Origin: Mycetohabitans rhizoxinica HKI 454
Lineage (GTDB): Bacteria; Pseudomonadota; Gammaproteobacteria; Burkholderiales; Burkholderiaceae
Direction: 5' to 3'
Length of the DNA stretch: 64,000 bases
Assembly: GCF_000198775.1 (NCBI RefSeq)
Contig: NC_014718.1
Location: 469,881 to 533,880 of the forward strand
Below, one piece after another: positions 1-64,000 of this stretch. Position 1 is the first letter of the stretch. Every line of letters begins with the position of its first letter. The position numbers and the translations under genes are program-made. The notes under the pieces are model-generated. The model saw only the letters and a program-made list of their open reading frames with translations. It did no database searches and was not told where the DNA came from.

Positions 1-3000
1 TGCTGCAGCGCGTGCAAATACTGGTCAAGCCGCTCACGACTGTCGAAAGCCAACTGCACCATCAGTAGATACGGATCGCCTGTGCTGGCCAGCAGATGGT
101 GAAACAGCAGCCCGTCTTGCAGCGGCGACAGGGCATAAATGTCCTGAATATTAGCCACGCCACCGGACACTTGCTCGACAATCTTGTCAATGTCCGCTTG
201 CGTCAGCTCAATGAGCAGCAGCATCGACGGCGTAATCGCACTCGTGTCGGGCGTGATCGCGTTCGCAGGCACCGCCACGTCACAATGCTCACCCAACGTC
301 TGGGCCAACGCGCTGAGCACCGGCGTGTCGAACAGCGCGCGCACGGATAACCCGACTCCCCGACGCCGCAGGCGCTCAATCAACCGCACCGCGAGCAGTG
401 AATGGCCCCCGAGCGCAAAGAAGCTGTCGTGCCGACCCACACGTTCGACACCCAATAGCTCGGCCCAGATCGCCGCGAGCGTCGTCTCTAACTCGCCTTG
501 CGGCGCTTCATACGCTTGATGCGCCAGCGCCGCGTCATCCGGTGCGGGCAGTGCACGCCGATCGAGCTTGCCGTTCGGTGTCAGTGGAAACGCATCGAGT
601 CGCACAAACGCGCTGGGCACCATATACTCAGGCAGGCGAGCCGAGACATGCGCGCGCAGCGTGCTCGCCAGTGGCTCGTTTGCTTCGGCCTGCACATACG
701 CCACCAGCCGCTTAGCCGTGCCCTCGCCTGTTGCCAGCACCACCGCATCACGCACCTGCGGATGCGCCGTTAAGCACGCTTCGATCTCACCCGGTTCAAT
801 CCGAAAGCCGCGAATCTTGACTTGGTCATCGTTGCGCCCCACAAACTCCAGATTGCCGTCCGGTAAATAACGCGCCAAATCCCCGGTCTTATACAGCCGT
901 GCACCCGGCTCACCCACGAACGGATCGCGCACAAAGCGCTCAGCGGTCAGCTTCGGGCGGTTCAGATAGCCGCGTGCCACCCCCGCGCCACCAATATACA
1001 GCTCACCGACCGCACCCAGTGGCACCGGCTGGCCATGCGCATCAAGCAGATAAACTCGCGTGTTCGCTACCGGCCGGCCAATCGGGATGCTGGCGTTTGT
1101 TTCCGAAACGGACGTGATCTTGTAAGTCGTCGCAAACGTGGTGCTCTCAGTCGGACCGTAACCGTTGATCAGCTGCTCAGGAGGTGACTCGCGCATCACT
1201 CGCGCAACCAACCTCGCACCCAACACGTCTCCTCCGACAATCAATACCTTGAGTTGAGAGAAGGCCGTGTCCACCTGTGCGGCCATCTGATTAAACAAGC
1301 CAACGGTGAGCCACAAGATGCTGATGTGCTGTTCGCGCAAAGTGTGCGCAAACGCAGCGGGCATTAGCACCGTGTCATGATCGATCACCACAACGGTGGC
1401 GCCATTCAACAGCGGTGCCCACACTTCAAACGTGCTCGCGTCGAAAGCCGGGTTCGCTGCGAACGCCACACGATCACCGGTGCAAATGTCAACATAGTCA
1501 TTGTTGATGACCAACCGCGCAATCGCATGATGCGGCACCATCACGCCCTTCGGGGTGCCGGTCGAACCCGACGTATAGATCACATACGCCAGATGCCGGG
1601 CCGTCAGCTCGGCTACCGACGGATTCGTGTCCGGCCACGCCGGCAGGGTGGTTGGATCAAGCACCGTACACTCGGCAATCACCGCCTCGCCCAACGCAGC
1701 GCGCCCGGCCGCATCGGCCAGCACAATGCTCGGTGCCGCATCAGCGAGAATGTGCGCCAAGCGCTCACCCGGATAGCTCGGGTCGAGCGGCACATACGCG
1801 CCGCCGGCCTTCAAAATCGCCAAGAGCCCCACCACCATCGCCGGTGAGCGCTCAGCGCAGATCGCCACCTGCGCATCCGGCTTGACGCCTAACTTGATCA
1901 ACTGGTGCGCGAGGCGATTGGCTTGTGCGTTCAGCTGCGCATAGCTCAGTGTCTGCGCTTCATACACCAGCGCTGGCGCCTCGGGCGTGCGCTCAACCTG
2001 CGTTTCGAATAGCTGGTGGATGCATAAGTGCGACGGATAGTCCCGCTGCGTCGCATTCCACGTGTCAAGCAGCAACTGACGCTCGGCCGGTGACAGCAAC
2101 TCAAGCGTTGCAACCGGCTGCTGGGGGCGAGCCACCATGGCGCGCAACATCGTCTGTAGATACCCGACGTGCCGCTCGATCGTGGATCGGTCAAACAGCG
2201 CCGTCGCATACCCTAAGCTGCCAACGACCTCCTCGCCTGCCTCAGATAAATTCAGCTCGAGATCGAACTTCACTGCGTCATACTCCAGCTCCGCCGGCGT
2301 GGCCGCGAGCCCGGGTAGGCGCCACTCGCCTGGCGCATTGTTCTGCCACGCCAACATCACTTGAAACAGCGGCGTATGATTCAAGCGACGCGGCGGCTGC
2401 ACGATCTCCACCACTTGCTCGAACGGTAAATCCTGATGCGCTTGCGCATCGAGTGTCGGGCGCCGCACGCGCGCGAGCAGCTCTGCGGTATCAGGCTCGC
2501 CCGACAAATCCATGCGCAACGCCAACGTATTGACAAAAAAGCCAATCAACGGCTCGATCTGCGGGTGGTTACGATTAGCGCTGGGCGTGCCGATGACCAT
2601 GTCGTGCTGACCTGACAGACGCGCGAGCACCGTGCTCCATGCAGCGAGCATCGTCATAAATAGCGTCGTGCCGTGCTCAGCGCTTAAGCGCTTGAGCGCT
2701 TGCGTGGTGGCCGCATCAATGCGCACCGGCGCCTGTGCGCCGGCAAACGACTGTTGCGCCGGGCGCGGCCTGTCGGTCGGTAGCTCAAGCAGCACCGGCG
2801 CATCCGCGAGCGTCGCGCGCCAATAGTCACTTTGCGCCTGCAGCCGCTCACCTGTGAGCCACTGTCGTTGCCACGCCGCATAGTCCGGATACTGAACCGC
2901 CAACGGCGGCAGCGGATCGGCTTGCGCCCCGACGCTTGCGGCGTACAATGCGCTCAACTCGCGCGCGAGCACCCCGATCGACCAGCCGTCCGACACAATA

Positions 3001-6000
3001 TGGTGTTGCGTGATTAGCACCACGTGTTCCTCATCGGCCACTTGAATGCCGCATGCGCGCATCAACGGGCCCTGCGCTAGATCGAACGGCGCGTGCACGG
3101 CTTCGTGACTCAAGCGTGCCAGTTGTGCCTGCGCGTGCGGCACCCCGCGCAGATCATGCCAGCGCAGCGGCACGCCCGTGTCCGCCGGCAGCAGCCGTAC
3201 CTGCGGCTGACCCTCGACGCTCACAAACGTCGAGCGCAACGCTTCATGACGCGCGAATAGCGCATCGAGCGCCTGCTGCCATGCCGCTCGATCCAGCGGC
3301 CCGCGCACGTGCAGCGCCAGCGGCGTATGATACGACTCACTGACTCCATCGAGCTGCGCGAGGAACCACAGCCGCTGTTGTGCGAACGACAGCGGCAAAC
3401 TACCTTTGCGAGACACCGGTGTGATCTCGGACAGCGCATCGGTGCCTTGCTGCAAGTGGGCTTCGAGCGCCGCGGCAAACGCGGCCAACGTCGGTGTGGC
3501 GAACAAGGTCGCCAGCGGCACGTCAGCGCCCAGCCTTCTGACCCGGTTCATCAACCGCACTGCCAGCAGCGAGTGGCCCCCGAGCGCAAAGAAGCTGTCA
3601 TGCCGACCCACACGCTCGACACTCAATAGCTCGGCCCAGATCGTCGCGAGCGTCGTCTCCAACTCGCCTTGCGGTGCTTCATACGCTTGATGCGCCAGCG
3701 CCTCGTCATCCGGTGCGGGCAGCGCACGCCGATCGAGCTTGCCGTTCGGTGTCAGCGGCAACGCATCGAGCCGCACAAACGCACTGGGCACCATGTACTC
3801 GGGCAACGCGGCCGCCACATGTGTGCGCAAGGTACCGGCCAACGCGTCATCGGGCTCGGCCACCACATACGCGACCAGACGCTTGGTGCTGCCTTCTCCC
3901 ATGGCCAGCACCACCGCCTCGCGCACCTGTGCATGCTGGGCCAAGCACGCCTCGATCTCGCCTAGTTCAATGCGAAAGCCGCGGATCTTGACTTGATGGT
4001 CGTTGCGTCCCAGGAACTCCAGATTGCCATCGGGTAAATACCGTGCCAAATCCCCCGTCTTGTACAGTCGCGCATCGGGCTTGTCTGAGAACGGATCACG
4101 CACAAAACGCTCAGCGGTCAACTCCGGGCGGTTCAGGTAACCGCGCGCGACGCCCACGCCGCCAATATACAGCTCACCGACCGCACCCAACGGCACCGGC
4201 TTCTTGTGCGCGTCCAGGATATAAAGCCGAGTATTGTCAATGGGACGACCAATCGTACGCCAGTTATTTTCTTCGTCGATGACCTCATGCACGGTGGCGG
4301 TCACCGTCGTCTCAGTCGGACCATAAACGTTGAACAAACGCGGTCGGTAACCTGCCCCCGCAAACCATGCGCTTTGTGCTGACACGCTCAGCGCCTCTCC
4401 ACTAATCATGACCACGCGCACATTGTCCGGAACAGGGACTTTTTCCTGCGCCAATTGGGACCAAAATTGGGTAGGTAAATCCGTCACGCTCACACGGTTC
4501 GCCTTGCAAAGCGCCCAAAATTGCTGGGCCCCAGCTAACCAAGCATCGGTGCGTAGCACCAATGCCGCACCCTGGGTCAACGTGACAAAAATCTCTCCGA
4601 CCGACGCATCGAAGGACAGCGACGAGCATTGCAACACCCGGTCGTGCGCAGTGACGCCAAGTTTTTGAGTCATGGACGTCACAAGGTTGACCGCGCTGCG
4701 ATGTTGAATCATCACCCCTTTGGGCTGGCCCGTGGAACCTGACGTATAAATCACGTAGGCCAAGCTCTGTGCAGTCAGTGTCAATTCAGGATTGCGTGCG
4801 CTTTGGCGTGTCCACTGCGCTACATCAGCCTGCAAGTCCAGTACCGGCACTCCGGCTCCCAGGCATTGCGTCACTGCGGCAGGCGGAGTGCCAACGCTCA
4901 ACAAGGCTACGGGCGCACTGTCCGCCATCATATACGCTAAGCGTTCTGGCGGATACGCGGGATCGAGCGGCACGTATGTACCGCCCGCCTTTAGAATCGC
5001 GAGCAGTCCGGCCACCATCGCCGGTGAACGCTCGACGCAGATCGCCACCCGTGCATCGGGCTTGACGCCCCACTCGATCAACTGGTGCGCGAGGCGATTG
5101 GCTTGTGCATTCAGCTGCGCATAGCTAAACGTTTGATCTTCAAACACCAGCGCTGGCGCCTCGGGCGTGCGCTCAACCTGCGCTTCGAACAACTGGTGAA
5201 TGCATAAGTGCGACGGATACGCCCGCTGCGTCGCATTCCATTCAACCAGCAGCCGATGCCGCTCGTCAGCGTCGAGCAGATCGATGCGGTCAATCGGTTG
5301 CGTGGCATCGGCTGCGAGCACTTGCATGAACCGGATAAACCGGCGCTGATGCGCGTTAAGCGCCTCTGTCGTGTAGCATGCAGGATTGGCATCAAAGTCA
5401 ATCCGTAATTGGCGGCTATGGGGTGTCCAATAAACACCAAGCATCAGATCGTCAACCGGACCAGCGAGCAGATTATGGTTCGTCGATGCATGCCCGCCAA
5501 ACGACAGCGCGTAGTCAAACGGCATCACGTTGACCGTGGTACCAAACAGCCGCTGCCCGGGCGCCAGCCCAAGTTGACGCTGCAGCGCTTCGCTCGGGTA
5601 GCGTTGATAGGGCAGTGCGCTTTGGATTTCCTGCGCCGCCTGCCGCATCAACGACAATAAGTTCATCTCCGGCTCGACGCTAAACCGCAGCGGCACCGTA
5701 TTGGCCACCATGCCAGGAATGTGCTGGTCTGCCCCTAATCGGGCAGTCATGGGCAAACCGAGCACCACGTCCTGCGCGCCGCTCATCCGATGCAGATACG
5801 CGGCTAGCGCGGCGCTCAAGAACTGCGCCAGCCGGCCCGCATCCAGCACATAGTCGTCCACCCATTGGGTAGCCAGGTACGTCGTCTGACGCAGCCGCTG
5901 CTGTAAAGCCGGGGCTGCGCGGCTTGCCAGCGTCACGGGCTCAGGCCAATGGGCGCAGTGCTGAAGCCAATACGCTTCGTCTTGTGCTCGTTGGGCCGAT

Positions 6001-6563
6001 GCCTGATATTGCGCATCACTTTCCAATAGCTGTCGGATCGAGCCAAAATTACATGCCGTCGGCGCCTCTCCCGCGCACAGCGCGCTATACACGTGTGCAA
6101 CGCGTTGGGCGATCAAGGACTGGCCATAGCCATCCATCATGATATGGTGATAGCGCTGGTACCACATCCATTGCGCGGGCGCCACTTTCAGCAACGCATA
6201 GCAAAAAAGCGGTCCCTGCATTAGATTCACCGGCTGCTGATAATCGGCCCGCATCCACGCCTGGGCCGCTGCTTGAGGATCGGTTTGTGCCGTGAGGTCC
6301 AGCACCGGCATCGACCATGCGGGTGCACCGATCCTCTGCCGCAGCCCGTCATCGCTATCGATAAATTGCAAGCGCAGGGTGTCGGCCTCGTCGATCACTT
6401 GACGCAATGCCGCTTCAAACACGGCCGGCTCAACTGCACCTTCGATCACCGTGTACTGCGCAATGTTGTACACGGGGCTGTCTGGATGCAGCTGCTGCGC
6501 GAGCCAAATCTCCGTTTGAGCAGCGGATAATGCATACGTAGTGAGCATGACGCTGACATCCAT
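1..6563 (-). CDS. Non-ribosomal peptide synthetase, 5' part (cut by left window edge)
   Basis: The reading frame stays open to the left edge, so the 3' end is missing. Start ATG at 6563-6561 has GGAG about 9 nt upstream; an in-frame ATG lies 18 nt earlier. Domains in order: starter-type C (HHIMMDG, about 6500-5260), A1 (TSGSTG box near 4740), T1 (GGHSLL near 3570), C2 (HHIVSDG near 3000), A2 (TSGSTG near 1570), T2 (GGHSLL near 400), then the start of another C domain with HHLLASTGD. That last motif fits the HH(I/L)xxxxGD signature of dual epimerisation/condensation domains. Specificity residues read by eye: A1 D-A-G-D-M-S-V-V-T (not assigned); A2 D-A-F-W-I-G-G-T-F (the valine code). The starter C is a close paralogue of that of the NRPS at 41.9-61.6 kb. 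Product unknown. Confidence 0.95.
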   Translation of the reverse strand, partial: MDVSVMLTTYALSAAQTEIWLAQQLHPDSPVYNIAQYTVIEGAVEPAVFEAALRQVIDEADTLRLQFIDSDDGLRQRIGAPAWSMPVLDLTAQTDPQAAAQAWMRADYQQPVNLMQGPLFCYALLKVAPAQWMWYQRYHHIMMDGYGQSLIAQRVAHVYSALCAGEAPTACNFGSIRQLLESDAQYQASAQRAQDEAYWLQHCAHWPEPVTLASRAAPALQQRLRQTTYLATQWVDDYVLDAGRLAQFLSAALAAYLHRMSGAQDVVLGLPMTARLGADQHIPGMVANTVPLRFSVEPEMNLLSLMRQAAQEIQSALPYQRYPSEALQRQLGLAPGQRLFGTTVNVMPFDYALSFGGHASTNHNLLAGPVDDLMLGVYWTPHSRQLRIDFDANPACYTTEALNAHQRRFIRFMQVLAADATQPIDRIDLLDADERHRLLVEWNATQRAYPSHLCIHQLFEAQVERTPEAPALVFEDQTFSYAQLNAQANRLAHQLIEWGVKPDARVAICVERSPAMVAGLLAILKAGGTYVPLDPAYPPERLAYMMADSAPVALLSVGTPPAAVTQCLGAGVPVLDLQADVAQWTRQSARNPELTLTAQSLAYVIYTSGSTGQPKGVMIQHRSAVNLVTSMTQKLGVTAHDRVLQCSSLSFDASVGEIFVTLTQGAALVLRTDAWLAGAQQFWALCKANRVSVTDLPTQFWSQLAQEKVPVPDNVRVVMISGEALSVSAQSAWFAGAGYRPRLFNVYGPTETTVTATVHEVIDEENNWRTIGRPIDNTRLYILDAHKKPVPLGAVGELYIGGVGVARGYLNRPELTAERFVRDPFSDKPDARLYKTGDLARYLPDGNLEFLGRNDHQVKIRGFRIELGEIEACLAQHAQVREAVVLAMGEGSTKRLVAYVVAEPDDALAGTLRTHVAAALPEYMVPSAFVRLDALPLTPNGKLDRRALPAPDDEALAHQAYEAPQGELETTLATIWAELLSVERVGRHDSFFALGGHSLLAVRLMNRVRRLGADVPLATLFATPTLAAFAAALEAHLQQGTDALSEITPVSRKGSLPLSFAQQRLWFLAQLDGVSESYHTPLALHVRGPLDRAAWQQALDALFARHEALRSTFVSVEGQPQVRLLPADTGVPLRWHDLRGVPHAQAQLARLSHEAVHAPFDLAQGPLMRACGIQVADEEHVVLITQHHIVSDGWSIGVLARELSALYAASVGAQADPLPPLAVQYPDYAAWQRQWLTGERLQAQSDYWRATLADAPVLLELPTDRPRPAQQSFAGAQAPVRIDAATTQALKRLSAEHGTTLFMTMLAAWSTVLARLSGQHDMVIGTPSANRNHPQIEPLIGFFVNTLALRMDLSGEPDTAELLARVRRPTLDAQAHQDLPFEQVVEIVQPPRRLNHTPLFQVMLAWQNNAPGEWRLPGLAATPAELEYDAVKFDLELNLSEAGEEVVGSLGYATALFDRSTIERHVGYLQTMLRAMVARPQQPVATLELLSPAERQLLLDTWNATQRDYPSHLCIHQLFETQVERTPEAPALVYEAQTLSYAQLNAQANRLAHQLIKLGVKPDAQVAICAERSPAMVVGLLAILKAGGAYVPLDPSYPGERLAHILADAAPSIVLADAAGRAALGEAVIAECTVLDPTTLPAWPDTNPSVAELTARHLAYVIYTSGSTGTPKGVMVPHHAIARLVINNDYVDICTGDRVAFAANPAFDASTFEVWAPLLNGATVVVIDHDTVLMPAAFAHTLREQHISILWLTVGLFNQMAAQVDTAFSQLKVLIVGGDVLGARLVARVMRESPPEQLINGYGPTESTTFATTYKITSVSETNASIPIGRPVANTRVYLLDAHGQPVPLGAVGELYIGGAGVARGYLNRPKLTAERFVRDPFVGEPGARLYKTGDLARYLPDGNLEFVGRNDDQVKIRGFRIEPGEIEACLTAHPQVRDAVVLATGEGTAKRLVAYVQAEANEPLASTLRAHVSARLPEYMVPSAFVRLDAFPLTPNGKLDRRALPAPDDAALAHQAYEAPQGELETTLAAIWAELLGVERVGRHDSFFALGGHSLLAVRLIERLRRRGVGLSVRALFDTPVLSALAQTLGEHCDVAVPANAITPDTSAITPSMLLLIELTQADIDKIVEQVSGGVANIQDIYALSPLQDGLLFHHLLASTGDPYLLMVQLAFDSRERLDQYLHALQ

Positions 6564-6793
6564 AACACAGCTCCGATTCATGCGACCGAGCGGCCTGATG
6601 TTTAATAGGTGTACGAATAAATATTAATACGATAATCAGAATCTATCGTTGCGCTTCAGGGACCACGACGGCTTTGATGACACGTAGCGTGTAATTTTTA
6701 GTCATTCACTGCGGCGACCAGGGCCACTCATCACACGCGTCAGTGCGCCGTTCGTGTCACCTGGCCGGCCAGTGATCACGGCACGACCAATTT

Positions 6794-7186
6794 ATGTCAA
6801 GCTTTAGCAAAAACGCTGAGTATCACGCGCGTGACGCTGCGCGCAAATTAACATTACAGTCGGTCAAGCAAGACGGTTCAAAAAACAGGGCAAGCCAGCG
6901 CATCGCACAGGCGTGGCGTCATTGGGTTCAGTACTGCGTACTGCTTCATTTTCCCGCCAGACATCACTTTTATGTAGCCATACGACTACGGCAACGCACT
7001 CGTTCTCTGGCCCATCAGCTCGACATTAACTGCTTCACGTCTCGCAAACACTGTGCCCAGCTGTCAGGAGCCGCTACAAAGATTCAGGTCATTGCAACGC
7101 TTAGCGCCGAGTTGAAAGACTATAAAGCGCCCGCCATGATGCACTCAAGTCCATTATCTTTTCTTAAAACGACAGTTCTTGAATGA
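6794..7186 (+). CDS. Doubtful hypothetical ORF in the NRPS upstream region
   Basis: This 130-residue frame starts at ATG 6794. I recognise no family, signal peptide or membrane segment, and no convincing ribosome binding site precedes it. It lies between the NRPS start and a field of decayed genes, so it may not be real. The flanks 6564-6793 and 7187-7438 hold no gene I can support. The first of these must contain the promoter of the leftward NRPS gene and is locally AT-rich around 6600-6650. Confidence 0.15.
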   Translation: MSSFSKNAEYHARDAARKLTLQSVKQDGSKNRASQRIAQAWRHWVQYCVLLHFPARHHFYVAIRLRQRTRSLAHQLDINCFTSRKHCAQLSGAATKIQVIATLSAELKDYKAPAMMHSSPLSFLKTTVLE

Positions 7187-7438
7187 ATGAAACGATAAAG
7201 TTGAAACTCGCAAACAAAAGCGGAAGGCAAGCCATTGCGGTTCGCCACTGTGCCAACCTATCAGCGAGGCTTGGCACGCACTTAGCTCAGACTGCTGGGG
7301 CAGCAGAGCGCATTAAATGCTGTTAAGTGTGAAGCCACCGCATTGCTGGCATAACAGCGTCGCCCTTCGATTACAGACCATCACAATCGCATCATCGTAT
7401 TTTGCGCCCTACATCATTCTCACCGCCCATCGATCATC

Positions 7439-7753
7439 GTGGGCGCCGCTACCTCATCCGTCAGCGTACAGCGATCCGTTATGAGCGTGAGTCCTTGGCA
7501 TTACCTTGCTGACCATGACACTTGGGGTTATCGGTATCACCTTTCCGATTCTGCCCAGCCTGCTGCGCGCGCTCAGCACCACCGAGCCAATCTTCACATC
7601 CTGCTGGACGCCTATGCGTTGGCGCAGTTGCTATGTTCATCCGTACTCGGCGCGCCCAGTGATCACTTCGAACGCCGCCCGGTGCTGCTAGCCTCGTTAA
7701 TCGGCGGGGCGGCGATTAACTCTGCTGTGATGGCCATCGCGCCTACACTGTGA
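7439..7753 (+). pseudogene. MFS (TetA-like) transporter N-terminal fragment, frameshifted
   Basis: Two frames together give a major facilitator N-terminus. From about 7506 one frame reads LTMTLGVIGITFPILPSLLR (TM1). After a shift near 7600 the other frame reads YALAQLLCSSVLGAPSDHFE, then RRPVLLASLIGGA (TM2, the motif A loop G-x-x-S-D-x-F-x-R-R-P, and TM3). The fragment stops at 7753, just before an IS3-type end at about 7772, so the rest of the gene was lost by insertion or deletion. It was probably a tetracycline/multidrug-type efflux gene. It cannot be functional. Confidence 0.7.
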
Positions 7754-7771
7754 CCGCCTGATTGCCAACAT

Positions 7772-8030
7772 GACTGTGAACCGACCCCGGAAAGTTGGAC
7801 GCTAACCTCTCGGGGGCTTCATAAGCAGGTACACCGAGCAGCAGAAGCTGCGAGTAGTTGAGGATTATTTGTCGGGTCAGTCGGGCCTGAAGACTGCCGC
7901 CAAGCGGCATGATGTCGATATTTCTGCGGTGCGCAGCTGGGTGGCAGCATATCGCGAGCATGGGTGCGTCGGGCTCATGAAGAAGCAACGTGTTGACTAC
8001 AGTGCCGAATTCGAGCTGGCGGCCCTTTAA
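7772..8030 (+). mobile_element. IS3-family element remnant: left end and OrfA
   Basis: The sequence near 7774 (GAACCGACCCCGGAAAGTTGGAC) resembles the terminal inverted repeat of IS3-family elements. From about 7821 the plus strand encodes an OrfA helix-turn-helix protein: YTEQQKLRVVEDYLSGQSG, then AAKRHDVDISAVRSWVAAY. The expected ATG is replaced by ATA. The reading is cut at about 8020, where it runs directly into an integrase fragment. OrfB and the right end are absent. Confidence 0.7.
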
Positions 8031-8180
8031 CGGGCCGCTGTTCGCGGCCAGCCATCGGCAAGCGCGGGTCATCCTAAACGGCCTGTTCACCTGGCTAGTA
8101 GACGCCGGCTACCTGCGCGGCAACCCGATGGCGCTGCTGCGCCAGCGCGCCAAGCGCTCAGCCCCACGCGCGCCGACCTC
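8020..8180 (+). pseudogene. Tyrosine-recombinase (phage-type integrase) internal fragment
   Basis: About 50 codons read like the core-binding part of a site-specific tyrosine recombinase: RQARVILNGLFTWLVDAGYL followed by GNPMALLRQRA, the usual 'M/LFxWLVDAGYLxGNPxAL' segment. No catalytic R-H-R-Y region is present. The fragment is fused upstream to the IS3 OrfA remnant. Downstream (8165-8283) another short open stretch, RADLNAVLARRSELLDI and onward, belongs to no family I recognise. The region looks like stacked mobile-element debris. Confidence 0.55.
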
Positions 8181-8415
8181 AATGCCGTGTTGGCACGGCG
8201 CAGTGAACTGCTTGACATCAACCCGGACGACCTTGAGGAAGTGCTGCGCGAAGCGATCCGGTACAACCGGCAGTGCAGGTAACTGCGCAGCGGTGCAGCG
8301 GCAGCGGCAGAAGGTGGCGCGGAGCCCATTGTGCGGCAACTGCTCAGCGATGGCTGCCCCAGGTACATGCGTTGCTGGATAACAATGAGTTAATACGAAG
8401 AAGCAGGATCACCTT

Positions 8416-8813
8416 ATGCGTATCGCACTGAAACGTATCGCGCCGCAACGATCGTCGGCCTGTCGTCGCTCGACTCGGGCATCACTGTCGCGTAATACGC
8501 GCAGCAGCCGCACGCCGATCCGTTCCAAGGCTCCGGCATCACACGTCAACAGCAAAAGAACGAGTTGCTGCTATTAGAGCGTAATGGATACCAGCCAAGT
8601 AGCAATAGCCCGTATTACCCAGAAGACATCCAGCGTGCAGAGCAGCGCGCCCATAACGGCACGGGTGGCGTTAGCCCGGGAAGCAGCAGCGCTGGCTCGC
8701 CGGCCAAACCTAGCCACCAGGACAACGGCGGCAACGCTGCCCGATCGGCTGTGCCGGGCAACGATATGGGCAACGGGATAAATCCAGGCGGCGTGTCGTT
8801 AGGTACGCGCTAA
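8416..8813 (+). pseudogene. DUF4148-type secreted protein, broken in the signal peptide
   Basis: The frame ending at 8813 contains ELLLLERNGYQPSSNSPYYP then EDIQRAEQRA. This matches the conserved 'L.LE.AGY.P....YP.DIQAAEAR' block of small DUF4148 proteins common in Burkholderia. It is followed by a Gly/Ser-rich tail. The upstream part beginning MRIALKRIA needs a one-base shift to read AATIVGLSSLDSGITVA (a signal peptide), which is followed at once by TAA. A frameshift plus a stop in the export signal implies inactivation. Function of the family is unknown. Confidence 0.6.
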
Positions 8814-8838
8814 TCGCCGGCGCCGCAACCGAGGCGCC

Positions 8839-9240
8839 GGGCGAGCCAGCTGTGATGCGGCGTGCGCAAACGCCGTGACGCTGCGCGAAGTTGCGTATCT
8901 CGCTGGCCACGATCGCAAACGAGCGTCCCGCCTCATCTACAAACGAGCGCTCCGCTTCATGTAAGCGGTGCAAACGAAGCGCCCCGTCGTGCATGCGCGC
9001 ATACAACGCTTGCGCGTGCGCGACCTCTTCGCGCGGCGGCTTCACGCGCACGCTAAGGTAGCAGACCATTCGCCCGGTCCGATGACCGGCGTGACGCTGT
9101 CCAGCACCCAGTCATCGTCGCCGTTCTTGCAACGGCTCTTAACCAGACCGCTCCATTGACAGCCATGCTCAAGCGTGCGCCACATGTCACCAAACGCCCT
9201 CTAAGGTCATGTCAGAATGCCGGATGATGTGGTGTGGCTG
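8839..9240 (-). pseudogene. Aer-type PAS chemoreceptor fragment
   Basis: Read on the minus strand from about 9230: HHIIRHSDMT, a frameshift and stop, then DMWRTLEHGCQWSGLVKSRC, VTPVIGPGE, a break, CYLSVRVKPPREEVAHAQAL and finally EAGRSFAIVASEIRN. These are the PAS-domain blocks of Aer-like aerotaxis receptors followed directly by a scrap of the MCP signalling domain. The HAMP region and most of the signalling domain are missing. Several breaks and a large internal deletion make it non-functional. Confidence 0.65.
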
Positions 9241-9469
9241 GCCGATAGATTGTTGGAGGTCATGTCACCGAGCCTTCACAAAAATTGACGGCTTGGATAT
9301 CCAACTGGCGGATGCCGATGTGGGGCCGGCCGTGGCCACCTTGCAACCATGGATGCCGCACCGGGCCGGGCCGTCTGCGGCATCCGGAACATGGCCAACC
9401 AGCAGCGTGCGGCGCCACGGGAGCGTAGCCGGACATATTGGTCACCTATGACGTCCGCGATGGTCCACG

Positions 9470-10075
9470 TCAATCGCGCGGTGTCGGCGACGGCAGTGTT
9501 TCGAAGTCCCAAGCGATACTGGCATACGCACGTGCGGCCCGCTGGGGATCCGACGACCGTCGAGCATCGTCGAAATCATGCGCCGGTCCGACTGTCATCG
9601 ACGCCACGCCATTGATTAGAGAGCCAACACAATTTACCACAGCAAGGTACGTCTCACCCGATTTGAAATGTTCAATGGCATCGCGTCCGAATACCCTGCT
9701 TTCGACCAGATGCGCCCCCGTATGGGTTTGCGTACCAGAGCGCAACCCTTCCATATTCGCAATAACCCCATCATGCGCGCGATCCGATATGCCGATGTTC
9801 TGTTTCTCCAATAGGCCACTGATTTGTTGCACCACGGGGGGATAATACTTCGCTTCAGGATGCTGGGCAAAACAGGCGGCCTGGCTCGTCACATTTCTGC
9901 GCCTTGCCATCGACGTGCGGCATGCGAGCGCAGGCAGTTCAGCCAGCACGCCCTCTGGCTTTGAACCGGCACGTGCCTGCCGCTGTCCCGCGACTTCACT
10001 ACCTGTATTCAGCTCATTGTGAAACGACAAGGAATCCACCTGCGCCGAGCCTGGACTGATCGTATTGACTTGCAT
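9470..10075 (-). CDS. Hypothetical protein, possible secreted/effector-like, possibly truncated
   Basis: I do not recognise this protein. I prefer the ATG at 10075 (MQVNTISPGSAQVDSLSFHN) because GTGAGG lies upstream at a plausible distance; an in-frame upstream start at 10150 has no clear ribosome binding site. The first 45 residues are Ser/Gln/Asn-rich, polar and lack a classical signal peptide, which is compatible with a type III-secreted N-terminus but not proof of it. No membrane segment or catalytic motif is visible. The C-terminal 30 residues look low in information, so the original end may have been lost. It sits alone among pseudogenes; no hrp-type promoter box was seen upstream. Confidence 0.4.
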   Translation of the reverse strand: MQVNTISPGSAQVDSLSFHNELNTGSEVAGQRQARAGSKPEGVLAELPALACRTSMARRRNVTSQAACFAQHPEAKYYPPVVQQISGLLEKQNIGISDRAHDGVIANMEGLRSGTQTHTGAHLVESRVFGRDAIEHFKSGETYLAVVNCVGSLINGVASMTVGPAHDFDDARRSSDPQRAARAYASIAWDFETLPSPTPRD

Positions 10076-10150
10076 GGGGAGCCTCACTAATTGAACTGTC
10101 AAATAAAGGCATCTGACTTGGCGGAAATGCAACGCGCATCTATTTAACAC

Positions 10151-10533
10151 CCTCAGTCAGTGCCCAATCAGGTTAGGTCCGCACACGTAAATTAATAGCC
10201 AGGATGGCGATCTAAGCGCTGTCTTCGCGAAGTCTCGGCAAGACTATGATTATTAATTAGATACCCTAATTAACATACTACTAATAGTTGTCAAGACAAC
10301 GATACAGAAGACGCGACCAATAGTCCTGCGGCACTGCGTCACAGGATGGCGACAGCGTATAATCGACTTCTTTGCGAGATAGATTAGAGACCGCTCGAAC
10401 GATGGGCCATATACGTGATCGCCTGGTCAGCACGCCCCCCTTGTGGTGAATCCGTATAAACGTCTTTTCGACCAGTGCGTCACCCGCCCTTAACGTTGCT
10501 CCGCTGCCAATGGATCGTTAACCGGCATCACCC
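10151..10533. other. AT-rich non-coding stretch
   Basis: About 380 bases without a supportable gene. The part 10185-10310 is clearly more AT-rich than its surroundings and probably carries the promoter of the leftward hypothetical gene ending at 9470. I see no operator or RNA gene in it. Confidence 0.3.
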
Positions 10534-10561
10534 ATGCAGGAGACAGCATGCGCGGCATACC

Positions 10562-10926
10562 CGATATTGAGGTCATGTCATGGCAGCAAAGCGCCTACCG
10601 TCGATTCGCGTGATGGCCCACACCCTGCAGGTGCCCAAACCAACGATTGGGGACGCGTACGACCGGCTCGTCGCGCACGCACGATCACTGCTCCACGCGG
10701 ATCCGGCTTCTACGTATCGTCGCGCGCCGCGCCGCTGTCGCTCATGGACATCGGCCCGCGCCTGGATCGTGCGATCGATCCGCTATGGATCGCGCGACAA
10801 TCGCTTGAAACCAGTTCGAACATGTTGACACCCGGCTGCGGCTCGATGCCGCATCGACTGGATGCCCGAGGCCGGCGTGCGCCGCGCACTGCGGTCGCTG
10901 GCACGCGATGGATCGGGCCGGGATAG
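10562..10926 (+). pseudogene. MocR/PdxR-type GntR regulator N-terminal fragment, frameshifted
   Basis: One frame from 10580 reads KRLPSIRVMAHTLQVPKPTI then DAYDRLVA, the winged-helix GntR DNA-binding domain. After a shift near 10670 another frame reads RGSGFYVSSRAAPLSLMDIG and PRLDRAIDPLWIARQSLE. This is the wing ending in 'G-S-G-F-Y-V' plus the linker typical of MocR regulators, which carry an aminotransferase-like C-terminal domain. That large domain is missing after about 10925. The target promoter is unknown. Confidence 0.6.
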
Positions 10927-11228
10927 CTTGACCGGGTGCGCGTTGCACGCCACTCCCGAAAAACCTCACCTTTGTGGCGCCCGCCGCTGCGCCACATTGA
11001 AATCCTACACTCTTGTCCCGAATGCGCTCACCTCTGGGATGTGGGGCGCATGCCTGCGTCACGCTCGCGCGTCAGCGTGCCGCATCAGCGCAATCCGCCT
11101 GTTACAACTTCAGGCGTTTGCATACGGCCATGATGCCCACGCATGGTCGCCGTGGGCCGTTGCTCTACGCAAAGGCGCCGTCATTGCGCCGGCGCCCCGA
11201 CGAACCCACAGGAGCATTCGAATGGAGC

Positions 11229-11528
11229 ATGCCATGTCCAGCAATTCCGCACCTGCGCGCGCTCGCGCTCGCCGCAGCTGTACCCGCCGCGCTGGCCGCG
11301 TGCGTGGTGGAGCCCACGCACCCGCCGCAACCAGCCCTCGTCGTCGAGGTGGTGCCAGGCGCTCCCGCGCCGGGATACCATTGGGTCAGGGGTCACTACC
11401 GGTGGGGCTACAACCATGGAAAATGGGTGCACAAACACTGGGCACCCGTTATTGATTTTCTTGCTTTTCGCGCGCCAGCAGCTACGATCATTCAAATAGG
11501 GGCCGGCAGAGCGCCCAGCCCCGGGTGA
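11229..11528 (+). CDS. Small putative lipoprotein with a YXWGXW-like motif
   Basis: From ATG 11229 the frame encodes a signal sequence with a lipobox (AVPAALAAC, Cys about residue 25), then a Pro-rich spacer. A short aromatic block follows, GYHWVRGHYRWGYNHGKWVHKHW, shown here only in part: HYRWGYNHGKW. This resembles small beta-proteobacterial YXWGXW-repeat lipoproteins. The last 20 residues are unlike the family and may be read-through into other sequence. AGGAG lies upstream but slightly far from this ATG. An overlapping ATG at 11234 opens another frame, so a past frameshift at the start is possible. Confidence 0.4.
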   Translation: MPCPAIPHLRALALAAAVPAALAACVVEPTHPPQPALVVEVVPGAPAPGYHWVRGHYRWGYNHGKWVHKHWAPVIDFLAFRAPAATIIQIGAGRAPSPG

Positions 11529-11584
11529 TGCGCCGTCGCGCGGCCGTGCGCACCACCTCCGTCCGCGCCACGTGGGAGCCTTTC

Positions 11585-11893
11585 ATGGAGATCACTTTCG
11601 TCAATACCCCGCCGGAATTCCGCGGCTGGAATCTGACCGTGGGGTTCACCGCGAAGGTCGATGACCGACAAGTCGATTGCTCGATCTCGGCAGAAGCACT
11701 CGAGGACCATTTTGGTGCGCAGTCGCCTAATCCGGGCGACCTGTTGGCGGCGTTCGACCGGCACCGTTCGGCGATCGAGCATGCCGCGCGCAACGTGCTT
11801 CAAGTTTCGGATTCCAACGAGATCTTGTTGCGTAGCGGCTACTTGCGCTTCCAGCAATGCCGCAAAGCGGCACGCGCGATACAGCGTGGCTGA
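11585..11893 (+). CDS. DUF1488-family small protein
   Basis: A 102-residue protein starting at ATG 11585 with GGGAG about 7 nt upstream. The first half (MEITFVNTPPEFRGWNLTVG and CSISAEALEDHFGA) is the pattern I associate with DUF1488, a small soluble family of unknown function common in Burkholderiaceae. It carries no membrane segment or catalytic motif. It stands alone, with a small unrelated gene downstream on the same strand. The frame begins further upstream but the start chosen matches the family length. Confidence 0.6.
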   Translation: MEITFVNTPPEFRGWNLTVGFTAKVDDRQVDCSISAEALEDHFGAQSPNPGDLLAAFDRHRSAIEHAARNVLQVSDSNEILLRSGYLRFQQCRKAARAIQRG

Positions 11894-11980
11894 GGCCGCG
11901 CCCCTATCACGTCGGTTACGCTGGTTCGCCGGTCACGGTTGAGATCAGACGGTGTCCCCGCCAATCGCGAGGAGCACATG

Positions 11981-12340
11981 ATGCACTTGACAATCCTAGT
12001 TAACGGTAGCGATCCGCAGGCTCGCGACGACTTCGCGGTATTGTGGCCTGATATTGATGAGCGTGTCTGGTCGCGTGAATTGCACAGTGGCATCGATCTG
12101 CCATCGCGGGGACGACGGCACGACGAGGACGACACAATGCTGCTGTGCAGCCCCGAGGAAAACGCCCCGCTGTGCACGCTGCACGGCTTGCGCTTTGGGC
12201 GCGGCGTGCGCGCCGCAATCGAACATGGCGCCGCGGCCTGGGTCAGCACCCGCAGCGGTGAGCCCGCGGACGGCCGCTGGCACCTGCAGGCGATCGAGCG
12301 CGACGTCAAACCGGCCGAGCACAGCGCATTGTGCCGCTAA
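11981..12340 (+). CDS. Hypothetical small acidic protein
   Basis: A 119-residue protein of no family I recognise. ATG 11981 is preferred over ATG 11978 because GAGGAG at 11969-11974 is then 6 nt away. It begins MHLTILVNGSDPQARDDFAV, is charged and soluble, and has no signal peptide or membrane segment. It converges on the hopanoid operon, ending 11 bases before the end of hpnL. Confidence 0.45.
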   Translation: MHLTILVNGSDPQARDDFAVLWPDIDERVWSRELHSGIDLPSRGRRHDEDDTMLLCSPEENAPLCTLHGLRFGRGVRAAIEHGAAAWVSTRSGEPADGRWHLQAIERDVKPAEHSALCR

Positions 12341-12351
12341 CACGGCTCGCG

Positions 12352-13413
12352 TCAGCGACGCCCCAACGGCACGGAAGCCGCGGCAGTACGGCGCGCCCGC
12401 AGTCGCAGGCGTCGCTGCACCCGCCAACGACGGCGCCATGGCTCGCCAATAGCCCGGTGTGCACGCCAGAACTCCGCAAGCTGCCATGACGCGAGCGCCA
12501 GGCCGCTGAACACGACCTCGCGCATGCGCTTGGTCACCGCCAGCGACATCGCGGTCGCCGCATCGACCCCCAACATCTGCGCCAGCACGAGCACCGCCGC
12601 CTCTTGCACACCGAGACCGGCCGGCACGATGAACGCCGCGTGGCGTACCGCCTGAGTCAGCGCCTCGATGGCCAGCGCCGCGCCGATCGATACAGGATGG
12701 CCAAGCAGTGCCAATGCCCAATACGTTTCCAGCGCGCCGATTATGTAGCCGGCCAGTTGCCAAGCGAACGCTGACGCCAACGTCGCCGCACGCGTGAGCA
12801 TCGCGTTGATGCAGCGATCCAATGCAGCGCCATCGACGCCGGCCAGCAACCGGTGACCGGCCCCGAACAATCGTTTCGCGAAACGGTCGAGCTTGTCGAA
12901 TAAGCCACCGCGTCGCAACAACACCGCGCACACGAACGGTATCGGCAACGACAACACAAGGCCGACGACAATCGGGGTCAACGAACCGCGGTGCGAAGCC
13001 TGCAGGAAGATCAGCACGATGCCCAGCGCCGAAAACACGTACTGGACCGCGATCGTGGTCAGCACCTCGACCACCACCGACGCGGCCACCAAGCTCGAAT
13101 CGTTGACGCGCCACGCAGCCAGCCGGATACCGACCAGTTCACCGCCAATGCCCGCGGACGGCAGCATTCGAGACACGGCTTCACGTACGGTCGCCGCCCA
13201 GGTCAGGAACGGCAGCGACGCGCGCCGCTCCAACAGGATTCGCCATGCTTGCGCATCGAATGCAAGCGGCACGACGTGAAACGGCACCAGCCATAACAAC
13301 GCAAATCCCGCCTGCGATAGCGGCTGCTTCACGTCATGCACACCCTCGTGCCACAGCAGCGCGACGAAGATCGCGATGCCCAAGGGCCAGCTCAGTGCGC
13401 GCAGCAGCTTCAT
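12352..13413 (-). CDS. hpnL: HpnL-type membrane protein (hopanoid biosynthesis associated)
   Basis: About 353 residues and strongly hydrophobic, with several membrane segments. It belongs to the lysylphosphatidylglycerol synthetase TM-region-like (UPF0104) family, of which HpnL is the hopanoid-locus member. The start ATG 13413-13411 overlaps the stop of hpnK by 4 bases (ATGA), so the two are translationally coupled. The frame extends upstream to 13746 but that part is only an antisense-like shadow of hpnK. The conserved-looking stretch TQAVRHAAFIVPAGLGVQEA lies in the C-terminal half. HpnL has been linked to transport or placement of hopanoids; the role here is inferred from family and operon. 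Confidence 0.85.
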   Translation of the reverse strand: MKLLRALSWPLGIAIFVALLWHEGVHDVKQPLSQAGFALLWLVPFHVVPLAFDAQAWRILLERRASLPFLTWAATVREAVSRMLPSAGIGGELVGIRLAAWRVNDSSLVAASVVVEVLTTIAVQYVFSALGIVLIFLQASHRGSLTPIVVGLVLSLPIPFVCAVLLRRGGLFDKLDRFAKRLFGAGHRLLAGVDGAALDRCINAMLTRAATLASAFAWQLAGYIIGALETYWALALLGHPVSIGAALAIEALTQAVRHAAFIVPAGLGVQEAAVLVLAQMLGVDAATAMSLAVTKRMREVVFSGLALASWQLAEFWRAHRAIGEPWRRRWRVQRRLRLRARRTAAASVPLGRR

Positions 13414-14267
13414 GCGAGCGCCTCGCGATTCGCGCGGGGCCGGGCCGGCAGCACATCGCGAAAACCGCCGCGCCGCACGTTCGCCGCTGCCAGCGCCGCG
13501 GCAACACGCGGCGACAACAGTGCATCGAGTTCGTCCGCATGGCGGTAATCGCGCATCGACGACGTGATGGCCCCCTCGCCCGGCACGGCCGGATGCAGAT
13601 AGATCTCGCCGACCCCGGGCGGCAGATGCGCGACAGCCGCGAGCAGCGCGGCCTCGTCCATCTGGCCACTGCGGGCCATGCCCACGACGTAGTCGTTGTG
13701 CGCAATCCCGGCACGCCGCAGCCGCGACTTGACCAGCGCAATCCACGGCCGCAGCAGCAACGGCGCGTCAACCTCTCGCGGCAGTCGCATCGCGTGCATG
13801 CCGTAGTCGCGACCGATTTCAACGATCAGCGACAAGACGGTCGGGTGCAGGTGGAAATGCTTGTGCGTATTGACGTGGTCTAGCGTCAAGCCGGTTGCAG
13901 CGAACGCATCGAACTGCGCGCGGATCTCGCGGGCCAGCTGCCGGCGCACAGGCGGCAGGAAAAAAAACCGAGCCCCATCACGAGCCATCGCATCGCCAAA
14001 CCGGCCGCGTGCATCGACCAGGGACGCGATACGCTCACGCGGCAGCATCGCATTGCCGTCGGCCAGCACCAGATGCAAGCCGACACGCAGCGACGGCATC
14101 CGGCGCGCGCGCTCGAGCGCATCGCGCGCGGCTGGCGCGGCCACCATCAAGCTCGCCGCACTCAGAATGCCATCGCGATGCGCGCGCTCAACCGCCTCGT
14201 TCACGCGCGGATGCAGCCCGAAATCGTCGGCGGTGACGATCAATGCGCGAGCCGGCGACTGGGTCAC
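13410..14267 (-). CDS. hpnK: HpnK, YdjC-family hopanoid deacetylase
   Basis: A 285-residue YdjC/carbohydrate-deacetylase-like protein. The N-terminus ALIVTADDFGLHPRVNEAVE carries the metal-binding T-A-D-D-F-G motif, and DHVNTHKHFHLHP carries the family's histidine motif. HpnK is known to remove the N-acetyl group from N-acetylglucosaminyl-bacteriohopanetetrol, made by HpnI, to give the glucosaminyl form. The start is GTG at 14267, overlapping the stop of hpnJ by 4 bases (GTGA), and its own stop overlaps hpnL. The product would act on hopanoids at the inner membrane. Confidence 0.9.
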   Translation of the reverse strand: MTQSPARALIVTADDFGLHPRVNEAVERAHRDGILSAASLMVAAPAARDALERARRMPSLRVGLHLVLADGNAMLPRERIASLVDARGRFGDAMARDGARFFFLPPVRRQLAREIRAQFDAFAATGLTLDHVNTHKHFHLHPTVLSLIVEIGRDYGMHAMRLPREVDAPLLLRPWIALVKSRLRRAGIAHNDYVVGMARSGQMDEAALLAAVAHLPPGVGEIYLHPAVPGEGAITSSMRDYRHADELDALLSPRVAAALAAANVRRGGFRDVLPARPRANREALA

Positions 14268-15685
14268 GCCTCGTGGGCTCGCAGGAAGCGGAAGAACTCG
14301 ACCCCTTCGCGCAGCCGGCGCTTCATCATTTCCCAGCTCGTCAGCATCTCCCGCACGATCTCCCAGATCTTTGACGGCCGGAAATAGAACCGCTTATAGA
14401 ACTCCTCGAGGCCGTGATAGATGTCCTCGCGCGACAAGTGCGGGTAGCCGATCGCCGCCAACTGCACGCCCTCGTGGCTGACCAGGTTGATGACCTTGTT
14501 TTCCTCTAGCCAACCGTTCTCAACGGCCTGCTTATACAGCGTCGTCCCAGGATACGGCGCGGCCAGCGACACCTGGATCGTATGCGGATTGATTTCCTTC
14601 GCATACGCAATGGTTTTTTGAATCGTCTCGCGCGTTTCCCCGGGCAGGCCAAGGATGAACGTGCCGTGAATCTTGATGCCGAGCTTGCGGCAGTCTTCAC
14701 TGAAACGGCGCGCGATATCCGTGCGCAATCCCTTCTTGATGTTCAGCAAGATCTGATCGTCGCCAGACTCGTAGCCGACTAGCAACAGCCGCAGGCCGTT
14801 CTCCTTCATGATCTTCAGCGTCGAATACGGCACGTTCGCCTTCGCATTGCACGACCATGTGACACCGAGCTTGCCGAGCCCGCGCGCGATTGCCTCCACG
14901 CGCGGCTTGAAGTCGGTGAACGTGTCGTCATCGAACATGATCTCCTTGACTTCAGGCATGTTGTCGCGGATCCACTTCACTTCTTCTAACACGTTCTCGA
15001 CCGAGCGTACCCGATAGCGATGCCCGCCGACCGTTTGCGGCCACAGGCAAAACGTGCAGCGCGAGCGGCAGCCACGGCCGGTATAGATCGACACGTATGG
15101 ATGCTTCAGATAGCCAATGAAATAGTTGTCGATCTTTAGGTCCCGCTTGTAGACGGGCGCCACGAACGGCAACGCGTCCATGTTCTCGATCATCGGCCGC
15201 GGCGGATTGTGCTCGATCGAGCCATCGGCCAGCCGATACGACAGGCCAGTGACTTCCTTCAATGGCCGGCCCTCGGCCACTTCCTTGCACGTATAGTCGA
15301 ACTCCTCGCGGCCGACCCAGTCGATCGCCGCACTCGCGCCGAGCGAGCCATGCGGATCGACCGCCACTTTCGCGCCAACCATGCCGATCATCACCGACGG
15401 CTTGCGCTCCTTGAGCTTTTGCGCAAACAGCGCGTCGGTCGGGAACGACGGCGTGCTCGTGTGGATCACGACCAGATCGTAGCCTTGCGCGATATCAAGC
15501 GTCGCCTCGACCGATAGGCCGTCAGCCGGCGCGTCGAGCACGCGGCTGCCCGGCACCATCGCGGCGGGCTGCGCGAGCCATGTCGGGTACCAGAATGAAC
15601 GTATTTCGCGCTTGGCCTGATATCGTGATCCGGCGCCGCCGTCAAAACCGTCAAACGACGGAGCCTGCAAGAAAAGGGTCTTCAT
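14264..15685 (-). CDS. hpnJ: HpnJ, B12-binding radical SAM protein of hopanoid cyclitol ether synthesis
   Basis: 473 residues. The N-terminal half is a cobalamin-binding-like domain (LVVIHTSTPSFPTDALF, then MIGMVGAKVAVDP). The radical SAM core carries the iron-sulfur motif CRSRCTFC in YTGRGCRSRCTFCLWPQ, and there is a GLPGET segment typical of this family. HpnJ is known to convert glucosaminyl bacteriohopanetetrol to the cyclitol ether. It sits 88 bases downstream of hpnI and is coupled to hpnK, the order I, J, K, L expected for the pathway. The start ATG 15685 gives MKTLFLQAPSFDGFDGGAGS, typical of HpnJ. Confidence 0.93.
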   Translation of the reverse strand: MKTLFLQAPSFDGFDGGAGSRYQAKREIRSFWYPTWLAQPAAMVPGSRVLDAPADGLSVEATLDIAQGYDLVVIHTSTPSFPTDALFAQKLKERKPSVMIGMVGAKVAVDPHGSLGASAAIDWVGREEFDYTCKEVAEGRPLKEVTGLSYRLADGSIEHNPPRPMIENMDALPFVAPVYKRDLKIDNYFIGYLKHPYVSIYTGRGCRSRCTFCLWPQTVGGHRYRVRSVENVLEEVKWIRDNMPEVKEIMFDDDTFTDFKPRVEAIARGLGKLGVTWSCNAKANVPYSTLKIMKENGLRLLLVGYESGDDQILLNIKKGLRTDIARRFSEDCRKLGIKIHGTFILGLPGETRETIQKTIAYAKEINPHTIQVSLAAPYPGTTLYKQAVENGWLEENKVINLVSHEGVQLAAIGYPHLSREDIYHGLEEFYKRFYFRPSKIWEIVREMLTSWEMMKRRLREGVEFFRFLRAHEA

Positions 15686-15773
15686 TTAGTCGAATGCTCC
15701 GCAATGTGCGATGAACGCCGCACCCCGTTCCCCAAAAAAGCCGTGACCTCGATCGCGGCCGGGGCGCATGCCG

Positions 15774-17003
15774 CTACAGCGACTCACGGTTGCGCGACGG
15801 CAATGGCGTGCCGACCAGCGGCACGCGCGAGCCGCGCCAGTCTACGTGCGAGCCGACCGCAGCGCTCAGCCATTGGCCCAACAGCAATATATCCCGCAAT
15901 GGCACCAGCGGCAAATCGCGCAGGAAGGGGCGCACGGCGCGCGCGTCGTGGTCCCGAGCCAACTCACCAGTGATGTCGATGCCACGCCAATGCAGCGCCA
16001 GTCGCGCGAGCAAGCCGATGCCAGCCAGCGCCGCGGCCACACCGCCCAACAGCGTCTGGGACGCAGGCTGGACCAGTGCGAGTGCCGCAGCCGCGATCAG
16101 CCATGGCGACGTGAACGTGACAAACAGGCAGCCGAAACCGAACGGATTGATCGAGCGGATCGTGCGCAACCAACGCGTTTCACGCCGCCACAGCGCACCG
16201 AAATGCGACTCCGCGACGTCGGTGGACACCGTGATGTCGGACAGCACTGTCGCGAGCCCGGTTTCGCGCGCGTGCTCGGCCAGCCAGTAATCGTCTGCGA
16301 GGCAGTTCTTCAACCGCTGGAAACCGCCAATTGTATCAAGGGTCTGACGCCGCAACGCCAGCGTCGAGCCGAAACCAAAGCGGGTCGATCCGCCGGCATG
16401 CGCGACCCGCACCGACGGCGCAAACCAGTCGTTGACGAACATCGCGCCGAGCCGCGTCCACCACGGACCGACGCCGTGCGCCCGGTATAGGCACGTGACC
16501 ACGCCCACAGCCGGATCGGTCAGCGGCGCACACACCGAGGCCAGGTAATGCGGCTGCACCGCGATATCGCTGTCGGCAAGAACAATCGTATCGTAGCGGG
16601 CACGTGCAGCCAGGTTAATCAGATTGCTGACCTTCAGATTGCTGCCATGCACATGCGGATCGACAACCAGTCGGATGTCGCATGTCGGATAAGCCGCTTG
16701 CAGCCGCTCGACGACCGCGATCGCCGGATCGTTCGGGGAGTGGACGCCGCAAAGCAATTCGAAGCACGGATGATCCTGCTCGCAGAATGTCGCGAGATTC
16801 TCAAACAGCCGCGGCTCTAGCCCACATAGTGGCTTGAGCACGCTGACCGGTGCAAGCGGCGCGCCTGGCGCGTTCAGCCGTGCCGGATGCGAGGGGCGAC
16901 GCCTGCGCAGCGACGCCGCCGCGGCGACCACGGCGTACAACACCGCCATGGCGGCGACGGTCACGATTAACCAGGACGCAAGATTTGCGGTTGCTGCCAT
17001 CAC
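15774..17003 (-). CDS. hpnI: HpnI, hopanoid N-acetylglucosamine transferase (GT2/GT21)
   Basis: About 409 residues. An N-terminal membrane anchor (about residues 8-30) is followed by a ceramide-glucosyltransferase-like catalytic domain: VSVLKPLCGLEP, the metal-binding LADSDI, FGFGSTLALRR, and the D-D-Y-W-L-A-E-H acceptor/catalytic block with downstream R-x-x-R-W (RRETRWLRTI). C-terminal membrane helices follow. HpnI adds GlcNAc to bacteriohopanetetrol using UDP-GlcNAc. Start is GTG 17003 or the next codon, ATG 17000. It is the first gene of the leftward hpnIJKL operon. Confidence 0.9.
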   Translation of the reverse strand: MMAATANLASWLIVTVAAMAVLYAVVAAAASLRRRRPSHPARLNAPGAPLAPVSVLKPLCGLEPRLFENLATFCEQDHPCFELLCGVHSPNDPAIAVVERLQAAYPTCDIRLVVDPHVHGSNLKVSNLINLAARARYDTIVLADSDIAVQPHYLASVCAPLTDPAVGVVTCLYRAHGVGPWWTRLGAMFVNDWFAPSVRVAHAGGSTRFGFGSTLALRRQTLDTIGGFQRLKNCLADDYWLAEHARETGLATVLSDITVSTDVAESHFGALWRRETRWLRTIRSINPFGFGCLFVTFTSPWLIAAAALALVQPASQTLLGGVAAALAGIGLLARLALHWRGIDITGELARDHDARAVRPFLRDLPLVPLRDILLLGQWLSAAVGSHVDWRGSRVPLVGTPLPSRNRESL

Positions 17004-17287
17004 ACAATATGACGCATGCTACCTTGGCAACATGCGTCGTTTTCGTTTGTTGTGGCCAGTTCAAGCCGGGCCGGGGCAACGCTAAAGTAATAAACCGAAA
17101 GTAATATGAAAGGCTATTTTCTTCCACAGCTCCCCGGTTGCACGCCCACGCACGTCCATTGGCGCGCCGGACTCAAAATCGAACCACAGATGATAACGAC
17201 TCGATGTAATGGCAGCAACTGCATCTTGACGAAAAGTCCCAACCGCGCACAAAACTACGCGAAGGACTCTCGTCATCCTGGTAGGCA

Positions 17288-17480
17288 TGGTTTGGCGTGG
17301 TATCGAGCACCGCCAGCACCACCGCATCGCGCACCTTAAGGTGCGCAGCCAGGCACGCCTCGATCTCGCCCGGCTCAATGCGAAAGCCGCGGGTTTTGAC
17401 CTGGCGTCAGGTCGCTGGCCAGCAGAGAGGGGAAACAAGGGGTCATCTTGCAGTGGCGAGAGCGCATAGATATCCTGGAT
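17288..17480 (-). pseudogene. NRPS remnant (C-domain start joined to A-domain end)
   Basis: On the minus strand, 17470-17400 reads IQDIYALSPLQDDPLFPLSA, the start of a condensation domain. It is immediately followed by [20 protein letters not shown] and [12 protein letters not shown], the A10-region of an adenylation domain. The two pieces are normally more than 800 residues apart, so this is a deletion scar of a former NRPS gene close to those in the rest of the window. The rest of 17004-17287 and 17481-17768 has no gene I can support; an open stretch at 17737-17543 (-) is unassigned. Confidence 0.65.
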
Positions 17481-17768
17481 CGGCCCTTCGCATCATCGCG
17501 GTGGGCGTCTTGACATTCGCCGATCATGTTGACCTGCGCGGCTCATGCGGCGCGGGCGGCGGCCAGTGACTCGGCCAGCTCACCGTTCGTGCCCGGCGCC
17601 ATCGCAGGCATCGTGCACGGCGACCGAGTCGATCCGAGCGGCGATTGCCAGTCGCGTGTACTCCGCTGCGACGCCGGCGCGGCGATGTTTGGGTATTGTG
17701 CCGCGAGCGACGCCGTGTCGAGATTACGCGCCTTCAATCGCTGCTATGCGTCGTCGCCGCGGGCTAGG

Positions 17769-19193
17769 TTATAGTGTTTGATACATATGGAACCAACAAT
17801 AGTTCCGTGAGTTCAGCATCTCATCGCGGGTGACCTGATCGAATCGGTTTCGCTTGAAGAAGGCCTTCATTTCAGTTTTTGCGCTCTCCCATTGCTGATT
17901 ATTGAGTGTCAGTCCAATCCGTAAGTGGATATCGTAGAACGTTTCCGCTATGTCGGGGCCATTGCTGCCGTCAAGCAGGCGCATCGCGCGCTGCCATACC
18001 TGTTTTAGCAGTGCGTCGTCCAACTGAGAGGTTGCTTCAAGCAGCCCGAGCGCCGCTAATTCGCGCTGCGCAAGCGGCACGCGCTCAAGGGCGGGTTCGA
18101 GCAATGAAATCTCATGCGCATGTTGCTCTGGCGGTACCGCCCGCACTAAAGCGCCCGGCAGGTAGCGTAATGCGCTGCCTAGTTGATGGTCCGGAAGTGA
18201 CAACGTCAAATGCCGCAGATGAGCGACGTGCACGGGCCTGTGTGCCTCTGGCAGCATCGATACTCGATCGGCTAGTGCACCGATTGGGGCGCCCCGATAT
18301 GACGCTGGCAGGCGTTGCATCCATTGGAACAGTGTTTCGTACCATTCAATAATCGTCGCGCTCGCAATATCGTAACGATAAGCATGATATTGAGCGGAGG
18401 GAAAAGATAATGAGAAGGCGCCTAGCACGTCGGCTAATGCCGTTATCAATTCGGCCTGCCCAGACGCGTCCAACGCAGGAAGCCGGCTTAGAAGAGCCCG
18501 ATATTCGCTTTCAATCTGCGGTGCATCAAGCCACAAGTTTGACGGCGGTGTATAGCCGTAGATGGGTAGCATCGATGCGATGGCGCCCCAGGTGCTGGCT
18601 TGCTCAGGAGCGCGCCGTTCGGCGTCTGCATACACAAACCTATACAGATTGCGTTGGTACTGGATCGGAATCCCTGGTAAGGTCCCGATCATGTATTTTT
18701 GTACCTGCAAGCCTTGCTTTGGCACACGGCCCGCAGCTTGGAAGATCGCGATGAATATCTCGGGCTTTACTTTGTACTGCCTTCTTGCCCGTTGCCACAG
18801 CGCCTGAAGCAATTCAGCGCGCACGGAGTCGGCGCCAATCCGCTCAATTTCAGTCAACACCTGTTGTACTGACGTGCGATCCAGCGCACCGGCATGGGAA
18901 ATGCGTTTGCGGCAAAGCCAGCTCAGTCGCTTTTCTTGCAGCGCGTGATAAGTCTGGCTGTTCACAGTGGATAGGTTGCCGATGTCGTCGAACGGCATGT
19001 GGTCGGCCACTTGTTGGAGAATTTTGGCTGGCAGGTCGTGGTATGTCGCGGGTCGGCTGGCTGACGTGTTAGCCAAAGCACTGCTTGGCGGCTTCAATGA
19101 CGGCGGCGCTGACGCGGCGGGTTGCGGGCACGCTTCCAACGCGCAGATATAGGCCTGATGATTGTTTAACGCAGCATTTAGATCGAAGTCCAT
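17769..19193 (-). CDS. F-box-domain protein, putative host-directed effector
   Basis: I take ATG 19193 (MDFDLNAALNNHQAYICALE) as start, giving 474 residues; the open frame reaches 19631, but its upstream part overlaps an ISL3 remnant. Residues about 54-95 form an F-box-like domain: DLPAKILQQVADHMPF, DDIGNLSTVNSQTYHALQEK, then RLSWLCRKRI. This follows the 'LPxExLxxIxxxLPxxDLxxLxxVN' pattern. The rest is alpha-helical and Leu-rich with repeated ALxRVPLAQRELAALGLLEA-like units, possibly a protein-interaction scaffold. No signal peptide is seen, compatible with type III secretion. F-box proteins recruit SKP1-cullin ubiquitin ligases in eukaryotes, and bacteria use them as effectors; that role here is inference. 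It is flanked by IS debris, a sign of transfer. Confidence 0.65.
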   Translation of the reverse strand: MDFDLNAALNNHQAYICALEACPQPAASAPPSLKPPSSALANTSASRPATYHDLPAKILQQVADHMPFDDIGNLSTVNSQTYHALQEKRLSWLCRKRISHAGALDRTSVQQVLTEIERIGADSVRAELLQALWQRARRQYKVKPEIFIAIFQAAGRVPKQGLQVQKYMIGTLPGIPIQYQRNLYRFVYADAERRAPEQASTWGAIASMLPIYGYTPPSNLWLDAPQIESEYRALLSRLPALDASGQAELITALADVLGAFSLSFPSAQYHAYRYDIASATIIEWYETLFQWMQRLPASYRGAPIGALADRVSMLPEAHRPVHVAHLRHLTLSLPDHQLGSALRYLPGALVRAVPPEQHAHEISLLEPALERVPLAQRELAALGLLEATSQLDDALLKQVWQRAMRLLDGSNGPDIAETFYDIHLRIGLTLNNQQWESAKTEMKAFFKRNRFDQVTRDEMLNSRNYCWFHMYQTL

Positions 19194-19329
19194 TCGCAAG
19201 TTCAGCAAGAGGTTAAACACACGCAGCACAAAGCGATGCTGCGCCGTAAGATAGCTGAAAGCGGGCGGATGAACGTAATTGTGAGCCGCAATCCCTAAAT
19301 TTTTGGCGGATAACCCGTTGTCGGCTAGA

Positions 19330-19760
19330 GCCGCCGGATCGCCACAATCTGCTGATTTCGCTCGCCGAGTCGTTGAACAAAGCGCTCGATGTGCCGCTTG
19401 TTGTCGTGGGTGAGCAACGCCGTGCCCCGGCCCAATAACTAACAGCCTACGCGGCGAGGGCAAGGCACCGCTCGCGGCACATACGTGCGTCGCTGCTGCG
19501 TGGGCGCACAGGCTTGTCGCCAAGGTTGGAGGGCTTGACGCACGATGCCGCAACTGCCTTCGAATCCCTGAGCTGCGATCACCGAATATTAGCTCGCCGC
19601 ATTTGATAACCTTCACGCCAGCGCTGGGCAAGATAGGCTCGATAGGGATCCAGCTTGCTGGTCGCTAGCGGGCGCTACGCCCGTTCGGGAAACTCGCCGG
19701 CATGAATCCAGTGCCGGACCGTGTGCCGGTCCGCTTGCCGACGCCTGTACTGCTGTTGTT
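19330..19760 (-). mobile_element. ISL3-family transposase remnant
   Basis: Minus-strand reading from about 19745: RRQADRHTVRHWIHAGEFPE, RA, stop, then TSKLDPYRAYLAQRWREGYQ. This is the helix-turn-helix and following block typical of ISL3-family transposases ('S-R-x-T-V-R-R-W-L-x-A-x-x-F-P-E-R ... S-x-L-D-P-Y-x-x-Y-L-x-x-R-W'). Stops and frameshifts follow. A second ISL3 remnant from a different part of the protein lies at about 62.74-63.31 kb. Confidence 0.6.
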
Positions 19761-19897
19761 TCGCTCGTGACGTTGTTGCCACGTGTAGCGTGTTCGATTC
19801 GATCGCCAGCGATGCGAGAGAAGCGTCCTCGTGATCGAGCGAGCGAGCAGCCTCACGGATGTGCTGTTGGCAGCGGCCCAGCGCGCACAAAACAAAT

Positions 19898-19960
19898 GAT
19901 GCAGGCCTCGGCCTGGCGCAGGATCCCAATGATTTGCTCTTCGGTAAAACGTTCCTTCAT
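19898..19960 (-). mobile_element. IS3-family OrfA N-terminal scrap
   Basis: Starting at ATG 19960 the minus strand reads MKERFTEEQIIGILRQAEA, the N-terminus of IS3-family OrfA proteins ('KKRFTEEQIIGFLKEAEAG'). The similarity stops after about 20 codons. It lies just upstream of the ISL3 remnant, so several elements inserted here in turn. Confidence 0.55.
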
Positions 19961-19976
19961 CTAGCTCCATGTACAA

Positions 19977-20437
19977 AAATATTAAGAAGATTAACTATCC
20001 GGCTGGTTACAAGATTCCGATCAGGTCAGTTCAGCTGATGTATAACCTTCCACTGTCGCCCCATTCGGACATTCGTAGGTTTTCATAACGCCACATTCGT
20101 AGATGCTACTAACGCGAGGGCGACCTTAGCGCAGCGCTGACGTTCTTCAAACAACTTCGGGAGCGCGCGCAACCTTACGCCGGCGGCTTTCTGACGCGTG
20201 CATTCTGCGGCTGAGTAGCGTCCGCAGGAAGCGACTATGCGGGGCGCTCGGCGATATGTTTTAAACTCCCTGCACCTTGCATTCAGTTTTAAGCTATGTC
20301 AGGATGTTCGTCATCCAACGATTCATCGCAGATGTGAAATCGTAGTTTGGTAGTCTGCCGCATTAGCGAGTAAAAAACCTTGCTGATCTGCCTTGGAAAC
20401 CTCGCGCCCGCGTAGGTCACAAATTGGGAGCATTCCT
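19977..20437. other. Intergenic stretch upstream of the RiPP operon
   Basis: No gene is supported. This stretch separates the IS debris from the tfuA-like gene and must hold the promoter of the rightward RiPP operon. I could not single out a convincing -35/-10 pair. GGGAG at about 20426-20430 is the ribosome binding site of the first gene. Confidence 0.3.
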
Positions 20438-21841
20438 TTGAGTACGCACCAAATTGCGGTTTTCCTGGGGCCCTCCTGCCCCCTTGACGAAGCCAGAACC
20501 CACCTGGCCGACGCCGATTACTTTCCTCCTGCCGCGCGCGGCTCCTTTTACGACATTATCAATGACGGTTATCAAATCATTGTCCTAATTGATGGGTTCT
20601 TTTACGGAAAACTATCAGTGTGGCATAAGGAGATTCTCTACGCCCTCGACTCCGGCATCGTCGTCATTGGGGCATCAAGCATGGGCGCGCTAAGAGCGGC
20701 CGAGCTTCAAGGCACCGGAATCATTGGAGCGGGCACGATCTTCGGCTGGTATCGCGACGGACTGATTGATGGCGACGACGAAGTCGCCCTGCTACACGAA
20801 AGCACTCAGGACAACTACACTGGGTTGACGATCCCGCTCGTTAATCTGCGCTGGCAACTCATGCGTGCCGTGGAGGATGGCCTGATTGACTCGCGCAGCG
20901 AAGCATTGATCATCGATCGTGCCAAGCAGATGTGCTTTACGGAAAGAACCCTCGAAGGAATACTCGAGCCGTTGCGGGACGTGATCGATATCGGGGCCGT
21001 CAAAACCACGCTTTCTAACGGAACCGACCTCAAGAAAAGCGACGCCATTCTCGCGCTCAAGCTGGCCGCTGAGCACAGGTCATCAGCGGGCGCCCCGTCT
21101 TCGCTCAGGCTGCGTGAATATGAATATGCCCACATGAACCTCGGGATCGAGTATTACACGAGCGAGCGGCTGACATCGATTAAGGCAAAAGGCAGTGCCG
21201 GCGCGATACCCCTCGCCGAATATTTGGGCAGGACAGAGGCGGATCAGATCGGCTACCGTGACCTGATCAGGGCGCGTGTCTGCCAGCGGCTGATCGTGGG
21301 GTGGGCCAGGGAACTGCATCTCGACGTCGGGAACGAGGACGATATCGGCCTCGGCGCGTCGCCTTGGAACGTACAGGTGCTCGATCTTGAGCACCGGCGC
21401 GCGACCGGCCTGACACTGATCGATATTGCTCGGGAAAGCCGTGATGCCGAGTTCAGTCGCCGCATCCAGCAGCGTTTCTGCCGCACCGCCGGTGCCAGTC
21501 AGGTCATTGCTGACATCGACAAGCGGTTGGCGGCGCAGGTCCAGGATGCGCCTATCCCATGGCGCCGCATGGTGGATCTCACCGGGGACCTTGTCTACAC
21601 GATGTGTTGCCTAGGCCTCGAAAAGGGCATCGGCCCCGCGCCGCAGGAAGTGCAGCCGTGCGGCGCGCGATGGGAGGACGACGCCATTCTGACCGATGCC
21701 GAGCGCATCATGGCGTATGCCGAATGGATCTATCAGGTCGGTCCGCGCCTGTTTGGCTATGTCCTCGACCCTGCGCGCGAAGTACTGTTGGCCCATCAAT
21801 ATTTGAATTGCCTGGATCGGCTCGACAGGAGAGCACCATGA
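20438..21841 (+). CDS. TfuA-like protein, YcaO partner for backbone thioamidation
   Basis: 467 residues from TTG 20438, chosen because GGGAG lies 7 nt upstream and the protein then begins STHQIAVFLGPSCPLDEA, the usual TfuA start. An in-frame TTG at 20393 lacks a ribosome binding site. The first 200 residues are a full TfuA domain: YFPPAARGSFYDII, VLIDGFFYGKLSVWHKEILY, VVIGASSMGALRAAEL and GDDEVALLHE. The C-terminal 270 residues are an extension I do not recognise. TfuA proteins work with YcaO enzymes to put sulfur into peptide backbones (thioviridamide, methyl-CoM reductase thioglycine), probably by presenting the sulfur donor. The stop overlaps the YcaO start by ATGA, so the two are coupled. 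First gene of the operon. Confidence 0.9.
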   Translation: MSTHQIAVFLGPSCPLDEARTHLADADYFPPAARGSFYDIINDGYQIIVLIDGFFYGKLSVWHKEILYALDSGIVVIGASSMGALRAAELQGTGIIGAGTIFGWYRDGLIDGDDEVALLHESTQDNYTGLTIPLVNLRWQLMRAVEDGLIDSRSEALIIDRAKQMCFTERTLEGILEPLRDVIDIGAVKTTLSNGTDLKKSDAILALKLAAEHRSSAGAPSSLRLREYEYAHMNLGIEYYTSERLTSIKAKGSAGAIPLAEYLGRTEADQIGYRDLIRARVCQRLIVGWARELHLDVGNEDDIGLGASPWNVQVLDLEHRRATGLTLIDIARESRDAEFSRRIQQRFCRTAGASQVIADIDKRLAAQVQDAPIPWRRMVDLTGDLVYTMCCLGLEKGIGPAPQEVQPCGARWEDDAILTDAERIMAYAEWIYQVGPRLFGYVLDPAREVLLAHQYLNCLDRLDRRAP

Positions 21842-23067
21842 CTTTGAGTCCCGCCACATCGCACGAATATGCGCAGGGAACGCAGCGCGTTTGCGCGCCC
21901 GAAGAAACACTGCGCAGGATCCAGCCCGTTCTCGCCCGCTGCGGCATCACGCGCGTGCTGGACGTCACCCAACTCGACCGCATCGGCATCCCAACCTATA
22001 ACGCAATCCGGCCCAACGGCATCATCCTGAGTATTTCTAACGGCAAGGGATGGTCCAGCGCCGCGGCGGCTGTTTCGGCAATCATGGAATCGATTGAGGT
22101 TGAGCATTCTGAGTACCCAGACACCTCGAGCTGGCGCCTGGCCACGAGCGCGACGGCCCTGCGCACGGAAGGTCTTGACCCGGTCGATCCGACCACGCTG
22201 ATCCGTGACTGCTTGTGGCCCAAAGATGAATATGGCGGACTTTACTATACGCCAGAACTCGTGCTGGACTGGGTCGAGGCGGATGAACTGATCAGCGGGA
22301 ATAAGGTGATGATTCCGGCAAGCACAATCTACGCCGTCCCGCCGTTCCTACAATATTTCACCAGCAACGGCCTGGCCAGCGGCAATACCTATGCGGAGGC
22401 GGTCCTTCATGCCATTTGTGAGATCGTCGAACGTGACGCGATTGCCAAGCTCATGGGCAGAACCAAGGATTCCCCGCCGTCGCGCCTGCGCCCGATCCGC
22501 CTGGACAGCTTGCCGGGGCATCTCGTCAAGCTAGCCGAACTGATCACCTCGGGCGGAATCGAGCTGTTCCTGTTGAGCATGCCGAGCGCGATCGACATTT
22601 ACACATTCTGGACGATCTTTTACTGTCCCGGCGAGCCGGCATTCATCTTGAGCACGTCCGGCGGCTATGGCACCCACCCCGATCCAGTGATCGCCGCATC
22701 CAGGGCGCTTACTGAGGCGGCTCAGGCACGCTTGGCCCATATTCATGGCGCGCGCGAGGACCTGGGAATCGATCATGTCAACCGACAATTGCCCGCGTCG
22801 GAGCTGGAGCAACGATCGGCCCTGCAGGTACGAAGCTTCGACAAGTTCCGAACCATGCCGGCCTGGAGCTGGGACGAGATGTTGCAGGTCTATCCCCACC
22901 GTTGCAAGGGCCGGAACATCCAGGGCAGTCTCGATCAGGTGTTGGAGATGCTGGCTGGAGCGGGCAGCGACAAGGTCTATGTTCATGACCTGACCAAGCC
23001 CGATCTCGACCTTGCCGTGACCCGCGTCTTCATTCCCGGCATGAAGATCTGCGCAAGCATGCTGTGA
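21838..23067 (+). CDS. YcaO cyclodehydratase/thioamide synthetase (TfuA-paired)
   Basis: 409 residues from ATG 21838; AGGAG lies upstream and the start overlaps the TfuA stop. The frame is open further upstream (to 21559), but that is a shadow of the tfuA gene. YcaO ATP/Mg-binding motifs are present: SISNGKGWSSAAAAVSAIME with ESIEVEH, and ICEIVERDA after SNGLASGNTYAEAVLHA. YcaO enzymes activate a backbone amide with ATP; with TfuA the nucleophile is usually sulfide, giving a thioamide. It lacks the Pro-rich C-terminus of azoline-forming YcaOs and ends in ICASML. Its substrate is probably the Nif11-type peptide at 28559-28792 (-). About 75 bases separate it from the oxygenase gene. Confidence 0.92.
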   Translation: MTLSPATSHEYAQGTQRVCAPEETLRRIQPVLARCGITRVLDVTQLDRIGIPTYNAIRPNGIILSISNGKGWSSAAAAVSAIMESIEVEHSEYPDTSSWRLATSATALRTEGLDPVDPTTLIRDCLWPKDEYGGLYYTPELVLDWVEADELISGNKVMIPASTIYAVPPFLQYFTSNGLASGNTYAEAVLHAICEIVERDAIAKLMGRTKDSPPSRLRPIRLDSLPGHLVKLAELITSGGIELFLLSMPSAIDIYTFWTIFYCPGEPAFILSTSGGYGTHPDPVIAASRALTEAAQARLAHIHGAREDLGIDHVNRQLPASELEQRSALQVRSFDKFRTMPAWSWDEMLQVYPHRCKGRNIQGSLDQVLEMLAGAGSDKVYVHDLTKPDLDLAVTRVFIPGMKICASML

Positions 23068-23142
23068 AACCGGGCGCCGGCCCGACGAAGCTGTGTAAGC
23101 GGGCCGGCTTGGCAGCCCGTTCGATCACCGAGGAGAATGTGG

Positions 23143-24087
23143 ATGCCGCCCGTCGCCGAGCGCCCCAGCGAAACGCCGTTTGGAGAATTGTTGCGGTTAG
23201 CCGAACTGCATCCGGCCTGGAGCTTGCTGCAGGTGATTGAATTGCTCGATCGCGAGCGCTGGGATATCGAAACACTTACGCCCGCGCAGCGCGCACTCTA
23301 CGGGCGGATCAATGCACGCGCCGCGCTGGCCCGGTTGCACGGGTCGGTCGACGACTTCCAGTCCGGCCACGCTCTCGACGCGCCGGCCCGATCGCCGCAG
23401 TGGCTGGCGACCGGCCGTCACCTGTGCGTCAGCGGCCTGCTCGATGCGCAGACGCGCGCGCGACTGGTCGCGCAATGTGACGCGACACTGAGCGTGCCGG
23501 GGACGCCACCGATCAGGCTGTTCAGCCACCCGGATTGCATGGACCAGGCCGAGCTTCGGTCGATCGCGAGCGCGGTGCTGGCGGCGCTGCCTGATCCACT
23601 GCCGCCAGGGACCCGCCCGACCATTCTCAAACGGCGGACCATCCTTCGCCGCACGTTCCCGCCGAGCAGACTGCCATCGCAGCCTGGCAATGCCAACAAC
23701 CAGTTCTGGCACCAGGACAGCAACGCCCAGTTCAATGACTCCCCCATGCTGACGCTGTGGATTCCGCTGCAGGACCACGCTGGCGTGACCAGGCCAGGCC
23801 TGCAGATCAGCGATGCTCCGGTCGCCAATTTTTCGATCTTCCACGGCGACTCATCGCATGACATCGGTCCCATGCTGGCACAGATGTTTCCCGCATCGCA
23901 GATTGTCTCTCCGCAGGTGGCGGCCGGCGAGTGTCTTGTCTTCAACGGCCTGACCTTCCACCGGACCCTCGCCACCCCGGCGATGGCGGAGCATCGCGAT
24001 GCCCTGTTGATCCGCGTGCTCGACCAGCGAACCGCGCATCGATTTCCGGTCGCCGATCATGACCAGGATCTGCTGCCCCTTGCATGA
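23143..24087 (+). CDS. 2-oxoglutarate/Fe(II)-dependent oxygenase (phytanoyl-CoA dioxygenase-like)
   Basis: 314 residues from ATG 23143, which is 7 nt after AGGAG at 23131-23135; an ATG at 23137 is too close to it. The double-stranded beta-helix region carries the iron ligands: NNQFWHQDSN (H-x-D), the distal His in VFNGLTFHRTLAT, and a 2-oxoglutarate-binding Arg in RDALLIRVLDQR. The N-terminal 90 residues are a helical extension (ELHPAWSLLQVIELLDRERW), perhaps for peptide binding. It would hydroxylate the peptide, as an oxygenase does at histidine in thioviridamide; the residue here is unknown. The gene overlaps the next by 29 bases. Confidence 0.85.
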   Translation: MPPVAERPSETPFGELLRLAELHPAWSLLQVIELLDRERWDIETLTPAQRALYGRINARAALARLHGSVDDFQSGHALDAPARSPQWLATGRHLCVSGLLDAQTRARLVAQCDATLSVPGTPPIRLFSHPDCMDQAELRSIASAVLAALPDPLPPGTRPTILKRRTILRRTFPPSRLPSQPGNANNQFWHQDSNAQFNDSPMLTLWIPLQDHAGVTRPGLQISDAPVANFSIFHGDSSHDIGPMLAQMFPASQIVSPQVAAGECLVFNGLTFHRTLATPAMAEHRDALLIRVLDQRTAHRFPVADHDQDLLPLA

Positions 24088-25018
24088 ACTTACCGTCCAT
24101 GTGGTGGGCACCGGCGCGGTCGGCCTGGCCTATGGCTACCTGCTGACGGAGCGTGGGCATCGCGTCTTCCATTCCAGCCTGCGCGGCCGGGTAACTTCGG
24201 CATTGCCGCTCAGCCTGCAAACCGGCACGGGCACGACGCATGGATGCTACACGCCCCGGTATTGGCACGACACACCGCAGGCATCGATACCGCATGTGCA
24301 GATCTTCGCCGTGCACGGCGCTCAGCTCGCGCCCGCGTTGCAGCTTTGCGGTGGCGCACTGGCGCCACAGGCATGTCACCTCGTGTTCTGTAGTAACCCG
24401 GACGCTGTCAACGCCGCGTGGCGACGGGTGGCGGCCGACAGCTACACACTCGTCTATCCATTGCTGTCGGCGGAGCATTGCGGTGACCAGGGGCTGCGCA
24501 TTATCACAAATGGCGAAGTAGAAATCACTCTGCCACAGGGCAAGCCCATTGGCGAGCGGATAGCGCTGAAAGCGCTGCTGGAGCGCATGGGATTGACGGT
24601 ATCGGGCGACGTGCCGCTGTCCCGCTTCCGAGCCCGTTACCTCCAGACCGCCGCAATCTATATTGCCCTGCTCGCCGTCAGCGTCGGAGCCATCGACCAC
24701 GCCCAAGTCGATGGCGCGCTGCTGTCCGCCATCCACGACGAGCTCGCGGCGATGGTCGAACGGCGCGACGGGGCACGCGTTGCCGACGTTCCCGGCCAGG
24801 CCCGCCATTTCGCTTCACTGGCTGCACTGATTGCCGCAGGAGAGCGCGACGGTGCGATGCTGGGCGCCACCCTCGAATACCTAGTCCGTGACGGACGCCG
24901 CAAGCTGACCGCGCATCTGGCTGCCATTACACCGGCATGGGACGACCATCTCGCGGCGCGGCCGGCGACGGCGAGCCAGCGCCTGATTTCCGCCGTCCTC
25001 GCCCTGTGCCGACTATGA
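24059..25018 (+). CDS. Ketopantoate-reductase-like (ApbA/PanE family) NADPH reductase
   Basis: 319 residues from ATG 24059, overlapping the oxygenase gene by 29 bases. The Rossmann motif VHVVGTGAVGLAYGYLLTERG is at the N-terminus (G-x-G-x-x-G), shown here shortened: GTGAVGLAYG. The expected NADP/substrate stretch VFCSNPDAVNA and a helical C-terminal domain with RYLQTAAIYIALLA follow. The family reduces 2-oxo acids such as ketopantoate to 2-hydroxy acids. It is unlikely to be the housekeeping panE because it is embedded in the RiPP operon. A fitting role would be reduction of the 2-oxobutyryl cap formed after an N-terminal dehydrated Thr is exposed; this is inference. Confidence 0.8.
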   Translation: MTRICCPLHELTVHVVGTGAVGLAYGYLLTERGHRVFHSSLRGRVTSALPLSLQTGTGTTHGCYTPRYWHDTPQASIPHVQIFAVHGAQLAPALQLCGGALAPQACHLVFCSNPDAVNAAWRRVAADSYTLVYPLLSAEHCGDQGLRIITNGEVEITLPQGKPIGERIALKALLERMGLTVSGDVPLSRFRARYLQTAAIYIALLAVSVGAIDHAQVDGALLSAIHDELAAMVERRDGARVADVPGQARHFASLAALIAAGERDGAMLGATLEYLVRDGRRKLTAHLAAITPAWDDHLAARPATASQRLISAVLALCRL

Positions 25019-25194
25019 AAGCGAACGCGGACCATCAACCAATGGACGTGCCATCTAATTATCGGCCTGCCGATCGCCGCTTCCAATGATCACTCTGATA
25101 TGATCGTTGATGTTGCCGAACAGTCGTGATTTCCTGGGACCGCCAACGTCATGCGTGGCGGGCTGTCATGTTGTCAAAACTGGAGGAGCCGAGA

Positions 25195-25467
25195 TTGAAT
25201 ACCGTTACTGTCATTGTGCCTCCATCGATGCGCAAGTTCCTGGGCGGTCGCACACGTGTGCCTGTACAGGCCGAAACGGTACGAGGAGCGCTTGACGCAC
25301 TGGCTGGCGGATCAGACACGCTGCGCGGTCATTTATTCGATCAGACCAACGCCATCAATCGTTTCGTGCGGGTGTTTGTCAACGGCCGGCAGATCCATTC
25401 GAGCGCCGAGGAACCGGTGAGCGATGGAGCCGAGGTGACGATCCTGGTTGCGCTGGCGGGAGGCTGA
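25195..25467 (+). CDS. ThiS/MoaD-like sulfur-carrier protein
   Basis: 90 residues from TTG 25195, preceded by GGAGGAG at 25182-25188 with 6 nt spacing. An upstream in-frame ATG at 25126 has no such site. It has a beta-grasp ubiquitin-like pattern (NTVTVIVPPSMRKFLGG, FVRVFVNGRQIH, DGAEVTILVALAGG) and ends exactly in Gly-Gly. That C-terminus is what E1-like enzymes adenylate and turn into a thiocarboxylate. The stop at 25467 is immediately followed by the start of its predicted activating enzyme at 25469. It should carry sulfide equivalents for the YcaO/TfuA step rather than for thiamine or molybdopterin, since no such genes are nearby. Confidence 0.88.
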   Translation: MNTVTVIVPPSMRKFLGGRTRVPVQAETVRGALDALAGGSDTLRGHLFDQTNAINRFVRVFVNGRQIHSSAEEPVSDGAEVTILVALAGG

Positions 25468-25468
25468 C

Positions 25469-26626
25469 ATGACGCTACAACAACAACGCCTGGCGCAACT
25501 GAAGGCCGAGATTACCGAGATCGATCCGCGTGAAGCGGCGCAACGCCTGGCTGCCGGTGCGATCCTGCTCGATATTCGCGATACCGACGAATGGGCGCAA
25601 GGCACGCCGGTCGCCGCCGTCCGTGTGGGCCGTTCCTTTCTCGAGCAGCAGATCGAAGGGGTGGTTGCCGATCCCGACACAGCGCTAATGATCTTATGCG
25701 GCAGTGGCGTGCGCTCGCTGTTCGTGGCCGATGCCCTGAAAAGGCTCGGCTACCGGTCGGTGGCCTCGGTCGCGGGCGGGTTCCAGGCATGGACTGAGTG
25801 TGACCTACCGGTCGAACGCCCAAAAATCCTCAGCGCCACCGAGCGGGAACGCTATGCACGTCACCTGCGCATACCCGAAGTCGGGGAAGCCGGCCAGGCC
25901 AAGCTGCTGGCGCGACGGGTAGCGCTGGTCGGCGCCGGGGGGCTGGGTTCACCAATTGCCTATTATCTTGCCGCAGCGGGCGTAGGCACGCTCGGACTGA
26001 TCGATGACGATCGCATCGAACGCAGCAACCTGCAGCGGCAAATCCTCCATACCGATGCGCGCGTCGGCCAATCGAAGGCTCGCTCGGCAGCTGAAACGCT
26101 GACGGGCTTTAATCCAAATGTGGCGCTGGTCCTGCATGAGGTACGGCTGGACAGCGCGAACGCCGAGGCCATACTGGCCGATTATGATCTTGTCATCGAT
26201 GGTAGCGACAACATCGCCACGCGCTATGTCGTCAACGATGCCTGCGTGAAGCACGGTATCCCCATGATTTACGGGGCGATCTTTCGCTTTGAAGGCCAGG
26301 TATCGGCATTCCATCCGGCCGGGCCAAACGGTGGGCCGTGCTATCGCTGCCTGTTCCCCGAGCCGCCACCACGCGACTTGACTCCCTCGTGCGCCGAAGC
26401 CGGCGTGCTTGGCGTGTTACCGGGCGTGATCGGCACCCTCATGGCCACGGAGGCCCTGAAGATCCTGCTGGGCATCGGCGAGCCGCTCGTAGGACGCCTG
26501 CTCACCTACGATGCACTGAGTGAGCGCTTCGACGAACTGCGGCTGGAGGCCAGCCCGGACTGCCGGTGGTGCGCGCCGCACCGCCGCGATCGCCCGACAC
26601 TGAACATCCCGGCATTGACGGAGTGA
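25469..26626 (+). CDS. Rhodanese-ThiF/MoeB fusion: sulfur-carrier adenylyl/sulfurtransferase
   Basis: 385 residues from ATG 25469 (GGGAGG upstream). Residues about 15-115 form a rhodanese domain with active-site Cys in LMILCGSGVRSLFVAD. Residues about 125-385 are a ThiF/MoeB E1-like domain: ERYARHLRIPEVGEAGQ, the nucleotide loop VGAGGLGSPIAYYLAAAG, NLQRQILH, VIDGSDNIATRYVVND, zinc pairs CYRC and CRWC, and TPSCAEAGVLGVLPG. It would adenylate the Gly-Gly end of the preceding carrier and load persulfide sulfur onto it. The rhodanese domain is N-terminal, the reverse of MoeZ/MOCS3-type fusions, though this order does occur in some MoeB proteins. Confidence 0.9.
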   Translation: MTLQQQRLAQLKAEITEIDPREAAQRLAAGAILLDIRDTDEWAQGTPVAAVRVGRSFLEQQIEGVVADPDTALMILCGSGVRSLFVADALKRLGYRSVASVAGGFQAWTECDLPVERPKILSATERERYARHLRIPEVGEAGQAKLLARRVALVGAGGLGSPIAYYLAAAGVGTLGLIDDDRIERSNLQRQILHTDARVGQSKARSAAETLTGFNPNVALVLHEVRLDSANAEAILADYDLVIDGSDNIATRYVVNDACVKHGIPMIYGAIFRFEGQVSAFHPAGPNGGPCYRCLFPEPPPRDLTPSCAEAGVLGVLPGVIGTLMATEALKILLGIGEPLVGRLLTYDALSERFDELRLEASPDCRWCAPHRRDRPTLNIPALTE

Positions 26627-26629
26627 CGC

Positions 26630-27280
26630 ATGCGGACCCCAATCCCCCCGTTGCCGGACGCGGGGCCTACGGCCGCGTCCTCGCCGCTCAGCGTGAAGCA
26701 AGCGTTCCGTTTCGCGCCAACCGATCAGGGTCACATCGACCAGCTGCTCGTCTGGGCCGAGTTGCCTATCGGGGCAAACGTGCTCGACCTGGGCGCCGGC
26801 AACGGCTGCGTCGCGGCACGGATGCGAGCGCGGCGGCCCGACTTGTCATTCTGTCTGGTCGATCAAGATCGCCGCGCGCTTGATGCCGCGGGATCTACGT
26901 GGCACACGCATTGCGCTGATATTTGCAACATACCCGAGCCCAACGGCAGCTTCGACGCCTTGCTCTGCTGCTATGCAATGGGCTATGTGCCGACAGCGGA
27001 TTTTTTCCGCGAAGCGGCAAGGGTGGCGCGGCGCGGCGCGGTGGTGTTCATCGTCGACATGGTGCCGCTTGATGGCACGCTCGACTCACTGTCGCTGTTC
27101 GGCTATGCGATTCGTGGCCGGACCAACGTTGAGTCGCATGCGGCATCGGCAGGTCTAAAGCTGGATTTCTATTTGGAACCGACAGACGATCGTAGTTGGG
27201 GAGAAGCCCAGTTCCCTGGTTATTTTCATATCTTGTTCGGTGAGGTGCGGCCGGCCATCTGGCGCTTCACACTGCCCTAG
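26630..27280 (+). CDS. SAM-dependent class I methyltransferase
   Basis: 216 residues from ATG 26630, 4 bases after the upstream stop. SAM-binding motif I is VLDLGAGNGCVAARM. The motif II region is FCLVDQDRRAL, and a post-motif stretch FDALLCCYAMGYVPTADFF resembles small-molecule methyltransferases of the Methyltransf_11/25 type. It is the last gene of the rightward operon. It could N-methylate or O-methylate the peptide, but the target cannot be read from sequence. Convergent with the second YcaO gene, with a GC-rich hairpin between them. Confidence 0.85.
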   Translation: MRTPIPPLPDAGPTAASSPLSVKQAFRFAPTDQGHIDQLLVWAELPIGANVLDLGAGNGCVAARMRARRPDLSFCLVDQDRRALDAAGSTWHTHCADICNIPEPNGSFDALLCCYAMGYVPTADFFREAARVARRGAVVFIVDMVPLDGTLDSLSLFGYAIRGRTNVESHAASAGLKLDFYLEPTDDRSWGEAQFPGYFHILFGEVRPAIWRFTLP

Positions 27281-27287
27281 CGCAATC

Positions 27288-27306
27288 GCCCCCGCTGGAC
27301 AGGGGC
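27288..27306. terminator. Possible bidirectional terminator hairpin
   Basis: GCCCC and GGGGC arms enclose a short loop between the convergent methyltransferase and YcaO genes. There is no T-run, so it is a weak candidate; the position between converging operons is the main support. Confidence 0.3.
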
Positions 27307-28482
27307 TCAGGAGAACAACGATTCAAATTCCGGAATCACGCATTTGACGACCGCGAAGGGGCGGTGTGGCGGCGAAAGCGTCCATGACAGAACATGCGAG
27401 ATGCCCGCCTCGCGCGCGAGAGAGAGGACCTGTTCCAACGCCACCGGAGCGGCAGCCAGCGTGCCCTCGTCGGCTTCGCCCAAGGACGCTGGCGCGCTGC
27501 GGCAGGCGCGCAGGTGCGCATGCAGAATCTGCTCGCCCACTGGCGAGCCCGACTTCAAGCCCATGAGTTGCTCGCTGGAGAGCAACATTCCCCCCTTCAT
27601 CCGCGCTGGCGGGATGTTGCCCAGCTGGCAGGCAGCACGCGTAGCCCAGCCCTGCACGGCTTCGGCAAGCGCACGCGCCACCGCAATCGACAGGCTGTGA
27701 TGTGCACCCCAGCCGAAGTGCACGTCCGACCGTCCAGCCTTCGCAGCTGTCAGGGGCGACAATGCGCACTGGATGACCGTGACCCCCAGTGTCCATCCGA
27801 GCAGAAAGAATTCGCTGCGCCAGCCAGCCTGTTCAATCTCGTCCAAGGCTTTGCGCAACGTCAACGGAATATCCTCCAGGGCGATGGACAATACTTGCCC
27901 TAGCGCCCGCAGGCTTGATGCCGCCACATGACGTTCGAGCAGCTCGTAAATGGCGTGCAGACGCGCTTCGGCCAATGAATTGCCGCTTGCCAGACCGTCA
28001 GTCGACAGGTGGAGCCTTTCACCACCCCATTGCTGGGGCAAAAAATTTTCGTCGACATAGCCATACACTTGCATCGACGTCAACAAGTCCACGCCGCCAA
28101 TTACAGGACGATGTCTCTCTTTATCATCAAGCATGCCAGCGCGTTGAGCGGCTTTTCTCGCCGCAGTATAGACAAGAGATACCGGGGCCAGGTCGCCCGT
28201 GCTCAGAACCGGCACCTGCGGCGCCTGTTCGATAGTAGATACTTCGATCGCCTCCATATAGCCGGAAGCGAGCGCGGCGTCGAAGCCGAAACCCTTGCCC
28301 AGGTTGAGATAACCCGATCTCGGATTGCCCCTAAATACTTCAATGGAGCGAATGGACGCAATGCCGGCCGGTGTATGTTCGGCATAGCCATGGATATCGT
28401 ACTCGGCGAGAATGGGACCAATTGACGACAGGGTGTCGGTTGCGGTGATCAGGCGCATCGACGTCACTAGATTGGTTGGCAT
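27307..28482 (-). CDS. Second YcaO-domain protein, next to the precursor gene
   Basis: 391 residues from ATG 28482, with AAGGATGG upstream. The YcaO motifs are present: GYLNLGKGFGFDAALASGYM followed by EAIEVSTIE, and LASGNSLAEARLHAIYELLE with ERH. It is clearly diverged from the YcaO at 21838-23067 and has no TfuA of its own. It lies 76 bases downstream of the Nif11-type precursor and is probably co-transcribed with it. It may install a second modification (another thioamide set, an azoline or an amidine) or form a heterodimer with the first YcaO. Which one is not decidable here. Confidence 0.9.
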   Translation of the reverse strand: MPTNLVTSMRLITATDTLSSIGPILAEYDIHGYAEHTPAGIASIRSIEVFRGNPRSGYLNLGKGFGFDAALASGYMEAIEVSTIEQAPQVPVLSTGDLAPVSLVYTAARKAAQRAGMLDDKERHRPVIGGVDLLTSMQVYGYVDENFLPQQWGGERLHLSTDGLASGNSLAEARLHAIYELLERHVAASSLRALGQVLSIALEDIPLTLRKALDEIEQAGWRSEFFLLGWTLGVTVIQCALSPLTAAKAGRSDVHFGWGAHHSLSIAVARALAEAVQGWATRAACQLGNIPPARMKGGMLLSSEQLMGLKSGSPVGEQILHAHLRACRSAPASLGEADEGTLAAAPVALEQVLSLAREAGISHVLSWTLSPPHRPFAVVKCVIPEFESLFS

Positions 28483-28558
28483 GGCAGCGCCATCCTTATG
28501 CTTCAGCTAAACGGCGCCGCTCAGGCACATCGGTCCAATCCCAAGCCGCGCCGGCTGC

Positions 28559-28792
28559 TTACTTGATGAGGGCCGCGGCCATCGGGGTACCGACAGAGAC
28601 GGATTCGAGTTCTTCATCCGTCAGGTCGGTATCGCTGTTGACCAGAGCCTTGGCCAAGTCCGCCTCCGACAAGCTAATGCCTTCGGCTTGGGCGACCGAG
28701 ATGATTTCACTCGAATTGGCACAGTTCTTGATTTTCTTAACGAATTCCGGATCAGACTCCAACTTGGTGCGAAACTGCTGAATTGAACTCAT
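28559..28792 (-). CDS. Nif11-leader RiPP precursor peptide, core TPMAAALIK
   Basis: 77 residues from ATG 28792 with GGAAGGAAAC upstream. The first 60 residues are a Nif11-type leader: SSIQQFRTKLESDPEFVKKI, then AQAEGISLSEADLAKALVNS. It ends LTDEELESVSVG, equivalent to the usual 'L-S-D-E-E-L-E-x-V-x-G-G' with the first Gly replaced by Val. Cleavage after this motif would leave TPMAAALIK. The core has one Thr, no Ser and no Cys; the only Cys is in the leader. T-x-M-A-A-A recalls S-V-M-A-A-A of thioviridamide, a thioamidated RiPP. It is first in a leftward operon with the second YcaO and divergent from LanM. Cleavage site inferred. Confidence 0.88.
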   Translation of the reverse strand: MSSIQQFRTKLESDPEFVKKIKNCANSSEIISVAQAEGISLSEADLAKALVNSDTDLTDEELESVSVGTPMAAALIK

Positions 28793-28842
28793 AATAGTTT
28801 CCTTCCAATAACTCGTTGTAAAATGACCAATACTACGCTGAT

Positions 28843-28878
28843 ATTTATAGTTGATATTGGCATAACAGGCAAGATAAT
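28843..28878. promoter_or_regulatory. Overlapping divergent sigma-70-like promoters for precursor and LanM
   Basis: For LanM (+): TTGATA at 28851-28856, 16 bases, GATAAT at 28873-28878. For the precursor (-): TTGCCT (28872-28867), 17 bases, TATAAA (28849-28844). The two boxes interleave in an AT-rich 180-base intergenic region, so the -35 of one overlaps the spacer or -10 of the other. Predicted by eye only. Confidence 0.5.
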
Positions 28879-28976
28879 GTTGTGGTCGCCTTCAATAATT
28901 TGAGCTCGCGAACAACATCGATGTCAGCGGCTCATAGCGCGCATAAAAATGCACCCAATCGCGCCGCCTGCCGCCC

Positions 28977-31900
28977 ATGGAAAACGCAAACATGAGTTTC
29001 CGCTCACCACCCCTCCCACTGTCTCCACCATGGCAAACGGCGCTGGCTGGCGAGGCTCCGTTCCCCAATACCGACGACGATGCGTGCCGCGAGATACTGG
29101 CGCAACTCTGTGAGGCGATCAAGGCGTCAAGCTCCAGCGCCTGGCACCTGGAAGACGTGGCACTGTCGGCTTCGGGTCAGCAGCTTCCCTTCGTCGACCT
29201 GTGGCGACCGGCCGTGAACGCAGCGCTGGCATGGTTGCACCTTCGCGTCGATGCATCACTCGGCGCGCCGCCTGCGGCCCCGGCAGATCGGGATTTGGCC
29301 GACACATTGCTGGCACGACTCTGCCTGCTGAGCCAGTACGCGGTTTGGGAACTATTCAAGGCCGATTGCGGCGTGGGTATGGCGGTTTGCGCTTGTTTTG
29401 GCGTCGATGATGATCGGTCCGGGCCGCCGTCGCGCGAACGCTACCGGAGCTTCATCCAGCAGCATCGCAGCGACGGTCTAGCGAGGCTGTTGGGCGATTT
29501 CCCCGTGCTTGGGCGCCTGCTGGCGCAGACCGTCATGTTTTGGCTGGACAGCAGCGCAGAAATCCTGCTGCGGGTGCACGACGACCGCCAGGTCTTGCTG
29601 GCCGAATTCGGCATACCCGTGCATGCCCGCCTGGTCCGGATCGGCCAGGATAGCGGTGATCGCCACCGCCACGGGCGCACAGTGGCAATGCTCGGCTTTT
29701 CGGATAACAGGCAAGAGTGGAAAGTCGTGTACAAGCCGCGAGACATGGCAATCGATTTTGCATTTCAGCGCCTGCTCGGCGACCGTGACGTTATCGCTCA
29801 TTTGCCTGCGCTGGCATCGCTGAAAGTGCTGCCAAGGGCTGGCTACGGGTATATGGAGGTCGCCATGCACCACCCGTGCGCCGATGAACAGGCGCTCTCG
29901 CTGTTCTACCTGCACGCCGGCCGGTTGTGCGCCATCCTGTATGTGCTCGGTTGCACCGATGGCCATCATGAAAACCTGATCGCGAGCTCAACCAACCTGT
30001 TCCTGATCGACGCCGAAACACTGTTCGAGCCCGTGGTACGGGCGGACCTGCGGGCCGTATCACGACCGGACTCGGTGCTGCTCGGTTCTGCCTTGCAAGC
30101 ACGTTTCGAGGAATCGGTCGCGCGCACCGAACTGTTTCCCGTTTGGTTATTGGTGAGCACGCAACGGCAAGCGATCGATACCAGCGCGTTTGGCGTTGCC
30201 TCATCGGCGCTCGAGTGTCGTCCAGTCAGCGGTTGGCGGAACATCAACTGTGACGCCATGACGTTCGGCACGGTCGACGTCCTCGATCAGCAGCCTGCCA
30301 GTTTACCGGTGGGGCGAGGACAAGCTAATCCCTTTGCATGCCACCTTGCGACTTTCAGCGAAGGCTTCCGGCTGCAAGGCAGCGTCATCATCAGGCAACG
30401 CGACGCCTGGCTGAAGACCGGCGGTATCCTGGACCGTTTCGCAGGCCTCACCGGGCGCGTCGTGTTACGGGCAACGCGTATCTATTCCGCAATCGGGCAG
30501 CAACAACTACAGGCCGGCGCCCTTCGCTCCGCGCATGCGCAGCGGCTCACGCTCGAGCCGCTGGCGCGACTGTTTTCGACCTCGGCTTCGCCCCTGGAGA
30601 ACTGGTCGGCGCTTGCAGCTGAGCGATCTCAGATGGCGCAGCTCGACATTCCATATTTCACCCACCGCCTCGACCAGAATTGCCTACTGCTGGGGACCGG
30701 CGAACGCGCCATCGAGGGCTATTTCGAAGCGAACGGACTGGACGATTGTCGGCGCCGCCTGCAGTCATTGGACCTTGATGTTATCGAATTCCAACTGTTG
30801 GTGATCGATGGACTGGTCGCCGCAAAAACGCTCAGGGCCCATGCCGGCCCGGTCGGAGAAAGGGCGTCGCCAACGCCGCAAGCGCGGCCTTTGTCCCCGG
30901 ATGAACGCCTGCACATGGTCCGGTCCGTCGCTGCTGACCTGGTTGGCCGCATCTTCGACGATCGCCCCGAGTGGCTGGGTTTCGACATGGCGCGGGACGG
31001 CCGGCGGTTTCATTTCCGCCCGCTGGGGTTGTCGCCATATAGCGGTACGCTGGGCATTGCTGCTTTCTTTGCCTGCCTTGCCGGTTCACCGCTCGCACAG
31101 TCGTCGCGATTCGGCCTCGATGTGTGGGTCAAGCGCATGATCCAACCGCTCGAGGTGCTGGCGGGGCAACCCGGCGCAGCATTGTCTCGATGGTGGCGTG
31201 ACCAGCCGCTCGGTCTTGCAGGATGTGGCGGTCAGTTACTCGCGCTGATGGCCATATGTGCGACCAACATCGCACCGTCGGCAGCGAGTGCAGGGCGGGA
31301 GCTGGCGTCCAGGCTGCTGGAGGGCTTAGACGAAAGATGGCTTACCAACGCGGCGCTCGACTTGATCGAAGGCGCCACCGGCTTAGTCGGCCCACTGCTG
31401 ATGCTTGATTCGGATAACGCGCTACGCATCGCAATGACCATCGGCGATCGCTTGGTACATGATGCGTGCGCCTGGTACCCGATGACGGATGCGCAGCGGG
31501 GCCTCGCTCCACATTCGCCGGGATTTGTCGCAGGGGCGTCAGGCATGATAGCCGCGCTGACGCGGTTACATCATCACACCGGCGTCAACCGGTATCGCGA
31601 CTGCGCCCAACGGTTGCTTACGCATGACCGAAGCACACTGGGCATCGGCAACGACGGATGGGAGAGCAGATTCTCGCTTGCCCTGGGGGGTAACGACGCC
31701 TTGCATCACAGCTGGTGCCATGGACTAGCCGGCGTGGCTCTCGGACGACTCAGCATGTTCGAAACCGAGTTGTGGGAGGCAACGGCGGAGCGCGAGCTCG
31801 ACGCAATCCTCGCTTCGCTGTGCGCTGCAGCGTCGCCAGCTGATCACGTATGTTGCGGCCAGTTCGGCGCCATCGCCGTGCTACGGATTGCCCAAGATAT

Positions 31901-32123
31901 GTTGAGAAAAAGGGCATGTGAATCTCACGCTGAGCAGCTAGAAGCCGCGGCGGTGATGGGCATGATCCGAGATCGAAACCATTTGGCTGTGCGTTCACAC
32001 GGGCCAGGAAAGCATCATCTGGGACTCATGAACGGCCTCAGTGGCATTGGGCTAGTGTTAACCGACAACCGCGTTAGCCGGGCGATGTTAAAGACGCTGC
32101 TTGGAGGCGGTCTTTTAGGTTAG
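28977..32123 (+). CDS. Class II lanthionine synthetase (LanM) with Cys-Cys-Cys zinc site
   Basis: 1048 residues, normal LanM length; ATG 28977 (an ATG at 28992 is possible, neither with a strong ribosome binding site). The N-terminal DUF4135 dehydratase carries WKVVYKPRDMAIDFAFQRLL, RAGYGYMEVAM, the D-G-H-H-E-N block (GCTDGHHENLI) and LIDAETLFEP. This part phosphorylates Ser/Thr and eliminates the phosphate. The C-terminal LanC domain carries HHSWCHGLAG (Cys914) and HVCCGQFGA (Cys959, Cys960). A Cys-Cys-Gly zinc motif is a hallmark of ProcM-like enzymes, which also use Nif11-type leaders. The only visible substrate has one core Thr and no Cys, so dehydration without thioether formation is likely. 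No LanT exporter or peptidase lies next to it. Confidence 0.93.
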   Translation: MENANMSFRSPPLPLSPPWQTALAGEAPFPNTDDDACREILAQLCEAIKASSSSAWHLEDVALSASGQQLPFVDLWRPAVNAALAWLHLRVDASLGAPPAAPADRDLADTLLARLCLLSQYAVWELFKADCGVGMAVCACFGVDDDRSGPPSRERYRSFIQQHRSDGLARLLGDFPVLGRLLAQTVMFWLDSSAEILLRVHDDRQVLLAEFGIPVHARLVRIGQDSGDRHRHGRTVAMLGFSDNRQEWKVVYKPRDMAIDFAFQRLLGDRDVIAHLPALASLKVLPRAGYGYMEVAMHHPCADEQALSLFYLHAGRLCAILYVLGCTDGHHENLIASSTNLFLIDAETLFEPVVRADLRAVSRPDSVLLGSALQARFEESVARTELFPVWLLVSTQRQAIDTSAFGVASSALECRPVSGWRNINCDAMTFGTVDVLDQQPASLPVGRGQANPFACHLATFSEGFRLQGSVIIRQRDAWLKTGGILDRFAGLTGRVVLRATRIYSAIGQQQLQAGALRSAHAQRLTLEPLARLFSTSASPLENWSALAAERSQMAQLDIPYFTHRLDQNCLLLGTGERAIEGYFEANGLDDCRRRLQSLDLDVIEFQLLVIDGLVAAKTLRAHAGPVGERASPTPQARPLSPDERLHMVRSVAADLVGRIFDDRPEWLGFDMARDGRRFHFRPLGLSPYSGTLGIAAFFACLAGSPLAQSSRFGLDVWVKRMIQPLEVLAGQPGAALSRWWRDQPLGLAGCGGQLLALMAICATNIAPSAASAGRELASRLLEGLDERWLTNAALDLIEGATGLVGPLLMLDSDNALRIAMTIGDRLVHDACAWYPMTDAQRGLAPHSPGFVAGASGMIAALTRLHHHTGVNRYRDCAQRLLTHDRSTLGIGNDGWESRFSLALGGNDALHHSWCHGLAGVALGRLSMFETELWEATAERELDAILASLCAAASPADHVCCGQFGAIAVLRIAQDMLRKRACESHAEQLEAAAVMGMIRDRNHLAVRSHGPGKHHLGLMNGLSGIGLVLTDNRVSRAMLKTLLGGGLLG

Positions 32124-32165
32124 GAATTGTGCGTTAGAAATACTCACGTCATGCAAACAGATAGG

Positions 32166-33006
32166 TCAGCAACTGAACCAAGCGCAGTCGTCGCGCAGCC
32201 GACTGTAGTAGGTATTGACGTTTTGTACGTGCGGAGCCAGACGGGGGAATAGGTGTTCGTGCAATTGCTGGGCTGTCACTGGACCTTTGCTGGGCACGAA
32301 GTCCAGCGTTTGTCTAGCACGGTCGCGTGCGACGAGGATGTACACCTGTTCGTTCAAAATCCGGCCGGATGCGGTCCTTTGTGAATAGATTGTGGTAACG
32401 AAGCCGGCACCGAAGACGACCTGGCCGCGATTGGTAAGGACCCGGCCATTACTGTCAATCAACCAGCCCCAGTGTTCCAACGTCTTCTCCGAAATCGCCG
32501 CAGCGAAAGACTTCTTCTCTTGAGGGGTTAAAGCAGCGTCTGGTTGCGCAGGGGCAGTGGCGAGCGCCTCCGGGCCGCTGAGGACCAGGACTGAATTTTT
32601 CGAGGCAAGATGTCGTGCCGCAAGCAACTGCGCTCTGGTGGACTCTAGATCGGCTATTAGCAGGTTGATGCGAGCGCGGAGGACCGGATCCGAGACGCCC
32701 TCAAGGAGTTCGTCAACCGCAGAGGATTTCGGGGGCCGCACCTTTTTTCTTCCGTCCGCCAGCATGATCGGCGTATGCGGCAATCAATGCGCGGTACCGT
32801 TCGCCGGTCTTGTTTCGGATGGCCGGCGCGCTCGGGCCGCCCCGGGCGTTTGCCAATTTTCCGATGGTGGCTACCGAATAGTCCGCGCTGCGGCGCTCTT
32901 CCTGTTCCTGGCAGACTTAAAAGATGATTCGCAGGGATGCGGCCGTTCTCGGATGCGCGTCCTTGCATAGTTCACCGAGCAATTGAGTGGGGTCAGTCTT
33001 TTTCAT
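32166..33006 (-). pseudogene. GmtX-like gene of a gamma-mobile-trio element, stop plus frameshift
   Basis: From ATG 33006 the minus strand reads KKTDPTQLLGELCKDAHPRT, then SLRIIF, a TAA stop, then VCQEQEERRSADYSVATIGK and GGPSAPAIRNKTGERYRALI. A frameshift in the A-run near 32750 leads into the last 200 codons (PPKSSAVDELLEGVSDPVLR, RAQLLAARHLASKN). The layout matches my memory of GmtX, part of the GmtX/GmtY/GmtZ trio of integrating elements. The downstream 618-base frame could still give a truncated protein. Family assignment is from memory. Confidence 0.5.
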
Positions 33007-33009
33007 ACA

Positions 33010-33983
33010 TTAGGCCTTTCTCCGCATATCGAGCAGTCGAACCGAGCTGGAGAATGCCCTCTGCAGCAGTCGGTCCACATCTTTGGTTATGCCTAGATCA
33101 TCGAGGAGAAGTTTCCCTTCGACGAGAGCCTGGGTGTCGTTACGACCGAGTCTAGCCATCAGCAATTCGACGAATTGGTTCCCGACGGAGAGAGCCTCCG
33201 ATTCTGTCAGAGAGGCGAAGATCGTTGGTTTTCCGCTCCGCGAGAGCATTGCGTCAAGCACCCGCCCTCGCCGGAGGTTGGCGAGCACAACACTCTCATT
33301 CGGATAGACCGTCGCGCGCTGGCACACAGCGTCGTAAAACTCTATTCGCTGCACTCTGAAAGAGCAGCCTGCAGATCTTCGACTCCGCCAGCAAGTACGA
33401 GCTTCACTTGCTGCTTACCCTCGGTTGGCGCAGTCAGCGTTGCCCTACACCTTTCGACAAGCCAATAGATAGCATGCCAGATATGGGCAATCCCGTCGCC
33501 TTCATCCAGTACCCGGTCGCGACGCTCGTATGCGCGCGTAAGGCTGCCTGTATTATCGCTTGGCACCTCCGCATTGAACCGAGCCACGAGGCCGCCCAAG
33601 AATGCTGGTCCAGTGATGAAGAATCGACACCGCACGCAGTTTTTTGCCCCGCCCAGTCCCGGGGAATAGTATGGTTTCGAAGCTGCGGAATGCTGCACCG
33701 GCCCGCCTTGATGGCACTTGCTACCACTGACGGGGCAAATTCCGAGATCTCCGATAATCCACGATTCGGGAGCGCTCGCGTCCAGCGCCGAAACCCCGCA
33801 TACTCGACCATCGCCATCAGCGCGGAGGGGGCCACGCCGTCGCTCCCGATCAAGTAGAGCACATGGATTCGCTTGTCCGGGAGTCCCGCACGCAGGACTG
33901 TGGTGTAAGCAACGGTGTGGTAACGCGCAGTTTCGCGGCGAAAGCTTATGGTTCCGACAAGCTCGTCGTTTTCCTCTACTCAA
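33010..33983 (-). pseudogene. GmtZ-like (VPA1269-type) integrase-associated remnant, frameshifted
   Basis: One frame (33983-33342) carries YSPGLGGAKNCVRCRFFITG and PAFLGGLVARFNAEV, a Cys-x2-Cys block I associate with VPA1269/GmtZ proteins. A shift near 33350 passes to QRIEFYDAVCQRATVYPNES and onward to the stop at 33010. Upstream of about 33700 the readable frame changes again, so the N-terminal part is lost or scrambled. It sits immediately upstream of the GmtX-like gene, as expected for the trio. Sequence 33984-34209 has no supported gene. Confidence 0.4.
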
Positions 33984-34214
33984 CGCAAGCCAACATGTTC
34001 AAAGTCGCCTCAGCCGACGCAGACGTCTCAACTTTTAAATCGAGCGACACAAGTCTGGCAAACCGGATTTCAGCCATGATCATTTTCCCTTAAAAGGCTT
34101 CTTATTTTCGGGTGGCAGGCTCCGCTACGCCTGCAAAACCAATTCTTTACCTTGCCAGGTAAAAATATTATATATGTTTAATATGCACTAGCATCACCCA
34201 AAAATGCAAGGCCA

Positions 34215-34390
34215 AAAAAATGGAGTATTGAAGCCCCGCTTCTTCTAATTTGCTGGCTTTTATTACGCTGCGTTCACTATCAAATAGCTTGGCATGCCCA
34301 AGGAGCAACTGAACGGTCTCGATCGAATGGTCCTGCGCCACCAGTAGTCTGCTCACCCGTGACAGGTCCGTTGCCCGGCGTATCGACGAG
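34215..34390 (-). pseudogene. Tyrosine recombinase C-terminal scrap (GmtY-like?)
   Basis: Minus-strand reading SRVSRLLVAQDHSIETVQLL, LLGHAKLFDSERSV is the C-terminal box of tyrosine recombinases ('R-R-x-x-x-x-L-L-x-x-G-x-S-I-E-x-V-Q-x-L-L-G-H-x-x-x-x-T-x-x-Y'). The catalytic Tyr position is Ser. It lies directly behind waaC and upstream of the two other trio remnants, the position expected for GmtY. Confidence 0.45.
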
Positions 34391-34408
34391 GGCCGCGCGT
34401 CGGCACGG

Positions 34409-35470
34409 TCAAGCTGCCTCATGCCGGAACGGGATTATCACCGGACACGACTTCACGGCCACGATCGATTCGACGCGGGAACCAGTGGAAATGGTGCTAA
34501 CCACTCCGCGCGGGTACACCGAGTCGATTGCAGCCAGTACATCGCGCACGGCTGGCGGGCTCCCTTCGTCCCCGACTGATGTGGCGCGACCCGGTATGTC
34601 GATGCCGAAATGCGAACGCGAAGTCGCGGTGAAGATCATCACGGTCGGCTTGTCAAGTGCATAGGCAAGATGCACGAATCCGGTATCCATGCCGACCACG
34701 AGTTCCGATGCTTCGATGAACTGCGCACACTCTGTCACCGTGAGCTTGGGCAATACCTGAGCCTGCGGCACACCCGCGGCGATCCGGCATGCTTCGTCGT
34801 GCTCCCGTTCCGAGCCCCATGGCAGTAGGACCTGCAGGCCTCGCGCAGCCAAGGCCCGGGCCACGTCGATCCAATGCCCAACCGGCCACTTTTTTACATC
34901 AGTTGAGGTCGCGTGGAACAACATGGCGCGCCGCCCCGAATCGCCGATCGCCGACAGCGGCAACGCTGGCGGCAGCTTCAGGCCGAAATGCGGGCGCCCC
35001 TCGACCGAATAGCCGAGTGCATCGCCGACACTGCGGCGCATGGCATACCACGCGTTCAACGAATGCCGCCGGTCAAACCGGTCGGTATACGCGAATGCTG
35101 CGCCTGCCTCGCCAAGGTTCTCGCGGCAGTAGCCATAACGCCGTCGCGACCGGGCGATGAATGCAATGATCGCGCTTTTGTAGACGCCGTGAATATCGAG
35201 CACCAGATCATAGCGCTCGCTGCGCAACATGCGGATCGACGCGATGATGGCGCGCAGGTCGTCCAGATTACGCGCTTTCTTGAAACGCCGCAGCGGCGCG
35301 CACAACACGCGGTCAACGCCCGGATTCCAGCGAACCACGTCGGCAAACGCCTCGTCCGCCGCCCAATCGATCCGGGCTTCAGGAAAGGCGCGCCGCAGGT
35401 CCCACACAACGGGCTGCGCCTGCACAATGTCGCCAAGCGACGTGACTTTGACCACGAGAATGCGTTTCAT
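34409..35470 (-). CDS. waaC: Lipopolysaccharide heptosyltransferase I
   Basis: 353 residues from ATG 35470. GT9-family features: MKRILVVKVTSLGDIVQAQP at the N-terminus (typical WaaC start), DLVLDIHGVYKSAI, FHATSTDVKKWPVGHWIDVA for ADP-heptose binding, and VVGMDTGFVHLAYALDKPTV in the C-terminal Rossmann domain. WaaC adds the first L,D-heptose to Kdo2-lipid A in LPS inner-core synthesis on the cytoplasmic face of the inner membrane. The last 30 or so residues (VVSTISTGSRVESIVAVKSC) look unlike the family. They run up to the decayed recombinase, so the 3' end may have been altered by the mobile element. Confidence 0.93.
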   Translation of the reverse strand: MKRILVVKVTSLGDIVQAQPVVWDLRRAFPEARIDWAADEAFADVVRWNPGVDRVLCAPLRRFKKARNLDDLRAIIASIRMLRSERYDLVLDIHGVYKSAIIAFIARSRRRYGYCRENLGEAGAAFAYTDRFDRRHSLNAWYAMRRSVGDALGYSVEGRPHFGLKLPPALPLSAIGDSGRRAMLFHATSTDVKKWPVGHWIDVARALAARGLQVLLPWGSEREHDEACRIAAGVPQAQVLPKLTVTECAQFIEASELVVGMDTGFVHLAYALDKPTVMIFTATSRSHFGIDIPGRATSVGDEGSPPAVRDVLAAIDSVYPRGVVSTISTGSRVESIVAVKSCPVIIPFRHEAA

Positions 35471-35676
35471 TGGTTATTGTGAACAAGGCCCTTGTTGTTG
35501 CTGGAAATAGACGCGGCAGGCTTGGCGCCGCCAGCCTCTATTGTGCCTGTGCACATTGCCATGAAACGCTGTTCTGCCCTGTCGGTGGCTATCCAGTAGT
35601 CACGTAAAGTAAAAGGTCGCCGTACAAATACGCGCTGGTAATGCGCCGTCACATGGCGTTTTGACGGCCGGCGCAA
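35467..35676 (-). CDS. Doubtful small ORF overlapping the waaC start
   Basis: 69 residues, overlapping waaC by ATGA, which would allow translational coupling. The sequence (RRPFTLRDYWIATDRAEQRF) belongs to no family I recognise and has no membrane segment. The overlap is its only support; it may simply be waaC leader sequence. Confidence 0.2.
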   Translation of the reverse strand: MRRPSKRHVTAHYQRVFVRRPFTLRDYWIATDRAEQRFMAMCTGTIEAGGAKPAASISSNNKGLVHNNQ

Positions 35677-35742
35677 GCGCCAACCACGTTCGCATTTTAC
35701 TGCGTGACTGGAAACGACGTCGGCGGACCCGTCGCGTGCTCA

Positions 35743-36319
35743 CTATGCAGGATCGCGCTGCAGCCAGACACGCAGATCGTTACGCACCGCCATCCATTCA
35801 GACCCCGAAATCGAAAGCACTACCGTGTCGCGATAGCTGCCGTCAGCCGCGAGCGGGTGATTGCGCAAGTTGCCGTCCTGCCTCGTACCCAATTGTAGGA
35901 TCGCCGACCGCGCCGCGGTGTTCACGTAACGAGTGCGGAATTCGACTGCAATCGCATCAAGCCGCTCGAACGCATGGGTGAGCAACAGCAGCTTCGCTTC
36001 CGTATTCACCGCGGTGCGCTGGTACTGCTTCACCGGGGCACGCAGATACCACGTCGCATACCACGTGCATACCATGTGCATACGACGTGCATACCACGTT
36101 GCACCGATTTCAGGCGTCGGTGCAGCCTCTTAACGCCCACCACTCCCATAGCCGGCGGTCGGTGACGGCCTCCTCCAATGCGTCGACGTAGTCGAGGCTG
36201 AGCAACTCGAGCACGATCGCCTGTCCGCTTAACGTCACGGGGTGAATCCAGGATTCCATTGCGATTCTCGTGAGCCGGTCAGGCGCCGTATGTGAATCAT
36301 CTACCGCTAGAATAGCCAT
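35743..36319 (-). pseudogene. GNAT (RimJ/RimL-like) acetyltransferase with its middle replaced by short repeats
   Basis: The N-terminal part (36319-36110) reads HPVTLSGQAIVLELLSLDYV, DALEEAVTDRRLWEWW, the start of a RimJ-like GNAT protein. The C-terminal part (about 36040-35743) reads VNTEAKLLLLTHAFERLDAI, AVEFRTRYVNTAARSAILQL, a typical GNAT end. About 60-80 residues of the acetyl-CoA-binding centre are missing. In their place is a tract of CATACCACGTG-like repeats. The two halves are in different frames, so this is a deletion pseudogene. Confidence 0.7.
36044..36107. repeat. Short imperfect tandem repeat (ATACCACGT/GCATAC units)
   Basis: Units of roughly 10-12 bases built on ATACCACGTNGC recur about five times (gataccacgtcgc, ataccacgtgc, ataccatgtgc, atacgacgtgc, ataccacgttgc). 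The tract sits exactly at the internal deletion of the GNAT pseudogene. Confidence 0.75.
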
Positions 36320-36365
36320 GCACCCGCCCAGCCATCGCGCAGGCGGCTTACCATGAAAGGATTAC

Positions 36366-37598
36366 ATGCGACGCTATAGTTTTCTAATCCGGATCATCGC
36401 GATTGGTATTTTGATGCATCTCTACGTCGGCGTGCGCTTGGTGCCGGTACTGCCAGGCGGCCCCGCCGTGTGCAACGCGGCAGTCGCGTACCTTGGACTG
36501 TCCGTCATATTGATTCTATTCGGAATGCTGGCGCAGGCAATCGAACGACAGCCGCTTTCCGACTGGCTTGCGTGGGCGGGCATGCTGGCGATGGGATTTT
36601 TCTCGTCATTGCTTGTGCTTACGTTCGCGCGCGACGTTGCATTGCTCTTCGTGCATGTGCTCGATGCCGCGCTCGCGGCGCACTGGCCGCTTGAGCAATG
36701 GCAGCGCGATTCGGCACCCGTCGTGCCCGCGCTTGCGCTGCTGGCCTCGTTCGCGGGCTTTGTCAATGCACGCCGGCGCGCAGGCGTGGTGACTGTCCAG
36801 GTCCCGATCGACGGGCTGCCGGACGCATTGGACGGCTTCACGATCGCGCAGATCAGCGACATCCATGTCGGGCCGACGATCAAACGCGGCTATGTCGAGG
36901 CGATCGTCGAGGCGGTCAATACACTGCGGCCGGACCTGATCGCGATCACCGGAGATATCGTCGATGGCCGCGTCGAGCAACTGGCGCCCCATACCCAGCC
37001 GCTGGGGCAGCTACAAGCGCGGCACGGCGTATTCCTGGTCACCGGTAATCACGAATACTACTGCAGTGCGCACGCGTGGATCGACGAATTCAAGCGGCTT
37101 GGCCTAACCGTGCTGATGAACCAGCACGTGGTAATCGGCCACGGTACGGCGTGCGTCGTGGTGGCCGGCGTCACGGACTATTCGGCGGGTCACTTCGACG
37201 CCGCGCATGCCAGCGATCCGGCCGGTGCGCTGCGCGGGGCGCCGCCGCACGCCGCCGTGAGGATCCTGCTGGCCCACCAGCCGCGTACCGCGTCGGCAGC
37301 CGTGCAAGCAGGCTATACGCTACAGTTATCCGGGCACACGCACGGCGGCCAGTTCTTCCCGTGGAATTTCTTCGTGCGGCTGCAGCAGCCGTTCACCGCC
37401 GGCCTGCACCGGCTGTCGCAGCTATGGGTTTACACGAGTCGCGGCACTGGGTATTGGGGGCCGCCGAAGCGCATTGGCGCACCATCAGAGATTACGCTGG
37501 TGCGGCTGGTCCCGGCACGCGCCGGCTCGCGCGCTCCCGCCCCGCCCGGCTCGAGCGTCGCCCGTGCGGCACGCCCGCCGTCACCACGGTCACATTGA
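36366..37598 (+). CDS. Membrane-anchored metallophosphoesterase (YkuE/YaeI-like)
   Basis: 410 residues from ATG 36366 with AAAGGA upstream. The N-terminal 140 residues contain four likely membrane segments (for example FLIRIIAIGILMHLYVGVRL and VAYLGLSVILILFGMLA). The C-terminal calcineurin-like domain has all metal-binding blocks: AQISDIHVGP, AITGDIVDGR, VTGNHEYY, LLAHQPR and LSGHTHGGQFFPW. Enzymes of this layout act on phospholipid or nucleotide phosphoesters at the membrane, for example UDP-diacylglucosamine-type substrates; the substrate here is unknown. The last 30 residues are a Pro/Ala-rich tail. Monocistronic by its spacing. Confidence 0.88.
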   Translation: MRRYSFLIRIIAIGILMHLYVGVRLVPVLPGGPAVCNAAVAYLGLSVILILFGMLAQAIERQPLSDWLAWAGMLAMGFFSSLLVLTFARDVALLFVHVLDAALAAHWPLEQWQRDSAPVVPALALLASFAGFVNARRRAGVVTVQVPIDGLPDALDGFTIAQISDIHVGPTIKRGYVEAIVEAVNTLRPDLIAITGDIVDGRVEQLAPHTQPLGQLQARHGVFLVTGNHEYYCSAHAWIDEFKRLGLTVLMNQHVVIGHGTACVVVAGVTDYSAGHFDAAHASDPAGALRGAPPHAAVRILLAHQPRTASAAVQAGYTLQLSGHTHGGQFFPWNFFVRLQQPFTAGLHRLSQLWVYTSRGTGYWGPPKRIGAPSEITLVRLVPARAGSRAPAPPGSSVARAARPPSPRSH

Positions 37599-37828
37599 CT
37601 GGCCGAGCAGGCACGATTCCCGCAACAGTTATTTTCGCCATAGGGCGTTCGACGCGCTCGGGCAAGCGGCGCATCTAGGCCGTTGCTGGCAGGGCAACGC
37701 ACCAATCGTTCCATCGCTGCGCCGGTAAGCGTGTAGCATGGAAGCATGAGGTAGCGTGGGCACACGCCGGTCGCATGTGTGACAGCGATCAAAAAACGGC
37801 AGTATTTGGGATGGAGGCTTGTAGCAGG

Positions 37829-38029
37829 ATGGACATCCTCGAACTTGCAAAACAGTCCGGCTTTTTCGTGACGCTCGACGGGAAGATCGGGCATGAACAG
37901 TATCAAAGCGTGCACGGCTCAGTCACCGCCCTGGAGCGTTTCGCGGAAGCGGTGCGCACTGAAGCGGATCATGATCGGCACGAAAAATGCGCAGTGACGC
38001 CCCAACCGGGGACACGCCAAACCGGATGA
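37829..38029 (+). CDS. Small conserved-looking hypothetical protein
   Basis: 66 residues from ATG 37829 (the open frame begins at 37775). MDILELAKQSGFFVTLDGKI and VTALERFAEAVRTEA look like a real compact protein of the type seen in Burkholderiaceae, but I know no function. AGCAGGA lies just upstream of the chosen ATG. The last 15 residues look random, suggesting a small 3' change. Confidence 0.5.
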   Translation: MDILELAKQSGFFVTLDGKIGHEQYQSVHGSVTALERFAEAVRTEADHDRHEKCAVTPQPGTRQTG

Positions 38030-38394
38030 CGCGGCGCACGACGGCTCGGCCGCGGATCGCAGCGGAGCGTAAAGGCGTGTAAAGGGACGGATCCGCGGAT
38101 CGCGGTGACGGCACGCGCGTCAACAATGGCCGCGCCACAGACCACGGCCACCACGCCGCTCGTTTGGGTGTCCAAGCTGTTGCCAGCGATATGCGGTGGC
38201 CGGCCTCCCAGACAGGGGGACCGGCACGCATGGATGCGTCGAGCTAAGCGGCCTGGCCGATCGCACAGCACAGCACGGCGCGCCGCCGAGCCGTCAGGCG
38301 CGGCGGCGCCGGCGGGCGCCGGCACCGGGTTCTCTTTATATTGATCGCGCACTGGCGCCCTCGGACGCTCAGCCGGGCGGAAGGCGGCCCCGTT
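38030..38394. other. GC-rich intergenic stretch, nothing recognised
   Basis: About 365 bases downstream of glpF and the small ORF. Several GC-rich inverted repeats occur (for example around 38300-38330, GCCGGCGGGCGCCGGC). None is followed by a T-run, so I do not call a terminator. Confidence 0.3.
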
Positions 38395-39105
38395 CTATCC
38401 CTGGAGCACGCAAACCACCGCCGCCAGCACACCGCCGATCAACGAGCCGGCGACCGGCACCCACGCGTAGCCCCAGTCACTGTCGCGCTTGCCCGGTATG
38501 GGCAGCAGTGCATGCATAATCCGCGGACTTAGGTCCCGCGCCGGGTTCATCGCATAGCCGGTCGTGCCGCCAAGCGACACACCGATGCCCAACACCAGCA
38601 ATGCGACCGGCAGCGCGTTGATCGCGCCCAGGCCCACAGACGGCGCAGCCATGTGCAGCACTGCGTACACGAGTACGAACGTGGCGACAATCTCTGACGT
38701 GAGGTTGCCCAGCGTATTGCGAATCGCCGGGCCCGTGCAGAACACCGCGAGCTTTGTGTCCGGGCAATCCGTCGACTCGAAGTGCTTACGATAGACGAGC
38801 CAGACCAGGAACGCGCCGAACATGCCGCCGAGCATTTGCACGGCCACATAGGCCGGCACCTTGGCCCACGCGAACTTGCCGGCGACGGCGAGCGCCACAG
38901 ACACAGCCGGGTTCAGGTGCGCACCGCTGTAGGCGGCCGAGCAGACGATGCCCACGAATACAGCCATTGCCCAGCCTATCGCGATCACAATCAGCCCACT
39001 ATTGTGGCCTTTCGTGCGCGCCAGGATCACATTGGCGACGACGCCGTCGCCGAGCAATACCAGCAGGGCAGTTCCGATCAATTCTGCGATCAACGCATGG
39101 GTCAT
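38395..39105 (-). CDS. glpF: Glycerol uptake facilitator (aquaglyceroporin)
   Basis: 236 residues, six membrane helices expected for the MIP family. Both half-helix motifs are present: SGAHLNPAVSVALAVAG and GYAMNPARDLSPRIMH; the Asp after the second NPAR is characteristic of glycerol-conducting GlpF-type channels. It starts 21 bases after the glpK stop and on the same strand, so it is the second gene of a glpK-glpF operon. Glycerol entering through it is trapped by GlpK. Glycerol is a plausible carbon source from a fungal host (inference). Confidence 0.95.
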   Translation of the reverse strand: MTHALIAELIGTALLVLLGDGVVANVILARTKGHNSGLIVIAIGWAMAVFVGIVCSAAYSGAHLNPAVSVALAVAGKFAWAKVPAYVAVQMLGGMFGAFLVWLVYRKHFESTDCPDTKLAVFCTGPAIRNTLGNLTSEIVATFVLVYAVLHMAAPSVGLGAINALPVALLVLGIGVSLGGTTGYAMNPARDLSPRIMHALLPIPGKRDSDWGYAWVPVAGSLIGGVLAAVVCVLQG

Positions 39106-39126
39106 GATAATCTCCGTTGTCGTCGA

Positions 39127-40623
39127 TCAGGCCGCCGCCCACATCATCGCGGCGGATACCGCACGCTGCCAGCCTGCCCTGTGCCGCGCCGTCTCCTCCG
39201 ACTCCAGCGCCGGTATGAAGCGCCGGTCCAGCTGCCACTGGTCGCGGACCTCATCGATGCCGTCCCAATATCCAGTCGCCAGCCCTGCAAGGTAGGCGGC
39301 GCCCAGCGCGGTGGTCTCCGTCACGCGCGGGCGCACCACGTCCACGCCGAGGATGTCCGCCTGAAATTGCATCAGCAGATTGTTCTCGACCGCGCCCCCA
39401 TCGACGCGCAGCTCGGTGATCGGCTGGCCTGCATCGGCCTCCATTGCCTTGAGCACGTCAAACGATTGATGGGCAATGCTGTCCAGCGCGGCGCGGGCAA
39501 TATGCGCGGCCGTGGTACCCCGCGTGGCGCCGAACAATGTGCCGCGTGCGTGCGGATTCCAATGCGGCGCGCCCAGGCCCGCGAAGGCCGGCACTAGGAA
39601 CACGCCATCGCTGTGCGGCACGGAGGCGGCCAACGCCTCGATATCGGCCGCCTGTTTGATGATTCCCAGCCCGTCGCGCAGCCATTGCACCACAGCGCCG
39701 CCGATGAAGATGCTGCCCTCCAGCGCATAGGTGGTCTTGCCGTCGATTTGCCAGGCAATCGTCGTCACGAGGTTGTTGCGCGACTCAATCGGCTTGTCGC
39801 CGGTGTTCATCACCAGGAAGCAGCCCGTGCCATACGTATTCTTGACCATGCCGGGCGTGATGCACATTTGCCCGAACAGCGCGGCATGCTGATCGCCCGC
39901 CACGCCGGCGATCGGAATCCGCGACGCGAACACGGTGGTCTTCGTCGCGTCGTACAGCCCCGAGGACGGCTTGACCTGCGGCATCATGCTACGCGGAATA
40001 TCCAGTTCGGCGAGTAATTCGTCGTCCCAGTCCAGCGTATGGATATTGAACAGCATCGTGCGGGACGCATTGGTCACGTCCGTCGCGTGCGTATTGTGAC
40101 GCGTGAAATTCCAGATCAGCCAGCTATCAACCGTGCCGAACGCGAGCTTGCCCTGCTTAGCGCGCTCGCGCGCGCCGGCGACGTTGTCTAGGATCCAGCG
40201 GATCTTCGTCGCGGAGAAGTAAGCATCGATTGGCAAGCCGGTCTTCGCGCGAACTGCGCCTTCAAGCCCACGTGCCTTGAGTTCAGCACAAAAATCGGCG
40301 GTGCGTCGGTCCTGCCAGACGATAGCGTTATAAATCGGCAGCCCGGTCTCACGATCCCATACGATTGTCGTCTCGCGTTGATTCGTGATTCCCAATGCGT
40401 GGATCGACCCGCCGTTCAGTCCCGCGCGCACGACGGCTTCAGCGGCGACGCCCGCCTGGGTCGACCAGATTTCCTGCGGATTGTGCTCAACCCAGCCGGG
40501 TTGAGGGTAGATTTGGCGGAATTCCTTTTGAGCAGTCGATACGATATTGCCCCCGCGGTCGAACACGATCGCGCGCGAGCTGGTGGTGCCCTGGTCCAGC
40601 GCCAGGACGTACTTGCCTTCCAT
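39127..40623 (-). CDS. glpK: Glycerol kinase
   Basis: 498 residues from ATG 40623, with GGAGA 7 nt upstream; the frame extends to 40662 but the chosen start gives the family length and [24 protein letters not shown]-kinase features: [41 protein letters not shown], and the C-terminal [19 protein letters not shown]. GlpK makes sn-glycerol 3-phosphate from glycerol and ATP. It is first in the operon with glpF. A GlpR-type operator lies 86 bases upstream. Confidence 0.97.
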
Positions 40624-40708
40624 GACTGTCTCCGTCGGTTTGGCCGTTGTTGAACGCTGCACCGTCTACACAGTGCAGTGCCGCGCGAGGCGAGGCAGTC
40701 CGGCCATC

Positions 40709-40728
40709 AATGTTCGTTTTTGAACATT
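40709..40728. promoter_or_regulatory. GlpR operator upstream of glpK
   Basis: AATGTTCGTTTTTGAACATT is a near-perfect match to the GlpR consensus (WATGTTCGWT-WNCGAACATW). Repression by GlpR and relief by glycerol 3-phosphate is the expected control. The glpR gene is not in the window. Confidence 0.8.
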
Positions 40729-40769
40729 CAGTCCCGTCATAACGCCCACTACATCGCTGCGCGAAATTT

Positions 40770-40812
40770 AATGTTCTAATTCGCAAATGTAAAGTCTGTT
40801 TTCGAACAAATT
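40770..40812. promoter_or_regulatory. Secondary GlpR-like half sites
   Basis: AATGTTCTAATTCGCAAATG (40770-40789) and CTGTTTTCGAACAAATT (from 40796) resemble weaker copies of the operator. Together with the site at 40709-40728 they would make a multi-operator control region for glpKF, as known in other bacteria. Confidence 0.5.
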
Positions 40813-40954
40813 CGGGAAAACCCTTGGTTGACAACACCTAAATTAGATTAACCTCTCAATTTTATCTGGAAAACGGGGTGCATACTGTGCGATGCGGCAT
40901 GCCCCCACTGGCGCCCATCCCAGGGCACCGCGTCCGAGATGCGGTGCCAACCAA

Positions 40955-41418
40955 CGTTCAGGCGGTTACCACCCGGCCGCGCTCCTGCGACGACGCGCCA
41001 TGCAGTTGGTCGAGCTTTTCCCGCAGCACGCGGCCGATTTCCGCCGACGGGCCCGGCCGGTCCATATCGTCGTGCGTGCACGCGATGTCATGGGTCTCGA
41101 TCTTCCCCAGCACATAGGGACGCCAGGCGGCCGGTCGATTTTGCCGTTCGGCGTAAGGGCAAACGCGTCGAGCCTCAAAAATGCGCTTGGCACCATATAG
41201 TCCGGCAACGCGCCTGCCACATGAGCGCACAGCGTGGCCGGCAACGATTCGCTGGGATCGACCACGACATACGCGACGAGTCGCTTGTCCGCTCCGTCGC
41301 CCACCGCGGCCACGACAGCCTCCCGCACCAGGGGATGCTTGGTCAGGCACGCCTCGATCCGCCGTGCTTCCTTGCGCTCACCGACACCATCCTCGACCGA
41401 CTCGTTCGCAAAGCACAT
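40955..41418 (-). pseudogene. NRPS remnant: A-domain end fused to thioesterase end
   Basis: Minus-strand frame from about 41390 reads ARRIEACLTKHPLVREAVVA, YVVVDPSESLPATLCAHVAG, LPDYMVPSAFLRLDAF and LTPNGKIDR (A9-A10). A shift then leads to RPYVLGKIETHDIACTHDDM and IGRVLREKLDQLHG. The second part matches the extreme C-terminus of the thioesterase of the neighbouring giant NRPS ([18 protein letters not shown]). The T domain and most of the TE are missing, so it is a collapsed terminal module of a paralogous NRPS. Confidence 0.75.
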
Positions 41419-41927
41419 CGCCCCACGTTTTGCGGGAAATCATGCGCAAGCGCCGGAATGGTTTGACCAACAAGGAGATCTCGGAGTAAAAACGTACAGC
41501 CTCGCATCACCACGCTTTACGTGTTCACCCCGCTGTGCATTAAGCGGTCGAATTCGCGTGGAATCAGTGGTCGCCTTCGCATGGAACCGCTGCTCGGATT
41601 CTGTGGAATACGCATATCCAGCCAACCGAGAAGGTAATCGCGGTGCGCAAAAATATGGAATATCCAAACGCTTGCCGCAAACGAGCGCTAATTGGTTCTC
41701 ATTTAGACAACCTTGACGCGCGAAGCGGAGCTGACACGGCCATGCGTCCACGAGACAAGTTGACTGAATCAATACGTTAACTCGACGCATAGATTCGCGC
41801 TTTACTCTTGGCCAAATACGCCTGACGTTCGGCTTCACCAAGATACACACCTGTCCCCACCACACCGTTTCAGCTTCCGAGCCTTGCTGCATCAGTCTTG
41901 GCGAATTACTCAAGGGTAGCTAATTAA
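41419..41927. other. Spacer between the NRPS remnant and the giant NRPS gene
   Basis: An open frame on the minus strand (41913-41440) encodes no recognisable protein and has unusual composition; I treat it as non-genic. Possible leftover of genes that once followed the NRPS, such as an exporter or MbtH-like gene, but no such motif is visible. Confidence 0.3.
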
Positions 41928-44900
41928 TCATATTAGCGTTTCCTCTTTATTGTCGCTTTTTTGTTCCCCCTGTAGCATATTCAGCTTCTGGCGCAAAATG
42001 CGACCAATATGTGCAGTAGGCACGGGCAACTCCATGTCGTAATGTTGGCAAGCGATGTCGTGAACTTCAATATTGCCTAACACGTAAGGCTGCCATACCT
42101 CCGGTGAAATAGGTTGAGTCCAGGCATTTTGGGCCACTGCTGCCCTAAAAAACAACATGTCACCACCACAAATACGTGGCGAAAAACGTTGAGCAAGCTG
42201 AACATTATTTTGAAACACTGCACGGGTTTTATCCCACAAATAATGGCCGGTCTCCGACAAGCTGCCTACAGCGTGACGTACAAACAGATGGTAAAAATCG
42301 TCTTCGGCGAGCTCCGGCTTGTTATCCAGCTGCACATGACCCGGCGTAGCATCAAGCACCGCTAATAACGCGACCCGTTCGCCCTGTTGTTCAAGCTGCG
42401 TTGCCATGCTATGGACAACTTTGCCGCCAAATGACCAACCTAGCAGATAGTAAGGCCCATGCGGCTGAATACAGCGGATTTGCTGAATATAGTCCAGAGC
42501 CATCGCCTCGATCGTGAGAGCGGGCGACGAGCCACCGTCAAGTCCACGAGCTTGTAAGCCATAGACCGGTTGATCTGCCTCCAAATGGCTCACCAGGCCC
42601 CGATAGTGCCAACTTAACCCAGTCACAGGATGGACACAGAAAAGCGCAGGTCGAGCGCCATGAGGTTGAATCGGCAGTAGCACAGCAAAGGACTCGTCCC
42701 GCACGTTCTCTTGTGCCGATACACGCTGCGCTAGCGCGGCAAGGGTCGGTGCTTCAAACAGGACGGGCATCGGAATGGAGATACCCAAAGCGGTGCGACT
42801 CCGGCTAATCATCTGCACCGCGAGCAGCGAATGTCCCCCCAGTGCGAAGAAATTATCGTGTCGGCTCACTTGCTCCACACCGAGCAATTCGGACCAAATC
42901 TGAGCCAGCGTGGTCTCGAGCTCGCCCTGCGGTGCTTCATACGCCTGGTGCGCAAACGCGTCAGCGCTGGGTGCCGGCAACGCTCGCCGGTCCAGCTTGC
43001 CGTTCGGCGTCAGCGGCAATGCATCGAGTCGCACGAATGCACTGGGCACCATGTACTCAGGCAACGCGGCCGCCACATGCGTGCGCAACGTGCCCGCTAA
43101 CGCGTCATCGGGATCGGCCACCACATACGCGACTAGCCGTTTATCTTGGCCTTCGCCTGTTGCCAGCACAACCGCGTCGCGCACCTGCGTATGCTGAGCC
43201 AAGCACGCCTCGATCTCACCGAGCTCAATGCGAAAACCCCGGATCTTGACTTGATGATCGTTGCGGCCCAGGAATTCCAAGTTACCGTCCGGTAAATACC
43301 GCGCCAGGTCCCCCGTCTTGTACATCCGCGCATCGGGCTCAGAGGCGAACGGATCGTGCACAAAACGCTCGGCCGTCAATTCGGGGCGATTCAGGTAGCC
43401 GCGTGCCACCCCGGCGCCACCAATATACAGCTCCCCCACCGCGCCCAGCGGCACCGGCTGACCGTAGCGATCGAGCAGGTAAATGCGCGTGTTCGCGATC
43501 GGACGCCCAATAGGAATGCTTGTATCCTGTTTGACATTGCTCACCTCATACCAGCTCGCATAGGTGACTGTTTCCGTTGGGCCATACACATGTAGCAGAT
43601 GCCGCGGCTTCGCTTGCTGTAGGACGCGGAACACGCATCGCGGATCCGCATTTTCTCCTCCAAACAACAAGTAATGCAGATCACTAAAAGCCTCAACCTT
43701 CTCTTTAACCATCTGGTTAAAGAGCGCCGTCGTCAAAAATAGTACTGTCACACCACTTTGCTTGAGCTTACGGGACAACATGGCAGGAGAAAGCAAAGTC
43801 TCCCGCTCGATAACCTCGATGCGTGCCCCATTCAACAGCGGTGTCCAGATCTCGAAAGTCGTCGCGTCAAATGCCAGGTTCGATGCGAGTGCGAAGACGG
43901 CTCCCGGCTCAACTTTTATGTAATCTGTATTTCGCACCAACCGAACCACGCCTTGATGATGGACCATCACGCCTTTGGGCACACCGGTCGAGCCCGACGT
44001 ATAGATCACATACGCCAGATGGCGGGATGTCAGATCCGGCACCACCGGGTTCGTCTCCGCCTGCGCCGGCAGCCGATTCGGATCCAGCACCGTGCACTCG
44101 GCCAGCGCCGCCCCACCCAGCGCCGCCCGGCCCGCTGCATCGGCCAACACAATATCCGGCACCGCATCCATGAGAATATGCGCGAGCCGCTCGCCCGGAT
44201 AGCTTGGGTCAAGCGGCACATACGCGCCACCCGCTTTCAGGATCGCCAGCAGCCCCACCACCATCGCCGGGCTGCGCTGCACGCAGATCGCCACCCGGGC
44301 ATTCGGCACAACACCCAGTTCAATGAGCTGATGTGCCAAGCGATTCGCCCGCGCATTGAGCTCCGTGTAGCTTAATGCTTGGTCTTCGTACACCAATGCT
44401 ATGGCTTCAGGCATGCGCTCGGCCTGCGCTTCAAACAGCTGGTGAATACATTGGTGCGCCGGATAGTCCCGCTGCGTCGCGTTCCACGTCTGTAGCAGCA
44501 ACGTGCGCTCGGCCGGCGACAGCAAGTCGACGCGCGTCACCGGGTGCGATGTGTCAGCGGCCATCGCCTGCAACATCGTTTGCAGATAGCCGACGTGCCG
44601 CTCGATCGTCGCGTGATCGAACAACGCCGTCGCATAGTGCAGAACGCCGATCATCTCTCCACCGACTTCATGCATGTGCAGGTTCAAATCGAACTTGGCC
44701 ACCTCGTGGTCCCGGCCAGCGGACGTGACCTCCAGCCCCGGCAAGGCCCACGTGCCGCGCTCGTTGCTCTGCCACACGAACATCACTTGGAACAGCGGCG
44801 TATGATCCAGCCGCCTCGGCGGCTGCACAATCTCCACCACCTGCTCGAACGGCAAGTCCTGATGCGCTTGCGCCTCCAGTGCCGTGCGCCGCACCCGCTC

Positions 44901-47900
44901 AAGCAGCTGTGTGGCGCTCGGCTCGCCCGACACATCCATGCGCAACGCCAGCGTGTTCACAAAGAAGCCAATCAACGGCTCAATCTGAGGATGGTGACGA
45001 TTGGCGCTTGCCGTGCCAATGACCAGATCCTCCTGCCCCGATAGCCGCGCGAGCACCGCGCTCCACGCGGCCAGCACCGTCATGAACAGCGTCGCGCCTT
45101 GCGCCTGGCTCAAACGCTTGAGCTCACGGGTTGTCTGCGCATCGATCCGAATTGGCACATGCGCGCCGGCAAACGATTGCTGCGCCGGGCGCGGTCGGTC
45201 GGTCGGCAACGTCAGCAGCACCGGTGCATCGGCCAGCTGCGTGCGCCAGTACTCACTTTGCGCCTTAAGCCGCTCACCCGAGAGCCACTGACGCTGCCAC
45301 GCCGCATAATCCGGATATTGGATCGTCAGTGCCGGCAGTGGATCTGTCTGTCCGTCACAGGCCGCGCGATACAACATATTCAATTCGCGCACCAGCACCC
45401 CGACCGACCAGCCATCCGACACGATATGGTGCTGCACGAGCAGCATCACGTATTCGTCATCGGCCACTTGAATGCCGCACGCGCGCATCAGCGGGCCACA
45501 GGCCAGATCGAACGGTGCTTGGGCGGCCTCGGCGCTGAGTTGGACAAGCTGAGTAGCCGCGTCAGACACGCCGCGCAGGTCATGCCAGGTCATCGGCATC
45601 CCTGCCTCGGCGGGCAACAGCTGCACCTGCGGCTGACCGTCAACGCTGACGAACACCGAGCGCAGCGCTTCATGACGCGCCCATAGCGCATCCAGTGCTT
45701 GTTGCCACGCGATGGGATTCAATGTACCGCGCAGGCGCAATGCCATCGGCATATGATACGTATCGCTCCCCCCATCGAGCTGCGCGAGGAACCACAGCCG
45801 TTGCTGCGCGAACGACAGCGGCAGTGCACCGTCACGCGAGACCGGCGTGATTGCGGGTAGCGCCGCACCGTCTGACGCGCGTTGCGCCTCGAGTACCGCA
45901 GCCAAGCCGGCCAATGTGGGTGCAGCAAACAACGTCGCTAGCGGCAATGCGATGCCCAGCGCAGCTACCCGGTTCATCAAACGCACCGCGAGCAGCGAAT
46001 GGCCACCGAGCGCGAAGAAATTGTCGTGCCGACCGACTCGGTTGACACTCAGCAACTCGCTCCAGATCGCCGCTAGCGTGGTCTCGAGCTCGCCCTGCGG
46101 TACTTCATACGCCTGGTGCGCAAACGCGTCAGCGCTGGGTGCCGGCAATGCGCGCCGATCCAGCTTGCCGTTCGGTGTCAGCGGCAATGCATCGAGTCGC
46201 ACGAATGCACTGGGCACCATGTACTCGGGCAACGCGGCCGCCACATGCGTGCGCAACGTGCCCGCTAACGCGTCATCAGGATCGGCCACCACATACGCGA
46301 CTAGCCGTTTATCTTGGCCTTCGCCTGTTGCCAATACAACCGCGTCGCGCACCTGCGTATGCTGAGCCAAGCATGTCTCGATCTCACCGAGCTCAATGCG
46401 AAAGCCCCGGATCTTGACTTGATGATCGTTGCGGCCCAGGAATTCCAAGTTACCGTCCGGTAAATACCGCGCCAGGTCCCCCGTCTTGTACATCCGCGCA
46501 TCGGGCTCAGAGGCGAACGGATCGTGCACAAAACGCTCGGCCGTCAATTCGGGGCGATTCAGGTAGCCGCGTGCCACCCCGGCGCCACCAATATACAGCT
46601 CCCCCACCGCGCCCAGCGGCACCGGCTGACCGTAGCGATCGAGCAGGTAAATGCGCGTGTTCGCGATCGGACGCCCAATACTTTCGATGAAGGGCGCCCC
46701 CCGCTGAATCGATAACCACGTCGAATAGGTGGTGCTCTCCGAGGGCCCATAAAGGTTGCATAAACGCTGCACCGGCGTTTTCTCGAAAACCTGCTTGATT
46801 AACGACGCCTTCAGGGGCTCGCCTGCCATATTAATCGTAACAGCCGAAGATAGGTCCGCTTGATGAGCGAGCAGCGACTGCAATGCAGATGGCACCGTAT
46901 TGATCAGCGAAACTGGCTGAGCGTGATGCATTAACGCCAGTGCATCCTCAACCAGGTGTACGGTTGAGCCTTGAGCGAGCGGTACAAAGCACTCGTAGAT
47001 GGACAAATCGAAGCTGATCGAAGTGGCAAGCAACGTATGCTGCGTTTCTGCGGAAGTAAAGGTTTGAAGGGCCCAGAACAGGAAATTGACCGTTTGAGCA
47101 TGCTCGACCATCACCCCTTTGGGTATACCGGTGGAACCCGACGTATAGATCACATACGCCAGATGTCGGGACGTGAGTGCCGGTACCGACGGATTCGTCT
47201 CCCGCTGCGCCGGGAGCCTATTCGGATCGAGCACCGTGCGATGAGCCAAGGCCGCGTCACCCAACGCCACCTGGCCCGCTGCATCGGCCAACACAATATC
47301 CGGCGCCGCATCCATGAGAATATGCGCGAGCCGCTCGCCCGGATAGCTTGGGTCAAGCGGCACATACGCGCCACCCGCTTTCAGGATCGCCAGCAGCCCC
47401 ACCACCATCGCCGGGCTGCGCTGCACGCAGATCGCCACCCGGGCATTCGGCACAACACCCAGTTCAATGAGCTGATGTGCCAAGCGATTCGCCCGCGCAT
47501 TGAGCTCCGTGTAGCTTAATGCTTGGTCTTCGTACACCAATGCTATGGCTTCAGGCATGCGCTCGGCCTGCGCTTCGAACAACTGGTGAATACATTGGTG
47601 CGCCGGATAGTCCCGCTGCGTCGCGTTCCACGTCTGCAGCAGCAACGTACGCTCGGCCGGCGATAGCAATTCAACGCGCGTCACCGGATACGCTGCGTCA
47701 GCAGCCATCGCCTGCAGCATCGTCTGCAAATACCCGACGTGTCGCTCGATCGTCGCGCGATCGAACAGCGCCGTCGCATAGCCTAGCGCGCCGACAATCT
47801 CCCCACCTGCTTCATATAGGTGCAGGTCTAAATCGAACTTGGCTACGTCATAAGCCAAGTCCGCAGGCGTGACTTCTAACGCCGGCAGATCCCACACGGC

Positions 47901-50900
47901 ACGCTCGTTGCTCTGCCACGCAAACATCACCTGGAACAGCGGCGTATGATCCAGCCGCCTCGGCGGCTGCACAATCTCCACCACCTGCTCGAACGGCAAG
48001 TCCTGATGCGCTTGCGCCTCCAGTGCCGTGCGCCGCACCCGCTCAAGCAGCTGTGTGGCGCTCGGCTCGCCCGACACATCCATGCGCAACGCCAGCGTGT
48101 TCACAAAGAAGCCAATCAACGGCTCAATCTGAGGATGGTGACGATTGGCGCTTGCCGTGCCAATAACCAGATCCTCCTGCCCTGACAGCCGCGCGAGCAC
48201 TGCGCTCCACGCGGCCAGCACCGTCATGAATAGCGTCGCGCCTTGCGCTTGGCTCCAATGCTTAAGCGCTTGCGTGGTTTGCGCATCGATCTGAATCGGC
48301 ACGTAGGCCCCTTCGAACGATTGCTGCGCCGGGCGCGGTCGGTCGGTCGGCAACGTCAGCAGCACCGGTGCATCGGCCAGCTGCGTGCGCCAGTACTCAC
48401 TTTGCGCCTTGAGCCGCTCACCCGAGAGCCACTGACGCTGCCACGCCGCATAATCCGGATATTGGATCGTCAGCGCCGGCAGCGGATCTGTCTGTCCGTC
48501 ACAGGCCGCGCGATACAACGTATTCAATTCGCGCACCAGCACCCCGACCGACCAGCCATCCGACACGATATGGTGCTGCACGAGCAGCATCACGTACTCG
48601 TCATCGGCCACTTGAATGCCGCACGCGCGCATCAGCGGGCCACAGGCCAGGTCGAACGGTGCTTGGGCGGCCTCGGCGCTGAATTGGGCGAGCTGAGTAG
48701 CCGCGTCAGACACGCCGCGCAGGTCATGCCAGGTCATCGGCATCCCTGCCTCGGCGGGCAACAGCTGCACCTGCGGCTGACCCTCGACGCTGATGAACAC
48801 CGAGCGCAGCGCTTCGTGACGCGCCCACAGCGCATCCAGCGCTTGCTGCCACGCCACTCGGTTCAAGGCGCCGCGCAGGCGCAATGCCATCGACATATGA
48901 TACGTATCGCTCCCCCCATCGAGCTGCGCGAGGAACCACAGCCGTTGCTGCGCGAACGACAGCGGCAGTGCACCGTCACGCGAGACCGGCGTGATTGCGG
49001 GTAGCGCCGCACCGTCTGACGCGCGTTGCGCCTCGAGTACCGCAGCCAAGCCGGCCAATGTGGGTGCAGCAAACAACGTCGCTAGCGGCAATGCGATGCC
49101 CAGCGCAGCTACCCGGTTCATCAAACGCACCGCGAGCAGCGAATGGCCACCGAGCGCGAAGAAATTGTCGTGCCGACCGACTCGGTTGACACTCAGCAAC
49201 TCGCTCCAGATCGCCGCTAGCGTGGTCTCGAGCTCGCCCTGCGGTACTTCATACGCCTGGTGCGCAAACGCGTCAGCGCTGGGTGCCGGCAATGCGCGCC
49301 GATCCAGCTTGCCGTTCGGTGTCAGCGGCAATGCATCGAGTCGCACGAATGCACTGGGCACCATGTACTCGGGCAACGCGGCCGCCACATGCGTGCGCAA
49401 CGTGCCCGCTAACGCGTCATCAGGATCGGCCACCACATACGCGACTAGCCGTTTATCTTGGCCTTCGCCTGTTGCCAATACAACCGCGTCGCGCACCTGC
49501 GTATGCTGAGCCAAGCATGTCTCGATCTCACCGAGCTCAATGCGAAAGCCCCGGATCTTGACTTGATGATCGTTGCGGCCCAGGAATTCCAAGTTACCGT
49601 CCGGTAAATACCGCGCCAGGTCCCCCGTCTTGTACATCCGCGCATCGGGCTCAGAGGCGAACGGATCGTGCACAAAACGCTCGGCCGTCAATTCGGGGCG
49701 ATTCAGGTAGCCGCGTGCCACCCCGGCGCCACCAATATACAGCTCCCCCACCGCGCCCAGCGGCACCGGCTGACCGTAGCGATCGAGCAGGTAAATGCGC
49801 GTGTTCGCGATCGGACGCCCAATAGGAATGCTTGTATCCTGTTTGACATTGCTCACCTCATACCAGCTCGCATAGGTGACTGTTTCCGTTGGGCCATACA
49901 CATGTAGCAGATGCCGCGGCTTCGCTTGCTGTAGGACGCGGAACACGCATCGCGGATCCGCATTTTCTCCTCCAAACAACAAGTAATGCAGATCACTAAA
50001 AGCCTCAACCTTCTCTTTAACCATCTGGTTAAAGAGCGCCGTCGTCAAAAATAGTACTGTCACACCACTTTGCTTGAGCTTACGGGACAACATGGCAGGA
50101 GAAAGCAAAGTCTCCCGCTCGATAACCTCGATGCGTGCCCCATTCAACAGCGGTGTCCAGATCTCGAAAGTCGTCGCGTCAAATGCCAGGTTCGATGCGA
50201 GTGCGAAGACGGCTCCCGGCTCAACTTTTATATAATCTGTATTTCGCACCAACCGAACCACGCCTTGATGATGGACCATCACGCCTTTGGGCACACCGGT
50301 CGAGCCCGACGTATAGATCACATACGCCAGATGGCGGGATGTCAGGCTCGCCACCGACGGATTCGTGTCCGGCAACGCCGGCACGGTAGCCGGATCGAGC
50401 ACCGTGCACTCGGCCAGCGCCGCCTCGCCCAACGCAGCACGCCCGGCCGCATCGGCGAGCACAATGCTCGGTGCCGCATCAACGAGGATATGCGCCAAGC
50501 GCTCACTCGGATAGGTGGGATCGAGCGGTACATACGCGCCGCCGGCTTTCAGAATCGCCAACAGCCCGACGACCAACGCGGGACTGCGCTGCACGCAGAT
50601 CGCCACCCGGGCATCCGGCACAACACCCAGTTCGATCAACTGATGCGCGAGACGATTCGCCCGGGCATTGAGCTCGGCGTAACTCAGCGTCTGGTCTTCA
50701 TACACCAGTGCTGTGGCTTCAGGCGTGCGCGCCACCTGCGCTTCAAACAGCTGGTGAATACATTGGTGCGCCGGATAGTCCCGCTGCGTCGCGTTCCACG
50801 TCTGCAGCAACAACGTGCGCTCGGCCGGCGACAGCAACTCAACACGCGTCACAGGATGCGATGCGTCAGCGGCCATCGCCTGCAACGTCGTCTGCAAATA

Positions 50901-53900
50901 ACCGATGTGTCGCTCGATCGTCGCGCGATCGAACAGCGCCGTCGCATAGCCTAGCGCGCCGACAATCTCCTCGCCAGACTCGTACAAGTGCAGGTCCAGA
51001 TCGAACTTGACCACATCGTAAGCCCACTTTGCTGGCGTGACCTCCACCTCCGGCAGATCCCACACGGCACGCTCGTTGCTCTGCCACACGAACATCACTT
51101 GGAACAGTGGCGTATGCTCGAGCCGACGCGGCGGCTGCACAATTTCCACCACTTGCTCGAACGGCAAGTCCTGATGCGCTTGCGCCTCCAGTGCCGTGCG
51201 CCGCACCCGCTCAAGCAACTGTGTGGCGCTCGGCTCGCCCGACACATCCATGCGCAACGCCAGCGTGTTCACAAAAAAGCCAATCAACGGCTCAATCTGA
51301 GGATGGTGACGATTGGCGCTTGCCGTGCCAATAACCAGATCCTCCTGCCCCGATAGCCGCGCGAGCACCGCGCTCCACGCGGCCAGCACCGTCATGAATA
51401 GCGTCGCGCCTTGCGCTTGGCTCCAACGCTTAAGCGCTTGCGTGGTTTGCGCATCGATCTGAATCGGCACGTAGGCCCCTTCGAACGATTGCTGCGCCGG
51501 GCGCGGTCGGTCGGTCGGCAACGTCAGCAGCACCGGTGCATCGGCCAGCTGCGTGCGCCAGTACTCACTTTGCGCCTTAAGCCGCTCACCCGAGAGCCAC
51601 TGACGCTGCCACGCTGCATAATCCGGATATTGGATCGTCAGCGCCGGCAGCGGATCTGTCTGTCCGTCACAGGCCGCGCGATACAACGTATTCAATTCGC
51701 GCACCAGCACCCCGACCGACCAGCCATCCGACACGATATGGTGCTGCACGAGCAGCATCACGTATTCGTCATCGGCCACTTGAATGCCGCACGCGCGCAT
51801 CAGCGGGCCACAGGCCAGATCGAACGGTGCTTGGGCGGCCTCGGCGCTGAGTTGGACAAGCTGAGTAGCCGCGTCAGACACGCCGCGCAGGTCATGCCAG
51901 GTCATCGGCATCCCCGTCTCGGCGGGCAACAGCTGCACCTGCGGCTGACCGTCAACGCTGACGAACACCGAGCGCAGCGCTTCATGACGCGCCCATAGCG
52001 CATCCAGTGCTTGTTGCCACGCGATGGGGTTCAATGTACCGCGCAGGCGCAATGCCATCGGCATATGATACGTATCGCTCGCACTATCGAGCTGCGCAAA
52101 AAACCACAGCCGTTGCTGCGCGAACGACAGCGGCAGTGCACCGTCACGCGAGACCGGCGTGATCGCGGGTAGCGCCGCACTGTCTGACGCGCGCGCCTCG
52201 AGTACGGCAGCCAAGCCGGCCAATGTGGGTGCAGCAAACAACGTCGCCAGCGGCAATGTGATGCCCAGCGCAGCTACCCGGTTCATCAAGCGCACCGCCA
52301 GTAGTGAATGCCCACCGAGCGCGAAGAAATTATCGTGTCGGCCCACTCGTTTGACACTCAGCAACTCGCTCCAGATCGCCGCTAGTGTGGTCTCGAGCTC
52401 GCCCTGTGGCGCTTCATACACTTGCAGCGCAAAAGCCGCGCTATCCGGCGCCGGCAGCGCACGCTGGTTCAGCTTGCCACTCAGCGTCAAAGGCAGCGTA
52501 TCAAGCTGCACGAACGCGACCGGCACCATGTAATCTGGCAGCGTTTGGCTAAGATAGGCTTTGAGTTCGACCGGTGTCATCGCACCACCGTCAGCCGCGA
52601 CCCAATAGGCCACCAAACGTCTGTCACCCGGATGATCCTCGCGCGACACCACCACTGACTGCGCGATGCTCGGATGCTTGACCAATGCCGCTTCGATTTC
52701 GCCGGGTTCGATGCGAAAGCCCCGAATCTTGATTTGCTGATCTAAGCGGCCGATATATTCCAACTGTCCATCCAAGCGCCATCTTGCCAGGTCACCTGTT
52801 CGGTATAGCCGTTCGCCGGGTCCAAATGGGCTCGGTATAAAGCGTTCGGCACTCAGTTCAGGTTGGTTGATATAGCCACGCGCCACTCCCGCGCCCGCAA
52901 TATACAACTCGCCCGTCACACCTATCGGCAAGGGCTCTAAATGCCGCCCCAGCACATAGACTCGCACATTGGGCACCGGCCGACCGATCGGCACCCTTCC
53001 TTCCTGCTGGGCGTCGGCCTTGAACCACGTTGACGCCATCGTGCATTCGCTTGGCCCGTATTGATTGACCACCGTTACTTGAAGGCCAAACGCCTTATGC
53101 ACCTGCTCACATACACTTGCCTCTAGCGGCTCACCAGAGGTCAAGATAGTGTTCAACGAGGATGCAATGGGACCCGCCGGTACGGTTTCACAAAGACTAC
53201 GCAAAAAGCTCGGTGTGATACTCAGCAGTTTCGTCACCGACCTTTCACGAATCGCTGATAGATAGCGGCCTGGCTCTTTCGCCTGCTCATTGGGCAAGAT
53301 GATCACGCGCGCGCCTGCTGTCAACGGACCAAACAAGTCGCGCACACAGGGGTCAAAGGCAAGACCCGTAATATTTAAAATAGTATCCGCACACGTGATG
53401 GCGTAATGGCGAGTCAGAAAACTTAAATAATTGACAACGCCACGATGCGAATGCATCACCCCTTTAGGCTGCCCTGTCGAGCCTGACGTATAAATCATGT
53501 AAGCAAGATGCTCGGCCGTGACTCCACTGTCCAGTCGTGTCTTGGGACACGCGGCAATCTTGGCCCAGTCCGTATCCAGATCAATACGTCGTGCCTGGAT
53601 TTCAGGCAGCCTCGCTTCAAGGTGGGATTGCGTCACCAACACCGCGACGCTCGCCTGGCGCAACATAGATGCTAAGCGTTCGGCCGGATGGCTGGGATCC
53701 AGCGGCAAATACGCACCGCCCGCCTTCAGAATGCCTAATAGGCCAATGATTGCCTCAAGCGAGCGCTCGGCGCATAGTCCCACCACGACTTCCGGACCCA
53801 CATCTAAGGCACGCAGGTAATGCGCCAGCTGGTTTGCCTTATCGTTTAATTCCGCGTAGCTCAGCGTCTGGTTCTCATAGACCAACGCCGTCGCCTCGGG

Positions 53901-56900
53901 CGTGCGCTCCACTTGCGCTTCAAACAGCTGGTGAATACATTGGTGCGCCGGATAGTCCCGCTGCGTCGCGTTCCACGTCTGCAGCAGCAACGTGCGCTCG
54001 GCCGGCGACAGCAACTCAACACGCGTCACAGGATGCGATGCGTCAGCGGCCATCGCCTGCAACATCGTCTGCAAATACCCGATGTGTCGCTCGATCGTCG
54101 CACAATCGAACAGCGCCGTCGCATAGTGCAGAACGCCGACCATCTCTCCACCGGCTTCAGATAAGTGCAGATTCAGATCGAATTTGGCCACGTCGTAAGC
54201 CCAATCCACTGGCGTGACCTCTACCTCCGGCAAATCCCACACAGCACGCTCGTTGCTCTGCCACACAAACATCACCTGAAACAGTGGCGTATGATCCAGC
54301 CGCCTCGGCGGCTGCACAATCTCCACCACCTGCTCAAACGGCACATCCTGATGCGCTTGCGCCCCCAGCGTCGTGCGCCGCACCCGCTCAAGCAATTGAG
54401 CCGCGCTCGGCTCGCCCGACACATCCAGGCGCAACGCCAACGTGTTCACAAAAAAGCCAATCAACGGCTCAATCTGAGGATGGTGACGATTGGCACTGGC
54501 CGTGCCAATCGTCAGATCCTCCTGCCCCGACAGCCGCGCGAGCACCGCGCTCCACGCGGCCAGCACCGTCATGAATAGCGTGGCGCCTTGCGCTTGGCTC
54601 AAACGCTTGAGCTTACGGGTTGTCTGCGCATCGATCCGAATCGGCACACAGGCACCGGCAAACGATTGCTGCGCCGGACGCGGCCGGTCGGTCGGTAACG
54701 TCAGCAGCACCGGTGCATCGGCCAGCTGCGTGCGCCAGTATTCGCTTTGCGCTTGCAGCCGCTCGCCCGAGAGCCACTGACGCTGCCACGCCGCATAATC
54801 CGGATATTGGATCGTCAGCGCTGGCAGCGGATCCGCCTGTCCGTCACAGGCCGCGCGATACAACGTATTCAGTTCGCGCGCCAGCACGCCGATCGACCAG
54901 CCATCCGACACGATATGGTGCTGCACAAGCAACATCACGTACTCGTCATTGGCCAACTGCACCCCGCACGCACGCATCAACGGGCCACAGGTCAGATCGA
55001 ACGGCACTTGGGCCGCCTCAGCACTAAGTCGCACCAACTGGGCCTCCGCGTCGCGCACGCCGCGCAGGTCATGCCAGGTCATCGGCATCCCCGCCTCGGC
55101 GGGCAACAGCTGCACCTGCGGCTGACCCTCGACGCTGATGAACACCGAGCGCAGCGCTTCGTGACGCGCCCACAGCACATCCAGCGCTTGTTGCCACGCC
55201 ACTCGGTTCAATGTACCGCGCAGGCGCAATGCCATCGGCATATGATACGTATCGCTCGCACCGCCGAGCTGCGCAAAGAACCACAGCCGTTGCTGCGCGA
55301 ACGACAGCGGCAGTGCACCGTCACGCGACACCGGCGTGATCGCGGGTAGCGCCGCACCGTCTGACGCGCGTTGCGCCTCGAGTACGGCAGCCAAGCCGGC
55401 CAATGTGGGTGCAGCAAACAACGTCGCCAGCGGCAATGTGATGCCCAGCGCGGCCACCCGGTTCATCAAGCGCACCGCGAGCAACGAATGGCCACCGAGC
55501 GCGAAGAAATTGTCGTGCCGACCGACCGGCTCCACACCGAGCAATTCGGTCCAGATCTCGGCCAGCATGATCTCGAGCTCGCCTTGGGGTGCTTCATACG
55601 CTTGGTGCGCAAACGCGTCAGCGCTGGGTGCCGGCAATGCGCGGCGATCCAGCTTGCCGTTCGGTGTCAGCGGCAATGCATCAAGCCGCACGAATGCACT
55701 GGGCACCATGTACTCGGGCAACACTGCCGCCACATGCGTGCGCAATGTATTGGCCAGTTGCTCATCGGGCTCAGTCACCACATACGCGACTAGCCGTTTA
55801 TCTTGGCCTTCGCCCATGGCTAGCACCACCGCCTCGTGCACCTGCGCATGCTGAACTAAGCATGTCTCGATCTCACCCAACTCAATGCGAAAACCCCGGA
55901 TCTTGACCTGATGGTCGTTGCGACCCAGAAATTCCAAGTTACCGTCCGGTAAATACCGCGCCAGGTCCCCTGTCTTGTACATCCGCGCATCGGGCTCAGA
56001 GGCGAACGGATCGCGCACAAAACGCTCGGCCGTCAATTCGGGGCGATTTAAATAGCCACGCGCCACCCCTGCGCCACCAATATACAGCTCGCCCACCGCG
56101 CCTAACGGCACCGGCTGGCCATGCGCGTCGAGCAAATACACCCGCGTGTTCGCAAGCGGCCGGCCGATCGGCAACACTTTACCGTTGAAAAGGTTCAAGC
56201 CGCGCCAAGCGCTCACACAAACGGTTGTCTCCGTCGGGCCATACGCATTGAAGACAACCACGCCTTGATTCATTAAGTTGTGAAACAGAGCAACACTAGG
56301 CGCTTCACCTGCCAAAATCGCTGTAAGTGGCTGATTCAGCCTAGGCAAGTCTCTGCCTTCCTGAAGCAGCGCAGGAGGTAAGGTCACATGTGTGATGCCA
56401 CATTCGGTCAGATACTGCCAGAGTCTATAGCGATCGTAACGAACGCCATCCGAGGGTAAATGTAGGCTTGCGCCACAGCCCAAGGCCATAAAGATCTCGA
56501 AGACGCTCGCATCAAAACTGAAGGAGGCAAACTGCACGATTCGGCTGGTTGCATGGACATCAAAGCAAGCGATCTGCGCTTGAGCAAGGTTCACGACACC
56601 GCGATGCTCGACCATCACGCCCTTCGGAGTACCAGTGGAACCGGACGTATAGATCACATACGCCAGATGGCGAGATGTCAGATCCGGCACCACCGGATTC
56701 GTCTCCGCCTGCGCCGGCAGCCAATTCGGGTCCAGCACCGTGCGATCGGTCAAGGCCGCCCCACCCAGCGCCGCCCGGCCCGCTGCATCCGCCAACACAA
56801 TGTTCGGCGCCGCATCCGCGAGAATATGCGCGAGCCGCTCGCCTGGATAACTTGGATCGAGCGGCACATATGCCCCACCCGCCTTCAGGATCGCCAGCAG

Positions 56901-59900
56901 CCCCACCACCATCGCAGGACTGCGCTGCACACAGATCGCCACCCGGGCATCCGGCATAACACCCAACTCAATCAGCTGATGCGCCAGACGGTTGGCCCGC
57001 GCATTCAGCTCAGCGTAACTGAGCGTTTGCTCCTCGTAGACCAACGCCATCGCCTCGGGCGTGTGCTCCACTTGCGCTTCAAACAGCTGGTGAATACATT
57101 GGTGCGCCGGATAGTCCCGCTGCGTCGTGTTCCACGTCTGCAGCAACAACGTGCGCTCGGCCGGCGACAGCAACTCAACACGCGTCACAGGATGCGATGC
57201 GTCAGCGGCCATCGCCTGCAACGTCGTCTGCAAATAACCGATGTGTCGCTCGATCGTCGCGCGATCGAACAGCGCCGTCGCATAGCCTAGCGCGCCGACC
57301 ATCTCCTCGCCCGACTCGTACAAGTGCAGGTCCAGATCAAACTTGACCACGTCGTAAGCCCAATCCGCTGGCGTGACCTCTACCTCCGGCAAATCCCACA
57401 CAGCACGCTCGTTGCTCTGCCACGCAAACATCACCTGGAACAGCGGCGTATGATCCAGCCGCCTCGGCGGCTGCACAATCTCCACCACCTGCTCAAACGG
57501 CACATCCTGATGCGCTTGCGCCCCCAGCGTCGTGCGCCGCACCCGCTCAAGCAATTGCGCCGCGCTCGGCTCGCCCGACACATCCATGCGCAACGCCAAC
57601 GTGTTCACAAAAAAGCCAATCAACGGCTCAATCTGAGGATGGTGACGATTGGCGCTTGCCGTGCCAATAACCAAATCCTCCTGCCCTGACAGCCGCGCGA
57701 GCACCGCGCTCCACGCGGCCAGCACCGTCATGAATAGCGTCGCGCCTTGCGCTTGGCTCCAACGCTTAAGCGCTTGCGTGGTGAGTGCATCGATCTGAAT
57801 CGGCACGTAGGCCCCTTCGAACGATTGCTGCGCCGGGCGCGGTCGGTCGGTCGGCAACGTCAGCAGCACCGGTGCATCGGCCAGCTGCGTGCGCCAGTAC
57901 TCACTTTGCGCCTTGAGCCGCTCACCCGAGAGCCACTGACGCTGCCACGCTGCATAATCCGGATATTGGATCGTCAGCGCCGGCAGCGGATCTGTCTGTC
58001 CGTCACAGGCCGCGCGATACAACGTATTCAATTCGCGCACCAGCACCCCGACCGACCAGCCATCCGACACGATATGGTGCTGCACGAGCAGCATCACGTA
58101 CTCGTCATCGGCCACTTGAATGCCGCACGCGCGCATCAGCGGGCCACAGGCCAGGTCGAACGGTGCTTGGGCGGCCTCGGCGCTGAGTTGGGCGAGCTGA
58201 GTAGCCGCGTCAGACACGCCGCGCAGGTCATGCCAGGTCATCGGCATCCCCGCCTCGGCGGGCAACAGCTGCACCTGCGGCTGACCCTCGACGCTGATGA
58301 ACACCGAGCGCAGCGCTTCGTGACGCGCCCACAGCACATCCAGCGCTTGTTGCCACGCCACTCGGTTCAATGTACCGCGCAGGCGCAATGCCATCGGCAT
58401 ATGATACGTATCGCTCGCACCGCCGAGCTGCGCAAAGAACCACAGCCGTTGCTGCGCGAACGACAGCGGCAGTGCACCGTCACGCGACACCGGCGTGATC
58501 GCGGGTAGCGCCGCACCGTCTGACGCGCGTTGCGCCTCGAGTACGGCAGCCAAGCCGGCCAATGTGGGTGCAGCAAACAACGTCGCCAGCGGCAATGTGA
58601 TGCCCAGCGCGGCCACCCGGTTCATCAAGCGCACCGCGAGCAACGAATGGCCACCGAGCGCGAAGAAATTGTCGTGCCGACCGACCGGCTCCACACCGAG
58701 CAATTCGGTCCAGATCTCGGCCAGCATGATCTCGAGCTCGCCTTGGGGTGCTTCATACGCTTGGTGCGCAAACGCGTCAGCGCTGGGTGCCGGCAATGCG
58801 CGGCGATCCAGCTTGCCGTTCGGTGTCAGCGGCAATGCATCAAGCCGCACGAATGCACTGGGCACCATGTACTCGGGCAACGCGGCCGCCACATGCGTGC
58901 GCAACATGCCCGCTAACGCGTCATCGGGCTCGGCCACCACATATGCCACCAGACGTTTATCTGGGCCTTCGCCCACGGCCAGCACCACTGCGTCGCGCAC
59001 CTGCGCATGCTGAGCCAAGCATGCCTCGATCTCACCGAGCTCAATGCGAAAGCCCCGGATCTTGACCTGATGGTCGTTGCGACCCAGAAACTCCAAGTTC
59101 CCATCGGGCAAGTAACGCGCCAAGTCGCCCGTCTTGTACATCCGCGCATCCGCCTCGTCCACGAACGGATCGCGCACAAAACGCTCAGCGGTCAGCTCCG
59201 GACGGTTCAGGTAACCCCGCGCAACGCCCGCGCCACCGATATACAGCTCGCCCACCGCGCCCAGCGGCACCGGCTGCTTATATGCATCTAGCAAATAAAT
59301 TTGCGTGTTCGCGATCGGCCGGCCAATTGGGATACTGAGCGTGTCTTCCCGAATGGCGTCGATTCTATACGTCGTTGTAAACGTCGTGCTCTCGGTCGGG
59401 CCATACCCATTAATTAATTGTTGGGGTGGCGTACCCTGTAGCACTTGCGCCACCACGTTGGCATCCAGTGCATCTCCTCCTACAATCAATGCCTTGAGTT
59501 GCGGAAAAACCGGCCCTAGCTCTATAAACAACTGATTAAACAGCCCAACGGTGAGCCACAAAATGCTAATGCGCTGTTCCTGCAAAGTTTGAGCAAAAGC
59601 AGCAGGATTGAGCACCGTGTCGCGGCTAATGACGACAGCAGCTGCGCCATTAAGTAACGGAGCCCAGACTTCAAAAGTACTCGCGTCAAATGCTGGGTTG
59701 GCTGCAAGCGCCACACGATCAGCAGCCCCAACATCGAGATAACCATTGTTGATGACCAGTCGGGCAATGGAGCGATGCTCGACCATCACGCCCTTGGGCA
59801 TACCCGTGGAACCGGACGTATAGATCACATACGCCAGATGGCGAGATGCCAGATCCGGCACCACCGGATTCGTCTCCGCCTGCGCCGGCAGCCAATTCGG

Positions 59901-61628
59901 GTCCAGCACCGTGCGATCGGTCAAGGCCGCCCCACCCAGCGCCGCCCGGCCCGCTGCATCCGCCAACACAATGTTCGGCGCCGCATCCGCGAGAATATGC
60001 GCGAGCCGCTCGCCTGGATAACTTGGATCGAGCGGCACATATGCCCCACCCGCCTTCAGGATCGCCAGCAGCCCCACCACCATCGCAGGACTGCGCTGCA
60101 CACAGATCGCCACCCGGGCATCCGGCATAACACCCAACTCAATCAGCTGATGCGCCAGACGGTTGGCCCGCGCATTCAGCTCAGCGTAACTGAGCGTTTG
60201 CTCCTCGTAGACCAACGCCATCGCCTCGGGCGTGTGCTCCACTTGCGCTTCAAACAGCTGGTGAATACATTGGTGCGCCGGATAGTCCTGTTGCGTCGCG
60301 TTCCATTCGATCAGCAGTCGATGCCGTTCCTCAGTATCGAGCAGGTCTATTTCACCAATTGGTTGCGTGACGTCAGCGGCCAGCGCTTGCATAAACCGGA
60401 CAAACCGACACCGATGCGCCTCAAGCTCTTCCGCCGTGTAGCATGCAGGATTCACGTCAAAGTCAATCCGTAATTGAGGGTTATCTGGCGTCCAATAGAC
60501 CGCAAGCATCAAATCCTCGACCGGACCATTAAGCAGATTATGATTCGACGACGGGTACCCATCGAACGATAGATCGTAGTCAAACGGCATCACGTTGACT
60601 GTGGCGCCAAATAGTGCCTGTCCAGGCATGAGCTCAAGCTTGCGCCGCAGCGCTTCGCTCGGATAACGTTGATACCGGAAGCCACGTTGGATCTGCGTAG
60701 CCTGCTGCAGCAACGATGCTAAGGTCATCTTCGCTTCGAACGTGAACCGCAGTGGAACTGTATTAGAAACCACACCAGGAATATGTCGATTCGCGCCTAG
60801 GCGAGCGGTCACCGGCAAGCCTAGCGCCACATCTTGGGCTCTGGTCATCCGATGCAAATACGTAGCTAACGCGGCCGTTAAAAACTGGGCTAGCCGGCCC
60901 ACATCTGACGCAGCGTCGCCCAGCGCCTGGGTCGCCAGATAAGCTGTCTGACGCAACCGGTGCTGTAAAGCCGGGGCGGCACGGCCTGCCAGCGTCGCAG
61001 GCACAGGCCAGTGGGCGCAGTGTTTGAGCCAATACGCTTCGTCCTTCTCTCGTTGGGCGGAAGCTCGGTATTGCGCATCGCTTTCTAACAGCTTCAAGAC
61101 CGAGCCAAATGTGCAGGGCGCTGGCTCACGCTCCGCGCACAGCGCGCTGTACACTTGCGCAACACGCTGCGCGATGAGCACAGCACCATAGCCATCCATC
61201 ATGATATGGTGATAGCGCTGATACCAAATCCACTGCTTGGGCGCCACTTTCAGCAACGCATACTGAAAAAGCGGCCCTTGCATCAGATCCACCGGCTCTT
61301 CATAATCGGTACGCATCCACGCCTGGGCCACTGCCTGGGACTCGGCTTCTGCCGTCAGATTCAGCACCGGCATCGACCATGCCGGTGAGCCGATCCTTTG
61401 CCGCAGACCTGCTTCACTTTCAACAAATTGCAGGCGCAAGCTGTCCGCTTCATCGATCACCTGCCGCAATGCCGCCTCAAACACTGTGGGATCGATCGCA
61501 CCTTCAATGACCGTGTACTGGGCGATGTTGTAGACCGGGCTGCCGGAATGAAGCTGCTGGGCAAGCCAGATCTCCGTTTGCGCCGAAGAAAGGGGGTAAG
61601 TGGTTAGAGAAATCGCGCCAGCAGACAT
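41928..61628 (-). CDS. Giant six-module NRPS with C-terminal thioesterase
   Basis: About 6566 residues from ATG 61628 (GGAG upstream; the frame extends to 61703). Domain order: starter C (HHIMMDG), A1-T1, then five C-A-T units (each C with HHIVSDGWS), then a type I TE (GWSFGG) near 42430. TSGSTG boxes of A1-A6 lie near 59810, 56640, 53480, 50310, 47140 and 43990. Codes read by eye: A1 DAFWIGGTF (Val), A2 DAFTIAAVC (Phe-like aromatic), A3 DPRSLSQMA (unassigned), A4 and A6 DAFFLGVTY (Ile-like), A5 DLYNNALTY (Ala-like). No E, methylation or dual E/C domain is seen, so an all-L hexapeptide released or cyclised by the TE is predicted. Modules share long near-identical tracts. Product name not assigned. 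Confidence 0.97.
42940..44030. repeat. 1.1-kb near-identical tract, module 6 copy (partner 49252-50342)
   Basis: Offset 6312 bases from the module 4 copy. It covers almost the whole adenylation core of A6, including all specificity residues. Only single-base differences were seen in the compared central parts (for example at about 43920 against 50232). Similarity breaks abruptly at about 44032/50344. Confidence 0.85.
45745..46680. repeat. 0.93-kb near-identical tract, module 5/6 junction (partner 48889-49824)
   Basis: Offset 3144 bases. It covers the end of the A domain, the T domain and the start of the following C domain. The identity stops precisely at the variable A-domain core (GGACGCCCAATA at 46669 and 49813), so the shared part excludes the specificity region. 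Confidence 0.85.
49252..50342. repeat. 1.1-kb near-identical tract, module 4 copy (partner 42940-44030)
   Basis: Second copy of the duplicated A-domain core; predicts the same Ile-like amino acid at positions 4 and 6 of the peptide. Confidence 0.85.
55069..55720. repeat. 0.65-kb near-identical tract (partner 58228-58879)
   Basis: Offset 3159 bases, linking the T2-C3 region with the T1-C2 region. A further tract with the same offset joins 56640-57130 with 59799-60290 (N-terminal parts of A2 and A1). Confidence 0.75.
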
Positions 61629-62048
61629 CACATGGACTCCAAATTTGATCAATGATTTATTCGATTTCAAGGGCGTGAGTCCACCTATCCCCTCACGCGT
61701 CACACATAACCGCCTCGTCTCCGGGCAATCGCTTTGGTTTACCGCGGGGTGTCTTCACCAAGCTGATCCGGATCAAGTCTGTACCCCGTTTTCGCACCTG
61801 GCTCCTCCGGCGGAATCGGACATTATTTGAGTAACCAGTTCTTGTCAACAAATTGAAAGCCATTTGGTAATTTCGCGCTTATCATTAAGATACTTAACTA
61901 ACATCGGAAAATTTTACAAAACATGGATGACGGATTCTTGTCTCTGATTGCCGCAGGAGGAGGAGTAAGGTGGATCTCACGGGCCTGCGGCATTGAATTG
62001 CCAAAGTGGAAAATGCACGCATTTCTCAGCAGCCGGGAAAACCCACAA
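61629..62048. other. Upstream region of the giant NRPS
   Basis: No gene supported. This stretch must hold the NRPS promoter; 61830-61920 is AT-rich. I could not choose a single promoter. Confidence 0.3.
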
Positions 62049-62150
62049 ATGAATTGCACGTCAGCAGTTGGTGTGGATATCGCAAAGGCCGTGTTTGTGC
62101 GGCCTGCAAGTCGCCTACATTTCAGTTTCACAGGAGAAGGTATGACCTGA
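62049..62150 (+). mobile_element. IS110-family transposase N-terminal scrap
   Basis: From ATG 62049: MNCTSAVGVDIAKAVFV, the start of IS110-family DEDD transposases ('V-G-V-D-I-A-K'). The catalytic Asp of the first block is present but the frame ends after 33 codons. Confidence 0.55.
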
Positions 62151-62740
62151 CGAAACCGGTTGTTTATCAACCGTCCTCTACCGGGACATGCGGAGCGGGT
62201 AACGGCTCAGTGCGAAGCGCTGGGGATAACGTAGCCACCGGATAACCGGCACGCCAAGCTGTGAGGCAAGACGGAATCTGCCAGTACGAAGGCGCTGAGG
62301 AGCAAAAGATGAGCAGGTACGACCAACATAGGCGAACTTCCGTTTAAACGTCGTGACCTTTGGAACTTGCTGAGAAAAGAGTCCCTCCGCCCAAAGATTT
62401 ATGCAAAACAGGGTAAGCTCATCGTGCTGCCGACAACGGCAAGCGAACCGCAAAGAACGCTGTTGGCGCGGTAAGGATAAAGAAAAGCGGAAAAACGAAT
62501 GCCCATCTGTAATGGACAGAATACGGGGTAAGACATTGCTCGGCACCAGAGAGGGCAGACTATCAACAGCAACTTAGAAATGGCTCCTCTCCACTTTGTG
62601 GAAACTTGAGAGAAACGACGACGTTCAAGCCGATATTGCATTGCGTGGACTACTGGCATAAATTTTTCCCTCCTTCAACGCTTCTTGCTCGCTCCCAATA
62701 TACGTATTGTCGAATGGGAAATGATTGGCAAATCGGCTCA
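62151..62740. other. Unassigned stretch, possibly structured RNA (group II intron-like?)
   Basis: No protein-coding signal. Much of it is rich in GAA/AAGCG/GGTAAG-type tracts (for example 62425-62490) and short inverted repeats, reminiscent of the 5' ribozyme part of a group II intron. No reverse transcriptase is present. Weak impression only. Confidence 0.2.
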
Positions 62741-63310
62741 TTGTTGCGCTGAAACATAAAGGCCTCGTTGTGCAATGCACGACATGTGGAGCAACAAGCT
62801 CCCGAGTACACGCAAAGTACTGACGACGCGTTGAGGACCTGCCGTGTAGTGGCCATCGCGCCACGCAGCAAATGCAGATTCGGCGCTTTCACTGCGAGAA
62901 CAGAACGTATCGTTGACAAAGATTTGCCGAAAGCCTTCCGTTTTTGTCGCACGCCATCAACACCGCACGGCCAGAAGCAAACCATCCCGACATCGCCGCT
63001 GACCATGGTTGGCGGCGATGCCGAGGCATTAAGACACGCTTATCACTATGGCACCCTACTGGTCGATCTGGAGAAATGCCGACCACTGGACCTGCTGCCA
63101 GAGCGCAATGCAACGACAGGGACGAGTCGGCTAAGCGGCCATCACGCAGTGCAGTGGGTGTCACGCGATCGCGCTGGCGTCTACGCCAAAGGCGTTACGC
63201 GTGGCGCACCGTGAGCAATACAAGTGGCCAGCAAGTGGCATCTGTTGAAGGATCTTGAAGACCCCATTGCACGCGCGCTGGGCCGCTTCCACAGCATATA
63301 ATTGACGCTG
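62740..63310 (+). mobile_element. ISL3-family transposase remnant
   Basis: Plus-strand pieces in two frames: VVQCTTCGATSSRVHAKY and RRVEDLPCSGH (zinc-finger-like N-terminus), RRFHCENRTYR, then YHYGTLLVDLEKCRPLDLLP, VQWVSRDRAGVYAKGVTRGA and IQVASKWHLLKDLEDP. This is the ISL3 transposase core, with its 'W-V-S-R-D-R-A-x-x-Y-A' block. Frameshifts and missing segments make it inactive. Confidence 0.75.
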
Positions 63311-63459
63311 ATCCACAGTACAGGCTTCACACAAAGTGGGGAAGAGCCATTTTCAACGTGCTGCTGGCGCTGCGACGCCGCAGCTGGCTACGGCGTGGTT
63401 GAGCAATTGAACCGTTAAGCAACGCCCCTATAACAAGCCCACCGAGAGTCACCAGTACC

Positions 63460-63726
63460 ATGGTCGGCGCAGTCTTCGGCGAACTGCTCGGCAATCAAAA
63501 CCGCCGCGGCCCTGAGCGCGATACCACCACCGTGATCAGCGCCCTTAGCCGCACCATCGCCAACAATAGAATCGGCCAGCAATACGCATAGCCTATCTTT
63601 ACCGACTATCAGATCGTCGCGTCGTTCAGTAGCGACACATCTTCTACATTCGACGTGCTACCGCCCGGCAGCTTGCGTCCCAGCGATCTTGTCAAAATCG
63701 ACGGCAATCGGTTGACGCATTACTGA
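63460..63726 (+). pseudogene. Glycine-zipper (17-kDa antigen/SlyB-like) protein, in-frame stop
   Basis: The frame from about 63442 reads MVGAVFGELLGNQNRRGPER then RTIANNRIGQQYA, stop (TAG 63589-63591), then DYQIVASFSSDTSSTFDVLP and SLRPSDLVKIDGNRL to TGA at 63724. The first part resembles the 'G-A-V-x-G-G-L-L-G-N-Q-I-G' glycine zipper of SlyB/17-kDa surface antigens; several Gly are replaced. The N-terminal lipoprotein signal is missing. Confidence 0.5.
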
Positions 63727-63736
63727 CCACGCTCGC

Positions 63737-63952
63737 TCACGCGTCTTCCCCTACGTCGTTCGGGGCAGGCAGTGGTTCCTGCCCTGCGTTGGTGGGTGGG
63801 GGCGGATGCCCTGTCATCGTCGCCTTCTGCGCTCCGGTGAGTCGGCGATCCGCCGCGGTCGGCACGTCAAGGCGTTGCCGTGGCGCGCCTGCCGGTTGCG
63901 GAGATCGCGCCTCACCCGGCTTCGCCGGTGCATCATTTGGCTTTCGTTCCAT
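63737..63952 (-). CDS. Small Pro-rich hypothetical protein
   Basis: 71 residues from ATG 63952 with GAGGAG at a good distance upstream. The sequence is hydrophilic and Pro/Ala-rich (for example GHPPPPTNAGQEPLPAPNDV) with no membrane segment. It is probably disordered and has no known function. The strong ribosome binding site is the main support. Confidence 0.45.
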   Translation of the reverse strand: MERKPNDAPAKPGEARSPQPAGAPRQRLDVPTAADRRLTGAQKATMTGHPPPPTNAGQEPLPAPNDVGEDA

Positions 63953-64000
63953 CAGTCGTGCTCCTCAATCTAAAAACCCGTGTCGGTCGAGCCCAGTGCG

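What the first reader, a model, noticed from the sequence alone, without database searches (positions are those of the whole stretch)
20438..32123. A Nif11-leader, LanM-plus-YcaO/TfuA hybrid RiPP locus: candidate new thioamide peptide class
Seen directly: TfuA, two YcaOs, 2OG oxygenase, ketopantoate-reductase-like enzyme, Gly-Gly sulfur carrier, rhodanese-ThiF, methyltransferase, a Nif11-type precursor and a full LanM within 12 kb. Known: TfuA+YcaO make backbone thioamides; Nif11 leaders normally serve LanM (prochlorosins) or azole YcaO pathways. Inference: one pathway combines a class II lanthipeptide dehydratase with thioamidation. The set parallels thioviridamide-type clusters (dehydration, YcaO/TfuA, oxygenase, methyltransferase) but with unrelated dehydration and leader parts, and it adds a dedicated sulfur relay. 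I know of no described example in proteobacteria.
Basis: partly seen in the sequence, partly recalled or inferred. Interest (0 to 1): 0.95.

Follow-up and report, generated by a model that had tools for sequence, protein, structure and literature searches.

The report
LanM-primed thioamide peptide of bacterial symbionts
A fungus-dwelling bacterium and several root-nodule bacteria carry the same ten genes, which are predicted to turn one nearly unchanging nine-residue peptide end into a sulfur-containing (thioamide) compound; the lanthipeptide enzyme would only remove water from its first residue, which likely remakes the front end of the Streptomyces thioamitides with different enzymes.

Summary
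TfuA, two YcaOs, a PhyH-type oxygenase, a ketopantoate-reductase-like protein, a Gly-Gly sulfur carrier, rhodanese-MoeB, a methyltransferase, a Nif11 precursor and a LanM all lie at 20438-32123, in Mycetohabitans rhizoxinica. The halves belong together: YcaO2 and LanM lie at most 14 kb apart, with TfuA, in 24 of 24 plasmid records from three genera, in three layouts.

The precursor ends T[P/V/I]MAAAL[I/V]K and has no cysteine in that stretch, so no Cys-based lanthionine is possible there. LanM dehydratase-motif residues are the same in 62 of 62 homologues compared. Cyclase zinc ligands are changed in 6 of 13 members of this LanM clade and 1 of 45 others, but are kept in Mycetohabitans.

Best reading: LanM dehydrates Thr1, leader removal gives a 2-oxobutyryl cap, the reductase may reduce it, and ThiS/MoeB/TfuA/YcaO install backbone thioamides. 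The thiostreptamide S4 core begins Ser-Val-Met-Ala, and thioamitide clusters have no Lan proteins. This locus lacks their macrocycle genes, so it works like a thioamitide without being one. Nif11-TfuA clusters and a different LanM/YcaO/TfuA hybrid are already in print. It is a new variant; the chemistry is untested.

The parts
20438..21841 (+). TfuA (467 aa); sulfide delivery to YcaO1 (inferred)
   Evidence: PF07812 1.8e-40; solved TfuA 6xp8 1e-36; about 49-50% identical copies in Rhizobium/Sinorhizobium
21838..23067 (+). YcaO1, the TfuA-partner thioamidation YcaO (start 21838; inferred function)
   Evidence: PF02624 2.5e-65, methan_mark_1 1.6e-63 below its cut-off; best solved relative MJ1094 7.4e-29
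23137..24087 (+). PhyH-type 2-oxoglutarate/Fe oxygenase
   Evidence: PhyH 8.7e-4, under cut-off; conserved WHQD and FH in three genera
24059..25018 (+). ketopantoate-reductase-like protein; candidate reductase of an N-terminal 2-oxoacyl group
   Evidence: ApbA 1.5e-4, under cut-off; GxGAVG conserved; weak Foldseek matches to ketopantoate reductases from a low-confidence model
25168..25467 (+). ThiS/MoaD-type sulfur carrier ending ALAGG
   Evidence: PF02597 1.2e-07; C-terminal ALAGG in the three genera aligned
25469..26626 (+). rhodanese-ThiF/MoeB fusion, activates and sulfurates ThiS (inferred)
   Evidence: PRK08762 2.2e-169; 66-67% identical one-piece matches in rhizobia
26630..27280 (+). class I SAM methyltransferase
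   Evidence: PF13649 1.3e-11; present in 11 of 11 loci examined
27307..28482 (-). YcaO2, second YcaO, directly downstream of the precursor gene; role unresolved
   Evidence: PF02624 5.7e-34; 30-sequence group with conserved Glu/Asn/Gln motifs
28559..28792 (-). Nif11-leader precursor peptide (77 aa)
   Evidence: TIGR03798 2.6e-13; 11 related proteins listed
28562..28588 (-). predicted core TPMAAALIK (residues 69-77), after Gly68
   Evidence: last nine residues nearly invariant in 12 of 12 aligned precursors; rhizobial TIMAAALVK
28977..32123 (+). LanM class II synthetase (1048 aa), divergent from the precursor; predicted Thr1 dehydratase
   Evidence: TIGR03897 2.8e-167, DUF4135 6.5e-88; only DUF4135 in the host genome; residues compared

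Best explanation
This 12-kb locus, whose ten genes are also found together on Mycetohabitans, Rhizobium and Sinorhizobium plasmids, likely encodes one peptide pathway that is predicted to make a short thioamide peptide capped by a dehydrated threonine, with LanM acting as a dehydratase and not as a ring-former. Proposed order, all steps inferred from families and anatomy: (1) the Nif11 leader presents the core TPMAAALIK; (2) the rhodanese-MoeB protein charges ThiS-COOH to a thiocarboxylate, TfuA releases its sulfur, and YcaO1 (perhaps with YcaO2) replaces backbone oxygen by sulfur along the X-Met-Ala-Ala-Ala stretch; (3) LanM phosphorylates and eliminates Thr1, the only Ser/Thr of the core, to dehydrobutyrine; (4) cleavage after Gly68 frees an enamine that hydrolyses by itself to a 2-oxobutyryl cap, which the ketopantoate-reductase-like enzyme may reduce to 2-hydroxybutyryl; (5) the PhyH oxygenase and the methyltransferase tailor the chain, possibly at the C-terminal Lys, a basic residue at the tail end as His12 is in thiostreptamide S4. 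Shown here: gene content, linkage, core conservation, lack of Cys, conservation of dehydratase-motif residues, and loss of zinc ligands in part of the clade. Not shown: any chemistry.
For: Linkage: YcaO2 relatives at 47% identity or more (24 records) have TfuA (24 of 24) and LanM (24 of 24), the YcaO2-LanM gap being 0.5-14.0 kb; 23 of 24 give a precursor match and the 24th has a Nif11 gene annotated as 59 aa. Three layouts: LanM divergent beside the precursor (window, L085, L089), LanM last on the same strand in R. leguminosarum, LanM convergent at the far end in Sinorhizobium. Controls: of 79 further loci with the next-nearest YcaOs, 72 hit TfuA and 0 hit LanM or the precursor; 0 of the 4 distant YcaO plasmid records are among the 36 LanM records. 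Core: 12 of 12 aligned precursors end GT[P/V]MAAAL[I/V]K, no Cys; rhizobia TIMAAALVK. Between Mycetohabitans and R. leguminosarum, 34 of 58 N-terminal codons are non-synonymous but 2 of 9 core codons. LanM: seven dehydratase-motif residues are the same in 62 of 62; zinc ligands are S/H/S in rhizobia and changed in P0058, P0062 and P0104. On a tree of 58 rows, ligands are changed in 6 of 13 rows of the clade that holds this LanM (at least three times) and in 1 of the other 45, P0093. Precedent (PMC8153245, passages): TsaA starts Ser1-Val2-Met3-Ala4, with thioamides proposed at Val2 and Met3; an S1T variant gives 2-oxobutyryl; natural Thr1 is predicted; TaaRed reduces the pyruvyl cap; the paper says no Lan proteins are in thioamitide clusters; archaeal TfuA hydrolyses thiocarboxylated ThiS.
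Against: No metabolite, expression or enzyme data. The Mycetohabitans LanM and its closest relatives (P0053, P0054) keep all three zinc cysteines, so ring-closing chemistry is not excluded there; one LanM outside the clade, P0093, has also lost ligands. The thioamitide likeness is partial: the same paper gives Ile3 and Phe5 for thioalbamide and Ile6 for thiostreptamide S4, so Met-Ala-Ala-Ala is not a fixed thioamitide mark. YcaO2 has no assigned role. No protease or transporter is among the ten genes of the Mycetohabitans locus; the Sinorhizobium C1 peptidase has no match in the host genome. The reductase call is weak: under the Pfam cut-off and a low-confidence model (pLDDT 48.7). In 8 of 11 Rhizobium records TfuA is in pieces or partial, and in 2 of 11 Sinorhizobium records it is in two pieces, which is decay or assembly error. 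R. etli NXC12 keeps a truncated LanM and a C1 peptidase without YcaO2 or close TfuA. A Streptomyces LanM with a higher identity to the window LanM (38%) than the rhizobial ones (35%) has no YcaO/TfuA beside it, though it falls outside the clade. The 24 records come from only three genera, many of them near-identical strains. TfuA was found in 1 of 8 genomes of the genus.
Confidence: 0.68

Rival explanations
1. Ring-forming reading: LanM dehydrates Thr1 and its cyclase domain joins dehydrobutyrine to the Lys9 side-chain amine or another nucleophile, giving a cyclic thioamide peptide.
For: Zn ligands C914/C959/C960 are intact in Mycetohabitans and in 7 of 13 clade members; the C-terminal Lys is invariant in 12 of 12.
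Against: Ligands are changed at least three times in the clade, in rhizobia beside an almost unchanged core; a Thr1-derived ring would leave no 2-oxoacyl group for the reductase.
Confidence: 0.13
2. Two independent pathways that share an island: LanM acts on other precursors, while YcaO/TfuA alone uses this Nif11 peptide.
For: Nif11 leaders serve LanM elsewhere (recalled); R. etli NXC12 has a LanM remnant without YcaO2 or close TfuA.
Against: Only one Nif11 and one DUF4135 match in the host genome; 24 of 24 linkage with three layouts; LanM and YcaO2 relatives share longest-contig lengths 8656, 97776 and 2833368 (precursors also on the first two), which suggests the same contigs.
Confidence: 0.07
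3. Azole/dehydrazole reading: one or both YcaOs make azolines and LanM dehydrates next to them.
For: LanM plus YcaO is the hallmark of dehydrazoles (PMC10676384).
Against: The core has no Cys and one Ser/Thr; no dehydrogenase of the azole type matched among the ten genes; YcaO1 and YcaO2 lack a Pro-rich C-terminus (motif recalled); these LanMs score as TIGR03897 and barely as class III.
Confidence: 0.04
4. YcaO2 is the leader-processing enzyme (ATP-dependent peptidase) and YcaO1 does all thioamidation; otherwise as in the best explanation.
For: No protease among the ten Mycetohabitans genes; YcaO2 directly follows the precursor in the window and in the annotated relatives; a solved YcaO, MusD (7u58), is a distant match, and YcaO peptidase activity is recalled from the literature, not read here.
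Against: Sinorhizobium carries a C1 peptidase beside LanM and still keeps YcaO2; MusD is only a distant match.
Confidence: 0.15

Closest known systems
Thioamitides (thioviridamide, thiostreptamide S4, thioalbamide)
   Same: YcaO plus TfuA; pfam05721 oxygenase; pfam13649 methyltransferase in the tsa cluster; thiostreptamide S4 core beginning Ser-Val-Met-Ala, Thr1 in some predicted cores; N-terminal dehydrated residue giving a 2-oxoacyl cap, reduced in thioalbamide; a C1A peptidase gene in the tsa cluster (not essential in the heterologous host) and a C1 peptidase beside LanM in Sinorhizobium.
   Different: Nif11 leader; LanM in place of HopA1/phosphotransferase dehydratases; two YcaOs; dedicated ThiS/MoeB; nine residues, no Cys, so no AviCys macrocycle, and no cysteine decarboxylase matched; ApbA-like and not pfam00106 reductase. 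Thioalbamide has Ile3 and Phe5.
Nif11-TfuA clusters of Malit et al. 2021 (Desulforegula, Anabaena, Rhizobium, Simkania, Ruegeria) and Tha-1 of D. conservatrix
   Same: Nif11-like precursor with TfuA/YcaO; figure legends of that paper also label MoeB, ThiS, phytanoyl-CoA dioxygenase and extra ycaO genes in TfuA clusters; Tha-1 gained one thioamide in E. coli.
   Different: 'LanM' does not occur in the main text; split lanthipeptide dehydratases are mentioned for azole/thiopeptide-type clusters. A GG cleavage motif is described; here the site is [V/S/T]G. Whether their Rhizobium example is this cluster could not be checked (supplements not readable).
Dehydrazoles (carnazolamide; Nakamurella LanMbC/YcaO/TfuA cluster)
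   Same: A LanM dehydratase domain beside a YcaO; the Nakamurella cluster adds TfuA and a core with adjacent Ala residues that its authors compare with thioviridamide.
   Different: LanMbC has a class III, zinc-independent cyclase; NHLP-like leader; cores rich in Ser/Thr/Cys; a dehydrogenase. Here a TIGR03897 LanM with zinc ligands in Mycetohabitans, Nif11 leader, one Thr, no Cys.
Prochlorosin-type LanM with Nif11 leader
   Same: Nif11 leader (association recalled); C/C/C zinc site in the window; nearest LanM relatives outside the clade include Synechococcus LanMs.
   Different: No Cys in the core, so no Cys lanthionine; zinc site changed in part of the clade.

Membership tests
Thioamitides | YcaO-TfuA pair | tested here: met
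Thioamitides | core starting Ser/Thr-X-X-Ala with an N-terminal dehydrated residue | tested here: inconclusive
   Sequence start T-[P/V/I]-M-A-A-A resembles Ser1-Val2-Met3-Ala4 of TsaA (PMC8153245); thioalbamide differs at 3 and 5; dehydration itself not testable
Thioamitides | HopA1-like/phosphotransferase dehydratase genes | tested here: not met
   No such Pfam match among the ten proteins
[quoted passage not shown]
   No Cys in the core; no decarboxylase match among the ten proteins
Class II lanthipeptides | LanM synthetase | tested here: met
   TIGR03897 558 bits, cut-off 304
Class II lanthipeptides | lanthionine, needing Cys in the core | tested here: not met
   0 of 12 aligned cores has Cys
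[quoted passage not shown]
   Zinc ligands C/C/C in the window; class III model 34 bits against cut-off 575. Rhizobial LanM has lost the ligands but its class III score is 25 bits
Thioamidated (TfuA-YcaO) RiPPs, Nif11 type | Nif11 precursor beside TfuA and YcaO | tested here: met
Thioamidated (TfuA-YcaO) RiPPs, Nif11 type | a backbone thioamide in the product | not testable with these tools
   needs mass spectrometry

The most novel reading that the evidence does not exclude
A separate RiPP class, the LanM-primed mini-thioamitides: Nif11-led, nine-residue, macrocycle-free polythioamides made by fungal and legume symbionts. Here a prochlorosin-type lanthipeptide synthetase has been recast as a dedicated maker of the N-terminal 2-oxoacyl cap, so that Proteobacteria converged on the same Thr/Ser-X-Met-Ala-Ala start as thiostreptamide S4 with a different leader, dehydratase and reductase, for a shared role in living inside eukaryotic hosts.
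Probability: 0.45. Interest if true: 0.88.

Novelty: new variant of a known kind. Interest (0 to 1): 0.73.

Why it matters
If true, it shows a lanthipeptide synthetase losing its ring-forming job and being reused to cap a thioamide peptide, and it links two RiPP worlds in organisms that can be cultured and deleted. It explains a gene left open in print: the 2011 genome paper noted one lantibiotic-related gene on the megaplasmid with unclear function (PMC3102044, passages), which is very probably this LanM, the only DUF4135 protein in the host genome. A nearly fixed nine-residue product in fungal endosymbionts and on rhizobial plasmids, including pSymA of S. medicae ml29, makes a role in symbiosis directly testable.

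Tried and rejected
Lanthionine hybrid: rejected as the default because none of 12 cores has Cys. Azoles: no substrate residue beyond Thr1 and no azole dehydrogenase matched among the ten genes. Housekeeping MoeB/ThiS: they move with the cluster in 11 of 11 loci examined. Housekeeping YcaO/TfuA: no other copies in the host genome.

Led nowhere: the search for related loci with YcaO1 (no relative confirmed); with the YcaO2 alignment it found 446 relatives and kept the best 80: one close locus, L005, and 79 distant ones, which served as controls. Order and phylum scans found YcaO2 in 2 of 300 genomes (own, and a 31% match) and the precursor in 1 of 398 (own). A text search for a thioamitide core string found no paper. 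TfuA structure prediction was too poor to use (pLDDT 36.1), so the 250-residue C-terminal part of TfuA stays unexplained. The reductase model is poor; its Foldseek list (17 ketopantoate reductases and one D-mandelate dehydrogenase among the 18 matches with E <= 0.001) is only a hint. PMC8084935 on TfuA is not held.

Full report
What is there. The window lies in a 3.75-Mb genome. Copies 97-100% identical per protein are on the megaplasmids of Mycetohabitans rhizoxinica strains B49 and B12, whose records give the fungus Rhizopus microsporus as source, so the host is taken to be that species. Two gene names are soft: the PhyH oxygenase and the ApbA-like reductase both score just under Pfam's cut-offs.

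One pathway or two. The second YcaO (YcaO2) is the best marker. In the plasmid collection 28 records match it at E <= 1e-15, 24 of them at 47% identity or more. All 24 also carry TfuA and LanM, with YcaO2 and LanM 0.5-14.0 kb apart. The precursor matches in 23 of 24; the remaining record, CP140854, has a Nif11 gene annotated as 59 aa. The records are 2 Mycetohabitans, 11 Rhizobium and 11 Sinorhizobium, so they are three lineages and not 24 independent events. In R. leguminosarum ATCC 14479 the order is Nif11-YcaO2-TfuA-YcaO1-oxygenase-reductase/ThiS-MoeB-methyltransferase-LanM on one strand. In Mycetohabitans, LanM is divergent beside the precursor; in Sinorhizobium it is convergent at the far end, past insertion sequences in S. 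medicae ml29. Linkage that survives three layouts argues for common use. Of 11 loci examined gene by gene, all have the other nine genes; LanM lies within the fetched stretch in 8, lies further out in L088 and L095, and L005 ends before it.

Controls. The next-nearest YcaOs (79 loci, L006-L084; the best of 446 found) carry TfuA in 72 cases and give no LanM or precursor hit in any (some loci end at contig edges, and the short precursor limits sensitivity). None of the 4 distant YcaO plasmid records is among the 36 LanM records. The host genome has no second Nif11, TfuA, DUF4135 or YcaO outside the locus.

The precursor. Eleven related proteins were listed, one of them from M. rhizoxinica itself at 99%. 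In the 12-row alignment the last nine residues are TPMAAALIK in 11 and TVMAAALVK in one; rhizobia have TIMAAALVK, and one L005 copy runs on into other sequence. Gly precedes the core in all 12. Between Mycetohabitans and R. leguminosarum, codons 1-58 show 34 non-synonymous changes and 11 synonymous ones; the nine core codons show 2 and 3, so the core is held at the protein level. The pattern [S/T][V/P/I]MAAA occurs only 3 times outside the precursors in 2.44 million residues of long reading frames of the fetched loci (loci overlap, so this is only a rough background).

Meaning of the core. The core has one hydroxyl residue, Thr1, and no Cys, so a Cys lanthionine cannot form in it. In the thioamitide thiostreptamide S4 the core begins Ser1-Val2-Met3-Ala4; thioamides are proposed at Val2 and Met3 and shown at Ala5 and Ile6; Ser1 dehydration and leader removal are taken to yield the pyruvyl group; an S1T variant yields 2-oxobutyryl; predicted natural thioamitides with Thr1 exist; and co-expressed TaaRed gives the lactyl form (PMC8153245, passages read). 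The likeness has limits: thioalbamide has Ile3 and Phe5. The same paper states that no Lan proteins are in thioamitide clusters, assigns His hydroxylation to TsaJ (pfam05721) and Tyr methylation to TsaMT (pfam13649), and describes TsaK as a C1A protease whose deletion did not stop production in the heterologous host. Our locus has PF05721-like and PF13649 proteins, and all 11 Sinorhizobium cluster records carry a C1 peptidase near LanM. These shared families are consistent with shared chemistry and do not prove common descent.

LanM as a dehydratase. The window LanM is a full TIGR03897 protein. Seven dehydratase-domain motif residues (roles recalled from CylM-type enzymes; correspondence partly visible against LicM2) are identical in 62 of 62 sequences. 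The cyclase zinc ligands are C/C/C in 52, missing through truncation in 2, and changed in 8: four rhizobial rows (S/H/S), P0058, P0062, P0104 and P0093. A first quick tree of 40 rows gave a 13-row clade with the Mycetohabitans and rhizobial LanMs and three changes inside it. On checking, a larger quick tree of 58 rows, with P0093 and a Streptomyces LanM included, gave the same 13 rows (SH-aLRT 99): ligands changed in 6 of 13 there and in 1 of the other 45, four changes in all. The tool warned of long branches in both. P0062 shares its longest-contig length (2,833,368) with YcaO2 relative P0014, so it probably belongs to such a cluster. Against this reading, Mycetohabitans itself keeps all three cysteines.

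Sulfur supply and thioamidation. ThiS ends in ALAGG in the three genera aligned, and the rhodanese-MoeB protein is 66-67% identical in one-piece matches. TfuA and YcaO1 match the solved TfuA 6xp8 and the archaeal YcaO MJ1094. PMC8153245 reports that an archaeal TfuA hydrolyses thiocarboxylated ThiS to feed its YcaO. A full relay is therefore encoded here. YcaO2 keeps the conserved Glu/Asn/Gln positions of its family; its role is open.

Reductase. The ApbA-like protein keeps GxGAVG. A low-confidence model (pLDDT 48.7) still gives 17 ketopantoate reductases and one D-mandelate dehydrogenase among its 18 matches with E <= 0.001. Both enzyme types act on 2-oxo acids (recalled), which fits the predicted cap. 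This is a hint only; the tool warns that low-confidence models give meaningless matches, and the catalytic residues were not established.

What is in print. The 2011 genome paper (passages read) noted a lantibiotic-related gene on the megaplasmid, closest to cyanobacteria, with unclear function. A 2025 comparative study names lasso peptides for the genus; its main text has no hit for RiPP, lanthi, thioami or TfuA (find plus one section read; figures and tables not seen). Malit et al. 2021 report Nif11-like precursors in TfuA clusters of several genera, Rhizobium among them, and their figure legends label MoeB, ThiS, a phytanoyl-CoA dioxygenase and extra ycaO genes in TfuA clusters (passages and two sections read). 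A survey of plasmid metabolites reports thioamitide-related clusters on Rhizobium plasmids (passages). The dehydrazole paper reports LanMbC-YcaO clusters and one with TfuA in Nakamurella (passages), and says that all LanMs it found beside YcaO lack the zinc ligands, which is not so for the Mycetohabitans LanM. Ayikpoe et al. 2022 (first author recalled; PMC9576775) made Tha-1 with one thioamide (passages). My searches for Nif11 with LanM and TfuA, TfuA with lanthipeptide synthetase, Nif11 with thioamide and Rhizobium, Mycetohabitans with lanthipeptide and TfuA with leguminosarum returned listings in which, by titles, abstract starts and the passages read, I saw no description of this combination; only open-licence papers were searched, most listed papers were not opened, and supplements could not be read.

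Weak points. No product is known. In 8 of 11 Rhizobium records TfuA is in pieces or partial, and in 2 of 11 Sinorhizobium records in two pieces, while ATCC 14479 and Tp73_4 give one-piece matches for all ten genes. R. etli NXC12 has a LanM remnant and C1 peptidase without YcaO2 (E <= 1e-15) or close TfuA (E <= 1e-60). A Streptomyces LanM at 38% identity stands without YcaO/TfuA but lies outside the clade. TfuA is present in 1 of 8 genomes of the genus (four of the other seven are only 1.1-1.2 Mb), so the cluster is patchy and probably mobile.

Verdict. A real, single, conserved cluster; most likely a thioamitide-like RiPP pathway that uses a class II lanthipeptide synthetase as its dehydratase. 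New variant of a known kind; it fails two defining features of thioamitides and the defining feature of lanthipeptides, so it works like the former and is not filed as either.

Noticed in passing
L097:23877-25064; plasmid records: A C1 (papain-type) peptidase near LanM in 11 of 11 Sinorhizobium cluster records, and beside the LanM remnant of R. etli; candidate leader protease, not matched in the R. leguminosarum-group or Mycetohabitans records. Residues 10-129 match cyanobacterial proteins annotated as hypothetical.
   Followed up: partly
L088, L095, L005 and records: Precursor genes are amplified in tandem in Sinorhizobium (2-8 places per record) with nearly the same core; one L005 copy has a different core end.
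   Followed up: partly
L086:16734-17915: In R. leguminosarum ATCC 14479 the reductase and ThiS matches lie in one reading frame and are annotated as one 'MoaD/ThiS' protein; in Tp73_4 they lie in different frames.
   Followed up: no
20438-21841: TfuA carries about 250 residues after the TfuA domain with no Pfam match; conserved in rhizobia. Structure prediction failed.
   Followed up: partly
17769-19631: 620-aa reading frame with an F-box match just under the Pfam cut-off (20.2 against 20.5 bits); F-box proteins are annotated beside the cluster in B49 and B12 too. Eukaryote-like domain in a fungal endosymbiont.
   Followed up: no
41928-61703: 6591-aa reading frame on the minus strand; the 2011 genome paper mentions a very long NRPS gene, possibly another one. 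Not scanned here.
   Followed up: no
62156-62303: Group II intron D1-D4-7 (Rfam RF02012, 79 bits) just beyond the long reading frame.
   Followed up: no
32166-33983: Minus-strand reading frames between LanM and the waaC region; the three scanned have no Pfam match.
   Followed up: no
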